The notes beneath the pieces were generated by a model. That model made no database searches and was not told the origin of the DNA. It worked only from the letters and a program-made list of their open reading frames with translations. A stretch of DNA of 64,000 nucleotides. Origin: Astropecten irregularis. Its lineage: Eukaryota; Echinodermata; Asteroidea; Paxillosida; Astropectinidae. This document shows positions 1-64,000 of this stretch, in pieces. How positions within the stretch are numbered: the stretch's first letter is position 1; each line of letters starts with the position of its first letter. Position numbers and translations under genes: made by a program. Location: the NCBI GenBank assembly GCA_963971285.1, contig OZ020252.1, positions 20,683,662-20,747,661 on the forward strand, read 5' to 3'.

Positions 1-1944
1 AGTGGTGGTCTGTGGTCTAGAGTCAGTGTACTCTCATCCACTATACGTCTGCTTGGTTAAAATGTGTCTAGATGCCTAGGGTGCCTTCCTGTCAGGTAAT
101 TTGCAAGGTGAATAAACATAACGATGTTCTTCTTCTGAAGCAGAAGAGGGTTTTTTTTAACCTGGCTGTCAAGGGGGACTCTTACGCGTACTCGTTGATT
201 AGGCAAGGTTTATGTGCGTCCTGAGAAGTCCTGACGTATCAGAGGGGGACCCTAGATGCATCTGCGGGAGAAGTTGGTGATCGGTCATTATTTTGTTTCT
301 TTAACAGCAGTTGTGAGCAAGTAAAAGACTCATAATGTCAGAGTTTGTTTGTCTCGTTTAGAACGTTTAAGACACTGCTTGAGGTTTGGAGTTTGGAGTT
401 GTGTTTGAAGGGTTCTGAGGTTCTAATCCCACCTCGGGTACATGTATGTATGTGACCTTCCAGATGGGCCTCTACCCCCAAACCCCTTCTGCTCTCAGTA
501 GGATTGTATCCAATTAGCAAGGGAGTTGTCATCATGAGAATAAAACACTTCAAAAAGAAATTGTAGTCATTTTTTCCTTATGAAAAGGCAGTAAGAGTTT
601 GTTATTAGATTTATACACATGTGGATTGGTTTGCGGAAACACCATGTAAGAATCGTTCATACTTTCACACTTCTTATTTCATCGCACTTCTCGTAAGGTT
701 GCAACGTTTCGACTAGCCTGCTCTAGTCATCATCATGAGATTTATACACTATTGGCCATGCACCACTCACTGGCTGAATGTACGTATGCCGTTGTGAATA
801 CTGAAACAACCCTCCCTCCCCCCTCCTACCCATCTAAGAAAGGACACATGACCAACATGCCACGTAGGATGAAGTGTTTCGCTTCACAGCTTCTTGGGCA
901 GCCACACGTTAACGAGTAAGCTTGCTCCGTGGGCAGACTCAATTAGCCAAAGTGGCTTCCCATTATCTGTCCAGCACCATGCACTGCCCGGGTCCTCTTC
1001 ACTGAAGTGCTTTGCGTTATGTCCCCCGTCCTGTTGTTGATAGGTCTGGACTGTCAAAATGTGCGGGGGTTGCCTAACTGAACTTGGCCAGTCAACGTTC
1101 TTACCATCTTTTCATTTCATCTCGCGTCACCAATGCAAAGCACACACTGCACGGTTAAATGATCGGAACTGAGCTTTTATTATTTAAGCCAAATTAAATC
1201 AATGGAGTCTGTGGTTACAAATTGTTTGACACTGCATTTAAGTTTGCCTAAACGCTACGCTTGTTTAGTCTGATGTTGAGTTTCTTGTTAGATAATTTGT
1301 TATGTAAATGTGGTCCTGATTTGTGCATTGAAACATGTTAGGACATTGTCAAATTTTGAGAGATACATGTAAATGTAATTGTATTTACTTTATTAAAACA
1401 GACATGATTAAGCAAATGCATGTTTAAGTTATTTGTCCAAAGGTAATTGAAGAAGAAAGTTAATGGTGCTCTTAAGATAATGGAACAATTTTCCATTCTT
1501 TTTTCCTTTATAGAAACAATCTTCCTCTTTTTTCCACTTGGAAAGATTGTAAAAATGTTTTAAGTTAAGTACACATTTTGTAATTTAGGTAGTGGTTCTT
1601 TACCCCTGACCTTCTCCAATGAACCCAGGTCTACCAAAAAGCTTATGAATTGAAAACCATATATTTGCACACAAGCGTCCTGTGCTCCATAAACCCTTGT
1701 CAATCATGGCCGTGTTTCATCGGTATCCCGTAAAACCACTTTCCCCCCTACTGTAGTACTTACTGCATTATCGCTGATTGAAACCTGTCCGGTTACCAGC
1801 TTTGAAATCATGTCATATTCGTGTTCAGGGAACTTGTGTTGCTTTGTTAATGTGCTCATTTTGTGTACATTTTTGTGTTTTTTATTGCCGTGTCATTTAA
1901 ATATATATTTTTTTTTATGTTGTGGTTTCTTGTCTATGTTTCAG
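1..1944 (+). other. CELF intron, 3' part
   Basis: No exon was recognised here. The upstream CELF exon that would encode the start of RRM1 (the MFVGQ-type RNP2 region in relatives) is not visible, so it lies left of the window. The stretch is AT-rich and carries one SINE-like segment near 355-500. It ends in a T-rich tract and the acceptor tttcag at 1939-1944. Confidence 0.6.
355..500 (+). repeat. Possible degenerate tRNA-derived SINE
   Basis: A sequence very close to a pol III B box (GGTTCTAATCCC at about 419-430; consensus GGTTCGANTCC) follows a tRNA-like stretch (TTTAAGACACTGCTT at about 366). A GC-richer body then follows. The A box is poor and no target duplication or A-tail is clear, so this is only a suggestion. 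Confidence 0.3.
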
Positions 1945-2027
1945 GCTGTTGTTTTGTGACTTACTACACACGGCAGGCGGCCATAGAAGCACAGAAAAAG
2001 CTCCATAATGTCCACAGGATGCCCCTT
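1945..2027 (+). CDS. CELF: CELF-family RNA-binding protein, exon encoding end of RRM1 (83 nt)
   Basis: This internal exon encodes the C-terminal half of RNA recognition motif 1. With one G from the previous exon it reads GCCFVTYYTRQAAIEAQK, then KLHNVHRMPL. The start is RNP1 (x-G-C-C-F-V-T-Y), whose aromatic residues stack on RNA bases. CELF proteins bind GU-rich RNA to control splicing, translation and mRNA decay. The acceptor is tttcag and the donor gtaagt. The length, 83 nt, equals that of the homologous exon in vertebrate CELF genes as I remember it. The exon enters in phase 1 and leaves on a codon boundary. The family is certain; the paralogue group (CELF1/2 rather than CELF3-6) comes from RRM3. 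Confidence 0.93.
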
Positions 2028-2069
2028 GTAAGTAGCCCAACCCAATTGATTCATGACATAGAATGCAAC

Positions 2070-2107
2070 AGAGAGAGAGGGAGAGAAAGAGAGGGTGGGG
2101 GAAGGGG
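2070..2107 (+). repeat. GA/GGGA low-complexity tract
   Basis: Purine-only run of GAGA and GGGGA words just inside the intron that follows the RRM1 exon. Confidence 0.8.
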
Positions 2108-2302
2108 GGCGAGATCGAAGAGAAAACAATCAGCATTTGACTTTGAGGTAGCTCAGTCAATTAGTATTGATCTGTTCAATGTCTTGGGATTTGTGGGAAG
2201 GGGATGGGGTGGTTTCCATGTGGAAATGTTCTCAAGATACCGTCGTATCGGCAGTGTTTTATTTTTGTATGTGTATATTTGGCTGTGAGCTCCTTCTCGT
2301 GC

Positions 2303-2321
2303 CTTCTTCTTCTTCTTCTTG
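2303..2321 (+). repeat. (TTC)n microsatellite
   Basis: About six uninterrupted CTT/TTC units. Confidence 0.85.
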
Positions 2322-2521
2322 ACTCTCCAAGCCCACCCCTAGTATTCTAATTTCCTTCACGATCATTCTGCTGTTTACTAGTCTCTAATATTTTTCTCAC
2401 TTCCCGTTTTGACATTTTGTGAATTGTGCTGTCTTCCTCCAAACTTGGTACATTTCCTCTCTTACTGACTTGCTGTGAATTTTAGTTCGTTTTTCTGTCC
2501 ACCTACTTCGCTCATGTAAAT

Positions 2522-2583
2522 CCTACCCACCCACACTAACACCACCCACCCACCCCACGCCCACCCATCACGCCCACCCATCA
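2522..2583 (+). repeat. CCACCC-rich low-complexity tract
   Basis: Pyrimidine-rich strand made mostly of CCCACC and CACGCC words, lying just upstream of the AATAACCCC array. Confidence 0.75.
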
Positions 2584-2625
2584 TCACTGATCATCTCATC
2601 TGTAATCTCCCTCTGTCCTAGATAC

Positions 2626-2680
2626 AATAACCCCATAATAACCCCACAATAACCCCATAATAACCCCAGAATAACCCTAA
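2626..2680 (+). repeat. 11-bp tandem array, unit AATAACCCCAT, five copies
   Basis: Five contiguous 11-bp units differ only at the last one or two positions (CAT, CAC, CAT, CAG, then CTAA). It is a short minisatellite in an intron. The unit resembles a C-rich telomere-like word but is not the metazoan CCCTAA repeat. Confidence 0.9.
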
Positions 2681-5600
2681 TGCAGTCCCACTGATTTCAT
2701 CTTCAATCTGTATTTAATATGATACAGGTCCCAAACCACATATCTCACTCACCTATTATGTAATAATAGACTGGTACCCTTGCAATCTCTCTATGTGCAG
2801 TGCATGATGTATGTATTAAGTGAATAGTCGTTCTTTGTTCTCGCTTGTGTTTGGCAGTGTTTTTCTGTCTGTACACAGTACCAAGGGAATAAGAGCCCTT
2901 GCATCATCTTGTTTCCCAATTGCTCTCCGGTCCTCTATTAATAGTTCATTCAATTTCATTTTGTTTGATTGCTGTTTCTTATGAAATTATCTTGCCATGA
3001 TCATGGAGAAATAAGAAGGGACCTTGTATTGTAACTATTCTGCCTCAGTATGCCGAGTCAAATGTTACCTTCATTACTCAAAACCATCTTATTCTAGAAC
3101 CTATGAGATGTTGGTTGGCCTATAAACGTGTTTAATGTTTTGTGCCATCCATATATGCATGTCCAACTTATAGATGGGTTGCTGGAGTCAGTATGTTGTT
3201 AGCAGATAAGAACGATCGTACCGTCTGTGTCAGTGGGTCACCTTGTGCTAGAAGCTTTGAGAATATACTGGGCATTGCGTGAGAAGCTGAGCCAGTCCCA
3301 ACTCCCAAAATGAATTGACAAATGACAAATATGACGTTTTGAAGAGCATTTGTCAAAACCCTTTGTCTTTTAGTCATTTTTGTGTGTGTGTATCACAGCA
3401 TCGATATTGTCTGTCATTTTTTAAAATATTTTTTCTCCCCATAAAGGTTTCCTACCTGAAGAGAAAAATGTTCTCGACCCAAAAGCAAAATCTTATTTTT
3501 GTCCACGGTTCCAAGTTTTTTAAGGGAAAACAAAAATCAATAGTAACAAATTTGCGAGTTGTGTTAAATGGATTTGTTTTCAACATTCGGAGTGCTACAG
3601 TATTGGGAAGTGTTTTGACATGGGTCACGTATTCCATGAAGTCAGATTGTGTGGAGTATATATATCTGAATTGTGCCCGGGGTGGTGCTAGGATATGAGT
3701 AGGTGCTTAGGCGACGCTACCCCACAGAATATTGATTAAAAGAAACCATAACACTCCAGACCTCTGCCAACCATAGTCGGGGATTTCAATCTCACTCTAG
3801 AGATTTCTAATACAGTGGACTCGGGACTGGGTTGTACGGTACTGTCGTCAGCAGCATTCAAGTGCAATCCACCTCTTTGGCATTTTTCTAGCGAACTGTT
3901 AAAGCCTCTTTCAAATGACACTTCTAAGTTGGCCTGATGACATTTTCTTCTACTGTTTATGCCCGAAGTGTAATTTATTCCATTCCCCTTGGGGAAGCAC
4001 CCTAAGGCCACCTACGTTGCGGGTTGCGGTTGTCTTGTTAGCGGCCTTCCTAGAGCTGTTAGAGCTTAATTTGCCGATATGCTAAAGACATGTTTATCTC
4101 ATCCAGGCATTAGACACTGTATTCTATAGGGTTTTATAGTCAGTATAGTCTTTAGATTGGTGCATTGGGATGGCAATAATACTTGAGCAAATGTCGTTAA
4201 AGGCTCCAACTTCACTTTCTCTCTGACAACATAACGAATAGGAAAGTGAATCCCCCTCGCTTCATGACGGTTCTCGCTTCATTTCAGTGAGGGTTTTGTA
4301 CACGGGCATCTGCCATGTGTGTGTGTAGAATAGCATAGGTAATCAGATTGACACACTACACGGCCAAATAATGAATATTTGATTGGGGTCAGCTGCACTA
4401 TGCATGGTGCACCACGCCCAGCCCATTCGTCGCACATTTCCTCAGTGATTTCTCAAATGATCACTCGTGCAAAAATGCAGGATTAATCCTGTTGTGAGTT
4501 GGCACGTGCCATTGCATGTGATAAGTGGCTTGGTTGTACTGCGCCTAAATGTTAGTGTTTTTTCTATATTCATAACATATCCGTCAAAGAGAGTTTGTTT
4601 TCAGTTGACTTCACTGTGTAGAGACAAGAATTGTGTCAATGAGCCCTGTCTTGTTTCAGGGGTAGGAGGGATGGGGGAGGGAATTTTCTAGAATGGAAAC
4701 TCAGAACATGTACATCTACTCGTATTGGGCAACATGTACGACCCGTCTGGATGCCATCGGTCATGTTCTGCCCCGGCATACTCACATCTCCACCATCAAA
4801 TTTCAAATCTTCCTCGAGCCATTGGATGCTTAACCCAATTGTCCCAATTATGCCAAATATAGACCCAGAATTAGACTTTATTGATCATTAGCCAATGGCA
4901 GTGGGACTGCCCGAACTGGTATGACAGAATTGGAGCTTTCTTTACCATTGAATTACGTACAAACAGCCAGTCCGCTCATATGTATGTGTACAAACACAGA
5001 CCTGTATAAATTTCACTGTTTACCATACATGTAGACTGACAAACATGTACAGAGCATCACTTTATTACTATTTATCCTGTCATTCCAGAACTTTAATTAA
5101 GACTCACAAAGACAGTAGATGTATAATTATTGATCTTATAAAACATGCATAAATATTCTATGCAAAAATGTTGGAATCTTTCAGTATCGTTTACATGAAC
5201 CCGTTAGAATATTGGATGTGCTATTGTGCATGTTCGTCAAATGCGTTAGTTGTTCATGTATTTGAATCGAGAACAATTTTTTCCACTTTGTAAAATGTTA
5301 TTATTTCAAATATTCAAGTGTGTTAATTGCACGAACACCTCCAGTAATGTGTAAAAACGTTGCCATGACAATCAGTATTTTTGAGCCAGAATTTGAAAAT
5401 GGGATTGTATGTATCCATATTTGGCATGTGCTGAAAATCGCAGTCCACACCGTTGCAATTCGCAGTGCATTGCGTGAATATTTCCATCTTACATTATAAA
5501 TTGCATATATGAAACAAGGTGTCTAAAAGACATGACGCTCTTCCATTAGCAACGAGGGAAGAAAATCAACATTCCTTACCAAGCATACGCCTCATACATC

Positions 5601-7017
5601 TTGCCCTTCTCATATTTAGATTGCCTTTTCTTTCCTTTTTTTGTGAATGAGAGAAATTCTTCAATTTATGGCCTTGGCAGCTGAAGTGTTGCGTGTTATT
5701 GTACAATAGAGCTTGTGGCCCGTAACGCAAATAAAACCCTGTCGACCTACCCATATTCTTATTTTTATTCATTTTTTGAAAACTTGTACATGTCGTATAG
5801 TATCCATTTTTTGCATTGTGAATAAGGTATATGGGTAAAAAATTGGGTATGGCTAAAGAACAAAGTGTTAGTTTCAATATATCATCCCGCTATAAGAGAC
5901 AGCATTCAATAGAGCAAATTATGCAGGGTTTTAGACCACGCCTCATTCCCTAGCTAGAGAGACGAGAGTCATGATCATGGCATAACACTACAATCACGTT
6001 TGCCCTAATCAGATAATATTAATAAAACCAAATGAACTTAACTCACTCAACATTAAAAGGACTGCAAGCATTAAAAGTCTGTGATAATTACACGTACTTA
6101 AAGCGACAGTCTGAACAAATTCAAATGCTCTCTCAGGTTGGATTCTAACCTCGGACCTGTTTATCGGTGTATAACTCCACCCAGCTTGCTGTGGTCACTC
6201 AGTGAATTAGAATCCTGTACGATATAGCGATGGGAAGTACGATCAATCATACAGATTGGTCACAGTGGCGGTGAGATAAGACTTCAAAGAGAGGCTTACT
6301 ATACCGGAGGTATTCATACATTTACCTCTCAAGTGCAAAGTATTTTCAAATTTTTTTGAGTGCCTCGGAGGTACAATGTACTGTAAAAAAATAAATTGTA
6401 AAAGGTATGAGCAATCGCAGGTTGCTGAGAAGTAGAAAATACAGCAGTCGTATTTATTCATCTATTGGGACGAGTCTTGCTCGTATTTGAATTGCAATTT
6501 TGCAAGTGAACTTTGATCAATGTGTGATTAATGGACTTCACTGATGTCCATGCCCTGAAGATGATTTGAATTCACAAGACTAAAGGGACACTGGTGCTAC
6601 ATCGCATGATGCAGAGGATGAGAAGTCCAGTATTAAGACTCTGTTAACTGTGGGTCAGAATGGCATAAAGGCACCAGACTATTCCAAAGCTGCAGGTTAC
6701 TATCTAATCAAATCAAAAAGACTTTAATATCTTAGCTATATGAATGACGATTCTAATAATTGGTTTTTTTTTTCGTTTCTGGTGTTTGTATCTTACTATT
6801 TCCTGACATTGTATCCATATAAATGCTGTGAATTTTCTGCTACCAATCAATCTTGAAATTATTTTTATTCAAAAGTGTATAAAAAAATGTAAAGCAAGGA
6901 AATGTTATTATTAGGAAAATTATCGTATACAAAAACATGGTTTAATCTATGCGACTATTAAATTAATAGCCTGAAATAAATAAGGCAATTGCTTGACCAA
7001 TACAGAATCCTAACTTG

Positions 7018-7390
7018 TTTAAAGGTAATATCATACAGTACTTTGGTAGCATACCAAAACATATACCTACATGTACATGTATAACTTACAGGGTATAAAG
7101 ATGGTGATGGTTGAAACATACACTGTACATGTACCGTTAACATTTTAAACCAAAGACCAAAAAAAAACAGTTTTGATATCAAGAAGATCAAAACTTCTGT
7201 GAATAGATATAAAAATACCGTGAGTATTTGTCACTCTTTTCTCAAGATGTGAGCACCATATGGGACTGGGAATTTCACAGATGACTGATACTGTATCTTT
7301 CTTGATGTTTTTGTCCATGAATCTGCTCTTCTGTGGCAAAATGAAACCGCACATGTTAAATGTCACCGTTTCAAATACACCTCTTTTCAT
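7018..7390 (+). repeat. AAAGGTA-end interspersed repeat, copy 1
   Basis: It begins TTAAAGGTAATATCATACAG and contains the family hallmarks: a CAGTTTTGAT...GATCAAAAC inverted motif, 'accatatgggactgggaattt', and 'cacagatgactg'. The same words occur in inverse orientation at 13984-14280 and 17119-17470 and in this orientation from 63713 to the window end. The right boundary is approximate. Confidence 0.7.
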
Positions 7391-9299
7391 TTACTCACCG
7401 TGAGTTGTGCTGAAGTGTACATATTCATTCAGTTAGATATTCACACTACAATAACAGGCATAGAGGTCATTTGTTTCTAGTACATGTACATATGTCAGAC
7501 TGGTTACTAAGCACAAACACTTGAAGAAAATTCATCCAACGCTCTGTGAATATGCATTGGGATAAATCATCAGTTTTTCCGTCTCTTTTGCTTAGCAACC
7601 TGTGATATAGTGATGCATTTTATCCCTCGCATCCGGCATGTCCGGAGAATTGAGGAGTGGGGCATATTTTATTTGAGTTTGTGTTTTAGTGTTTGTACAT
7701 GTAGGTCTATGTCTGTTCATGCATGTGGGACTTGTCTTAGATATGATCAGAAGGATTAACACAAAATTCTGACTTCAAGGGCAAGGTTTTTGATATATAG
7801 CCTTCCTTTTCTCGGAAAAGATTCAGTTGCAAAACTCTCATAATGATTATCACAAAACGGGCAAGAATTTCATCTAATGAACTGCTGAATGAATTGAGTA
7901 TTAAGTGTTGTAAGTCTGCATATGCCTAGAATAGTGACATCTTGGTTCAGTTGCAATGCTCATTACCATAAAAATGCGTCTGGTTCGGTTTAAAGGGTCG
8001 TTTGATGGTAGATGCATTCAGAACTGGTGGGTTATAATTGTTATGTCTTGTTTATTTTGATACGCACAAGACTTGGTATGCTTGTACAACGCTGTACTGT
8101 ACATGTACACGGGACCTTTAAGACTAATGAGAGGATATGCCTGCTCATGTTAACTGAATTGTATCTGTTTCATTACATTCTCATCCTCAGTGCTCGCTGG
8201 ACCTTAATGTAGGACAAAATTAAAATGCAATGAGCCGATGATGACTGCCGTTAATAAGTCACTTTTAATAGTCGTCCAGTCTGTGTACTAAAGACCGTAT
8301 ACAAGCCGGCAATCCTAGTACACGTACACGTAATTCATCTTGATGAAAAACATCATCAGAGAATGTCCCAGCGACAAAACTCATTTAGTTTTCTTGTTTA
8401 AATCTCACTGCATCTCGTTCTGACACCCCAGTATTTTATGTGACTTTTAAGAGCACCGTGTAAATCATCCTGAAGACAGCTTCTCGGAACACTATGAGAC
8501 ATTCACATACATGTACAAATGTACCTTGTATTTAGAAGCAAGCAGGATACTGTAACATTATATTGAAATGTCAACTTCTGTGGAGGTGTACTTGGGCTTC
8601 TAATGTACTTGTTTATATGTACATAATTCCTTATAGTTCACGGGATACATTGGATTTGGGTGAATGTCAGATCTACAGTATTTCACCCCTGTGTAATCGC
8701 CATGGGATATACTTTTACATTTATCTCGAGGGAGAATGTTTAATGTACAGGTGCCTAACGGTAGTAGTCTACGTCTGTGTTAATGTATCATGTCCGTTAG
8801 AATGACATGTGAAACGAGTTATCTTGAATACCAATTGATGTTTGGTTTAATCCTTATTCATTGGGAGCCCATCTTGTTGAGTAATGTATCCTACCAGCTG
8901 CTAGTTCTTTGTGTCTGTGACTTATCTGATTGTCCCGTTTCAAGATTTCTCCTTACAACACTGAACAAATTGATAGAGTTTTCCTGATGAGGGTTGCTCA
9001 AACATGAAGAGGTTTCTATGCTACTTCCCCTCCACACCTTTCCCCTCCTACATCTCTCCTGAAGGTGGTATTCTTGTCATCGAGCAGCCAGGTTTTTCCT
9101 TGCTTTTGATATTTACACTCTCTTGTCAGTCAGTTTGTGTAGGAGTAGCAATCACAGACCTGGTTTATGGCCAATAAGAAGGTGTCGCGTTTCATCCTGG
9201 AGATTTCCTGGGGTGGATTGTCGGGCCGTGTTCCTTTCATTTCTCGGAGAGAAATCGGGGATGGAACACGTTTTGCCAATGTGTGTCTGGATCAGTCCC

Positions 9300-9390
9300 A
9301 GCATGTGTTTGTGTCTATTTGTGTGTCTGTTTGTTTGCTTCTGTTCGTTCATCTGTCTTTCCCTGGTTCTGTTTGTCTGTCTGTGAATGC
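9300..9390 (+). repeat. Imperfect TCTG/TTTG-rich tract
   Basis: A run of TGTTTGTGTC and TGTCTGTTTG words. As RNA it is GU-rich, which suits CELF binding, but it lies deep in an intron and may simply be a decayed microsatellite. Confidence 0.6.
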
Positions 9391-10107
9391 ACCTGCCATT
9401 CTGCTCCTTGAATTCATCTTAGATCGTCATGATAAAGCTACTCTCCAGCTGATCCATCTCATCCTTATCTTACAACTCTGTTCTCTATTCTGGAGAAGAT
9501 TTGTGTTTCGTTTCCACACACAATCTCACAAAATCAACAGTATAAATCTTGCAGCTCTTGCTCACTATGCTCTGTACCACGCATAAAAACAGAAAAACAA
9601 AATCAGAAATTGAAAGCATATATTAACATGTCCTACATCGGTACACTGATATACTGTGTGTATTTAGGGACTTGTATAACATTATTTCATTTTACTTGTC
9701 AACAAGTATGACATCAAAGTCACGTTTATACCTCACACCCTAATTAAACGTTGCACAAAGTGTCAACATACGGTTTATGACGGCTTACTGACATATTTGT
9801 TCCAGCTATGTTTTGTGCCAGGGTTTTTTTCCCAACATGACTGGGTTGTTTACAAAGTATTTATTTCTTAGTTGAATAATGGCGAATGGCAGCTTTGCAA
9901 TAATAAACCAACGTTCTGCTATTAATGAATCACATGCAGTTAATTTGAATTGGCAGAACTTCTTTGTAGATATGATTTTATAATTTGTTTGTTAAGATTT
10001 TGATTCAGAATTTCAGCTATTTTTGTACACCTACTCTGTACAAAAGTATAGGAACTTTTAAATATCTGCATTGGCCTTTGTTTTTTTGGTCACCCACGTC
10101 CCTGTTC

Positions 10108-10245
10108 ATCATTTCGTTTCATTTCAATTGTTTTTTCTGTTCATTTAGTTTTATTTCATTTTATTCCTTTTCATTTCGTTTCTTTTATTTAATTTTTTCA
10201 TATTCCGTTTCATTCCATTTCATTTTGTTTTATTCCAATTTTTTT
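10108..10245 (+). repeat. Imperfect CATTT/TTTCA low-complexity tract
   Basis: Many TTTCATTTCATTT-like words with interruptions. Open frames across it are low-complexity artefacts. Confidence 0.75.
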
Positions 10246-10343
10246 AACACTTGAGAGCTCTTAAGCAATTAGGCCTAGCTGTCATCTTCCTTCCTTCTGA
10301 CATGATTAGTACATGTACCAGAATGAATTACATTCTAACTTTA

Positions 10344-10526
10344 GGCTGCGTTCGAGCGAGCTACTCGTGTTAACACGAGTATACTCCTGAGCGCTCGAAC
10401 GGCCGGAGTACGACACTCGGGTCAGCGAGAGTATACTCTCCAGCGTTGGGGAGTATACTCCTGCACCGGAGAGTATTGCGCGCGCATCACACTCGTGTTA
10501 CCGCGAGTAACCGCTTGAACGCAGCC
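10344..10526 (+). mobile_element. MITE, 183 bp, PIF/Harbinger-like (GGCTGCGTTC ends)
   Basis: Terminal inverted repeats start GGCTGCGTTCGAGCG on the left and GGCTGCGTTCAAGCGG read inward from the right, and continue imperfectly for about 35 bp through a CTCGTGTTAACACGAG motif. The element is flanked by direct TTA at 10341-10343 and 10527-10529. A 3-bp TWA duplication with GG-starting ends is typical of PIF/Harbinger elements. The interior is GC-rich and itself palindromic (GGAGTATACTCC words), unlike the AT-rich host intron. No coding capacity. Confidence 0.88.
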
Positions 10527-10744
10527 TTAGAATTCTATCATGCCTTAATTGCCGATTATGCCCATCACCCCTTAATGTAATCACTGACCATTTAAAGATA
10601 TGTGCCATCCTGTTTACAGGGCCACAAATGTTTAATTAAATCACCCATGCATTGTTGTGCAAGACTTACTGGAAGATCTAAACGGTGTCGTGCTGACGTG
10701 GTTAATGGGTATTATGTGCCTAGCTAAGAAGCAGTCGCATTATA

Positions 10745-10975
10745 GGGGTGTTTACAAAATGGAGGCTCAGGCTCCCTCTCATGCTCCGGCTCCATTTCAT
10801 GAATCCATTCTGAAATAACGGGTATCAAAATAGAGGCTTTCGGCTTCAGTTTGGAAGTAGATTCTCTGGTTTGAAAAGGAAAACAGAGCTGCAATGCAAT
10901 ACCACAACCCAATATTTTCAGCATATGGATGACAGAGCTGGAGCCTGAACCTGAGCCTCTGTTTTGTAAACGCCC
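10745..10975 (+). mobile_element. MITE, GGGGTTTACGAAA family, copy 1
   Basis: The left end GGGGTGTTTACAAAATGGAG is inverted at the right end (CTGTTTTGTAAACGCCC). The interior carries family words shared with 19140-19375, 49251-49485 and 63111-63327: 'gaatccattctgaaataacgg', 'gtatcaaaatagaggctt', 'gcatatggatgacagagctg'. A TAA follows the right end, but the left duplication looks mutated (ATA). Subterminal GGCTC/GGCTCC repeats are prominent. Confidence 0.82.
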
Positions 10976-11626
10976 TAAGAGAGTAGTTTCAACCAGCATT
11001 GAATACCTGCTTGTTACAACTCCCAATGATGATCTTAAAAATGCCTGACACAAAGCACACAATCTAATGCTGTATGATGTTAATTAATCCTTGGTGTAGT
11101 GTGAGATAGTGGGACCGTTGTATTCATGAGCAATCTTTCTGAGTAAAAAGGATTGGTATTTTTGTTTAAATACACAGAGATGATTGTACATGTAAGGCTG
11201 TTATTTTTATACTTCTTTTAGTCAACCCCCCAAAAAGGAAATTTCGCATCACATATCCAAGTCCAACTAGACAATATTCCATTTGTTATTGCTTGTGAAT
11301 AGTACACTATACTACTGAAGATGATTTTAAGCTTTGCATCCATGGACATTACCCTGAAGTTGACTGGTAATCAATCCCTTTGGGCTTTGCCTGACGTTAT
11401 CACGCTTTGATAGCAAGCTTTGTGCGTTGAAGCTCTGCAGAATGGTAACATTTTACAAGCAAAAACAGCCAGTACAAGCAACGTTTGGTTTATTCAGTGG
11501 AAATAATTGGCAAAAGTAAGCTAGTGTTTATACAGTCGGAACTCGGACCTCTTCGGGACCAAACTCAACTGTTCATTTATTATCTTCTCTTTTTGTTTTC
11601 CTTGTCTCTTTTGTTGCTTCTTCCAG

Positions 11627-11675
11627 ATGAAGAATGCTATTCAGATGAGGCCAGCTGATTGTGAATCTAGGAATG
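11627..11675 (+). CDS. CELF: CELF exon, RRM1-RRM2 junction (49 nt)
   Basis: It encodes MKNAIQMRPADCESRN plus the first base of the next codon. This corresponds to the last beta strand of RRM1 and the short spacer before RRM2 (vertebrate relatives read PIQMKPADSE here). The acceptor is ttccag after a long pyrimidine tract and the donor gtgagt. Its 49 nt matches my memory of the homologous vertebrate exon. It enters on a codon boundary and leaves in phase 1, agreeing with the exons on both sides. Confidence 0.93.
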
Positions 11676-12138
11676 GTGAGTTTGTTTGTATCTATGCTTA
11701 ACAGACCACCAGGCAGGACAGTATTCGTTTCTAGTGAAATAATACATCTGCCTTTCAGCATTTTCTCCCACGGCCAAATTTGTTTTCATAAGAGTCATTT
11801 TTTGTCTGACGTTTATTCTTGATTCCTTTCTTTGGTCATTTTCTGCTCGAAGGACGATGCAAGTTCTCCCTTAAAGTCAGAATCATCGTTTGGAATTTTT
11901 TTTTTTTCAATTGCATGTAAAGGTTCCAAAATGTCTGACTCTTCTGAAAGGGATAACAGGGGGAGAGGGAGACCAAGTCCAGTCCTGGAGATGAATTTTC
12001 ATTTTCATCATCGTCTCCATCTTAGTAACGGTCATCAAGTCGTCCTCCTGCCCCCTCCCGATCTCTCTCAATAACTCCTCTCCCCATCATGAACACATAT
12101 CTCTTTCCTTTCTTCTTCTGAACCCACCCCCCAAACAG
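11676..12138 (+). other. CELF intron (463 bp)
   Basis: Short intron with a T-run near 11.9 kb and pyrimidine-rich sequence before the acceptor ccaaacag. Nothing else was recognised. Confidence 0.8.
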
Positions 12139-12267
12139 TAGAAGACAGAAAGCTGTTTGTGGGAATGGTCTCCAAGAACGCCACCGAGAACGACATTCGG
12201 GTGATGTTTTCAGCGTACGGCACGATCGAGGAATGTCATATATTACGGGAGAGCGAGAAAAGCAAAG
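12139..12267 (+). CDS. CELF: CELF exon, first half of RRM2 (129 nt)
   Basis: It encodes [20 protein letters not shown], then [20 protein letters not shown] and KSK. LFVGMV is RNP2 and the [10 protein letters not shown] helix is strongly CELF-like. The exon enters and leaves in phase 1. The acceptor is caaacag and the donor gtgggt. It is two codons shorter than the vertebrate exon as I recall it, because the loop before RNP1 is shorter here (ESEKSK against GPDGLSR). This is one of the two N-terminal RRMs that in CELF1 cooperate on GU-rich RNA. Confidence 0.93.
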
Positions 12268-13700
12268 GTGGGTTGTGAGGGGAGTAGAGTTGTCACACAT
12301 CACATGTCCACCTCCCCTTGACCCCTTGTATGTCAGCTGTCAGGGGTAGTCTGTAGGTGGTCAACCAGACTGGCCGAGATTGATTAATGATTCTGAATCT
12401 AACAGAAAAATGATCTGACTGAGTTAGGTGACGAAACCTTATCCCTGTCAGTTACATGCTTTCCATGAGAAAAAATTGGGATTTGATTTCAGCTGCCAAT
12501 TTTAAAAACCAGCTGAAATTACAAGCACATGTTGTTTTTGTAGCAATGATACGTACTGATTTCTTTGGCTACAAGGAAACTTATCATATGATGAATGCTA
12601 CATGTATTCTTATTGTATGTACAGTGTATGCATGTATGTATTTGGGTTAACAGAAATACCATATACATCATGCATATTACAATAATGAAGGATCAAACTT
12701 TAACAAAAATTGAGACCTCAAAATATTTTATTAATGAGATTTATCAAAAACAAAACAATAGGTACTGAACAATGTGATTATCATCCTAAAATGAAGAAGC
12801 TGAAAAAATAATCTGAATGAATCTTGGAGTTTGTAAGATTTTAAACAAGAATCTCACCAAACAAGCAAACATCCAAACACACATATGTGCCTAATTAAAA
12901 ACCAAGCACATACACACTAGTGATTATTATTATCCATGCTTACATGTAAATACAGTGTGACACGTTTGACATATCATTTCCTATACAAAGTAAATCACAT
13001 ACATACTGAGCGCTAGCTACAACACCACACAGCGGGCTCAGTGTGCTTGTACTTTTTTTTTTTAATAAAAGCAGGTGGCAACTTTTCAAGTAGTCGGCTG
13101 ACTGGCCGGCAGGTAAAACCCCACTTAATCTCCGGGACAGCTGGCCACTTGTCAAGGAAACACTACTAGCTTCATGTCACCAGAGACTCTGCCTGAATTA
13201 TGTTACTGTCAAAATTATCATGTGAATAACGAGAACCATTTGTGCCAATTTTTTTTTGTTAATCTTCCAAGTATAGTTCCTTGCTTTCAAGCTTTTGTAG
13301 CAGCTTTTGATACGAGTCGTGTTTTGATATTTTCTCTGGCTGGGAAGCATTACATAGCTGCTGTGTACAGTGTAAAATTACACAATGTACGTTTAAAATG
13401 TTAACATCAAGTTCAATATGAACATTTCTTTCATACCACAAATGTACAAATTCTCCTTGTACTGTGTACATACAGGCATTGATGAGATTTCTCAGATTTT
13501 TATCTGATTTCAGATTTTTTTTTTTTTGGATTTTTTTTTTCTCACAGGCTGTGTACACTGAAAAGTATAGGAGATTTTCAGAGTTCAGATTTTTTACGCC
13601 CTCTGTCAGTTGTTTTCAGATATTTTTATCACTGGTCAATCTCATCCCTGATACATAGCCAGTTTGTTACTGTCGATTGTTTCTTTTCGTCTGTTTGCAG
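12268..13700 (+). other. CELF intron within RRM2 (1.4 kb)
   Basis: AT-rich, with T-runs at 13.5 kb and no recognised element. It ends with ctgtttgcag. Small open frames here are not supported by homology. Confidence 0.75.
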
Positions 13701-13783
13701 CGAGCTGTGCCTTTGTAACGTTTTCAACAAGACAGAGCGCCCTCAATGCCATTGCAGCACTTCACCAGTCAACGACAATGGAG
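13701..13783 (+). CDS. CELF: CELF exon, second half of RRM2 (83 nt)
   Basis: After completing the codon split with the previous exon it reads ASCAFVTFSTRQSALNAIAA, then LHQSTTME. RNP1 is K-A-S-C-A-F-V-T-F; vertebrate CELFs have R-G-C-A-F-V-T-F, so this protein has Ala-Ser where a single Gly is usual. The change comes from three extra bases right after the acceptor (gtttgcag|cgagc). No AG would allow an 80-nt version in frame. Donor gtacga. It leaves on a codon boundary. Confidence 0.9.
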
Positions 13784-13983
13784 GTACGATGATACGACAT
13801 TAATTAACATTTTCTTGGTTTTGATTTCTAAATAGATTTAGGACTTTTCCTGTTGGAGAATTTACTTGACATTTTAATTTCCATAAATTTGTAAGTTGAG
13901 CTTTCAGAGAAGCACAAATGATATTTTTGTGAATGGTACAACCTGTTTTCCTGATGGGTTTTTCTTGATATATTGTGAGGACA

Positions 13984-14280
13984 GGTGAAGGTAATATCAT
14001 ACTTTGGTTTTTATCAAAGAAATACAGATTCATGGGCAAAAATGTCAAGACAGATACAGTAACAGTCATCTGTGAAAATTTCAGTCCCATACGGTGCCCA
14101 CTTTTTGAGAAAACTGACAAAAACTCACTGTATTTCAAATCTTTATTGGATAAATACAGCATTTCAGGCAGAACAATTTAAACAGTATGTTTCTACCATC
14201 ACCATCTTTGTACCCTGCAAGTTAAATCTGTGAAGATTTCTGTTTTGGTATTCTACCAAAGAATGAAACTACCTTTAAAT
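13984..14280 (-). repeat. AAAGGTA-end interspersed repeat, copy 2 (inverse)
   Basis: The left end GAAGGTAATATCATACTTTGG and the right end CCAAAGAATGAAACTACCTT are inverted versions of each other. The interior holds the reverse complement of family words such as 'cagtcccatacggtgccca' and 'catttcaggcagaac'. It is short and non-coding, so MITE-like, but the duplication is not clear. Confidence 0.72.
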
Positions 14281-15130
14281 CAGACATTGCCTCACAGATG
14301 AGCTGATTCACATTTGTATCTGATTGCACTCCTTTAACTTCATCTTATTCTTACATGGGTTTGTTATCATTTCTCCATCTTGTTATATGCAATTTGTTTG
14401 TGTTTTTAAAAGAGTCCGAACTTATCTTTGCAAGGGTGGTCATCTTTCTATTTTCGTTCTTATGCAATAGTCATGCAGTATCTTTAGGCAGAGCAGGATA
14501 CGTACATGTGTAAGGCCAATGAGTGTATACCTTTTATGTATTGAGTATTTGCATAGGAGTCTAGGATCTGGGCTTTTCGATCCGTTTATTTGCCTGACCT
14601 ACATGTACCTTCCATTCCACCTGTGCTATTCATCTCCTATTGGGTCATCACTAGAACAAATTGTAGGTCACAGGTGAAATTGTAAGAGACTTGAGAATGC
14701 ACAGTCATGAAGAGTCTACCTTCATCAGCAGTAAGACAGTAATTGTAGGCGGCCGGAGCTTTGCAAGCACCATGCTTAGAAGAAAGCCACTTTACCAAGG
14801 AAACAAAAAAAAACCAAGAGGTTGTCATAGAAACCTGTTATGCTGGTATCGTTCAATCTATTATTACCTCATGTAATCAATTCCCTGTGTAATATCAGCC
14901 GTATCAATGACAGTCCTCGTAATTACACATACAGCAAGAAAAATCCTCAACAATATCACTTTACTTCCTCGTACTTTAAAGAAGATTGGAGAGAAATGAT
15001 GGCCCCACTAACCGATAACGTGTTCGTGCTGATCTCTTGATGTGGTCATCAACATCATTATCCCAGTAATTGTGTGCAATGACTTGTATTCATCAGCGTT
15101 TCTGTCAATGAGATGCTCATCCTTTGACTG

Positions 15131-15150
15131 ACACACACACACACACACAC
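15131..15150 (+). repeat. (AC)n microsatellite
   Basis: Ten uninterrupted AC units. Confidence 0.95.
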
Positions 15151-16001
15151 TTGTGAATGTGTGAAGCACACCCTTCAATGGCCCCAGGGGGATACATATT
15201 TGTCATATTCAATCTCATATCTCCCAGTTGTCTTGATTGACTTGTTCTCAAACGTGTTCGGACATGTAGAACCGTGTATCTGAGAGCGGACGCTGAACAA
15301 AAACAAATTGTTTCAAAATTGTTCGCCTTGTGGCATTATGCATTAGTGAAGTAATGACAAAAACATGTTATTTACGAAAAGAGTGCGTTTTTAAATGAAA
15401 GTCATGAAAAAAGTTATAATCGAAAGTGATTTTGACTCAACTTGTACCAATTACATTTAAGATTGATCACCATTTTCTGGCTGTAGCGCTAGCGTGGAGA
15501 TTCTGTGCTGTAAGCAGTATCAAGTCCTACCAGCAGCAAATGTGGGCATAAGCCAACATTCTGTACGTCAGTCTTGACTCTTCGACAAAATTCATGGCAC
15601 ATCCATTAAGTCACCTTCCTTGCATACTCTTCGGAAAAGATAACACCACTTCTAAAAAGAAAACGGGTACCAGACTATTTTGGATCCAAGCCTCGGTTTG
15701 ATTGCACTGCTTCGAATGCAGGATGGATGCACCGTGAATAAGGCCTATAGCAACCAGAGATTCCTCACTTATGAACAAGTAGATCAAGAATTTGGGCCAT
15801 GGTCTGCAAAGATACTAAAATCTACGTGCCAAATGTATGTACAGTAAGTACTACCCTTGACATTTGGCTCTGAAATTGAGATAATTGAATCAATAGAGAA
15901 GAAATCAATTTGATCATGGCGGAGTGATAGCGGTAGTTGCAAGCCTTTCTAGCATCTATGCGGAGGATTTGAGTTAGTTTGTGTTTCTTTGGCTCTAACA
16001 G

Positions 16002-16130
16002 GGTTGCACCTCAAAGCTGGTAGTCAAGTTTGCAGACACGATTCGAGAGAAGGAACAGAAGAGGATCCAAGCCATGAACCAGGCACTCAACAGTGGACTG
16101 GCAAATAATTTCAGCAGCCAGTACTTTGCG
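16002..16130 (+). CDS. CELF: CELF exon, end of RRM2 and start of linker (129 nt)
   Basis: It encodes 43 codons: GCTSKLVVKFADTIREKEQK, then RIQAMNQALNSGLANNFSSQ and YFA. KLVVKFADT is the last beta strand of RRM2, and EKEQKR is the invariant basic stretch that follows it in CELF proteins. The Q/N-rich remainder begins the divergent linker. QYFA corresponds to the QYLA of vertebrate CELF1/2. Acceptor ctctaacag, donor gtaagt. Both ends lie on codon boundaries. Confidence 0.93.
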
Positions 16131-17118
16131 GTAAGTCTCTGTTTGAGCCTCCTAGCCTTCTAATGTCTTGAAGTGTCTTTCAGGTATACTCTAAACCTCT
16201 TAAGCCATCCTCATCTTTAAGAAGCTTCCTAGTACCCTGTTCCTGTTCATGTCATGAAGTATTTCCCTTTACCTCTTCCCTCTCAAATAGTCCCATGTAA
16301 AGCCACGTTCCCCATGCTTGACTCCTCTTCCATTTCATCACACACTCGTTGCCAGTACCTCAACCAGCCTCCTCCTGGTCTGAGGTTTAGAGTACCTCAT
16401 CCCTCTCAGTTAGTCAGTCAGTCGTCATTCTTTGCAGGTCCCTTCTCCCTCTAATAAATCCCATCTTGAATCATCGACCCTCTATCCTCACGTAATCATC
16501 CTGCTCAGAATTACCTTTAGACGTTTCAGACATACTGTCCAAATATGTTCACTGCATTCTTCGTTTGCAGAAGAAAAATTCCATTTTAGAATTGATCCAC
16601 CATACACAGCACGTATCAAGTGGTGACCCTTGCTATACAATCCCATTTCAGTGGACAGGTTTTCCCCTCTCAATGTTCTGAAATCGAAGTTTTTTGTTTG
16701 TTTTTTCATTTCTTTGTGTCTGTCATCTTTCCTCGATTCCTGTGCTGCTGTTTCTTCATTGTTTGTTTCTCTGTGTCCACTACCATCATTTTCCAACCAA
16801 ATTTCTTGGTCTGTTGTTATCCTCGTTGAAATGAGGAGTTTTATTCCTTGGTACATCTTTGTCGATTACTATAATGTCATGCAGTGGGGATTTGTTTGAA
16901 GTGTTACTTGTGTTTATACTCCGTCTGTATGTCTGATTAGAGTAGAAGTTATGCTTGTATCAACTCATAACTGATGCCTTAGCATTAAGTCACGGGCCAT
17001 TGCCGGTAGTCCAGTGGGACCCCCTCCCCTTCCCCCTTTAGTTTCCATTCCATCCAGAGTCTGCTTCGGACATCTTGGTCAGTGAAACAGGAACTATACT
17101 TACATGATTGAAGCAGAT

Positions 17119-17470
17119 TAAAGGTATAATACATGATTGGTAAAGGTCACATAACAGCATTCACACTTTGTCTAATCCAGCATCTGCATAAAATAATAAA
17201 CCTGTGAAAATTTGAGCTTAATTGGACATCTGAGTCACGAGAAAGTTGCAAAAACCTGACTCAAACACAAAGAATGGTTTTGATGTTACCCCAAGATCAA
17301 AACTGTTTTCGGTCTTTTTTTGACTAATGTCTGGACAAATACAGCATTTCAGGCGGAAATATTTTAAGGGTATGTTTCTACCAGCACCATCTTCATACCC
17401 TGAAAGTTATATGTAAATCTGTGAGCATTTCTGTTTGGGTATGTTACCAATCCTGTACTTACCTTTAATG
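17119..17470 (-). repeat. AAAGGTA-end interspersed repeat, copy 3 (inverse)
   Basis: The ends ATTAAAGGTATAATACATGA and, inverted, ATTAAAGGTAAGTACAGGAT bound about 350 bp. The reverse strand shares 'gggtatgaagatggtgctgg', 'gcctgaaatgctgtatttgtc' and 'aaaacagttttgatctt' with the other copies. Both ends are visible, so this copy best defines the family: TTAAAGGTA termini, MITE-like, no ORF. Confidence 0.78.
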
Positions 17471-18000
17471 TTTGTGGCAGGATAAGGTACAAGACGGAAT
17501 ACAGTTGGTCAGAGGGTCTGTTGGCAGCTCCCTATCATCCATCCAGTGAGTTGGATGCTAGGGTGTTTGGAATGTACACTCTCTCTCTCTGGGCATATAT
17601 AACAGCTGTTTCTTCTAGTTAGTTGTCTGTTGGCCACAGAGGACTGAATCCTTGTTCCTCCCAGCGGTCTGTTTATCAAATCCACGGCCAATTTTAGAGG
17701 GGGTAATATGGACTATTCTACGCCTGAGTGCATGGTCCCAGGCAGGGAAGCTTTTGTTTTTCAAGTGGAACTCGCTGCTCTCAATTTGTCATCACAAATC
17801 AATTTCTTTTTCAAATTTTTCTTCAGTTTTTTTCTTTTTCCTAATTTTCATGCATTTTATGCACACAACTAATGAAGTATGTAATGAAGTATGTCATTTC
17901 ATTGGAGGGGCAGGAATTTAGACTTCAAAACTATACAAGTCCTCTCTGCTGATGCAGCTGGCGTTAGTAAGAAGATGAAAAGAGTTGAACAGAAACAATT

Positions 18001-18027
18001 CGCCGAAAGAAGAAGAAGAAGAAGAGA
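18001..18027 (+). repeat. (AAG)n microsatellite
   Basis: GAAAGAAGAAGAAGAAGAAG run in an intron. Confidence 0.85.
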
Positions 18028-19139
18028 GTGGGGAAGAAAAAATCTCATTGATGTCCCTCAGGGCTCTGGGGGTCGATAAGGAAATGACTGGCCAAGAAAA
18101 AAACAAGAAGGGAAAGTACATTGGTGCTGGGCATCCACTGTACAGAGTTCAATAGAACTCTCCTAACAGCATAAGAATAGTCAATAACCTGCTCCCTAAA
18201 GGTGCATTTTACGGATTAGATGCAGTGCAGTGGAAGTTTGGATTTATAGCTGTGACTGCGCCTCTTTGGATTGCTATCTCCTTCAATTCCATACCCATCT
18301 GCCCATCCCACGCAATCCTTTAAAACACAGCGTTTGCAAGAAAATCTTTCAGGCAGGAAAGTGGAAAATTGCCAGCATATTTTTTTTGTGTTCTTGTGCC
18401 CGATTGGGACAACTGATGGTTCTTTAAGTGCATTAACATCTTTGGGGTAATTTAGTTTTCAAATTTTTTCAAGACATAGGTTTTTAATGCATTGAGATTC
18501 AAATATTTGATTCTAACAATGAATTTGGTATTCATTGTCGTGGTTGTCATTGCTCACGTGTGTATATCACACTGTCAGTGATGTATGTAATGTAGTCATG
18601 TAAATTGTGCAGTCTTCTTGCGTAATGTTAAAAGCATTCTTGACATTCCAATGGAGAATGTCTGGACCAGACTTCATTTCATATCTTGATTGCACGCACA
18701 GGACGACCACACGCTCTAATTGCTACATTCTCATTAAGATTTTCTGGAGTTTTTACATTTGTATACTACATGTACATGTACATTGGTACGTCGGGACCCT
18801 AAGCTAAGATTGAACACTTTTACACCGTCGGAATCTAGTGATTCACTACACCACATCTCAGCACAGATTGGGATGGATTTAGCCAGGATTTAAGCAGCGT
18901 TTTCTTAAATTCCACATTCCCTGGAGGGGGTATCTCAGTTAAAACACTGTTAACTGCTGAATAAGCCAGCATATTTGCGAGGACGGTTTGACCCCTGGCT
19001 TAATTGGTGTCCTGCTGTTGGCATGACACAAGTTCATATGCTCACTCTGACCTAGCTGCAGGGCACCGGTTACATGATGGTTTGGGCGTGCTTACATGGT
19101 GTGATTAACCTGAAAGGTGCTTTACCTGGGACCTTTACC

Positions 19140-19375
19140 TCCAAACCTTGGCTCAGGCTCCAGTATCGGCTTCGGCTTTTGCTCTGGCTCAGGCTCAATT
19201 TCTTACATCCATTTTAAAGTAACGGGTATCAAATGAGAGGCTTTTGGCTACGGCTTGGAAGTAGATACTGAAAATGAAAATTTAGCTTCAGCTTCAATGA
19301 AACACAACAACAAATATTTTCAGCATATGGATGACAGATATTAAGCAAAAGCCAAAGGTTGGAAAAGGCTCTTGG
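19140..19375 (+). mobile_element. MITE, GGGGTTTACGAAA family, degenerate copy 2
   Basis: It shares 'aacgggtatcaaatgagagg', 'cggcttggaagtagat' and 'cagcatatggatgacag' with the other family members and carries the same GGCTC repeats, but its ends are eroded. Boundaries approximate. Confidence 0.65.
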
Positions 19376-20377
19376 TCTTTGATTTGAAGTACCAATGTTC
19401 ACTGTTTCACTGAATATCACAAACTCACCATGTACATGTACGTCTGGCGACAACAAATCTGAAAATTCCAGACTTGATCTATGAATAATTAAAATTCAAT
19501 ACCTGAACACGCGTATGCAATTAAATAACCGCAACTCGACAAACAACAACAAAAATCAATTTTATTTTTTCATTCTGACACAACCATGAAGAATTGAAAA
19601 AGAATTGGAAAAGCCAATTAGCATGTTAGACTCGTGGTTGGAATATTAAATACAGGTTCTGTAGTTTGAGAATATCAATATGGCAAGACCTTGGAGTGGA
19701 GATGGTGAGAAAAAGGCTTGACATTTTAGCATGAACCAGACAAAATCTGAGAGGAAAAACTGCACAAGGAAAATATCCAAATGAAATTATGACGCATGAT
19801 GCTTTTTTTTGTTGTTGTTGGATGGGGGCACTGCAAAGGATGAATTTACTGTCAAATATTTGTGTGTAGAATTTAAAATGTCATCAATAATTGGACTGGG
19901 TTTATACTGAGCACTTCATAGACTGCTTCCAAGAGCTAGCTCTCTCTCCTATTTGGAAGAATTTTGCAAAATCTCGGTTTTGTGCCACTAGTAATGCCGC
20001 TTTATTGATACCATCTTGCCCTGATACGTAGCTAATTAGCAGACGGCTTGCCACCAACCGACCCCCTGGGCCACTTACACTTTCGTAATTCCATTTTTTT
20101 CCTTCCAAATGTGGGATGCCTTCATCGCAGTCATGCTGTTACTTAAAACAGCTTGGGTCCCCCCCCCCATACACACACATACACCACTTTCTGAAAGAAA
20201 AAGCAAGAAAGGAGCCCCCCAGGGGAGATTGGAGCCGGTAGCCGCTGGTGGCGACATAACTTTCCATCTCTTCTATTGAATTATAGGGACTTGACTGCCT
20301 TGTTATTAAGTCTTAAAATAGTATTTCTCTGGTCATTAGACTGAAGCCGACAGACATATGCCTAGAGGTAGCAGGGA

Positions 20378-20400
20378 AGGGGGGGGGGGGGGTGGGGGGA
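20378..20400 (+). repeat. Poly-G tract
   Basis: Long G run with one T interruption. Prone to sequencing error. Confidence 0.85.
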
Positions 20401-20779
20401 TGGAAGGTAGGGGGGACTTTATTTATCATTATGGGTCTGGATTGGCTTGGGATCAGCGCCTAGTAGTAGTACTCCTCTTAATTGCTTCGTAATCACTCGG
20501 GGCCACATGACATTTCAGATGCCCTTGAAATAAACAAATTTAATGAGAGGAAAAATCAATAGTTACGTGCATATTTATAGATATACATACATATGTATGA
20601 CATTATGGCTAATTTCAACAACAATTTGGTAATTTTTTGTTTCCATGTTTCCATTGAATTGTGTTTGTTATTCGAGAATATGCAGTATTTAGTGCAAGAC
20701 TCGAACAATAATCCTTTTTTTGTGTGCTTAATGTTGGTTGTTTTTTCAATTTCTGTGCATTTTTGGTGCACGTCTGCAG

Positions 20780-20839
20780 CAAGCCCTACAGACCGCATTG
20801 CGCCCAGATGATAACTTGGACAAAGCCCTCCAAATACCA
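20780..20839 (+). CDS. CELF: Candidate CELF cassette exon (60 nt)
   Basis: Twenty open codons, QALQTALRPDDNLDKALQIP, lie between a good acceptor (T-rich tract then gtctgcag) and a fair donor (CCA|gtaggt). Both ends fall on codon boundaries, exactly the phase needed between the exon ending at 16130 and the one starting at 28440. The Q/L/A-rich content fits the linker. Skipping it joins YFA directly to MLVNLM, which aligns better with vertebrate QYLALYLQLL, so if real it is an alternative exon. No RNA evidence. Confidence 0.42.
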
Positions 20840-21838
20840 GTAGGTCCATTTCTCATCAGATTCCAACCAAAAAAATCAATCAAAACTCACCAGAAAATTA
20901 ATCATTATCATTATTGAGAAACAAGACATCTAAAGTACTTGGCCCTGTAGTCTATTAACACCCCCCCCCAGGTTCCGAGTTTTCTAAATTCTCTCGCAAG
21001 ATGAATATTTTATTAGATTATTTTGAAAGTTTCCCCACGATCATTGCATTTGCCAGAATAATTTGTATTATGAATAATTCCACGTTTATGAAAAATTGAG
21101 TAAAAAAAACCATGTCGTGTTTGCTTTGGCCCTGAGTCTTAAACATTTTCCAAAGTGGCTTTTAAAAATCATTATCACATTTATGAAATTGAGATTTCTC
21201 CTTTCAGTTTTGGTTTTTTTTTTTTTTTGTCCCTACGACTGACTATTTTTATGCACGAGAAAGAAACATTGCAGGGTTTTTTTTCTTTTTTTTTTGCCCC
21301 AAGTCTTGAGTAGTTGAAATTCTCTTAAAAGATTACTGCATTTGTCGGCCTGTGCGTCTAGAGGGGCTATATCCCTATTCCCCATGGGCTTGTTAATGCG
21401 CTTGCTGTAACACCCAGGTCTGTTTAGCTTCGGAAATCGGCCGTGGAGGCTGACCCAGATTGAGCCACGGGAATTTTTTTTCTTCTTTGGTCCCCTCTCT
21501 CACACTTTTTTCATCCTTCCAGGAGAATTTCTAATTTGTGGATGTTGTGGAGTACATAGCCTTACAGCTTTTTTCCTTTCTTATACTTTGACTCACCAAA
21601 GGGGACATCACTGCCCCCATGCATCCCCCTCTCAAAATGTGATGCTCCAAATCACATGGTGTATTTTCTTGTACGAAATCATTGAAATAAGTGAATGCGG
21701 TTGTATCTATTGGGTGTATATTGTAGATGTGGATCCGTCCTGTAGTGTATAGGTCTCTATGCAAGTGCACATGATCAAAAAGGGGATCGGTTTATGAAAT
21801 CAGACACAAGCACATTATATCAGTTGGTCGCATTTCAT

Positions 21839-22084
21839 CAGGGGCCAATTTCATGGAGCTGCTAAGCACAAACAATTGCTAAGCACAAAAATGTCTTGCC
21901 CAATAAAACAAACCACCATTAAAAATTCTATTTCATATTTATGGTCGGCGGACAACTGCCAAAGAACAATCACAAATGAAATACAACGCATGGAAATTTG
22001 GTTGTTAATCCTGTTTTTATTAAGACAAAGATTTTCATGGTTAGAACATTTTTGTGCTAAGCAGGGCCGTGAAATTGGCCCCTG
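21839..22084 (+). mobile_element. hAT-like MITE (CAGGGGCC ends), copy 1
   Basis: It starts CAGGGGCCAATTTCATGG and ends CGTGAAATTGGCCCCTG, a clear terminal inverted repeat. CAGGG-type ends are characteristic of hAT elements. The repeated word GCTAAGCACAAA sits inside both ends. No matching 8-bp target duplication was visible. Related copies are at 40855-41064, 38300-38360 (fragment) and probably 35302-35806. Confidence 0.8.
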
Positions 22085-23317
22085 GTGTTGAAGTCTTGAA
22101 TACCTTGCATCTCTAGTATAAGAGTATGATAAGCATATGTACATCTAGGTACAACCACAAACCCACATGGAATAGCTTATATTATGAAGTACACATTGAG
22201 CTTGGTTGAATGTCACCGTGTATTATTTCTCACTATTCCAGTCAGCGCGCAGCCCACTGCAAATAGCTTCCGTTTGTTTTCTACGTATGCACATTCCGAC
22301 CGGCACTGACTGACTTTGCATATATAATGAGCTCGGAGTACGCGTTTTAAAAAGATCGTAACGTCCATACTAATGGGTCTTTTGTTATAATTTGATTGGA
22401 TTATGTGGGGTATAGAGGTTAATTTTCCATTCTGAAATGAAAACATGTTTGGGACGTATGCATTACGTGAGATTTAGCGGCAAAACCACTTGTCTTTTTG
22501 TATAAAAAAAACTGGCGTAGAAATGGTCTTCATATGTTGTCTCACAATTTCTCCGTAGAAATGAACCATATACGAACCGGTAGAGAAAACATTCCTTTTC
22601 ATCATTATCTAAAATCCTACGCTTTAATTTTTGGGAAACAGTCAGGAGCAGTCAAAATGTTCACCCTCTCCTCCCAAAAATGTAACGAAACACGAGTCTT
22701 AACCCGCTACCCCGTCCTCAATGAAGCGCAGCTGTGGTTGGTCAATTGGTTGTTGGAGGTCATTTATCCTCGGATATCAGCCAATCATGTACTGCAGTAC
22801 AGTACGCAAGGCAACGACATCAAGTTTGATGCCCAGACTCCATACGCAAAAATCAGTTCAAATCTTCGCCACGTGAAGCAACCAGACGATTCGTCTACAA
22901 CCGTGTGTACAGACGTGGCAGCGTTGTCCTGAGAAAAATGGTTATGAGAATATCGATGTTTATTAAATACGGTCTTGATTTTTTGCCTACTATTTTTAAT
23001 GGGTCTTCTGCAATTTTGTGTTAATTAATATGGGTGTGACTGAGGCCAGGCCCTCGGGTTGCATTTATTTGAAAACAATTATGAATGGTAGGCCTACGAA
23101 GTTAAATAAGTGCACCACTTTTTAAAAATTAATAAAATTTAAAATGTTGCCTTTTACAAGATCTCATTTACTTCTTGCTCAGTGGAGGAAGAGAATGTTT
23201 TCCCACTACAACCTTCAGCATTTTCTCAAAAGTTAAGGCATAATCCAAAGGTCCACAACATTAAACATGAACAAGACTAAAACAAGAGTTTTGTTTCTTT
23301 TGGGCAATAGTGTAGCA

Positions 23318-23323
23318 TTTATT
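23318..23323 (-). terminator. Possible poly(A) signal on the - strand
   Basis: TTTATT on the + strand reads AATAAA on the - strand. It is followed on the - strand by a transcript-end-like T/G-rich stretch. It would serve a nested - strand unit starting near 24.95 kb. Such hexamers are common by chance in AT-rich DNA. Confidence 0.25.
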
Positions 23324-23539
23324 AGTTCAACTGCTCTTCAACTGATTCCTATTGTAACACAATAACACATGAACATGAAAACCAACAAACTTGGCAGTTT
23401 TGTTAACTGTTACTGTAACCGTTCCTCCATTCAGCTGGCTGGGAGAGAACGTAACAATGGAAACATATCAATAATATTAATAGCACAAAGACTGAGTACA
23501 CACATTAAAGTAATTTCAGTAAACATTAACAAAATTGCA

Positions 23540-24230
23540 ACGCCACTTTATAAATAATACAAACAAAAAATAGAAGTCAACACACAACAAAATAATCACA
23601 TTGTATACATTTGTAGGCATGTTTAAGCAAGGCAAGTACCCCTTTTGGCTAGCTTTGGGCAATATTCAAGATTTTAACACCCCTCAACATTTTTACCATC
23701 TTTAAAAAATAAAAGTTGAAAATATTTGTTAAATAGAGGAATTGTCAACTTTAGTCCACACACTTGTTGTACTTAACTGGTTCTGAAACCATTGGCATTT
23801 TCTAAAACATTTAGTAAACAAAAAAAGACAAAAATCAATCTTACATAATAAAAATGATATTATTGCAAGTGCTGTACAACTTTAGTAGTGATAAATTAGC
23901 ACATTTTGTTTCTCCATGTGGACCCTGAGAATAAGCATAACAATGAACACACATTTTTAAGACATGTATACAGTATTCAGACATATATCAATTATAACAC
24001 AAAGACTTCATGTAGACCAAAACAGATCTTCAGTACAAATATCTAAATACAACAGAAAATGTATATGCATAAACACAAATTACACTTGCTAGTACACGCA
24101 AATTTATAAATACTGTACACAGAAACAAAAAAGTAATCACATGTGACATCATTTACATTGCATACATGTTTAGGCAAGTACCCGTTTTGGCAATCTTTGG
24201 TCAAGAGTAAAGGTTTTAACACCTCATGCT
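23540..24230 (+). repeat. Diverged internal duplication (units about 23540-23690 and 24105-24230)
   Basis: Both units share the order 'aagtaatcaca'-like, 'atacat(g)ttt..ggcaagtaccc', 'ttttgg', 'ctttgg' and 'ttttaacacc.c'. A third fragment (TTTAGGCAAGGCACACATTA) sits at about 24376. The repeat explains part of the AT-rich core of the 2.7-kb block. Confidence 0.6.
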
Positions 24231-24772
24231 TATAAACAAAAAAGTTAATACTTGCTGGATACAAGACGAGTGTGGTAAACCTTTACCCATGTCTATACAC
24301 TTAATTGTCACATGAAAGTAAATGGTACAAAATATAAAGTATAAAGTAATAAAAAAAATATTAATATATATGTATTTAGGCAAGGCACACATTAGGTGAC
24401 TGATATTGGTTGCACAAGTCAATGGATGGAAAAAATAAATAATTAACATGTGACGTCACAATTCATAGCAGAATCGCACGCTAAACCACCAAATCTCGCA
24501 GTTTTGAAATGTAAAAAATGAGATAAATACTCCGCACCGTAGAAACATTATTGATATTGAACGATGGGGAAAACCTCAATCTCGCCAAATATCGTCACCA
24601 TTTCAACGTATCATTTCGGAAACAGTCAGGAGCACTAAAAACGTCTAAGATACTACAAGCGTTGTTCGAGAATTAAGACACACATTGGGGCTATTTTTCA
24701 CGCGAAAATCTAAAAATTAACTGATAAAAAACGATTTTTTTTCATTGCTTTAATCATAAACAATGCACTCAC

Positions 24773-24950
24773 CACGCCATGATGGCCCAGCAGTGACCTT
24801 GCCAGGTTTCCCGAGAGCTTTTGCAGGGTTACTACTGAACTCTCGTGTTTTCTCGCAAACCTCCAAAACGCACGAGAGTGTTTTTTTCCTGCAAACAAAT
24901 GCTTGCGGGCGCCTCATTATAGCGGGGGCTGCGCGCTGACTGTTCACCAT
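24773..24950 (-). CDS. Exon-like ORF of unknown product, possible first exon of a nested gene
   Basis: Read on the - strand, an ATG at 24950 opens MVNSQRAAPAIMRRPQAFVC and runs 59 codons, ending ...KVTAGPSWR plus one base, where a consensus donor (G|gtgagt) occurs. The N-terminus is rich in Arg, Ala and Ser with no acidic residues for the first 29, which resembles a mitochondrial presequence. Composition is GC-richer than the surroundings, and an AAGGTCA-like and GGCAATGGCG-rich stretch lies upstream. No convincing second exon was found. The start overlaps the 17-bp inverted repeat, so it may instead be transposon sequence. Product not recognised. Confidence 0.25.
24840..24878. repeat. Hairpin, CTCTCGTG stem
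   Basis: CTCTCGTG at 24840-24847 pairs with CACGAGAG at 24871-24878, with a 23-nt loop, inside the exon-like ORF. Confidence 0.6.
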
Positions 24951-26498
24951 AAGGCTCTGCTACGCCATTGCCTTGACCCCAACCTGACCTCAAGATACAT
25001 GCATGCATGGGGATATTGATGACAGCTAATTAAACGCAAGTGTTACATCTAATGGAAGGGAACCTTAGCCTTGAGTGACATGGCACAGAAACCGTGACAT
25101 TGAAACATGTTAGCCATAGGGAGTGGGGGGGGGGGGAGCACACGAATAAAGCCCAGGCCTTGGGTTTATTTGTAACAATGGAGGGCTCACTTGATATCCT
25201 GAGGCCAACTGGAAGGAAATTATCAGTCCTGCATGCTCTCCATAGATTGAAAATCCATACATTGTATTAAAAGGGTTATAGAATGGGATACTTCATTCGG
25301 CAGTTTTCGCTTGGGTTTCATGTTTGAGCAATAGTGATGGGCGCTTTCATTGACTGGGAATAATTTGGGTCCTTCGTTTCATTTAGGCTACATAGCATGT
25401 ACTTACTGTACATTATGTATGCCTACTGTATATTTCATACGTGCATGCAGTAGAAAAGTGAAGTATACATGTACACTGATCCTTGAAAACAAAGATCAAT
25501 GTTAACATGTTTATGAATATTTTAGGAATGGCCTAAATTAACATGAAACTGGCCTTGTTCTGCCAACTTTCAAAGTGGCAGTGAGCTGTGTAGTCGGCAT
25601 ATTTTGTTCCTTAAATCTACCTCCAAGTCAAATAGTGTTTTCAGGATTCAGCAAATGTAGGGTTGGAACTAGGGTCTAGGAGATTGATATGTTTTCGTGT
25701 CTTTTTTAAGAGGAGGGTGTGGAAGGGTAGTGCAGTTCTGTCTCATATTATACGACAACACAAATACGTATTTAACGTCGTTACAAGTTTCATCACTTTA
25801 AGTCCACAGTAATGTCTTCACTTTTAGAATCCTCATCAAATTCTAATGATGATGGGAGGAATTGATAGTCATTATTTAATGTTCCTTCACGGTTGTGGAT
25901 TATTTAATACCGCGTCACTGCTTAGACATGTAGATGATGTGATACATGTACATCAATACTGTAGGTTGATAGCACATTATCCTGTGCAGTATAGACGCAT
26001 CATTATATTGAGGGGGATGTTTAGGGAGTTGTCCCATACCATGAAATCCATTGTCACTGCGGAGTTGGTTCTAATTAATCTCCGAACAATTTTCTCTACT
26101 CTTGTCAGACTAATTGTTATTGCCTTCTGATATCCTTCACTCCTAGCTTTCCTTTTAGTTGAATTTTCAATTTGTTTTTTTCCCATTCATACATTTTTCA
26201 TATTATTTTGCTTCTGTCTTTCATATTGTCTTTGTTTTTGGTACTTCATGGTCAGTTTTCCCATTCCACTTTATTTTTCCATCCCAAGTCCCTGACAATT
26301 TTTTTTTTTGGTCAATATCATCAGGTTTGGGTTGCTTTTTATTCCTCATTTTGACATATTTGATCCTTGCTATCATCACCTTGTCAATTTTGTCTTTTAC
26401 CATTTACCTTTTTACTTGCATAGTCTCTCTACCTTCCATTCCTATTACCGGTAATTGGCTTTTTCCCTGATGTTTTTTGTTTGATCCGTAACTTTACC

Positions 26499-26637
26499 TG
26501 GGGTGGATTTCACCTCATCGTAACTTACTATCAATCGTAGGATTTGTGATGCATTACAGCCCTTCGTAGGATATGTTGGGTTATCCTTCCTAACTCGCAT
26601 TACGATCGATCGTAGGGCTTCGTGACTTCAACCCCTG
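26499..26637 (+). mobile_element. Short inverted-repeat element, hAT-like ends (139 bp)
   Basis: The left end CTGGGGTGGATTTCACCTC and the inverted right end CAGGGGTTGAAGTCACGAAG are imperfect terminal inverted repeats. Inside, ATCGTAGGA and GATCGATCGTAGGG are further inverted words. No 8-bp duplication matched by eye. Confidence 0.65.
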
Positions 26638-28439
26638 TCCATCTTTCGCTCCTCCCCCACATTTTGCTTTCCAGTTTCATCCTCAGTTTAATACCCTTCA
26701 TTGTTCCTCTTGTGTCTGATCATAGAAGGCCTCTTTCCCCCAACTATCCCCACCGGTCCTGTTTGACTCTCTCTCACACCTCCTATCCAATCTTCTCTCA
26801 CATTTGTGTCTGATTATCCATCTTACCCCCTCCCATGAGAGGCAGACAGACCACGCCCCCACCCTCCTCCCTGCTGATCAGCATTGCAAATGAGTAATGA
26901 TCATCATCCGCTATCCTCCACTCCTCAAGGCTACTGTTATGATAGTTGAAATCCATATTTCTGTCGGTAATGGTATTGACTAACTGTCGTTGGCGTAGTT
27001 GGCGGTGGGAGCGCACTGGGGATCGGAGGATGGTATGTCCCAATGGCCTTGCAATATTGGTGAATAGGGAGATGTTAGATCGCTGGCTGGGTGCACGGTA
27101 GTACTTGGGGAATAATTAATTGGCCTTTTCCATGGCAAAGTGAATATCGTAAATTATCGTTGTACACTGCAGTACGTTGCAGAGCTGAATCCAAAATCAA
27201 TATAGATCATTATATAAAGTACATACCGTACATGATTTTTAACCAATACAAAATTTAGAAAACAAGAACATTTTTTTTGTTACAAAAAAACTCCAGCATT
27301 GACTGAAAAAGACATGATTAATTATCTTAAAAACAACTTGAAATAGAATAAATTATAACAAGTAATAACAAAAAATGTTCATCTTGAGAATTAAAAAAAA
27401 GAATTTTTTTTTTAATATACTTGAATGTCTCTGAGCCGATAAAAAGACTGCTGCATGAAAACCAATTTTCAGCACTGATTTTTATCACCAGCAATATTCC
27501 TCATAAAAAGCGTTGCCTAGCAACGGCCACTCCTCATCCTTTCACAGATTGAAAAGTTTCAATTTTCACTCTTTATCGTGCAGCGCATGTCTCATGCATG
27601 ACTGACATCAAAAAGGTTCAATGCGAGAACCGGTCTTGAAAACAAATCATCATTTTCTGTTTTTGTGTATGAATAAGTGGTGAAGTGGTTAACACTTTGA
27701 CTCGTTTGAGAGGGTCAGAAGTGGTTCCTTGTAAATTCTCTCATGGGTAAGGTCTTTTTATTCTGACATGTCTGAAGGTCGAGACCTATTACTATGGGTA
27801 TCAAACTCAGAGGTGCTCATAACACTCCACACTGTCAAAAAATGGTAATCCAATAACGGAGCTAGCTCTCAGCTTTGCAACGAGGAAACACACACCAAAA
27901 TGGAGACTGTTTTCCCTTAATACTCCATGCCATGCACACATCAAGCAGTTAGACTCTCCTCCATTGGGGGGAGAGGCGGTTGATATTGATTTGAATTTGC
28001 ATATGTTGAGAATGATTGGATAAGGCACCTGCCACCAAGGGGATTATTAACGGTAGGATGTGACCTTTATGAATATTCATGAGGTGAGGGTGACAGGGTG
28101 CTGGATGGGTCCATTTCAGGAATGGGTGGTTAGGAAAACTTTATTTACAAGTCCACACCACAATGCAACATTTGTTTTTGTTTCAGTATTTTTTGGTTTT
28201 ATTAATCTGAAAATGGTTTGAGAGTAGAAACTCAATCAGGCAGTATTAATACAGGAGGGCATCAGTTACCTTGGTTACCGTACATCAGTTACATTTCCTT
28301 TCTGAAACGTGTACTAATTATAGTTAATTTTAGTGGTGCAATCCATGTTTGTTTATGTTAATTTACCGTACTTTACAGAATAATCAGCACATTTGGATAA
28401 TATTTTTGTTGTCTGTGTCCATTTTTTTCTTATATACAG

Positions 28440-28515
28440 ATGCTGGTGAATCTTATGCAACATGCATCACAAACCGGTAACTTTGGAGCACTCAGTGGTA
28501 TGCAGCAATTGGCAT
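28440..28515 (+). CDS. CELF: CELF linker exon (76 nt)
   Basis: It encodes MLVNLMQHASQTGNFGALSG, then MQQLA plus one base. It aligns with the vertebrate CELF1/2 segment [20 protein letters not shown] that follows RRM2. Acceptor atatacag, donor gtaagt. It enters on a codon boundary and leaves in phase 1. It begins the divergent linker that in CELF proteins recruits partners for splicing and mRNA decay. Confidence 0.88.
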
Positions 28516-29373
28516 GTAAGTCAAATAATAGCTACACCGTAACATGGTAACATGCCATGTACATGTGTATTCAGCTGGTGACCGAAGAACCACTCTAGTC
28601 ATTTATATGAATTTTTGACCTGTAACCCGTTTTTGCAAGGAACTTTTGACCGGTAACAGTTTTTGCTAAATGTAAACATCTTTTATCACTTTGTAAAATT
28701 GTGCATAGGAGCCCCATTTAGCTACCCTTGTTCTTTTGGCTCAGCGAGCTATTTCTTGTGACCGATGTTTTCTTTATTCATAACTATCGAGTGTTACTAA
28801 CCAGTTTTTTTCTAATTTTTTGTAATCCTGTATAAAACATCTGCCCGAAGCTGCATAGAGATATTCAGTTCTAACCTTTTCCTGCCAAACAACGGTATTC
28901 AGAATTTGTGAAATGCTCCATGTTCATAGAATGGAGCAATACATTAGTTCAACATGTAACATTCTGTACATTTTAGGTAGGATTGACGTAGAATTCGCCA
29001 TGATTGAGTACTTGTGCCTGAAGTTCATATCAGTCAAGTGCATTTCCAGTTCTGTCTTTGATTGTATCATTTTGTCTTTGCATAAAAGTGGTCAATTTTA
29101 AGGAGATCAAAAGAAGAATTACTGGGGTGGGTTTTGAATCTAAGAGCTACAGAAAACCGTATCAGTGCCCCATGTTGGGGACACTCAATTGAAACGTGTA
29201 CCTTACTTTAACTCATGGTATCAGTCGGAATGATTGTGGGATTCTGATGGATTCTTGGGATGTTTCAAAACCAAAGATGACAAAATGGAAGGCACAATCC
29301 TGGGATAGCATTGATTATTAACATTCCATGACATGGACTTGATGTTTGGTCCCACTGTGTGCTTGCATTACAG
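28516..29373 (+). other. CELF intron (858 bp)
   Basis: No element recognised. Ends with gcattacag. Confidence 0.8.
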
Positions 29374-29478
29374 CAATGGCCAGTCAGAATACAAGTGGAG
29401 CAAGCGTAGCAGCTGCAGCAGCGGCGGCTGCAGCAGCTGCTGCTGCTAATCAGTCATTACAAGGCATGGGCAACACAG
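29374..29478 (+). CDS. CELF: CELF linker exon with 13-alanine tract (105 nt)
   Basis: It reads SMASQNTSGASV, then 13 consecutive alanines, then NQSLQGMGNT, with the Gly codon split into the next exon. The alanine codons mix GCA, GCT and GCG, so this is an old tract rather than a fresh repeat expansion. Vertebrate CELF1 has an alanine-rich stretch in the same place (AALAAAAS). Acceptor gcattacag, donor gtgagt. Phase 1 at both ends. Confidence 0.9.
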
Positions 29479-30954
29479 GTGAGTAGCGAGCTTGACATCA
29501 ATGGTGTGATGACCAAAATCATACTGCACTAGGCCATTCACTAACAGAGCCCTGTGCACAGTATTTGGTGTCTTACTGAAAGCAAGGAATTTTGTAGATG
29601 GATAAGATTATTACATCCAAGAATCTGGTCAAAACTCCTCATCTTGTGTGATCTCATTTGCTTCAAATTTCTCTTTTGAAAAAATTCAAATTCAAGAGTC
29701 AAATTCTTCTTTTTTTTAATGAACGCCTGCTGGCAAATTGTACTGAAATTGAATGATTAATTATTATTGTCCACTGAAGAATACATGAAGGGGAAAAATG
29801 TCCCCCCCCAAAAAAAAAAAAACAATTCCACAGAAGTTACAACATTGGACTGGGAGGTGTATGGTATGGTTACCTTAATGCAAAAGATCTTCAGGTTATA
29901 TTCTATTGTTACATGTAACAAGGACATTGTTTGCTTAAGATCGTGCCCTCGCACTGCATATTCATATACAGGAAAAGAGTGAAATTTGCCACAAACAAAG
30001 ATCATATCCATACGGATGCTTTGGGCTTGTGAAGATTCTATGGTCGGTTTTTATAAGTTTGTGAGTTTTGAAATGTCTTTGTATTGTTGTTCCTTTCTGG
30101 TTTACCAGTGTTCAGATCTGTTGTTTTATCGTTTGAACTGTTTTGTGTAATGTTTGTATTCATCATTGAAAGCAGAATTTTCCAATAACATCATTTAATA
30201 CTTCTTTGCCAACACAATTAAAATACCACCAAAAATGACTGTACATATCTCTTTTTTTTTGTGCAATTTCTTCTCATTCTTGGCTTTCTTTACTTCCACA
30301 CCTGAAATTTTTCTTCAGATTTTGTTCTCTTCGTCCCATTCATTTATATGTAAATTCCTTGTTATTTTTTCTGTGAATATTCGTTTGTGAGAAACAAATG
30401 TGTCATTGAGTGTGGAATTATGTGTGCATTTCTGTGTTTTATGTGTATGTGTCTTGTGGTTGTTGTTGATCGTCAACTGATATGCAGAGGAAGGGAAAGT
30501 TTGTCGTGTCCAGTTAATTCCAACGTCCGTTTGTATTGTACACATATCTGTATGTTCCCAAAGCCATTACAATTAAATAACCATTGCAGAACTACAAAAT
30601 GCTGTGAATTCCGGTCACAAAATGGTCTGCTTGACGTTGAGCTGTCAGCAAGCAAAGTGGATTTGTTCCTTTTTGCAGGGATTTTGGCGGCAAGTGGAAA
30701 CATTTAATTTGATTAATGAGGGATGACATTGTCAGCCATTTTGTTATTATTACCTCTTATGTTTATAGTTAAAAGAGTAATGGTGACAAAAAAAATGACA
30801 TTTGTAGTGTTGAATTTTCAGTCTCGGTCACATTTATTTTCAAATCCTTGCAAACTATTTGTTCTTGGTAATTTTTTTTCAGGTGGACAGATCGTATTTT
30901 TCTCAACCCACCCTTTCTTTTGAAGTTCTCATTTGCATAATTTGTATTCCTCAG
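29479..30954 (+). other. CELF intron (1.5 kb)
   Basis: AT-rich, with TGTG words near 30.4 kb. Several small open frames on both strands have no recognisable homology. Ends with attcctcag. Confidence 0.75.
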
Positions 30955-31038
30955 CCAATCAGGGTCTTTTGGAAGAACCATTGTATTCATTCAAGGACCA
31001 ATCAGAGCCTTCATTGGCAGGCGGTACCCTGTACAAGA
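30955..31038 (+). CDS. CELF: Probable CELF linker exon (84 nt)
   Basis: With a G from upstream it reads ANQGLLEEPLYSFKDQSEPS, then LAGGTLYK. The acceptor (tgtattcctcag) and donor (AAGA|gtgagt) are strong, and both ends are phase 1, as required here. It is the only acidic, aromatic-containing piece of the linker and has no vertebrate counterpart I recognise, so it may be a lineage-specific or alternative exon. Confidence 0.58.
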
Positions 31039-32490
31039 GTGAGTTTGACAGTAGCTTCCTGGTTACCAGCTTTTTTCACCTCCCGTTATTTGACCACAGA
31101 CATAATGTTTGATGGTGATTTTTGATCCAATGGGAAGAAAGTTGTACTGGTTTTGGGACATCGGTGTGGTGTTGTCTTTTCTGTCAATTGTTTCAAATTT
31201 GTGTGCTTTTTAAAACGGCTTTTTCCTCCCGTCTGTTCAGCGCCATTTTGTCTTCTTACTGTCTCTTCGTTTGTCTGTTCAATGTTATATTTTTGTGTCG
31301 GATACAGATATGTTGTTCATGTACATGTATGTTTTTTATGTTGCAAATGATATCTGATCAACTCAATATGTATACCTGGAGGAATCATGTTGTGTATGTG
31401 TGTTTGATTCTGTGTGGTTTGGGGCAGTGTGTATAAGTGTCTATGAAATATCAATGTCTGGGACATTATGAACGCAAACTGCACATGTGAGGAATAACAA
31501 GCAGTCATGCACACCTTACTCTCTGGGGCAAATCAAGGGACACACTCTGTCAAGAATTTGCTCAATTCACCCGACGCAGCTCTTAGCACACAGGGGAAGC
31601 CGAAATAAACCTTACTTGCAAAACGAAACAACCCTTCATAATTGTCAAATTTCTGAAATATTGCCCAAGGATGGCAATTCAATTTGTTTTGTTTTTCGGT
31701 GTGTCATGTTTTGAATTTGGTTTTTGGATTTGCGTATTTCACGGTTTTGTGGGTTTTTACTTTAAGGTCAGGGAGACAGGTGTTTCTATATACAATTTCC
31801 TGTTCTATTACCTGTATATGTGCTCTGCTGACCATGTGTGTTATACTACAGTTCTGTATTTCAATATATATCATCATATATGTGACCTTTATCCATGTTT
31901 TAATGTATATTGCAGATAACGTAGCTAGGCTTCATTGTAGTAATTTTACATGTATTGTATTTTGTGTCATGTATTGGGACAGCTTTAACTATTTTGAACT
32001 GACGTACTTGTTTTGCAGATTGAAAAAAAAGACGAGGAAACAAACCAGTGGTCGATGAATTTAGCAATTTTCTGCACTTAAGATAAAATCCTGGCGTGGA
32101 AATGAAATTGAAAAGATTTATGTCAAATTTCAGTGAAGGCGTTTTTCTTGGCATGCCATTAACACGAAACAAAATAAAAAAACGAAGAAAGAAAAAGTGG
32201 TAATTGAATTATTGCCAGCTTTGCAGCATCCTTAATGTGTCTTGCAAATAGTTCCACCTCTCTCTTCTTGAAGCTACCTGGAGTAGTGGCTTTTCATTTA
32301 TACTGGATCTTTTCTTATATTGTGCTGCCATTAATTATGGGCACTCTGGATGAAAAGAAATCTGCTAGCAAGGTGGAATGTTCACCTTAATTTGATTTTT
32401 GCCCCGTGGTGTCGACCACTGTTGTTTTCTTGTTGTTTATTTCCTGGGTGTATGTTGTGGTCGTCTATCGTTTGTTTGGTTTGTTTTCAG
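31039..32490 (+). other. CELF intron (1.45 kb)
   Basis: T- and GT-rich, with no recognised element. The last 30 bases are a TTTG-rich tract leading to ttttcag. Confidence 0.75.
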
Positions 32491-32712
32491 GTACTGGTTC
32501 GTCTGGTACCAACCGCTCAGGTAATAGTTCCTTTGGCAACCAAGGAGGACCTGGTTCCTATGGCAACCAGAGCGGTAATGGTTCCTTTGGCAACCAGGGA
32601 GGCAATGAATCATTTGGCAACAACCAGAGCGATAATGGTTCCTTTGGCAACCAAGCTGCCAGCGCTACCACCCCCAGCTTTATGGGTAGCGGGCTACAGT
32701 CAGGAGCCCAAG
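32491..32712 (+). CDS. CELF: CELF linker exon with S/G/N/Q-rich SFGNQ repeat (222 nt)
   Basis: The open frame of 73 codons plus split codons fits phase 1 at both ends. It contains five copies of an S-(F/Y)-G-N-(N)Q motif separated by GG, GP, SG or SD spacers, and ends FMGSGLQSGAQ. At DNA level the unit is about 30 bp around TTCCTTTGGCAACCA. Composition is almost wholly S, G, N, Q, F and Y, like prion-like low-complexity domains of RNA-binding proteins. The acceptor ttttcag is strong. The donor AAG|gttgta is weak, which suggests alternative use. I recall no equivalent exon in vertebrate CELF1/2. Confidence 0.75.
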
Positions 32713-34493
32713 GTTGTAAATGCGTTTACAAACAACAACGTTATTTTTCTTTTCTTTATTTTTTTTCCCTTTATTTGTTTATCAAATAATGACAACCGGT
32801 GCCCTTGTCACTGGTATTCCACTAATGCGTTCGAATGCAAACACAAACATCCATTCCCCATAACGTTAACAAAATGCAGATATATTCGCAAATTCCTTCT
32901 TCTTTTTTTTCTTTTTTTTTCTTTTTGGATATGAATTTGTCCTACCACTTTCAACCATTAAACGTTTTCAGTTGCAGTGGAAAAAATTATGAAATTTATT
33001 TACATGAATTTTAACTAAAACTAAAGGTGAAAGAAAATCTTACACAACCTTTAAAAAAAATTGTCATGTCAATTGAAAAACGAAAAATGGTGGACTTCAA
33101 AAAGAGTCTCGGCTATCATGAACGGACAGATGAAATGAACCCTTGGTGTCTCTGGGGTATTTTGTTGGCAAAACAAATTTTCTTCCCTAAACAGTTTTAA
33201 AAAAATCCCTGAAAGAATTTGGTATATTTGAGCATAGCAGAATGGGCATCTGTGGGCTGACGATTTATTTTACATTTTCCTATCTCAATACTACCTTGTA
33301 GTGACTGTGAGTTGAATAACCTACTAGAAACAAGCATATCCCCCTGAAATACTTGGCGGAAAATGACAGCATTCCTTTTTAATAGCCTAAGGGCTGCCAG
33401 GTTTGAAAGGGAAAAATCAACTAAATGATCATCCATCTAGCCTGGCCAGAATACAAGATTCACTGGGTATAATTGCCAAATGACTGCACGATTGAAAGTA
33501 GATTTATAAATTTTTAATTGAGATGGATTTGCAGTTATATATTCTTCCAAGACTCTTTGAGATGCGGTTTATACTTATTGCCGCCTGACATGGCATCTTG
33601 GCAGCATTAGCCTGTATTGTTGACTGCCTTCAAACCATCTCTCTCATATCTCGAGGAATCCAAACAGATTACATATCGATCCGTTAATTGCCTTTCACTT
33701 GTTTGAAAAGAAAGGAGCACAGGGCATATTTTACAATCACGTCCGATTCAAAACTACGACAGTTTCCTGTCAGCGTAGACAATGTCCCCTCGTTCATGGA
33801 GGTCCTCGTAGCTGGATAGGGATCAAACCATATTGACGATATTAGACTCTTGTTTGGGAGTTGAGGAAAAAGCATAGATTGAAATTCCGATGCTCACAGA
33901 TCGTTCATTATGTCGTTAAAGCAAGCTCTGTTTGCAGCTGTTGTTTCTTGAGCAAGATTGTGGGGTTGTGTTGCATTTTCAGGATCCTTTTTTGATTTCT
34001 TTCTTTCTTTTGGTTGGTTGGTTGGTGATTTTCCCCTCCACATACAGGTGTTTTGAATGTCAACCTGTCTGGGTTTTTTATTTCTGGTTTCTTTGTTTGG
34101 TCTTCTCGTCCTGCGAGTCTCTTATCACAAAACATCTGAAAAATGGGACTGAAATTTTTACCAGCCACGGTGGATTAAGCTCACCACTTTTCACAGAATG
34201 AACGAAGTGGTTTTGTGCTGTTTTTTGGCCTTGAAAGCCCTTTCATTTTTACATTGCAATCTCTGACTAGAGCCACGCACGCATACCGTATATGGCAGCC
34301 GGTAATGTACCCTTTGTAGAAACGTTTGATTAATCCTGGACTGTCTGCTGGTTTTATGGCAGATGATGTGAACGGCTTCAATGTGATGCCCAGTCACCGA
34401 GGCTCCAATTTTAGTCCCATTTTTTTGAAAGACTGTCTCTAATTCAGCATCATGTGACCATGATCGTTGTTTGTCGCGAGGTTTATCACTGTC

Positions 34494-34805
34494 AGTATCG
34501 GTGCTTGGTTTGTCTATGTGTCCATCTGCCTTGGTCTGTTTGTTCGTCTGTCAACCTGTCTGTTGTTAATCTTCTGTTTGTGTAGATCGTCAGGTCTGTT
34601 TGTCTTCATATTCGTCTGTTGTCAGTCACTGTCTGTTGGTATGTCAGTATCTATATATACTGTATGACAGTCCTCACTGTCAGTCTGTTTGTCCTTGACT
34701 GTGGCGTTTTGTCAAGTGAGATACCTGTCTGTCTGTTTTTATCATTGATCTGTCTGTTTGGTTGCATTGGGTTGTCTGTATCTGTCCATGTCTGTATTTC
34801 AATGT
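34494..34805 (+). repeat. Imperfect CTGT/TGTT-rich tract
   Basis: About 300 bp dominated by GTCTGTTTGT and CTGTCTGT words. The transcript would be densely UGU-rich, the class of sequence bound by CELF RRMs. It lies in the CELF gene's own intron, 1.8 kb upstream of a weak-donor linker exon. Confidence 0.7.
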
Positions 34806-35301
34806 CTTACAGTTTTGGTTTGTTATTCTATTCCTCTGCATACGTACAATGTTTAGTCGTTGCGAAGATTGTCCGTGGTTTGTGGTGTTTATGAGGTAGA
34901 TAGGACACCAGCTTAACAACTGGGAATGGTACAAAATGTACAGTCCCTGGCTAAAAAAATATCATCTCCTAAAAAAAATAGAAGAGAAAATTTGGATTGA
35001 CGTTTGAAATAGACAGTGGTCTGTATCATTTTTGACTGAGTTGAAGCCTTTTGATTGGCTGTCAATCTTTTCTGTCTGTTCCCCGTCTATGCCTTGATTG
35101 TCCTGTCTTGAAGCAGTTCTTCTGATATCTCACTGGTAGTGGTCTACTACTTTTCTTCTGACCTTTGACCTCTTGACCTTTCTAGTTTGTCTCCCTCTCT
35201 TGTCCTCCTAACTCTGTCTAATAATTGCCTCAGAGATGCCTCATTTTGACCTGATATCCTGGGTGGTATTATTGTACAAGTTGAGCCAGTCGTGTCTGGT
35301 C

Positions 35302-35806
35302 ACCAATATCGTGGAGCCGCTAAGCATATTTGCTTACTAAAAAACCATCGTGTAAGCCCAAAATGTCATTCTTGTCAGTCGCGATTGCTTGGTCCTTGAA
35401 GGTCTGTGCGCTGATTTCACAAAGCACTAAAGGCCTTAATGAAATGAGGCTGGACTTGGGATTTATTGCTACCGCCATTTTGTTTCCGAAATGAAATGGA
35501 GGGCTTGAGATACATGGCGAAACTGGAGCCTTTCTTCGGCTTTGTCGTGTGGCCCAATCCCTTCCTTTTTCTTTTGTGGTTCTCAAATGAGGGTAGCGAA
35601 ATAATTACCCAGTCTATCCTCCTCAAGCCTGATTTCGTAAAGGCCCTCAGATTGATCTCAATTGTGAATCAACCCTAATTTCTAAGCGAGGTGTGATGTC
35701 ACAATACAAATCACTATGACGATACTGGCAACGCATCTTCGTTTTTGGTGAAATCCAACCCAGACTTGCTAAGCAAAATCAGGTGCAGAGCGGCTCTAAG
35801 AATTGG
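35302..35806 (+). mobile_element. hAT-like element related to the GCTAAGCACA family, with internal insertion
   Basis: The left ACCAATATCGTGGAGCCGCT and the inverted right ACCAATTCTTAGAGCCGCT form imperfect terminal repeats, followed inward by GCTAAGCA words as in the element at 21839. At 505 bp it is about twice the length of that copy. The middle part has its own weak inverted arms ('gatttcacaaagcac' and 'gatttcgtaaaggcc'), so a nested insertion is likely. No coding function assigned. Confidence 0.55.
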
Positions 35807-36583
35807 TATCCCAAGACACTAATGTTTTGGACTGTAGTCTCTCTCACACATATACACACATACACCCGGTTGTAACATTATTACACTATTCTGTTTTTTT
35901 CCTCTCACTTTTTTGTCCTTGATACTTTTCCTTTTGTTCTTGAGTATCCCTCATTCTGTTTGTCTAATCCCTCATACCTAAACCTCACTTGTACTTATCC
36001 ATTATTGACTTTTAAAAAGCTCTTGAAATCATGTGAAAACATTTAGTCACGAAGAAAATATTAACAAGATACTCCTGACTGTTCCTGTCATCTTGTAATG
36101 CAAGCTAAAAGAATGTAATGTGAGATGTATTTTGATAATAGAAATTTCTTACTTTGATGTATTTCAGTTATTTTTATGCATAGTGAAATCGAATAACTTC
36201 TCTACAAGACAGTCTTTAATTCTGAATCTTTTTTGAATCTTTTTTTTTTTTATTCCTTATTTTGTCTGTGGAAAAGAAAAATTGTATCTTAATTTAAATT
36301 GTGTAATTTGTGTGTCAGTATTTCAATTATCTGGTTGAAAAAATAGTTTGATAAAATTTGTGATTGGCAACAATGAATTTTATTCAAAAGAAAATTCATT
36401 TGTATAGTTATATTTGTTTCACTAAAAGAGTTTTGTGATTAAAGAAAAAATCTTGATTACAGTATACACATGTAATGATGAAGTTAAGGATATTGATATT
36501 TGCTGATTGGGTATTTCACTGTCGTCAAGGATATTGTTTCCATGCCGATAAAGCTATTCTCTCTACATCCACTCATTTTACAG

Positions 36584-36649
36584 GCAGTGGATCGAACACG
36601 GCAAACACTAGCAATCTCTCTGGACTATTGGGTCTCCAAGCATTAAAAG
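36584..36649 (+). CDS. CELF: CELF linker exon (66 nt)
   Basis: It reads GSGSNTANTSNLSGLLGLQA, then LK, with split Gly codons at both ends. NLSGLLGLQAL resembles the GLNVGSLAGMAAL-type hydrophobic patches in vertebrate CELF linkers. Acceptor ttttacag, donor AAAG|gttatc (weak). Phase 1 at both ends. Confidence 0.78.
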
Positions 36650-37286
36650 GTTATCATCCTAATCACTCATTATGTATGCATGATTATGCAAATGAAGCAG
36701 ACTGATTTGCATATTGTCTAGTGTTGATGTGTGATTGGTTGGCTCCTTCAGTAACTACTGTCTTTATCATTTTGCCATACATGTACATTCATTAAATGCA
36801 TATGAATTTTGTCTTTTTTTTATTGAGGCATTTCATATTGAATGTCAATACTGCCTAAGTAGAAGTGAGTTTGATGCAAACATTGTTGATTGGAGAAATA
36901 GAAAGCCGTATAAAAAATGACAATAGCTTCTATGAATAGTCAACTTAATAAGTGAACACATTTTATATCTCTGTTCACATTTTACATGTATGGCAAAGTT
37001 GAGTCAAATTTTACACATTAATAACCAGACATCCTTGAGTTGTTTGCGCTGCATTTCAGTCCTGCACTAATGTGTATATCATTTGCATACTGTATGCATA
37101 ATTTGTGTAATTTACTTTGCATTTGCATAATTTACCATAATTAGCATGTCATTTCCATTTATTGCAATCATTTGCATGCATTCACTGAAAATGTTTTTCT
37201 TTTCTTTTTTCCATTCATCTGCATGCTTTCTTGGCTTCCTCGTTTCACTTTTTCCCTGATTTTTGTTTGTTGTTGCCTTTTTGTAG

Positions 37287-37349
37287 GGATATATCCCTGC
37301 CAAACCTCAGCCCCTGTTCGTTCTGCTCTCCTTCACGAGCCTCAGAAAC
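37287..37349 (+). CDS. CELF: Candidate CELF cassette exon (63 nt)
   Basis: With a G from upstream it reads GIYPCQTSAPVRSALLHEPQ, then K and the first base of an Arg codon. A long pyrimidine/TTG-rich tract and ttgtag precede it, and the donor is AAAC|gtaggt. Both ends are phase 1 and the length is a multiple of three, so it fits the array. The sequence does not look like the neighbouring low-complexity linker, so confidence is limited. Confidence 0.33.
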
Positions 37350-38299
37350 GTAGGTTTAATATATTGACCTTTAACCCCTTCCTGTCTAGCTTGCTTCATT
37401 GTATCATAGTTGTCGTGCATCTGCTTAGTATTGATTAATTTGCAATTTTTTTGTCTGTTGTGAGTGTGTGGCTATTCCGTATCTTGGCTCTATGCCAAAT
37501 GATTGATCATTTTTTATTGTGTGATGTCATGAATTAGTATGTAGTATTCATCATGTCCTTTTATTTTATCATGAAGATGTTTTCCGTTTATGTTTATGTG
37601 GTTATTTTTGTTTTGTTATTTGATACTTGAAAATTGGTCTTAAATGAGACTTGTTTTCTTCTGAAGTTCAATGATTTCACGCACACAACCCCCTGTGACA
37701 GAAAATTCTGTAAAGAAAAGTTGTCAGCAAAAATTGGTAACTTGCTAAAGGAGAGGCGGAGCTTAACAACTTGAAGTAGGGGGCATATGTTTGATACAAA
37801 GAGAGTTATGGCAACTAGCATACATTTGGATTTCATTGGCTTTGCATTCTGTGTGCAACTGCAATTAGAGCATGCAGTGGACCTATGGCCTCCCAATTTC
37901 CCCCAAAAAGAGTTATGCACAATTTGTCATATGGAATATTGTGAGGTTATTGATACATACATACCAAAACAAAATCATTGACGGAAAAAATGATAGAGTT
38001 TTAAGGGATATTTTTTTCCTTTGCTTTCTTTACCATCTTCCATTATTACATTTATCTAATCCCACATTAAGTGCCATCTTTCCAGTCATCTTAACACTTC
38101 GCCAAATTTAATTTCTTCCGATTTTTCATTTACTAAAAAATAGTTTGTTTTGGTTTTTGTTTTACTTATGTATCGTTGTGTTGTGTAGTGCTTTGTGACT
38201 TGTGTGCATTTGTGTATCTTTTGAATGTCGGTGCCTAGTGTGTTATTTTAAGGAGTGTTTTACAGAAAAGCTCAAGAAGGGGATGAATTCCGTGTATAA

Positions 38300-38360
38300 A
38301 GACAGAAATGTCATGCTTAGCAAAATATTGTGCTAAGCAGGGCCGCGAAATAGGCCCCAG
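38300..38360 (+). mobile_element. hAT-like GCTAAGCACA family, 3' fragment
   Basis: AAGACAGAAATGTCATGCTT and TGTGCTAAGCAGGGCCG followed by GAAATAGGCCCCAG match the right end of the copies at 40855-41064 and 21839-22084. No left end is visible. Confidence 0.75.
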
Positions 38361-40011
38361 TGCTGTTTGTGTCCGAGAGACCACAGCACACAACCTCTTG
38401 GCAAATTGCTGTGCGTGCTTTCGACTTCGAATGAAAACGATTTGAAATTGCAGTACTTTATCCCTCCATTGCTGGATTGTGTAGATGGGTCTTCATGGTT
38501 GATTAGATGGGGTCATATCATTGGCTTACAATTTATGCCTCTCTCTCTGTTCATGGGATAATTCATGTATATCAATCAATACTTGACCATTGGCTTGTCA
38601 GGGTTTGGCTGGGAATTGAAGCAATTTCCCTGCACGATTTGATCTCGTTCTTTCAGTCAAAATGTCACATTGCCCCAGTTTCCTTCCCCCGATTGATTTT
38701 GTTTGCCACATTTCTCCACATTTCCAATTATATTTCACCTCCGCTGCTCGTCACTTTTTGAGTTTGAAGCGCAAGAATAAGAGTCAAGGAGTCTAGATTT
38801 ATTTAACTGGACTGCCATGTCAAGCCCACAGCTATGCCTTATCAGTATTTGTTTCGCTTTGTTTTTTCAGTTACTATTTTTATCGTCATCTTTTAGCCTT
38901 AAGGCGTAACAGATATGAGGAAATTGCAAAAGCCCCAAATTACGTGTATGGCATAACAAAAGGCCCCTGACTTATTTGGCAAAGACAATTTGGATGTAGC
39001 CCCCTGTCATGATCTGTTACATTTAAGCAATATCACATTCAGTAATCGAATGCAGAGATGAAAAAAGAGGCATCTAAAACAGTAAGTGATGATGGAAACG
39101 AGGGCAAACTGTGCCCAATTTCACGCCTTTACTTACCGGAAGCATTGAATTGACGCCAGAAACAGAAATGTCTATGCTTATGAGATGCTATTTCATGGGT
39201 TAGCAAAGAATTTTCAGTTGTGCATCTGTGTTGGTATCAAGGATCTCTTGCGTTTCTCGGATAGCGTAAACATTTAACACAAACCCAGTAAGCATAGAAT
39301 GAGGATCATAAGCGCCAAATTCTGCAGTAAGCAGACCCATGACATTGAAGCCTTAAATTACAGAACTTTGCCCTGTTGAGATTTCTTGACCAGGCCTGTA
39401 GTGGTCCAGATGGAGGCAGCCCTTGATGGGTTGTTAGCCAAATCTATTACCATCTTCAATCTGACCATTACTTGCCTGAACTATGAAACTAGGACATAGG
39501 TGTTGGGTTCTTGGCAGTGCTGGTGGAAGTTGTGACATGTTTAAACCACATGGATGTGATTTTCTCTCTTGAAATTGGAAAGTTCGAGCCCAAATTTGGA
39601 GTAAACGAATGGTGGATATCTTTCTGTTTGGCCAAAAGAAAATTATTTCTTTCCTTCTGGTAGCTACAATAGCGCCCTCTATTTCCAAACCATGTCAATT
39701 ACGGTATCTGTTGGTAGTTGAACATTCAAGCTTGCCAAAAAAAAAAAGAGGTTAAGAAAGAAGAGAAAAATGTCTCGTTATTTCTAGAAGTCGTGCCATT
39801 TCTTCCATATTTGCTCTGTGGCCATTGACCGCCATTCACTGCTTGATGGAAAATCATATCCCGTGGTTTCATGCTGCTCTGTAGTGTTTTATTTGAATTG
39901 GTGTTTTTGTGGTGTTTCCATTAATAACAACCATCTATATTGTGTGATTGGTTTTTGGTGTGTTTTGTGAACTTACTATTCTTTTGCCTTTTTTTTGTTT
40001 TACTCACCCAG

Positions 40012-40077
40012 GAGCCATGATGGGCAACACAGGGTCGTGCCTATCGGGGTCTGGCTTCGGACTCGGCGGAATGACAG
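40012..40077 (+). CDS. CELF: CELF linker exon, Gly/Ser-rich (66 nt)
   Basis: It reads GAMMGNTGSCLSGSGFGLGG, then MT, between split Gly codons. Acceptor actcacccag, donor gtataa. Phase 1 at both ends, 66 nt. The SGSGFGLGG motif is echoed by GSGSGFGGGLG in the exon at 44001, suggesting the two exons arose by duplication. Confidence 0.83.
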
Positions 40078-40854
40078 GTATAAAGCATTGAATTCTGCAG
40101 CTACTTGTCTGCACCCAGACTTTGTAGCTGTCAAGACATTGTGTTGTAGCGTGTCCCGGACCAGGGCAGCAAAAAAATCAGGAATATGAGTTGACACATA
40201 TCTTTTTTGGTTACCAAGAGCCTGTTTGTTTCGCCATGGATCTTGATCGCCATATTTGATCTTACAGATCCACGTCGCAGGCAGGATTCGCTAAAATGCG
40301 ATCCAGAGCAGCATCGGATCACTGATCGCGTTCCTGAAACCAACAGGCCCCTAAAATACAGATAGTTGATCCCAGCTGACAGATTTCATCAAAATTCAGA
40401 TATTTATCGTCAAAACATTCAGACAATAAAATGTGCCCTACACGTCACCCGTAATACATTTCTTAATTTGATTTCTTGAATGTAAAAATTGCTTGTCAAG
40501 GAGAATGACAATTAAATGCAAAAAAAATTGAAAATTGCAAAATGAAAACGGCACAAGTCAAAATAATGAAACGGCGGTCTTCCTGAGCAGGCTTCATGAA
40601 AGATCCTGATATGGACTGATATTGAAAGACTCGGACCTGCAATTCCAACGTCATTGGATTCAGGAATAGCTTGATGTTCCATACTCAATAAATTGAAAAT
40701 AAGACCTTTTTTTTTATAATTTACTATTTCAGTGTTGCTTGTCATGTTCTATGTGATATATGAGTATTATAGGAACATCACAACACTGCTATGTCAGATG
40801 CAGACAGCCGTATTCACATCATAAAAAACATTATAAACATTTTAAACATTATAA

Positions 40855-41064
40855 CCTGGGTCCAATTTCGTAGAGATGCTTAGCACAAAAAATTGCTTAG
40901 CACAAAAATGATGGCTTGCCCAATAAAACCAACCAACAGCCAAAGAACAGTTGCAAGTGATACACTACACATGAACATTTGGTTGTTAATCCTGTTTTTA
41001 TTAAGACAGAAATGTCATGCTTAGCCATTTTTTGTGCTAAGACGCTCTATAAAATTGGCCCCTG
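40855..41064 (+). mobile_element. hAT-like MITE (CAGGGGCC family), copy 2
   Basis: The left CCTGGGTCCAATTTCGTAGA and right TAAAATTGGCCCCTG are degraded inverted ends. The interior shares GCTTAGCACAAAAA, 'cttgcccaataaaac', 'gccaaagaaca' and 'ggttgttaatcctgttttta' with copy 1 at 21839. Confidence 0.82.
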
Positions 41065-41840
41065 AAATTTGAGTCATATTCCTGATTTTTTTATCCTGGA
41101 ATGGTCCATGTGTTAGCCCCACCTCGCTCCTTCCAACCTCGTGGTGTGATTATGATTTTTAGCGTTGTTCATGTTTTTTGGTTTTCATCTTATAAGTTGT
41201 TGTAATTGTATGTTGGTGTTTTACCACACAGTTTTTTGGTTTTTTTTAACTCCTCCACGGGTCTTGTTCCCATTGTTTGCCCATCGTTTAGCTTGTATTA
41301 GAGATGGGGGACCAGTCTGATTGCCTCGCACATTTTTAATTGTCTTTGTCTTTTTTTTTTTTTATGTTTATGTTTTTATTTTTTCCACAAGCTGTGCTGG
41401 ACGTCTAACCCTGATAAAACAAAAAACCTGTAAATTATTCAATGTATCGAGCTTCTGCTATTTATGTTGATTATTAGTCAATACTGATTCCTCTTTATTG
41501 ACGACTGCAAGGCATGCCTAACCAACATTATTTTTCTTTGAGTTTGATAACCTTGTTTCTCAAGCTTGGAAACCTGCAAATAACTGCTCTATGTAAAACA
41601 AAAACAAGAATTGCTTAAAAATAGTTCATACTTATTTTTGTTCTTACAATCACTACATTTCAAATGATCCTGATTAGAAATAAGAAAGACCTAAGAAACC
41701 AACTCGCCGATTTTCTGTCAAAAGAGAAATCCCTAGAATTATGTTAATACGGTAGATTGATTCATTGTGCCATCATTAAGGAACAAAAATTGTCCACGAA
41801 TATCTCTGAACAGGCAATAAGCCGCTACGATCTTACCCAG

Positions 41841-41882
41841 GTCAGCCAGGGGACCGCAGCTCCTGTACTTGGGACAGTCAGG
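41841..41882 (+). CDS. CELF: Candidate CELF micro-exon (42 nt)
   Basis: Between tcttacccag and CAGG|gtacgt lie 42 nt with phase 1 at both ends, reading QPGDRSSCTWDSQ between split Gly codons. The donor is good, but the pyrimidine tract is poor and the composition (Trp, Cys, Arg) is unlike the linker. The alternative frame (VSQGTAAPVLGTV) looks more linker-like but does not fit the phase. It may be fortuitous. Confidence 0.22.
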
Positions 41883-42256
41883 GTACGTTGTTTGCCGTGG
41901 TGGTCTTCGTTTGGTGTTTTATTTGTTTGGGTTTGCAGTTTTGCGGTTTTAATCACTAAAAACAATTGTGTGCCGAGTTTTCACTTCCAAAAGAAGAAAA
42001 AAAAACATCCATTATCGCACTTTACCAAAAGACACTTTACCAAAAGCACATGACTTTGCAAGTTGATGGCTACTATCCTTCTCCCCTGCCGTTTTGCTGC
42101 TGTTCGTTGTTTTAAGCTGACGTGTTTGTTTTCGTTTTTTCCTCGTCAAACATCACAATCAGTTTTTACCCCATGTTTTATAAGACCACAAACATGGTGG
42201 AATGTTGGATATCCAAGCAGAGATATTATCAACACAAGAATGAGCTTGAAACATGA

Positions 42257-42425
42257 GCTTTCCTAAGATATACGATAGCTTGGGTGTCATCTTCCTCTGT
42301 CTAGTGAAACCTGAGACATTATTGGTGACCTGAATAGGATAAAGTCAACAGAATGTTTGCCATTGTATAAAGCTGGACAGGTTGATGACTCCTGGCCATG
42401 TTCCACTCATTCTGATGTTTGGACA
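42257..42425 (+). repeat. Dispersed repeat pair, copy 1
   Basis: It shares with 47352-47525, in the same orientation and order, 'gagctttcc', 'atcttcc', 'ctctgtcta.tgaaacctgag', 'gtcaacagaatgtt', 'agctggacagg.tgatga' and 'ttccactcattctg'. Roughly 170 bp, no ORF and no clear ends. Confidence 0.75.
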
Positions 42426-44000
42426 CTAGTCTAGGATGGCAGCATCCATTACACAAGTCATGAGACTCCTCTCGTATTGAGAGGTCTAAATTTTATCCAG
42501 GATAGCTCTCATCCTGGATAAAAGCCTGTCTGTTGTTGGTAGTAGGCTTCCCCACCCATAGCTGCTCAACCTGTATAAGGTCAGACTTGGTTATTATGAA
42601 TATGATCCAGTACACACCAGACTTGCCAATAATTGCCAAGCTGTAAGTAAATAACATTCGAAATAATAAAAGGCGTTTAATACCGGTAGAATTACGCCAC
42701 CAAGCCAACTCAGGATTCATTTCTGTGGAAATGGTAACACCCTTAAAACATGGCATTCACAGTGAATTGGAAAAGAATAATAATAATAATATTGAAGTCA
42801 TTTCAATAAGTGGTGTATATACCAGCAGCATTTTCTGACAAATAAGTCCGCACTGGAAATAACCTCTCTCAGTTGATTAAATCTTGTAACAGCCTTCAAA
42901 ATCAGCCTCTAAGCTCTGTCTGGGTTGAGTATTAAATATGAAACATTTCAACATATTCACAGAAGTACATGAAGCGAGAAACAAGCGTTGCACAAACATT
43001 TTTTTTTTCGTCAAGGTTTTCTAACAAACAGCTTTTGGCCTTGGGATAACGGGGTAGTTGGATTTGATTAAGTTATTGACAATAACAATTGAGAAGCTAG
43101 GTTTTTCAGACGGATTTCTCCGTATTAAGAATTGAAAGCATTTTATGGGGGGGAGGTTAATGCATTTGAGCTCCGCCTTTATTTCGTTCCTTTTTTGATG
43201 GTGCCATTCTGTGTCAATTCCAACTTCACCCTCGGCATGAGTCATGTGTACATTAGATTCCGTGTTTTCATTTCTTTGTCTTGTATGAAAAGGTTTGTTA
43301 AAAGGGACGTGTATTCTCTCCCATTATTATTGCATCACTGTGTTTGAGATGTTCCGACCACCTCCCCCTCCTCTCCCCACCCCCTCCAACTCCAACAAAT
43401 TCTTCAAAGCAGGTGTATAAACTAAGACCAGCAGGCAATGAGTTCATGCAGAGAAATTTGTATAAGTCCGAAATTGATCGAAAAAAACCAATTTGTATGT
43501 TTTCCAGTACTTGGAATTGTATATACAGTATATATATGTATGTGAAGGCATCATGCAGTTTTATCATGTTCCTCTTAGTTTGGTACTTGCAAGTACATCC
43601 CTATATGTGCACATACATTGGGTTATTAAACAGCTCATGTAATGTTTTGTGTTGTTTTTTCCAAATTGCTGTTTTTTGTACCTCAGTGCCTTTTAAATCC
43701 CCCACATTGCCAACTGTTCTCTTTATTCTTCTATTTCTTGTGTTTCCTGTCCCCTTCTTGAGTTGGACACACAAGGCTCATGCAACACAATACCATTCCT
43801 GACTTTGTGGAATGAAAGTCAAACTTCTTGTGGAATTCCAGAAAAGAATTGCTGGATCACTAACGGATAAAAGAGAAAATCTGAAAATTGAGTAGAAAAA
43901 ATGTTGCCCTGTGGGACACCCTGCCTTGGAGAGTTGATCATTACCATGCAGCTTAATATGCAATAGCATGATGCCTGACCTTTACACTTTGACCCTGAAG

Positions 44001-44150
44001 GTTCGGGCATGGGCAGTGGAATGAGTGGGATGAACGGGCTTGGCTCCGGGTCTGGTTTCGGAGGTGGCCTTGGAACCGGAAATTCTAGCACGTCTGGACT
44101 GGACTTTAATGCATTGACACAGGCCTACTCAGGAATACAGCAGTATGCAG
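44001..44150 (+). CDS. CELF: CELF linker exon, Gly/Met/Ser-rich, ending in TQAYSGIQQYA (150 nt)
   Basis: It begins GSGMGSGMSGMNGLGSGSGF, continues through GGGLGTGNSSTSGLDFNA, and ends LTQAYSGIQQYA. The last block is one of the best conserved linker motifs of the family (vertebrate ALTQAYSGIQQYA), which fixes the reading frame. Acceptor ccctgaag, donor G|gtaatg. Phase 1 at both ends. The first part is a GSGM/GSGF repeat. Confidence 0.9.
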
Positions 44151-45270
44151 GTAATGCTCTACTAAAGTACAGTACAGGAGTGGTGTCAGAAGTGGGATAC
44201 AGTACAGGAGTGGTGTCAGAAGTGGGATACGATCAGTAGTGGGATTCCCACATAGTAACGTGCCACTCGGTTCAAAACCTCTCCTGTGATTTTCCTATTT
44301 AAATAAATCTTTTCTGAGCATTTTGAAAACAAAACCACACAAACCAGTCAGGAGGCTTTGCATCAGTAGCCCCCTCTTACCTCCTAGCCTTGTTCTCAAG
44401 CTGTTTGTTGCCCACTCAAGTCTTTGAATCACCTGGTCTGTCCCTGCTCGTGTTGGACCTACCAGCAGTGTGGCACTCATCCCATTTTCCTCATTATTTT
44501 TTTTCTCACATTTACTGACCACTTACTAAAAATTGCTGTGATTGTCTTTTTTTGCCGTACGTCTAATACCTTCTTCTGTTTGTTGGATTTGTGTGAAAAG
44601 TTCTTCATTTTTGCAGGAGTGGTTTCTGAACAAACTGGTCTTTAAACAAAAAGAAGAAGTCTGTTTCTTGTGAATAATCGTGCATGAGTTTATGCCTGTT
44701 AAAACCTTGTTAAATGCATGTTAATAACCGATTGGTGCAGTCTGTACGTAGTCATACGCCCAACATCTTTAGACCAGATACATCATAGTTTCCAGTTGAT
44801 GGACAAATGGGAACGCTATAAGCAAACACTAATCCTGTTTTGAAATCTGCAGTTCATGAGTTTCTTTGGATAATAACAAGCAAACAAAGTTTCTGGTAGT
44901 GTCTGCTTTTAGTCAATAGATTAGTAACTTAAACTTCATGATAGAAACCCGAGCCTCATTCATACTTCATGCATATGCAAATTGAATTGATGAATTTGAA
45001 ATTAGGTGCTAATATGAATATCAAAATGCAAACATGTAAAAAATGTTTTTTGTAAGGTCAATTTTGATGTAAATTCACATGATGTATGAACAAAGATATT
45101 GATTTTGTTTCATAAAATATAACGCTATCAGATCTATTCATTGGAACCATTTATTACCGTCAATTTCTTCTGAACCATCTACATGATATACATTATTTTA
45201 ACCCCAATTTGTCCTGTTCAGATTCTTGAATTATAGTCAGTAATGGTCAGTTGTTTCCTTATTCCTTTAG
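44151..45270 (+). other. CELF intron (1.1 kb)
   Basis: Opens with a 30-bp tandem duplication (44171-44230). The rest is AT-rich. Ends with attcctttag. Confidence 0.8.
44171..44230 (+). repeat. Perfect 30-bp tandem duplication next to a splice donor
   Basis: Two identical 30-bp units beginning AGTACAGGAGTGGTGTCAGA start 20 nt after the exon boundary at 44150. The frame stays open through both units (YSTGVVSEVG twice) and stops at TAG 44237-44239. Confidence 0.92.
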
Positions 45271-45336
45271 CACAATTCTCAAATGGATTTGGAGCTAATT
45301 TCCAACAGCAGGCGCTCAACACGAAGCAGAAGGAAG
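45271..45336 (+). CDS. CELF: CELF linker exon before RRM3 (66 nt)
   Basis: It reads AQFSNGFGANFQQQALNTKQ, then KE, with split codons at both ends. It corresponds to the vertebrate LLTQQSIGAAGSQKE segment, and the terminal [11 protein letters not shown] junction with the next exon is conserved. Acceptor cctttag, donor gtaact. Phase 1 at both ends. Confidence 0.88.
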
Positions 45337-45991
45337 GTAACTATCTTAACCAGGATTTATCATCCTGGTTTGATATTCAGAAATGTTTTCACTCGTCTAA
45401 ACGTTTCATAATTCCTTTTGTTTCAACTGATGCATAATAAAGCAGATCATTGTTCATTTATATTCTAACGAGACATTTTTTACAACTCTTGGTGACGCTA
45501 GCCATTCTATAACTTTTCTTTTGTTTGTGGGTTAAAGATAAACTTAGGCCGTGTCCCAATTGACGAGCTATGGCTGCTGACTACGGCCCTGGTTGCATCT
45601 GCGTCTTCCAACTAGATTCAAGCAGTAGAATTGGGATGCACCTTTTGGTTGCATAGGGGTGCCCTGAATAGATGATTTGAATCCATGTTTACAAGCATAC
45701 CAACGCTGAGGTCGGCCTGGCCACAACAAAGTCACCTTCCTTTGTGGCTTGATATTCATGACGTCTCAGCTGCAGCTGCAGCAACAAAATGCCGCAGCCT
45801 GTCAATTGGGACACAGCCTTATTTAATAAATTGAATGAATCCAAATTTGTAATCAATCATTAACAGGTTAATCAATTGTGTATATATATCCTTATTTCTC
45901 CCTTGAGTATGTATCCTGTGATTGTTTGTTTGGTGTTATATCATTTAACTGAGCCTTGTTGTTGGTTTGTTTTTGCCCGTCTGACAAGCAG
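45337..45991 (+). other. CELF intron (655 bp)
   Basis: Almost half of it is one MITE (45547-45818). Ends with ctgacaagcag after a TTTG-rich tract. Confidence 0.85.
45547..45818 (+). mobile_element. MITE, GGCTGTGTCCCAATT family, 272 bp, PIF/Harbinger-like
   Basis: The left end GGCCGTGTCCCAATTGAC is inverted at the right end (GTCAATTGGGACACAGCC). It is flanked by TTA at 45544-45546 and 45819-45821. CTGCAGCTGCAGC words lie near the right end. The same ends occur at 54808-54937. No coding capacity. It sits in the short intron before the RRM3 exon. Confidence 0.92.
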
Positions 45992-46135
45992 GCCCTGAGG
46001 GCGCTAATCTGTTCATCTACCACCTACCACAAGAATTCACAGACAGCGACTTGCTGCAGGCCTTCCTTCCGTTTGGCACCGTTGTTAGTGCTAAGGTATT
46101 CATCGATAAGGTCACCAACCTCAGCAAGTGTTTCG
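45992..46135 (+). CDS. CELF: CELF exon, first part of RRM3 (144 nt)
   Basis: It reads [20 protein letters not shown], then [20 protein letters not shown] and [14 protein letters not shown] is RNP2. The 144-nt length equals that of vertebrate CELF genes as I recall. GANLF, VFIDK and TNLSKCFG place it with CELF1/2 rather than CELF3-6, which have GCNLF and ATNQSK. Acceptor gacaagcag, donor gtgagg. Phase 1 at both ends. RRM3 alone binds UGU-containing RNA in CELF1. Confidence 0.95.
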
Positions 46136-46605
46136 GTGAGGACCTTTTCAGCTGTCAGTTTTCTGCTCTTCTTATGATAGTGCTCATAGTGCCTGAACAT
46201 TTCTCAGGTAACTTTTACTGAGATGATAAGTCTTCTGCTGACGGCTGCACATCCAGCATGGATGATAAACACAGCGGCTACATGCAAGCACTTACGAGTT
46301 GCTATTTTCAAGTTCCCTTACCAAGTTGGAATTTTAAGTCCAAGTGGTAAAAATTGTTACTTTTCTTCAATTTACCACCGTCACGTGAAAGCCCTCCCAA
46401 AAAACACATCCACTGCTGACACAGTTTAAGAATCAAATTTCAGTCTGTTTGTCCATATTTTGCTTGCCTGTCTGTTTGATATTTGTAAGAAAGTCTGGCA
46501 CATTGAACAACACTTGTCAAGATAAAACATTTCCAGTTGTTGTTGTTAGTGTTTTTGTTGTTGTTGACATTGTTGTTGACGTTATTGTTGTTGATGTGCT
46601 TGCAG
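46136..46605 (+). other. CELF last coding intron (470 bp) with (TTG)n tract
   Basis: The final 70 bases before the acceptor ttgcag are TTG repeats, replacing a normal C/T tract. As RNA this is UUG/UGU-rich and matches CELF binding preference. Confidence 0.85.
46537..46600 (+). promoter_or_regulatory. UGUUGU-rich tract at the last 3' splice site
   Basis: Runs of GTTGTTGTT and TTGTTGACATTGTTGTTGAC end about six bases before the acceptor AG at 46604-46605. CELF proteins are known to bind UGU-rich intronic sequence near splice sites. Autoregulation here is inference. Confidence 0.45.
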
Positions 46606-46727
46606 GTTTTGTGAGTTACGACAACCCGGTCTCAGCACAGGCATCTATTCAAGCCATGAATGGCTTCCAGATTGGCACCAAGCGCCTTAAAGTCCAGCTC
46701 AAGAGGTCAAAGGACAAACCATACTAA
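46606..46727 (+). CDS. CELF: CELF terminal coding exon, end of RRM3 and stop
   Basis: Completing the split Gly, it reads [20 protein letters not shown], then [20 protein letters not shown] and TAA. RNP1 (KCFGFVSY) spans the junction with the previous exon. The C-terminus [12 protein letters not shown] is the family signature and matches CELF1/2 (KRSKNDSKPY) better than CELF3-6 (KRPKDANRPY). Acceptor gcttgcag. Confidence 0.95.
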
Positions 46728-46764
46728 TTAGCATATGGCTGCCACACAAATTGCAATATAATAG

Positions 46765-46770
46765 GTAAGT
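46765..46770 (+). other. Strong splice donor just after the stop codon
   Basis: ATAG|gtaagt lies with its junction 37 nt after the end of TAA. If used, the gene has an intron in its 3' UTR. The distance is under the roughly 50-nt limit beyond which exon-junction-dependent decay is usually triggered, so the normal mRNA should be stable. The partner acceptor was not identified. Confidence 0.4.
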
Positions 46771-47351
46771 ACACACACAACCTAAGAACCTGCTGTCTCA
46801 AGTTGAAGTTGTTAAACAGTAGAACATTTTGCTCAGCAGAAATTTGTACCAAGTAGGAATCAGTGGGACACCAGTCACATGCGATATTTAGATCGCATTG
46901 TTTTTTGGCTGGTGACCTTTATTTGTTGAGGAAAATGTTTGTGCGTAGCAGCCTCAGTTGATAAGCACCAGGCTCATATTAATGATTTTTTATTCTGCTC
47001 ACTTGTAACCACATCTCATAAAATGAGCATTGGATTTACATCCATTGAGGTAAATCTGCAGCATTTAACATTTGCCTTTGAGAGTACACCACAGAAAAAC
47101 TATTTCCACTCCGTTCGTTTTACTTGTGTATGAGAATGTAATATAATATTTATGTATTTTTATATCAGTCTATTTAAATTATCTGTTTCCAATGTACATA
47201 ACCAAAGTGGAAGAAGCGTGAGTGTAAAATGTTGAAGAAAAAATGCCAATTTTTGCAGATTTGGTTACAAACTGTGTGACCTAGCACCATAGTATGGGTG
47301 GAAAGTCAGTTCACTAAATCCAAATAAGAGATTCAGTCATCACTAGAGTAA

Positions 47352-47525
47352 CCTGGAAGAGAGCTTTCCAACGATGTGTGACACTTGAAGTGATCTTCCC
47401 TCTGTCTATTGAAACCTGAGACAATTCAGGAGATTTTGAATGGGATAAGTCAACAGAATGTTGCCTTTGAATAGCTGGACAGGCTGATGACACCTGACGA
47501 CTTTCCACTCATTCTGTGATGCTGG
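47352..47525 (+). repeat. Dispersed repeat pair, copy 2
   Basis: Second copy of the segment at 42257-42425, same orientation, in the presumed 3' UTR. Confidence 0.75.
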
Positions 47526-47768
47526 ATCAGATATGCCAAGACTTTCTGGAAGCAGTGATGGAGCTAATTTGTTTTGGTTTTTGTTGGGTTTGGTGGAAGG
47601 TAGGGAAGGTTAAGGTTCAAGGAGATATTCTCATCAAGTTTAGTTTGAAGCAGTTTTGGTTTGTTGTAAATTGTGGTGGGGGGTTGAAAGGCAGAATTGA
47701 AAGATAAGAGGGTCCATATAAAATGGGGAATCATTGTATTCCCTCGTGTTCTGCAAAGGTAAGTGGTC

Positions 47769-47789
47769 TGTGTGTGTGTGTGTGTGTGT
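47769..47789 (+). repeat. (TG)n microsatellite
   Basis: Ten TG units. In the transcript a UG repeat, also a potential CELF site. Confidence 0.95.
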
Positions 47790-48310
47790 TATGTCTCATA
47801 TTAAAATCTCCTTTTGGGCTCGGTTAGAGAAACTGTTTTGACAATATTTGAGCCCAAAGTTAAGATTAATGGTGTGGTATTTTTAAAAATCCTCCAAAAT
47901 GTCCATATTCCAATGGTTGCGGGTTCTGAAGCCATTTCTCTATGCCAATCCATGATGGTTAAACCACACAATAGGAACAGAAGATTTCTTGTAAAAAAAA
48001 CTGGTTCTAAATTTTTCTGGAATTGTTTTCTCTTTTGAAACGATTGCTTCATTGGAAGAAGGGAATATATATATTTTTTTAGAATCATGATCGTTGCGTG
48101 TTTGCATTGTGTTTTATTATTTACATGTTCATGTTTTTTTCCCTCTAAAAATTGCGTCTTTTCCTTGTCTTCTTGCTCTCTTTTACCCTGACCAATCAGA
48201 TCACTTCTTCTGATTCTGTCCGTTGCTGTCCAACTGTCATCGTTTTCACGTCTTGAACCGTGTCATGCTCGTAGAATCCCCGGATGTAACGTACCATCTG
48301 CGTGTTGTGT

Positions 48311-48318
48311 GACGTCAC
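48311..48318. promoter_or_regulatory. CRE-type palindrome TGACGTCA in a locally CpG-rich patch
   Basis: GTGACGTCACGT lies in a roughly 110-bp patch (48240-48350) with many more CpG dinucleotides than its surroundings. TGACGTCA is the consensus of CREB/ATF sites. No gene start was recognised nearby. Confidence 0.35.
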
Positions 48319-48465
48319 GTACCGTGTAAAACCGTCCGCATTTGCGTCCAAAAAATATCACGCACAGCTTTTGATGTCAATGTTGTTTAATGTTTATGTC
48401 TCGCTATCAATGTGTACAATCAAATCTTAATTTGTGTATTGGGAACATGTTCATGAGTGTTACAG

Positions 48466-48620
48466 GCATCAGTAGCGGCCATCTTGGTCTGGGTCCTTAA
48501 TAGGCTTATGTATTTATCCCAAGTGAATCTGAAAGCAATGAGGGGCCAGTCTATGTTTGTTTTGGGGAGATGAATTGTCACTATGAATCTCAGAGGCAGC
48601 CAAGATGGCCGCTGTGATGC
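48466..48620. repeat. Inverted repeat with GCGGCCATCTTGG arms
   Basis: GCATCAGTAGCGGCCATCTTGG at 48466-48487 is inverted as CCAAGATGGCCGCTGTGATG at 48600-48619. Arms are about 21 bp with a 112-bp spacer. The arms contain AAGATGGC, the YY1 core. It could be a short MITE or paired regulatory sites. Confidence 0.7.
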
Positions 48621-49250
48621 GATATAAACAAAGGGTAGGTTTTGCTCTGTGATTGGAAGAGTCAGATTTTCATGTGTATTTTACAGAACAGATATCCGCA
48701 GTCCGTGATATTTCCACGGTTTTTCACAAATTGTGAGACTCATAATCAGTCAATCAGCATTCAATTTCAATGCATTTTAGTGGATATATTATCAGCGTGA
48801 TATCCTTTCTGACTGTTGCTCATTGTCAATCCTGGGATTGAGTAATTTAATGTCACTTTGGAAAACATCATGGAAAAATATTGCATCTTTTGTCCAATTC
48901 TGTGCCAAACCAAAGTGAACAGTCGTTCATTTTGACAACAACATAACTTCTATCTTGCAAGATTTCTATTATTCATTGGATCTTTAGTATAGCTCGACGG
49001 AAAAAGAATTTCTCAATCAATCAATTTCAATTTGATCAAATTAACCTGGAATGGGATGGAATTTCAGATGGAAACCATCCTGAATCCACTGTACAGTGTC
49101 CCTATGGCACACTCTGTGGACTTGAGACCAATTAAGGCCAGGAAGTTTATGAGTTCTATGGTCTCATATACCTAGACACCTTCAGGATAGTACAGGGAAT
49201 GGATTAGGATGGTTTAGGAATGGCTAGGATTAGACAAGGCCTAAGCCTAT

Positions 49251-49485
49251 GGGCGTTAACGAAACTCAGGCTCTGGCTCAGGCTCCACCTCTGTCATCAA
49301 TGTGCTGAAAATATAGGTTGTGGTGTTTCATTGAAGCTGAAGCTCTGTTTTCCTTTTCAAACTAGAAAATCTACTTCAGAACCACAGCTATAAGTCTCTA
49401 TTTTGATACCCGTTATTTTAGAATGGATTCACAAAATGGAGCCAGAGCCTGAAACGGAGTTTGAGCCTCCGTTTCATAAACTCCC
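49251..49485 (-). mobile_element. MITE, GGGGTTTACGAAA family, copy 3 (inverse)
   Basis: The ends GGGCGTTAACGAAACTCAGG and CCGTTTCATAAACTCCC are inverted repeats with TAT outside each end. The interior is the reverse complement of copies 1 and 4: 'agcctctattttgatacc'-like, 'cccgttattttagaatgg', 'ctgttttccttttcaaac'. Confidence 0.82.
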
Positions 49486-49782
49486 TATGTCTCAATCAGA
49501 CTGCTGGTAATGTCTCATCATCTATATAGTGGGGAAATCCCCTTTCTTGTTGAACTTTGACCTTTCAGAGCAAGCTTATCAGACAAAATCTCATGTCATT
49601 TCACACACACGGGACTTTGATATTTATTAATGTGTCTAGTAATAGACAGACAAGTTACGTTATTGACATGTTATCCATTGGTGAACTTGACACCATTTTA
49701 TGTCTTTTTGGCATTGACAAACAGAGCCTATTTTGGGTCGATTCCCCAGATAATGTTTATTCATGAATGGCCATTGTTATCA

Positions 49783-49800
49783 ATGAATGAATGAATGAAT
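49783..49800 (+). repeat. (GAAT)n microsatellite
   Basis: ATGAATGAATGAATGAAT, just over four units. Confidence 0.85.
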
Positions 49801-50621
49801 ATTTTGATCATTAATCCAGTTTGTATCATGAATACTAATTAACCAATTGTTACTAATGCTCGTTCTATGTACCCACTTATAACTGCTGTTATACCAACAT
49901 GTCTCTTCACTATGTACGTAACTTTTCATAATTCTCAGTCATCAATTCTATTCATCAGTAAGCTCCATGTTGTGTGTCCTTTGTTTTTGATCAGAAGTTT
50001 TGTATATAAACTTGAAAGCAAAAAATCACCAATTGTATAAAAAAAAAGAACCAGGTAGACGTAGGCATTGAAAGCTAAAGCGTTGGCACGGCAACACTGT
50101 ATATATATTTTCTGGTAGATTCAAAGTTGTGCCAAGTTTGTTGGATTGCTGCTGCTTAGTTTGTGGCGTTGTGTGTCGTCAAACGTGGATCAGATTCCAT
50201 AGCCAGATTTGTTCCCCCCTTTTATCGTGAAATTTTGATCGAGCCAAGTTTGCATCAGTAGAATTGTTTTCCATATTTTGTGAATGAAAAAAAAAATTCA
50301 AAACAAATGTTTTTCCTTGCGTGTCTTGTTTGATGAAACCAAAATCATAATTGCTGTGTTTTGAAAAAGTTTTGCCCTAAAGTCAGAGGGATGTTAGGTT
50401 TGTGTCTTTTAGGATTTTAAATCTGAAACGTTTGATTATATAAGTTTTAATTAAAGTAGAAATCACTCATTTCCCCATAGCATGCACAAAGAATTCATTT
50501 CCAAAATTGTGGAAAGAAACATTTTGGGGGAAAAGATGAATTGACTCAATACAAAATGAATAGTTTTGCCATAAAGTTCGGTATATTTTTATGCAGAATA
50601 TACAGAATGATACAAATTTTA

Positions 50622-50627
50622 AATAAA
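50622..50627 (+). terminator. Candidate CELF poly(A) signal AATAAA
   Basis: AATAAA followed by an A-run, 3.9 kb after the stop. Context is only moderately convincing. Confidence 0.3.
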
Positions 50628-53600
50628 AAAAAAAGTGGATATATTCATATTATGAGAGGTTCAGAGGTCATTGACCTCATACATATTCATAAGTAAATCC
50701 ATGTATAGCATTGCTCGGTTAGAGGTTGTTGCAGTCGTACAAATCAAGCCTAATAATACTTGGAACGTTCCTGGACCTGCCCAAATCAAGCACTCAGCTG
50801 AATCCACAAGATGCTTTTGTTGGACATGGACCAAGTTGTGGCATCACCTCAGCCTCCATGTTTCTCAGTCTTTGGTTTTCTTTGACCTGTGGACGAAAAT
50901 CTGCCTCACCGAAAGACTGATTTGGGCAGATCTAGGATTGTCCAAGTTCATGACTAAATCCAGGTATATTTCTTGTTCTGTAATGAATTAATATGTCCAG
51001 GAAAATGAAAAATGTGTCAATTGGACACCTAAAGAAATAACCCATCATGAAGTTACCTGTTTAACATCGGTGTCTTTTACTGGATGGAAAGTTACGGTGG
51101 TTTGGATTGAGAATCCAAGGCAACAGCTGAGTCAATAATTCCTGTTTATCTCTTTTATTTAATACATGCAGTATTTAAGGACAGAACGTGGCCGGGTTGT
51201 GAATTTGCAGAAAATCAATCATTTGGAGATTAATTATATGATTACTCTTTTTTTTTTTAATCAGGGATAAATCAACATTTCAGGGATGGATGGTTTAGTT
51301 ATTGATTGATTGGAATTAAGTTTGTTTTTCCAGAAAGAAAATCCAAAAATTGCCCAATGAGTGGCGTACGACTTCCCAAGTAATGTGGGTTGGCATTTTT
51401 TTCTGTGAAGTATTTGAATTGCTCGTTTGTGTTTTTGTTGTTTGTTTATGAGTTTTATTCTTATATGTATGTATTATAAATCTAACCATTTGATAGAGTT
51501 ATTGAAAGTTTCAGACTTTTTGTGTGGATGTCTTGATTCTTTCTTTCAAATCAAATTTTGACAAATGCAACTTTTTAATTTATTTATAATCATTTATTAG
51601 TGCATTCTTTTGGTTACATAGTGGTTATTAAGAAGATGTTACCACTAATAATGTTCTTAGTTTGCGGAGGGTTGGGCTGGTGGGGTGTTTTGTTTTGTTT
51701 GTTTTGTTTTGTTATGATTTGTCTGATTCGTATGATGGTTCCAGCAATGGAAAAGTGAGAGATAGTTTTTACACAAAATTATTTAGGCACTTTGTTGACA
51801 GTGTTGTACAAATCAATGCATTCTGTTATTTTGAGTGGATTGACTGTAAATGTTATAGTGCCCTCGTGTGTCAACAACACACAGCATGATTCGTCCACCG
51901 GTTATTGTTGGGCCCGAATTTCATTCGATCATCAAAATCACATGACCATTTACTGACATGTGGGTGGGTTTATATTTGTTTTAATACATTTGAGCATTGT
52001 GGGTCACTGTAGTTTGTGGGTTGACAAAGTCCGCACATTCTAAATATAACCGCACCCAGTGCATCATGGGGCTTTGTTGTTCTTGAGGAAGGTACTTTGC
52101 TTGATTACCTGTAGGTTTGCTGATGGATGGGTAGCAATTACATAAAGATTGATCACGGTAGACTTTCCTCACAAAGTTTCATTAATAATTACTGGTTGGC
52201 ATGGTAACAATAATTGAATTCCTACTAATTATTCATATTATTTAACAAACTATTACTAGATTGTTGAACGGCTGCAGAAAATTTGTCAAAGGAAAGAAAA
52301 AATCAGATTTTTATATTGATGTATGCTGGCCACTGATTTTTTTAATACAAAGACAAATTAAAAATTTCAAGTGTAGTCTTCAAAACTGCATGAAGATTTA
52401 GACAAATGTGTCAACCATCATTCCCAAAATAATCATCAATGCTAGCGTTAATACTACACCATCCAGAATCTTGAGTCAAATGGTAGGAACAAGTAATTCA
52501 CTATTGAAAGGATAAGTTGTGTAATTATCGAGTAAATATTCAAACTTGAACATGTATTCATTAATGATTGCTTCTGTTCGGCACGTTGCAATCAGCTACA
52601 TTACTGCAATTGTTTGACCGACATTATTTGTAGGTTTCTTCGTTTCTGTGTTGGTTTTTTCTCTCTTTGACTTCTACAATTGAGTGTTTGTTGAAAAGGC
52701 TTGTCCTGTTTGAATGTATAATCTGCATTAGTTGTTATAAAATAATCATTATTATTCATGAATGTTTAAGTTGAATGTTAATTAGTATAGACTAGTTACA
52801 TTATTTGTGTTCCGTGTTGATAACATTGTGTTGTTCTCTGTAATTTAATACTGTTTGTCTCTTCTATTCATTGTTAAAATACAGTCAAAGAATTCTTGAC
52901 TGTCAATTTTAGGAAGGGAAAGATGTTAGTCTTGGAATATAAGTAACCGATAAAAAATGTTTCTTTTACTGCCGTTTCAAATTGCTGTCGTAGACACATG
53001 TAGATAATGATGTACTCACATGAAGATTGTTAAATACTCCTAGATGTTATGCATTTTATTAATTTTTTGTTTTTAATTATTGAGCATGATTATTTAAATT
53101 AAAAATGCATTTATGTTTACCAATTAAGCAAAGCGGGGAAAAATTTGGCAGATAGAATTATGCCAGTAGGTTTTGTTTCTGCAATTAATTTACTGATTTG
53201 TATTTTTTAATTTTTACTGAAATTTTGTGAGACGTTTTTTTCGCTATACAGGGTTTAAACAAAAGAAGAAAAGAATTTGTGTTGCAGGGAATCGCAGAAG
53301 AATAGTATGCGTATGATGCTTACTTTGAATTTAAATTGTTGTTGTTTTTGTTTCTGGTAATACTTCTGTGAATCCCTCAAAAGACATAATTTATGTCAAG
53401 TAGTGCATATATTTACTTCCCTTCGTTTACCAAATGATAAAGAAAATTGAATTGTTTTAGCTTTATTGTGTGATCCACATCAAACCAGTATTAATTCCTG
53501 TTGAACTCAATCCTAGCCCAACCTAGGGCTACAATTGATACAAAGAAGCTAGCTTAAACACAAAGTGTAGTTTGAAATCATTTGATAGCAGAAATCTAGA

Positions 53601-54807
53601 TTGATTTAGGTTCCCATTCCCTGACCCCTATTATCCAATAACCCTTTCCAGTCTTGATAACATGTACGGTATGTAACAATGATGTGTGTGTTATGTTATA
53701 CAGTAATGTCCCATTTTAATAGTACAAGTACTTTGGTGTATTCTCAAGAGGGGAAGTATGGTTCTACCATCAGCATTCATGTACTGTCATTATTTGATAT
53801 CAATCTTTTTTGCAAGAAACCGTGCAATTATGATGTGCACTAAAGATGTATATAAACAGTGAGAAGAAAAAAAAGAAAGAAAAAAAACGGAATAAGTTGG
53901 TTTGGTTTGTTGGCCAATGTTTGTGTTTCACTAAGTAGATATCTGCTTGCTCTATGTACATTGTATGTCAAGACAAGTATTTCTGTAGTCATTGTGTCCT
54001 CTTATCAGCAAGTTTCTTGTGTGTTGAATTGTTCTCCATTTTTCCTCTTTCTGACAAAAAAAACGAAAACAAAATGAAGCAAAAAAAGCAAAACACCTGT
54101 TTGAAACTGTTTACCTTTCCATTGATTTCTATATTCACAAAGTTGATTATCATCGATAACATTGCGAATTGATTTGAATGTTGTATAAGAAAACAAATTA
54201 AGAATTCAACGGACAAACTTTATGAAGAACACCAATTTGAATTTGAAACCTGGGTGGAAAACCTGTACACCAATATTTTAAACCTGATTCTTCATCGTCT
54301 TTCTTTTTCTCGTTTCTATCGGCCTTTTTTTGTTTTGCTGTGATTTTTCACACGAAAAATGTCCCTTTTGGTTTGTAGAGGATATATTACTGGTCTTCTG
54401 TTTTTCTGTTTTTGTTTTATCTCCAGTTTTGTTGTGTTTTCTGACTTGATTGGTATTTGTTAATGTTGGTTTTTGACTCATCTATTTTCTCTGCTGATGT
54501 TGATTGTTTACTCTTATGCTTATTTGTGCTATGTCATTTGTAGTCTGTAAATGTTTAACAATGTAGTTTGTATTTGTAATAATCTCCAACATGAAGTGGC
54601 TGTCCAATTACTACCCGCCCCCTTCTCAATTAGACCCCTCCCACAGGTAGTATTGCAGTCTCTGTACACTACACCACACATAGCTTTGAGCATAAATTGG
54701 CATACTGTATTGCCCATGAAGCGAGCATCTTTATAAGCTTAGCAAGTCATATTCTTCTGTGCTCTAATACTCTTTCGATTCTCCCTGTACGTGGCTTGTG
54801 AGTCTAA

Positions 54808-54937
54808 GGCTGTGTCCCAATTCTCTGGCTGCGACCGCAATTAATACAAGTCTATGGAAATGGCTGCAGTCACTGGCTAGTGGTTGCCATAGGCACATGC
54901 ATAATTGCAGCTGCAGCCAGAGAATTGGGACACAGCC
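54808..54937 (+). mobile_element. MITE, GGCTGTGTCCCAATT family, 130 bp
   Basis: The left GGCTGTGTCCCAATTCTCTG and the right end CAGAGAATTGGGACACAGCC are perfect 20-bp inverted repeats that continue inward as GCTGC and CAGC words. TAA direct duplications lie at 54805-54807 and 54938-54940. The perfect ends suggest recent activity. Same family as 45547-45818. Confidence 0.95.
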
Positions 54938-55860
54938 TAAATGTCCAATAACCTATAGTCAGTCACTGGCAGTTGACCATAAAACACTCATAAGGCTAAA
55001 AGGGAACCTGACCGTAACACCTTTTAAAGGCATAGATGCATTGAAATAAACTAGTTACTGTCTAACTATTGTCAGTCAGTAATCAAACTACACCCTACCA
55101 CATTTTGATTGGTAACCAGCCAATGGTACCAGTCCAAAAATCTGTTTTAACCGTTGAACAAAATCTGGCAAAGTCTCAGTAAATGACTGACCAAACCTGA
55201 TTTGGATGGACCCAAGGCTTGTCAATTTGCCTCATTTTGATGTGTATGATAAACAGTTTACCCAAATTTCTGCTGAGTATTTGGAAATCTTGTCGATTAT
55301 TGGCGCAACATACCAACCAATCGCATTGAAACACACTACAAATCCCACCCCATTAGGTCTTTGGACAGTCCACTAATGTATGTTCTGCTCTTTGTGTACA
55401 TTAACATTGTTACATGTATCTGTACTGTCACAGCAAGTCATTAAAAAGTTGTAGTCTTTTAGTCCACATTTATGTCTCTCTTCAACATTTGTCCTGGTTT
55501 GTGTCCTTGTCTTCTCATCAGTGGCATTTCTCTGTTTCCTGTGATTTATTGATGGATTCGTTAATTTCTTGGACAATTAAATGATGAATGTTATCAATGA
55601 ATGGATCATTAATGGGGGTTTGTGAGTTGCAAATCTGGCCCCATTCTGGCACAATTCTTGTGCATATTTCTGTGGAGTATTTAACACACGATTGTTTCTG
55701 ACTTTCTTGGTAAGTACCTTGACGTCGTTCATAGTTTAGCAGTTCTCACAAATTTGGGGAGCGCACACAAACTGCTGCAAAGATGTGTCCTGTGAAATAC
55801 TGTATTGTATTTATTGGACAATAATCTGAACTGTTTTCGAACCTGTCAATTCACTTTGAT

Positions 55861-55883
55861 TTGTTTGTTTGTTTGTTTGTTTT
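55861..55883 (+). promoter_or_regulatory. GU-rich element (TTTG)n matching the CELF1 decay motif
   Basis: Contains TGTTTGTTTGT at least twice. The GU-rich element UGUUUGUUUGU is an established CELF1-bound mRNA decay signal. It lies 9.1 kb past the CELF stop, so its relevance depends on the transcript reaching this far. It may equally be a plain tetranucleotide repeat. Confidence 0.4.
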
Positions 55884-56247
55884 GCTGTTTACTTTTTTAA
55901 CAAAACAATACAAATTGTATCAACCAAGTGTTTGGCTAATTAAGGTACTTTTCATTTTTTACATACCCTCGGCTGAGTGAGATGATTTTTATCTTCTTTT
56001 CCTTTGATTTCACAATTTCGTTTGATTTATTTCTCTCCTTTTGTTTGTTTTTTTATCTCCCTTTAGACTTCTACTATGCAACAATGTGTTGATTGGTTTA
56101 GTAATGATTACACAATGCAGCTGCTGTCTGGGCATGGCAGGGGCGTGGCCGGTGACACAATATGGAAACATTTCGGGTTCATCCAAAGTCGGCCAAGTTT
56201 TAATTCCAAGATTCATTGTGTGTGATAAGAATCATGAATTTCCAACA

Positions 56248-56253
56248 AATAAA
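56248..56253 (+). terminator. Candidate CELF poly(A) signal AATAAA
   Basis: CAAATAAAACGGTGTCTTG, about 370 nt after the GU-rich tract. A GT-rich stretch follows, as is usual downstream of cleavage sites. Confidence 0.35.
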
Positions 56254-58697
56254 ACGGTGTCTTGATATACAAACTAAACCGGGGATATGTCAAACAGTGA
56301 GCCGAAATTCTCCCCAATCTTTGATCTTGAATAGTTTATTTGTTTTTCTGTTCTCTAATGTGACATGACACCACTTAAAAAGGCACCAAATTGATTTTAA
56401 AGTTTGTAATCGTGCCAAATTATGTTCAAATTCCATGATCTAGACACTTTACAAAAGGTACTAACCTGCTCAAAATGCTTAAACAATGTTATTATTTAAG
56501 TATAATTACTATAATATGCAAATCTCTGTAGAAAATCCATTTTGCACAATTCCTGTACTTGCAGGCAATGCAATGCAATCAAAGAACATTTTACTTGTTA
56601 AATTTGCCAGTATACTTGGCAACCATTTAACTACATGGTGACCAGTCACAAAGCCAAATTGACGTACCGGTATTGTGGGCGTTAAGATGTCACCTGCTGT
56701 CAACAAGTGGAAAATAACCAGGTGTTGCTACTCTGTCCAGTTATCTAATCAAAGGCAGCTATTACTATGGCAACGAAATGACCTGTATGGTCTCTGAATG
56801 AATAAGATATGGAATTATGGGTGAGATACATCCAGGAAGCTGTTTCCCGCTCAGTTTAGCAGATTTCCTCTCAATTGTGGATATTTGCAAATTTTTTAGT
56901 GGTGTCATGTCGTTTGATTTTCCTCAATAAGGCAATGTATACACCCCCTATATAGGTCCTACACTTATTCAGTAACCACAGTAACTAGCTGTGTATGCTT
57001 GGTGTTTTTGTTCAAGATTCTGTGAAAGTTGAAGATGACTTTCATTTCCTGTCCAATGTTTAAGTTAAGATGAAATAACAGGGTCATGTAAATAATGAGA
57101 GGTAATGGTTAGTGCAATATGGATATATGATGGCGATTATCAAACTAAAAAACCTCAACCAAGATTTTTTTTTAGTATAATTATCATCAGGACAGAAATT
57201 AAATTGCTTTATTCTCAATCGAGGCAGAAATTTGTCTAACATCTTAATCTTGCATGTTTCCCAGTTAATCAACCTTTCCTTTCGTTCTCTCAAATGTGTT
57301 TGTCAAAGTGTAAAGAAAAAAAGAAAGAATTTCTACTTAAGAAAACAAAAACCTATAAAGAAATTGTGTCTCCTGAATGATTGTGAGTCGGTAAGGTTCT
57401 GCAGCTGGATAGTGTCATTTCATTTCAATTAAAGCCGTCATACAACACAAGCAAACTATGAATTACTTGTCATTCTTGTATTATTAAGTGTATACCAAAC
57501 AAAATGTGTACAGTATTTGTTATATTCACTGTGTAAATTCTATGTCTGTTATTATAAGCGGTTGTTTTTTATTATCATTATTTGATGTGGCTTGCAGATG
57601 TCCTATTTATACCTGAAAATGTGCAAAATGTTCAGACTTTATTTTCTTCTGGGAGGGAAAAGAAATGAATTTAATTTATTGAAGATAAACTAAATTATGT
57701 TTTGTGTAAATAGTTGTTCTGCATTCCAGGTATATGTACAGAAAGTAATCATGCAACACAATGTATACCACACAGGAACGAGACAATTTCATTTACAATG
57801 TTCATATTTTTGTCAACAAGAATTGTTTAGAAATTACTCAGGAAAGCTTAGTGTATTAAAACCTTATGTGGACAGGTATTCAAATATTGGGGTTCTTCAC
57901 ATTACAAAGTACCAACAAAAAAAGAAATGTTTAATGTGAAATTTCTGTTTGCATCACAAAGGTCACGATGAACGTAACGTCTAAATGCAACCATTGAAAA
58001 AAATGAATTTGAGTGTTTGTGTTTTAAACATTGTTCTTTTTATCTCTGTTGTATTTTTCTACAAAGAAAAGCTCTTTTTCCCGGAAGAGAGGAAGAATAA
58101 TGAATTGGTGTTTAACGACTCTTATCGGGAATTGGAGATAATCTGCTACTATTTGGGGTTAAAGTCTTGTACATGGAGTGAGATTAAACACACATTGTGG
58201 GTTGTTTGTTGGGTTGTTGTTATTTTTAAACCTGAACAATCCTCTTGAAATTAGTCGTGTCTTGTACGTATTGTCACACACAATGACGTCAATCAGTTTT
58301 TATATCAAGATGCTTGAAATGTTGAAACTGTAGGTAAAGTTGGTAGATGATATAATATGTTTGCTATACATTATCCTGTTCTTGTAGTCTGCTAGTCTTA
58401 AAATGTTTGCCTAACCTTTGAAGAGTAAAAAAAAGTTTAAAAACCAAAATGCGTTTCCTTATTCTAGTTAAAACTATTTGTTACTTGTATAGCATGTTTG
58501 GTTTGTTCACCAAGTTTCAAAATGCATTAAACGAAACTGCCATTATAGAGTGTGTACCATTTTAAAGAATGTTGGGTTTTTATCAAAAGAAAAGAGAAAA
58601 AATAACTGCCACTTGTTGTTAAATCAGTAGTATTGTATTTTATTCTGCTGTGGTGTTTAAAACTGCTTTTTTATTCAGTCGCGTTTGTAGTGCGTTC

Positions 58698-58732
58698 AAA
58701 GTGTGTTTAAAGTGTGTTTAAAGTGTGTTTCT
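58698..58732 (+). repeat. 11-bp tandem repeat, AAAGTGTGTTT, three copies
   Basis: Three adjacent near-identical AAAGTGTGTTT units in the presumed CELF 3' flank. Confidence 0.85.
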
Positions 58733-59162
58733 GAATAGGCTGTTTCATACATGCTTGGTGTGTTTTACCAATATTATGCACAGACACATTCTTCATGTGA
58801 TTTTGTGTGCATTTTCATTTTATTTTATCATTTTTTGGGTTCATTGAGAAGTGTGTAGAAATCGTAAGTGTGAATTGTGTGTTGTTTTTTTGTTTTATTT
58901 GCAAAAATGTGCACTAATAAGTTTTCATCAAATGAAATATGAAATTTGTATGTTTTTTTGTGTATAATTGATCCCAAACGTTACTAGACAATCAGTTTAT
59001 GAGGGGATTTGTACCCAAATGCCAAAAAAGGGAGTACTTCAAATGAAAACACTGTTATTTATTGTAAATTATCAATCAAATCAAATATATTTGATGCCCG
59101 CTCATTTTTGATTGTCCGACAAAATATGAATGCAGTAAAACAGTACTGAGGAGAAAAAATGA

Positions 59163-59168
59163 AATAAA
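59163..59168 (+). terminator. Candidate distal CELF poly(A) signal AATAAA
   Basis: GAAATAAAATGAGC on the + strand, 41 nt before an AATAAA on the opposite strand. The pair marks a plausible tail-to-tail boundary between CELF and STK33. Confidence 0.35.
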
Positions 59169-59209
59169 ATGAGCAATACATAAACCCAATGTACTCAGAT
59201 TTGTGCGTC

Positions 59210-59215
59210 TTTATT
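59210..59215 (-). terminator. Candidate distal STK33 poly(A) signal
   Basis: TTTATT on the + strand is AATAAA on the - strand. It is 3.0 kb beyond the STK33 stop, with nearer alternatives at 61.16 and 62.2 kb. Confidence 0.3.
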
Positions 59216-59279
59216 TCACCTAAGTAGACTTTCTTATCAATGCTGGTTCTGTATGATAATTGTTTAAGTCATCATAAAC

Positions 59280-59605
59280 TGAACAAAGCAAAATTGACTG
59301 GAGCAGGATTCAAACCAATGACCCCCTGGAATAGCGTACCGGTGCTATACCAACTGAGCTACCAAGCCGGCCAGTCATACATTGGTGGTATCCTAATAGT
59401 CAATTATCTTTGTTCATTTAGCAGTCAGAGACCATGAATATAGCGGTGTGTGAGTGGTTTCATGGCTTCTGACTGCCAACCAAACAAAGATAATTGATAG
59501 GGACACCATCAACATATGGCTGAATAGCTCAGTTGGTAGAGCGCCAGTACGGTATTCTTGAGGTCGCTGGTTCGAATGCCGCTCCAGTCAATTTTTCTTT
59601 GTTCA
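59280..59605. mobile_element. 326-bp palindrome with a tRNA-like promoter in each arm
   Basis: The two halves are imperfect reverse complements along their whole length, from TGAACAAAG / CTTTGTTCA at the ends to CAGTCAGAGACCATGAA / TTCATGGCTTCTGACTG near the centre at about 59442. Each arm has pol III A and B boxes. Right arm, + strand: TAGCTCAGTTGG (59525-59536) and GGTTCGAATGCC (59569-59580). Left arm, - strand: the same A box (59350-59361) and GGTTTGAATCC (59306-59316). The arms point outward. No real anticodon arm is evident, so these are tRNA-derived sequences rather than tRNA genes. Confidence 0.85.
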
Positions 59606-60573
59606 CTTTTAAATGATCGAATCAGTTTCCCGTGTGGCCATTTGTTGATTATAATCATATTTTGTTTCATTTTGATCATCTGGTCTGCCAGATGAAGAAC
59701 TGAACACTATAAAGATCATCAGTTACAAATGTTTGTCCCAAGTTCATTTTGCTGAAAATATACCCTCTATGCATTTGCAAGAAAGAGTGTTGCACTTCTT
59801 TAAGAATGATGCTTGTTCATTATTCAATGAATAAAGACACCTTTTCAAAATTGGATCAGTTTTCAAGATTTGTATATATCTGCCATTTTTATTATTCTCT
59901 AGCATAATTGAAACAGACAAGGCACAAATGGCACTCTGTATATAAATAAGTTCATTCAATTTTCACAGTACTGACAATATTGGATTCAGGTGTACAAAAA
60001 GGCCATTCATCCGCATACATTCTCAATGATTACATTATCTGGATAAACTATCATTCCACCACAGTGACATCAAACTTAATAGGTGTTTTACTATCATTAC
60101 TCACAAGCTCAGCATGTTTTTAGACAAAATACACTGAATTTACTTCCAATAATTATACCTAGGTACATGATCATACAAGCTAGCAAATGCACTAAGCACC
60201 AAGAGTTTAATGCCAAGCAGACAAGAATTGGAAAGAATTCCACTGACAACCATCATTTCATGATGCATAACTCTATGGAACCAACAGAGGGCGTTTTGAG
60301 CAAAATGGCTGCCGCTACATTCTAAGTGTACCATTTTAGGTCCAAAACAGCCAATAAAACTCACTTTTCAGATATGCTATCCCAGGTTTACACAGCTGAG
60401 ATTGAAGTACAATGTATAGCATAACTTGCATCCAGTAATTTAAGTTAACTCTTAGAGGATTCATAGTGCTTTTTCCGTAATGTCCGTCAGTGGAATTCTC
60501 CCTAAGCTATACTGTGGGTTTCAAAGGCATACATTCATTAAAGGAAAGCTGGGCAGTCATTGTGAAACACACA

Positions 60574-60711
60574 GGGGCGTTCCTTATTATTAGTCCATTC
60601 CAGATAGTCTGGTACCCATCGTCTACCGTAAAGTAACTCACCTAAATACAACTTCATCTGTTGGGTGTGGGTACCAGACTAACCAGAGTGAACTAATGTC
60701 CTGGAACGGCC
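60574..60711. mobile_element. Short inverted-repeat element (138 bp)
   Basis: The left arm GGGGCGTTCC...TAGTCTGGTACCCA and the right arm TGGGTACCAGACTAAC...GGAACGGCC form roughly 45-bp imperfect inverted repeats. The duplication is not clear (possibly ACA). TGGTACCAGA-like words also appear singly near 15.67 kb. Confidence 0.7.
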
Positions 60712-62217
60712 ACATATAGGATGTAAACAAGGTGAACAAATGTCAGTCATGAAATATGGGAAATGGGGAGGTAAAACGATGAAAGTATTTTACCCGTGGG
60801 AAGAAGAAATGGAAGAACAATGAACTATACTTCTAAATCATTACGTCCCACAATACAATTACTGAATTCATGTGTAACTTGGCACCTTCTTCAACAGAAT
60901 TTTCTTTATGGGATGGATTTTGCTTTTAGAACAACAGTTACTTCATTCCCAAAAGTAACTGGTTATTTTTGTTTGTCCCACGAGACATAACTAATAGACA
61001 TGTTAATACTTGCAAAGCAGTTTTGCGTTATAATTATTACAAAAATAGATAGGCACATAGCTGTTAATTCATACACACTCAATTAGTTTTTTTTAAAAGA
61101 TGGTTCCGATTTGCGAATAATTTTCCATGGATTTTTCCTCTTTTTCTTTTTGAATGAATATATACAAAGCATTTATTAAACAATTGTTGCATCCGATACC
61201 TTTCAAATGAGGAAGATTCAAAGAGTGGAATGTTTTCTGTTGATATATTTGGATGATGCGTTATGAATCGCCACAATGCAGCCATCTTTGTATGGTACCC
61301 AGAGAGCATTACTGACTATGAAGTCTGTTACATCATAATCACCAATCTAATTAAGTTACCTGCCAATTAAATATGAACAAAGCCCCGTTTCTATGTACAT
61401 GGAGATGATATTTACCAGCAAGAATATTTATACAAGCCCAGAATGGTGATATTTTCATTTGATATAAAACCAGATGCGCCCATCTATTTAAAATAGTTAA
61501 ATAATTCCAACCATCTGCACTGTATCTCAAGATGCTTCATCAATTTTGGTCAACTTTGGTAACTTATGCACAATTGTTTCTACGTAGTACTTCACATATT
61601 AAATGCCATATTGTGCCACTGCAAGACTAATTGTAACAAGCGCTTGTAGACGGTAACCACATCATCAATGACGCTTCATGTTTGCCTTGTTCCCAACTGG
61701 GACCATTTCATGAGCTTCACTGCAACTGAAAATCTAGCACTTTTAGTTGGTAACCTTCACCACTGCAAGACTTCAAAGTTCACTGAGCATGTCCCAAACT
61801 CTCAATAGGACCAACTCATTTGTTTGATTTACACCCTACAAGAGTCTGTACTGACACCAAAATTTGTGGCACAATTCTAAAAAAATGAATTTAACGGAAG
61901 GAATACATGGAAGAGACGCGTGGACGGAGATTTCGTTTTCAAAAGGCATTTACACAGAGAAAAACCAATGATTCTTAACAGCACAAATACCGTGCCAAAC
62001 ATTTGTGACCTATAAATATACAGCAAAGATACAATTCAAATGTTTTCACATAAATAGTCACCGATGATGTCAACAATCTAAATGGTTCTTTTCTGTCTTT
62101 TTTTAATATTTTTACAAATCGGCCCATTTTGCAGTGATTTTTGTTATAATTAAAAACTTTGCAATTAAGGGGTTGAAATAATTGTGTTTATTGTTGTTGT
62201 TGTTGTTTATTTTGTCC

Positions 62218-62427
62218 TCAGCTTCCTACAGCAGGTTTCCGTTTTGATTTTGCCGCGATGGCCCCGGCTTTGGGCGAGCGTGGTTTAGCGCCACTGGTAG
62301 CGGTCGTTTTGGTGGTTAGTTCGCCGGAACGGTGCGGAGCTGCTTTGGAACGAGATGAGGGTTGCACGGTGGTTCTGGATCGAGGGGTCGCCGTGGTGAG
62401 TTTGGTCTTTTGGGACCCATTGGATGA
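62218..62427 (-). CDS. STK33: STK33 terminal coding exon, basic Ser/Thr-rich tail
   Basis: Read on the - strand after the acceptor ccatctacag: SSNGSQKTKLTTATPRSRTT, then a K/R/S/T/P/A-rich stretch ending AAKSKRKPAVGS and TGA (62220-62218). It encodes 69 residues. There are no recognised domains. The tail is disordered and strongly basic, comparable in character to the Lys/Ser/Thr-rich C-terminus of vertebrate STK33 (ending SRTKKKL). The frame joins on a codon boundary to the exon at 62601-62711. CpG content is higher than in neighbouring DNA, as often for coding sequence. Confidence 0.82.
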   Translation of the reverse strand, partial: SSNGSQKTKLTTATPRSRTTVQPSSRSKAAPHRSGELTTKTTATSGAKPRSPKAGAIAAKSKRKPAVGS

Positions 62428-62600
62428 CTGTAGATGGTGAAATAATAAAGGGTCAGACTGGTGAATGTCTAGTACCTAGACTCAAAATCTATCCAGTGCA
62501 CAGGAAGTTGGAATAATCTTTGCTCGAAATACCAAAGTGAGGAATTTCTTTACTAGTATAAAACCATAACAAATTTCACAGAAACAATTTGTGTACTCAC
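62428..62600 (-). other. STK33 intron (173 bp)
   Basis: Short intron, donor gtgagt and acceptor ctacag on the - strand. Confidence 0.85.
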
Positions 62601-62711
62601 AGTAGTTCTGGACGTGTTTGAGCGTGACGTACTGGTCGGTTTCCTTGACGATGCTGTAGTTTTTTCACTCGCTGATTTCTGACACGTTTCGTCATCAGGT
62701 AGCTTTTCACC
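62601..62711 (-). CDS. STK33: STK33 penultimate coding exon (111 nt)
   Basis: Thirty-seven codons on the - strand: GEKLPDDETCQKSASEKTTA, then SSRKPTSTSRSNTSRTT. Both ends are codon boundaries, donor gtgagt. The acceptor is tandem (cagcag), so an extra Gln could be added at the start. The Ser/Thr/Lys-rich composition continues into the last exon. No domain. Assignment rests on frame continuity with the kinase exon upstream. Confidence 0.78.
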
Positions 62712-63395
62712 CTGCTGGGGCCAAACAAACAAAGATGACGAACTCTGAAAGACATGATTCCTTCTCTCTTCCTTTCAATAATTAGTCAATGTTGATCGTG
62801 AACAATCTTGCCTTTGTTTGAAATCAATTTCCATCTCTTCAAAGAAAATGAACAGTACTATAAATTTTTTCTTTAAATGGTACAGAAGGGGACATGATGA
62901 CTTGAAGTTGGAGCTTATAAGAGCATGCCTAATGACGGATACAATACAGCACTGAAAAGCCAAAGAAAATCAGGACAAGGGCCAAATGAGGTGAGTTCAG
63001 ACTTCGGCCGAGACAACTGGAGCGTTAGCTTCATTCTGATTGAAGTCATATGGTCCTGTGACAGAGACCAAAGCCTAAATGGTATGGTGCTGATATGAAG
63101 ATGAATCTTAGGGGGTTTACGAAACGGAGGCTGTGGCTCTGGCTCCATTTTGTGAATCCATTCTAAAATAACAGGTATCAAAATAGAGGCTTTTGGTTGC
63201 GGTTCTGAGGTAGATTCTTTAGTTTGAAAAGGAAAACAGAGCTTCAACTTCAATGAAAAACCATAACCTGTATTTTCAGCGTATGGATGACAGAGCTGGA
63301 GCCTGAGCCTCAATTTCGTAAACCCCCTTAGTGCCTACAGACACCTCCCTCTGATATCGATCGTCCCTCGCTCCCCCCACCTCTACCTAACTCAC
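62712..63395 (-). other. STK33 intron (684 bp)
   Basis: A third of it is a MITE (63111-63327). Nothing else recognised. Confidence 0.8.
63111..63327 (+). mobile_element. MITE, GGGGTTTACGAAA family, copy 4 (best preserved, 217 bp)
   Basis: The left GGGGGTTTACGAAACGGAGG is inverted at the right end as CTCAATTTCGTAAACCCCC, with TTA duplications at 63108-63110 and 63328-63330. This intact copy defines the family as PIF/Harbinger-like. The interior matches the copies at 10745, 19140 and 49251. Confidence 0.93.
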
Positions 63396-63631
63396 CTCCA
63401 CTTTGCCCTCTGCATCAACCTCCCCCTCTGTCAGGTTAGCATTGGTGTCCACCTGACCATTCTCGGCCAGCATCTGCTCAAACTTGAACTGTTTCATCAT
63501 CTCTAAGACGTTCTTGGGTCCGTCATTATTGGTTCCTTTCTCTCCAGTGATCCATGGATGATGTAGGAGTTCACTGGCTGTCAGACGAGGAGCTGGATTG
63601 ACTGTCAGCAATCCCTGGATGGCATTCTTGG
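63396..63631 (-). CDS. STK33: STK33 exon, end of protein kinase domain (236 nt)
   Basis: On the - strand, after the acceptor ccccattgcag, it reads (A)KNAIQGLLTVNPAPRLTASE, then LLHHPWITGEKGTNNDGPKN, VLEMMKQFKFEQMLAENGQV and an acidic DTNANLTEGEVDAEGKVE. NPAPRLTASELLHHPWI is kinase subdomain XI with its invariant Arg. The following WITGEK...GPKNVLEMMK matches STK33 (WLTGNK...RPTNVLEMMKEW) and not DCLK, CaMK or PSKH kinases. It enters with two bases of a split codon and leaves on a codon boundary at GAG|gtgagt. The rest of the kinase lies right of the window. STK33 is a CAMK-group Ser/Thr kinase. Confidence 0.9.
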
Positions 63632-64000
63632 CTGCAATGGGGCAACGCAAACAAAACTTGACTTTCTCCGAGAAGGAAAATTCTGTGGCTGCGAGGTTGC
63701 TCATACTTAAAGGTACTGTCATACATTGGTGCTATGCCAAATCAGAAATCTTCACAGATTCACCTAAAACTTGGTAGTTAATATAGCGTTAAAATCTTTC
63801 TGTCTGAAATGCTGTATTTATCCAGGAAAGAGTAAAATCAAAGATAAAAAAAAAACAGTTTTGATCTCGGAGATCAAAACTCCTGCATGTGAACAGATTT
63901 GAAAATACCGTGAGCGTTTTGCACTGTTTTCTCAAAAAGTGGGCACCATATGGGACTGGGAATTTCACAGATGACTGCTGCTGTATCTTTCTTGATAATT
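63632..64000 (-). other. STK33 intron (partial)
   Basis: Intronic. Apart from the first 80 bases it is occupied by an AAAGGTA-end repeat running off the window. The open frame that continues upstream of the exon is fortuitous read-through past the acceptor. Confidence 0.8.
63713..64000 (+). repeat. AAAGGTA-end interspersed repeat, copy 4 (truncated by window end)
   Basis: Starts TTAAAGGTACTGTCATACAT and contains 'aaaacagttttgatct', 'agatcaaaact', 'accatatgggactgggaatt' and 'tcacagatgactg', as in copy 1 at 7018. Confidence 0.8.

Follow-up and report, generated by a model that had tools for sequence, protein, structure and literature searches.

A repeat-built and very probably coding S[FY]GN exon between RRM2 and RRM3 in a CELF1/2-type gene of Astropecten irregularis

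Gene identity and exon model

The window, a stretch of 64,000 nucleotides of Astropecten irregularis (C16:20683662-20747661 in a searched genome of 475.7 Mb and 168 contigs; contig OZ020252.1 of assembly GCA_963971285.1), carries an echinoderm gene of the CELF1/2 type. The CELF RRMs were placed by tblastn with a CELF1-like probe. RRM1 began 12.4 kb upstream of the window and ended at 11675, RRM2 spanned 12139-16130 and RRM3 spanned 45992-46724. The exons listed in Table 1 joined in an unbroken frame with TAA directly after the last codon, and the joined protein was taken without the N-terminus upstream of RRM1, which was unplaced. Pfam analysis of this protein gave three RRM_1 stretches (E 2.5e-48), two N-terminal and one C-terminal, the order of CELF/Bruno-like proteins. 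The best matches of the PDB search were CELF1/2 chains (RRM1-2, E 1.1e-71; RRM3, E 1.9e-47), with 4lmz, 2dhs, 3nmr, 2cpz and 2my7 as the top entries for the joined protein. The RRM_1 stretches and the PDB matches bear out a preliminary description of this DNA, in which the repeat exon had been assigned to a CELF protein.

The repeat exon (L3) lies in the linker between RRM2 and RRM3. Its earlier description as a 222-nt exon at 32491-32712 with the weak donor AAG/gttgta was reproduced in full, and the two flanking positions given with it fell on exon ends, 29374 being the start of exon 29374-29478 and 36649 the end of exon 36584-36649, with the frame continuous in phase 1. From L2 to L7, every linker exon was in phase 1-1. 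Exons L1, L5 and L7 were found by scanning the introns for phase-compatible exons with a score that favours linker-like residues, and they are predictions because the weights of that score were set by hand. They scored 28.9, 24.4 and 19.9, while the runners-up in the same stretches scored 11.4, 10.5 and 2.1, respectively. A further candidate exon of phase 1-1 between L2 and L3 (30955-31038, score 12.4) was excluded for its residues, which are unlike those of the linker; it could be real. The ALTQAYSGIQQYA segment of L6 also occurs in the CELF1 probe. A second CELF gene was present on contig C14, where RRM parts were located in 50 kb and no match to the SFGNQ exon was obtained by tblastn with the spliced protein at E 5.

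Several side observations were made in the same searches. The alanine run of L2 (29412-29446) uses mixed GCN codons. Directly 3' of the L6 donor, 44168-44230 holds a 30-bp tandem repeat of 2.1 copies which is perfect and therefore probably recent, and downstream of the CELF gene a tRNA-like Rfam match was seen at 59518-59590 (34.9 bits). Two COX1 matches were found elsewhere in the genome. At C25:9951047-9952018 the match is nuclear, has seven TGA in frame and may be a mitochondrial copy in the nucleus; that at C131:32162-33484, on a small contig, is an open frame lacking TGA and may be bacterial. The 16,335-base mitochondrial contig has a tRNA-Lys with anticodon CTT, a cluster of tRNA genes immediately ahead of COX1 and, opposite COX1, two long frames read by eye as ND2 and ND1. 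This is the gene order of asteroids and points to an echinoderm, probably a sea star. A major inversion in sea star mtDNA is named in a title cited by PMC11423521.

Table 1. Exons and sequence features of the CELF1/2-type gene in the window
Feature	Position	Strand	Phase	Basis and remarks
RRM1 exon b	1945-2027	+		tblastn and joined model
RRM1 exon c	11627-11675	+		tblastn and joined model
RRM2 exon a	12139-12267 (start 12133 in joined model)	+		acceptor weak, -1.9
RRM2 exon b	13701-13783	+		tblastn and joined model
RRM2 end and linker start	16002-16130	+		tblastn and joined model
L1, predicted linker exon	28440-28515	+	0-1	top candidate in 16140-29360
L2, linker exon with alanine run	29374-29478	+	1-1	joined model
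GU-rich stretch before L3 acceptor	32371-32490	+		11 TGT in 120 nt; 18 of 740 background windows have at least 11
L3, SFGNQ repeat exon, 222 nt, 74 codons	32491-32712	+	1-1	acceptor 10.1, donor -3.8, linker-like peptides
54-57-bp dimer of 27-bp units, tandem in three in-frame copies with five S[FY]GN	32489-32655	+		TRF, repeat search
Possible 30-nt microexon, no S[FY]GN	32491-32520	+		in-frame internal donor TCAG/GTAATA, score 3.6
Non-repeat 19-residue tail of L3, CELF-linker-like	32656-32712	+		peptide-content test, GC
L4, linker exon, weak donor	36584-36649	+	1-1	joined model
L5, predicted linker exon	40012-40077	+	1-1	top candidate in 36660-43980
L6, linker exon, contains ALTQAYSGIQQYA	44001-44150	+	1-1	tblastn and joined model
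L7, predicted linker exon	45271-45336	+	1-1	top candidate in 44160-45980
RRM3 exon a, 144 nt	45992-46135	+		tblastn and joined model
RRM3 exon b, coding end, then TAA	46606-46724	+		tblastn and joined model

Repeat structure and composition of the exon

Five S[FY]GN motifs recur in L3 every 9-10 residues, at residues 14, 23, 32, 41 and 51 of the exon. Five S-(F/Y)-G-N-Q motifs had been described; four of the five are S[FY]GNQ and the one at residue 41 reads SFGNNQ. The degenerate repeat of roughly 30 bp described with them is a tandem repeat whose unit is better given as 27 bp inside a dimer. The dimer encodes 18-19 residues, its first copy starts at the acceptor AG, and copies 2 and 3 were 63% and 73% identical to copy 1. 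The repeat search returned a 56-nt stretch three times, at spacings of 54 and 57 nt, both multiples of three. TRF scored the array 177 at period 54, the maximum of the window, and 128 at period 27, while an array of at least 100 was found in none of 200 shuffles of 31991-33200, for which the same command gave 177 on the real stretch. When the exon was shuffled 2000 times with its dinucleotides preserved, no shuffle carried two or more S[FY]GN in a forward frame.

The composition of L3 was G 27%, S 20%, N 15% and Q 9.5%, with G, S, N, Q and T together at 77%, so that polar residues and glycine make up most of the exon, as in prion-like low-complexity domains. Aromatic residues numbered 6 of 74 (8%; five F and one Y), and five of them are evenly spaced in the motifs. 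According to the available part of one source, prion-like low-complexity domains contain 15-20% aromatics, uniformly spaced (PMC9748015); the aromatic content of L3 falls below this range and its spacing agrees with it. The best PAPA score was 0.039 with L3 and -0.137 without it, against a cut-off of 0.05, with our own version of the PAPA parameters and the protein minus its unplaced N-terminus. An AlphaFold2 model of L3 alone, from one sequence, had a mean pLDDT of 52.9, which is low confidence. The prion-like character proposed earlier is thus upheld by the even aromatic spacing and the polar, glycine-rich composition, and not by the aromatic content or the PAPA score. L3 is borderline, and we rate it as a segment of weak stickers and spacers rather than a full prion-like domain, because its aromatics are under 15-20%, its PAPA score is under the cut-off and its AlphaFold2 model is of low confidence.

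Units 1-5 showed four differences from the consensus in their S[FY]GNQ core; three were silent third-position changes and the other one changed F to Y. The p value of this bias was 0.03-0.07, depending on the mutation bias assumed, and a small palindrome, which folds into a 6-bp hairpin in three of the five units, may account for part of the core conservation. The mostly silent differences are weak support for coding, and weaker still when the diverged first unit is counted, with which the NG ratio of the core rose from 0.11 (units 1-5, four events) to 0.21. The same measurements bear on the possibility that L3 is a constitutive, neutral linker whose length drifts and whose sole effect is to space the RRMs. 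This is a possible account, on the unlikely side. Vertebrate-family CELF linkers between RRM2 and RRM3 are given as 160-230 residues in the accessible part of the source (PMC3368720). The linker L1-L7 had 176 residues without L3 and 250 with it, so that inclusion of L3 decides whether its length falls within this range. The lengths given for the family, the richness of the rest of the linker in G, S, A, N and Q, and the loose conservation of the spacer codons between the motifs (NG ratio 0.65 in units 1-5) would suit neutrality, but the low NG ratio of the core and the even spacing of the aromatics argue against it.

Coding content and splice sites

L3 is very probably a coding exon, because the peptides of its start, middle and tail are linker-like and those flanking it are intron-like. 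The peptide test used a residue-composition model trained on the remaining linker exons (six, 167 residues), with which all stop-free intronic 19-mers on the gene strand were scored. The first, middle and last 19-mers of L3 scored 17.5, 20.5 and 15.3, and 0 of 16007 intronic 19-mers scored as high (median -15.7), a count that is not a probability because the intronic 19-mers overlap. The five stop-free peptides directly outside the ends of L3 scored -12.3 to -21.8, and an alternative open frame across its tail scored -17.7, so that the test picks out the frame of L3 and its two ends. Three of the six training exons had been picked with similar weights. Training on L2 and L6, or on L2, L4 and L6, again gave 0 of 16007 for the first, middle and tail peptides, and training on L6 alone, an exon found by homology, gave 1, 0 and 13. 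When the known linker exons were left out one at a time, 0 to 22 of 16007 intronic 19-mers scored as high as each, and the L3 tail was alike. The tail is linker-like yet lies outside the repeat, which argues that the exon truly extends to 32712.

The GC content of L3 was 53.6%, a value reached by 7 of 8082 intron windows of the same length, and that of the tail was 63% versus 31% in 32713-33000. GC change-point analysis placed the best 3' break at 32713, which is the donor, and the best 5' break at 32401, which is not the acceptor. The open frame was dropped as coding evidence, since a second forward frame is also open and 3 of the 40 good acceptors in 16200-45200 (L3 being one of them) are followed by at least 73 open phase-1 codons. 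The L3 peptide alone gave 0 matches in the PDB search and 0 in Pfam.

Splice sites were scored with metazoan matrices, which were not trained on this animal. The acceptor score of L3 was equalled or exceeded at 10 of 3245 AG sites in the window, and the score of its donor at 32712 at 1478 of 4176 GT sites, which is the level of an ordinary GT. This donor was the lowest of the 13 scored, in line with the weakness first remarked on. Since L3 has 222 nt and phase 1-1, it can be skipped without a frame shift, and the internal donor at 32520 (equalled or exceeded at 36 of 4176 GT sites) also preserves frame and phase. Judged from the phase, the weak donor and the in-frame donor at 32520, it is plausible that splicing decides the presence of the stickers. 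L4 and L5 resemble L3 in their weak donors (36649 and 40077) and phase 1-1 ends, and so further parts of the linker may be optional.

Self-binding of CELF at the GU-rich stretch before the L3 acceptor is possible. GU-rich autoregulation special to L3 was rejected because several further exons are accompanied by comparable stretches, with TGT counts of 13 for RRM1 exon b, 13 for RRM3 exon b, 10 for RRM3 exon a and 9 for L5. Of the 12 GT sites from inside L3 to its end, 10 preserve reading frame and phase, most of them lying in GGT codons for glycine, so competing donors could yield CELF proteins with any number of S[FY]GN motifs from zero to five. Such a counting of stickers, perhaps with CELF bound to the GU-rich stretch and with condensation graded as a result, is a doubtful proposal.

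That the microexon 32491-32520 alone is spliced in, with the repeat intronic or rarely used, is improbable. The donor at 32520 is stronger than that at 32712 and would keep the frame, but the repeat and tail are linker-like beyond all intronic 19-mers under the full model, in the sole fitting frame and with their end at 32712. The count of 13 of 16007 for the tail under L6-only training limits this counter-evidence. The repeat spacing, a multiple of three, also argues against an intronic repeat.

Origin, proposed role and related systems

The array was confined to the exon, beginning at the acceptor and stopping inside L3. Within 2 kb outside L3 the best match to the 27-bp unit was 16/27, and the maxima of six shuffled windows were 16-18; matches of 19/27 at 5539 and 12558, just above those maxima, are single and look unrelated. 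In the whole genome, searched at the DNA level with simple repeats skipped, no second copy of L3 was found at E 1. A genome protein search with the L3 peptide gave four other matches (E 0.24-0.97), which were rejected as relatives of L3 because by eye they look like other tandem repeats with different motifs. Tandem duplication within the exon is therefore likelier than an exonised minisatellite, because the array spares the introns and no second genome copy was found in that DNA search. The proposal that a minisatellite became an exon thus finds no support in the form given. The imperfect tandem DNA repeat, the weak donor and the presence of other minisatellites in the genome would agree with exonisation of an intronic minisatellite, but an array that runs from the acceptor and ends within L3, with no unit above shuffled maxima within 2 kb and no second copy in the DNA search that skipped simple repeats, makes it quite improbable. 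That the conserved core acts as DNA or RNA, through a small hairpin in GGTTCCTTTGGCAACC, rather than as a protein motif is very improbable, since, although the same hairpin recurs among the units and the region folds slightly better than its shuffles (z -1.75; equalled by 4 of 100), unit 4 retains SFGN and Q without the hairpin and the linker-like tail lies outside the repeat. The GGCAAC of the core resembles half of an RFX X-box, which we take to be a candidate match.

Gene identity, frame, repeat structure, coding-like content and the one genomic copy found are results of computation, and the duplication history, disorder, condensation effect and optional use of L3 are inferred. The explanation that we favour, with a probability of roughly 0.55 as a whole, is a coding CELF exon with in-frame dimer duplication, with stickers that raise self-association and with splicing that plausibly switches them. 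A dimer of 18-19 residues would have been tandemly duplicated in frame within a linker exon, and the 74 residues of L3 would lengthen the RRM2-RRM3 linker (L1 to L7) from 176 to 250. L3 would place aromatics every 9-10 positions on a G/S/N/Q spacer as weak, even stickers, and these may increase the tendency of CELF to self-associate in RNP condensates. The weak donor at 32712 versus the stronger in-frame donor at 32520 would let splicing set the presence of the stickers.

To our knowledge, the vertebrate CELF linker has no tandem SFGNQ array. The earlier remark that vertebrate CELF1/2 is not known to have such an exon was checked against one CELF1-like sequence, in which L3 was unmatched, and motif-pattern scans gave 24 matches in viral contigs and 217 in non-animal genome contigs, with no relative among them. 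In the literature containing SFGNQ, SYGNQ or GSFGNQ, none by title concerned CELF or echinoderm RNA-binding proteins, and a search on CELF and echinoderms gave no sea star CELF paper by title among the matches listed.

Three known systems were compared with L3. The disordered hinge of CELF2 is reported, in the available part of a preprint, to drive nuclear condensates and to be replaceable by FUS or TAF15 IDRs (PMC12869637). It resembles L3 in protein family, in its place between RRM2 and RRM3 and in being a low-complexity linker, and differs in that the part of the preprint at hand names no separate sticker exon (PMC12869637). By analogy with this hinge, a role in condensation would be the likeliest effect of L3. 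In hnRNPDL, the absence of a Y/G-rich exon alters assembly, according to the accessible part of the report (PMC9842712). Exon 6 of hnRNPDL is likewise a single low-complexity exon with aromatics in an RNA-binding protein; it belongs to another family and to a C-terminal low-complexity domain, and has proven alternative use and a fibril core (PMC9842712, same part). This alternatively spliced exon may serve, again by analogy, as the closest working model for L3. The N-terminal prion-like domain of Drosophila Bruno acts in oskar granules (PMC9042795, available part). Bruno is also a CELF-family protein in which a low-complexity part governs granule assembly, but that part is N-terminal and Ser/Asn-rich by PLAAC, and neither a repeat nor an exon is described in the available part of the paper (PMC9042795).

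A linker exon of an echinoderm CELF gene that is built from a sticker repeat and is very probably coding would be a modest novelty, and a splice-switched prion-like domain is put forward as a hypothesis. If L3 is spliced optionally, it would provide a natural experiment, since a single CELF protein would exist in two forms, one bearing the repeat of evenly spaced aromatics and one lacking it. It would then allow a direct test of sticker number in the linker of an RNA-binding protein against condensate behaviour, in an animal with accessible oocytes, and would show how sticker repeats originate via duplication inside an exon.
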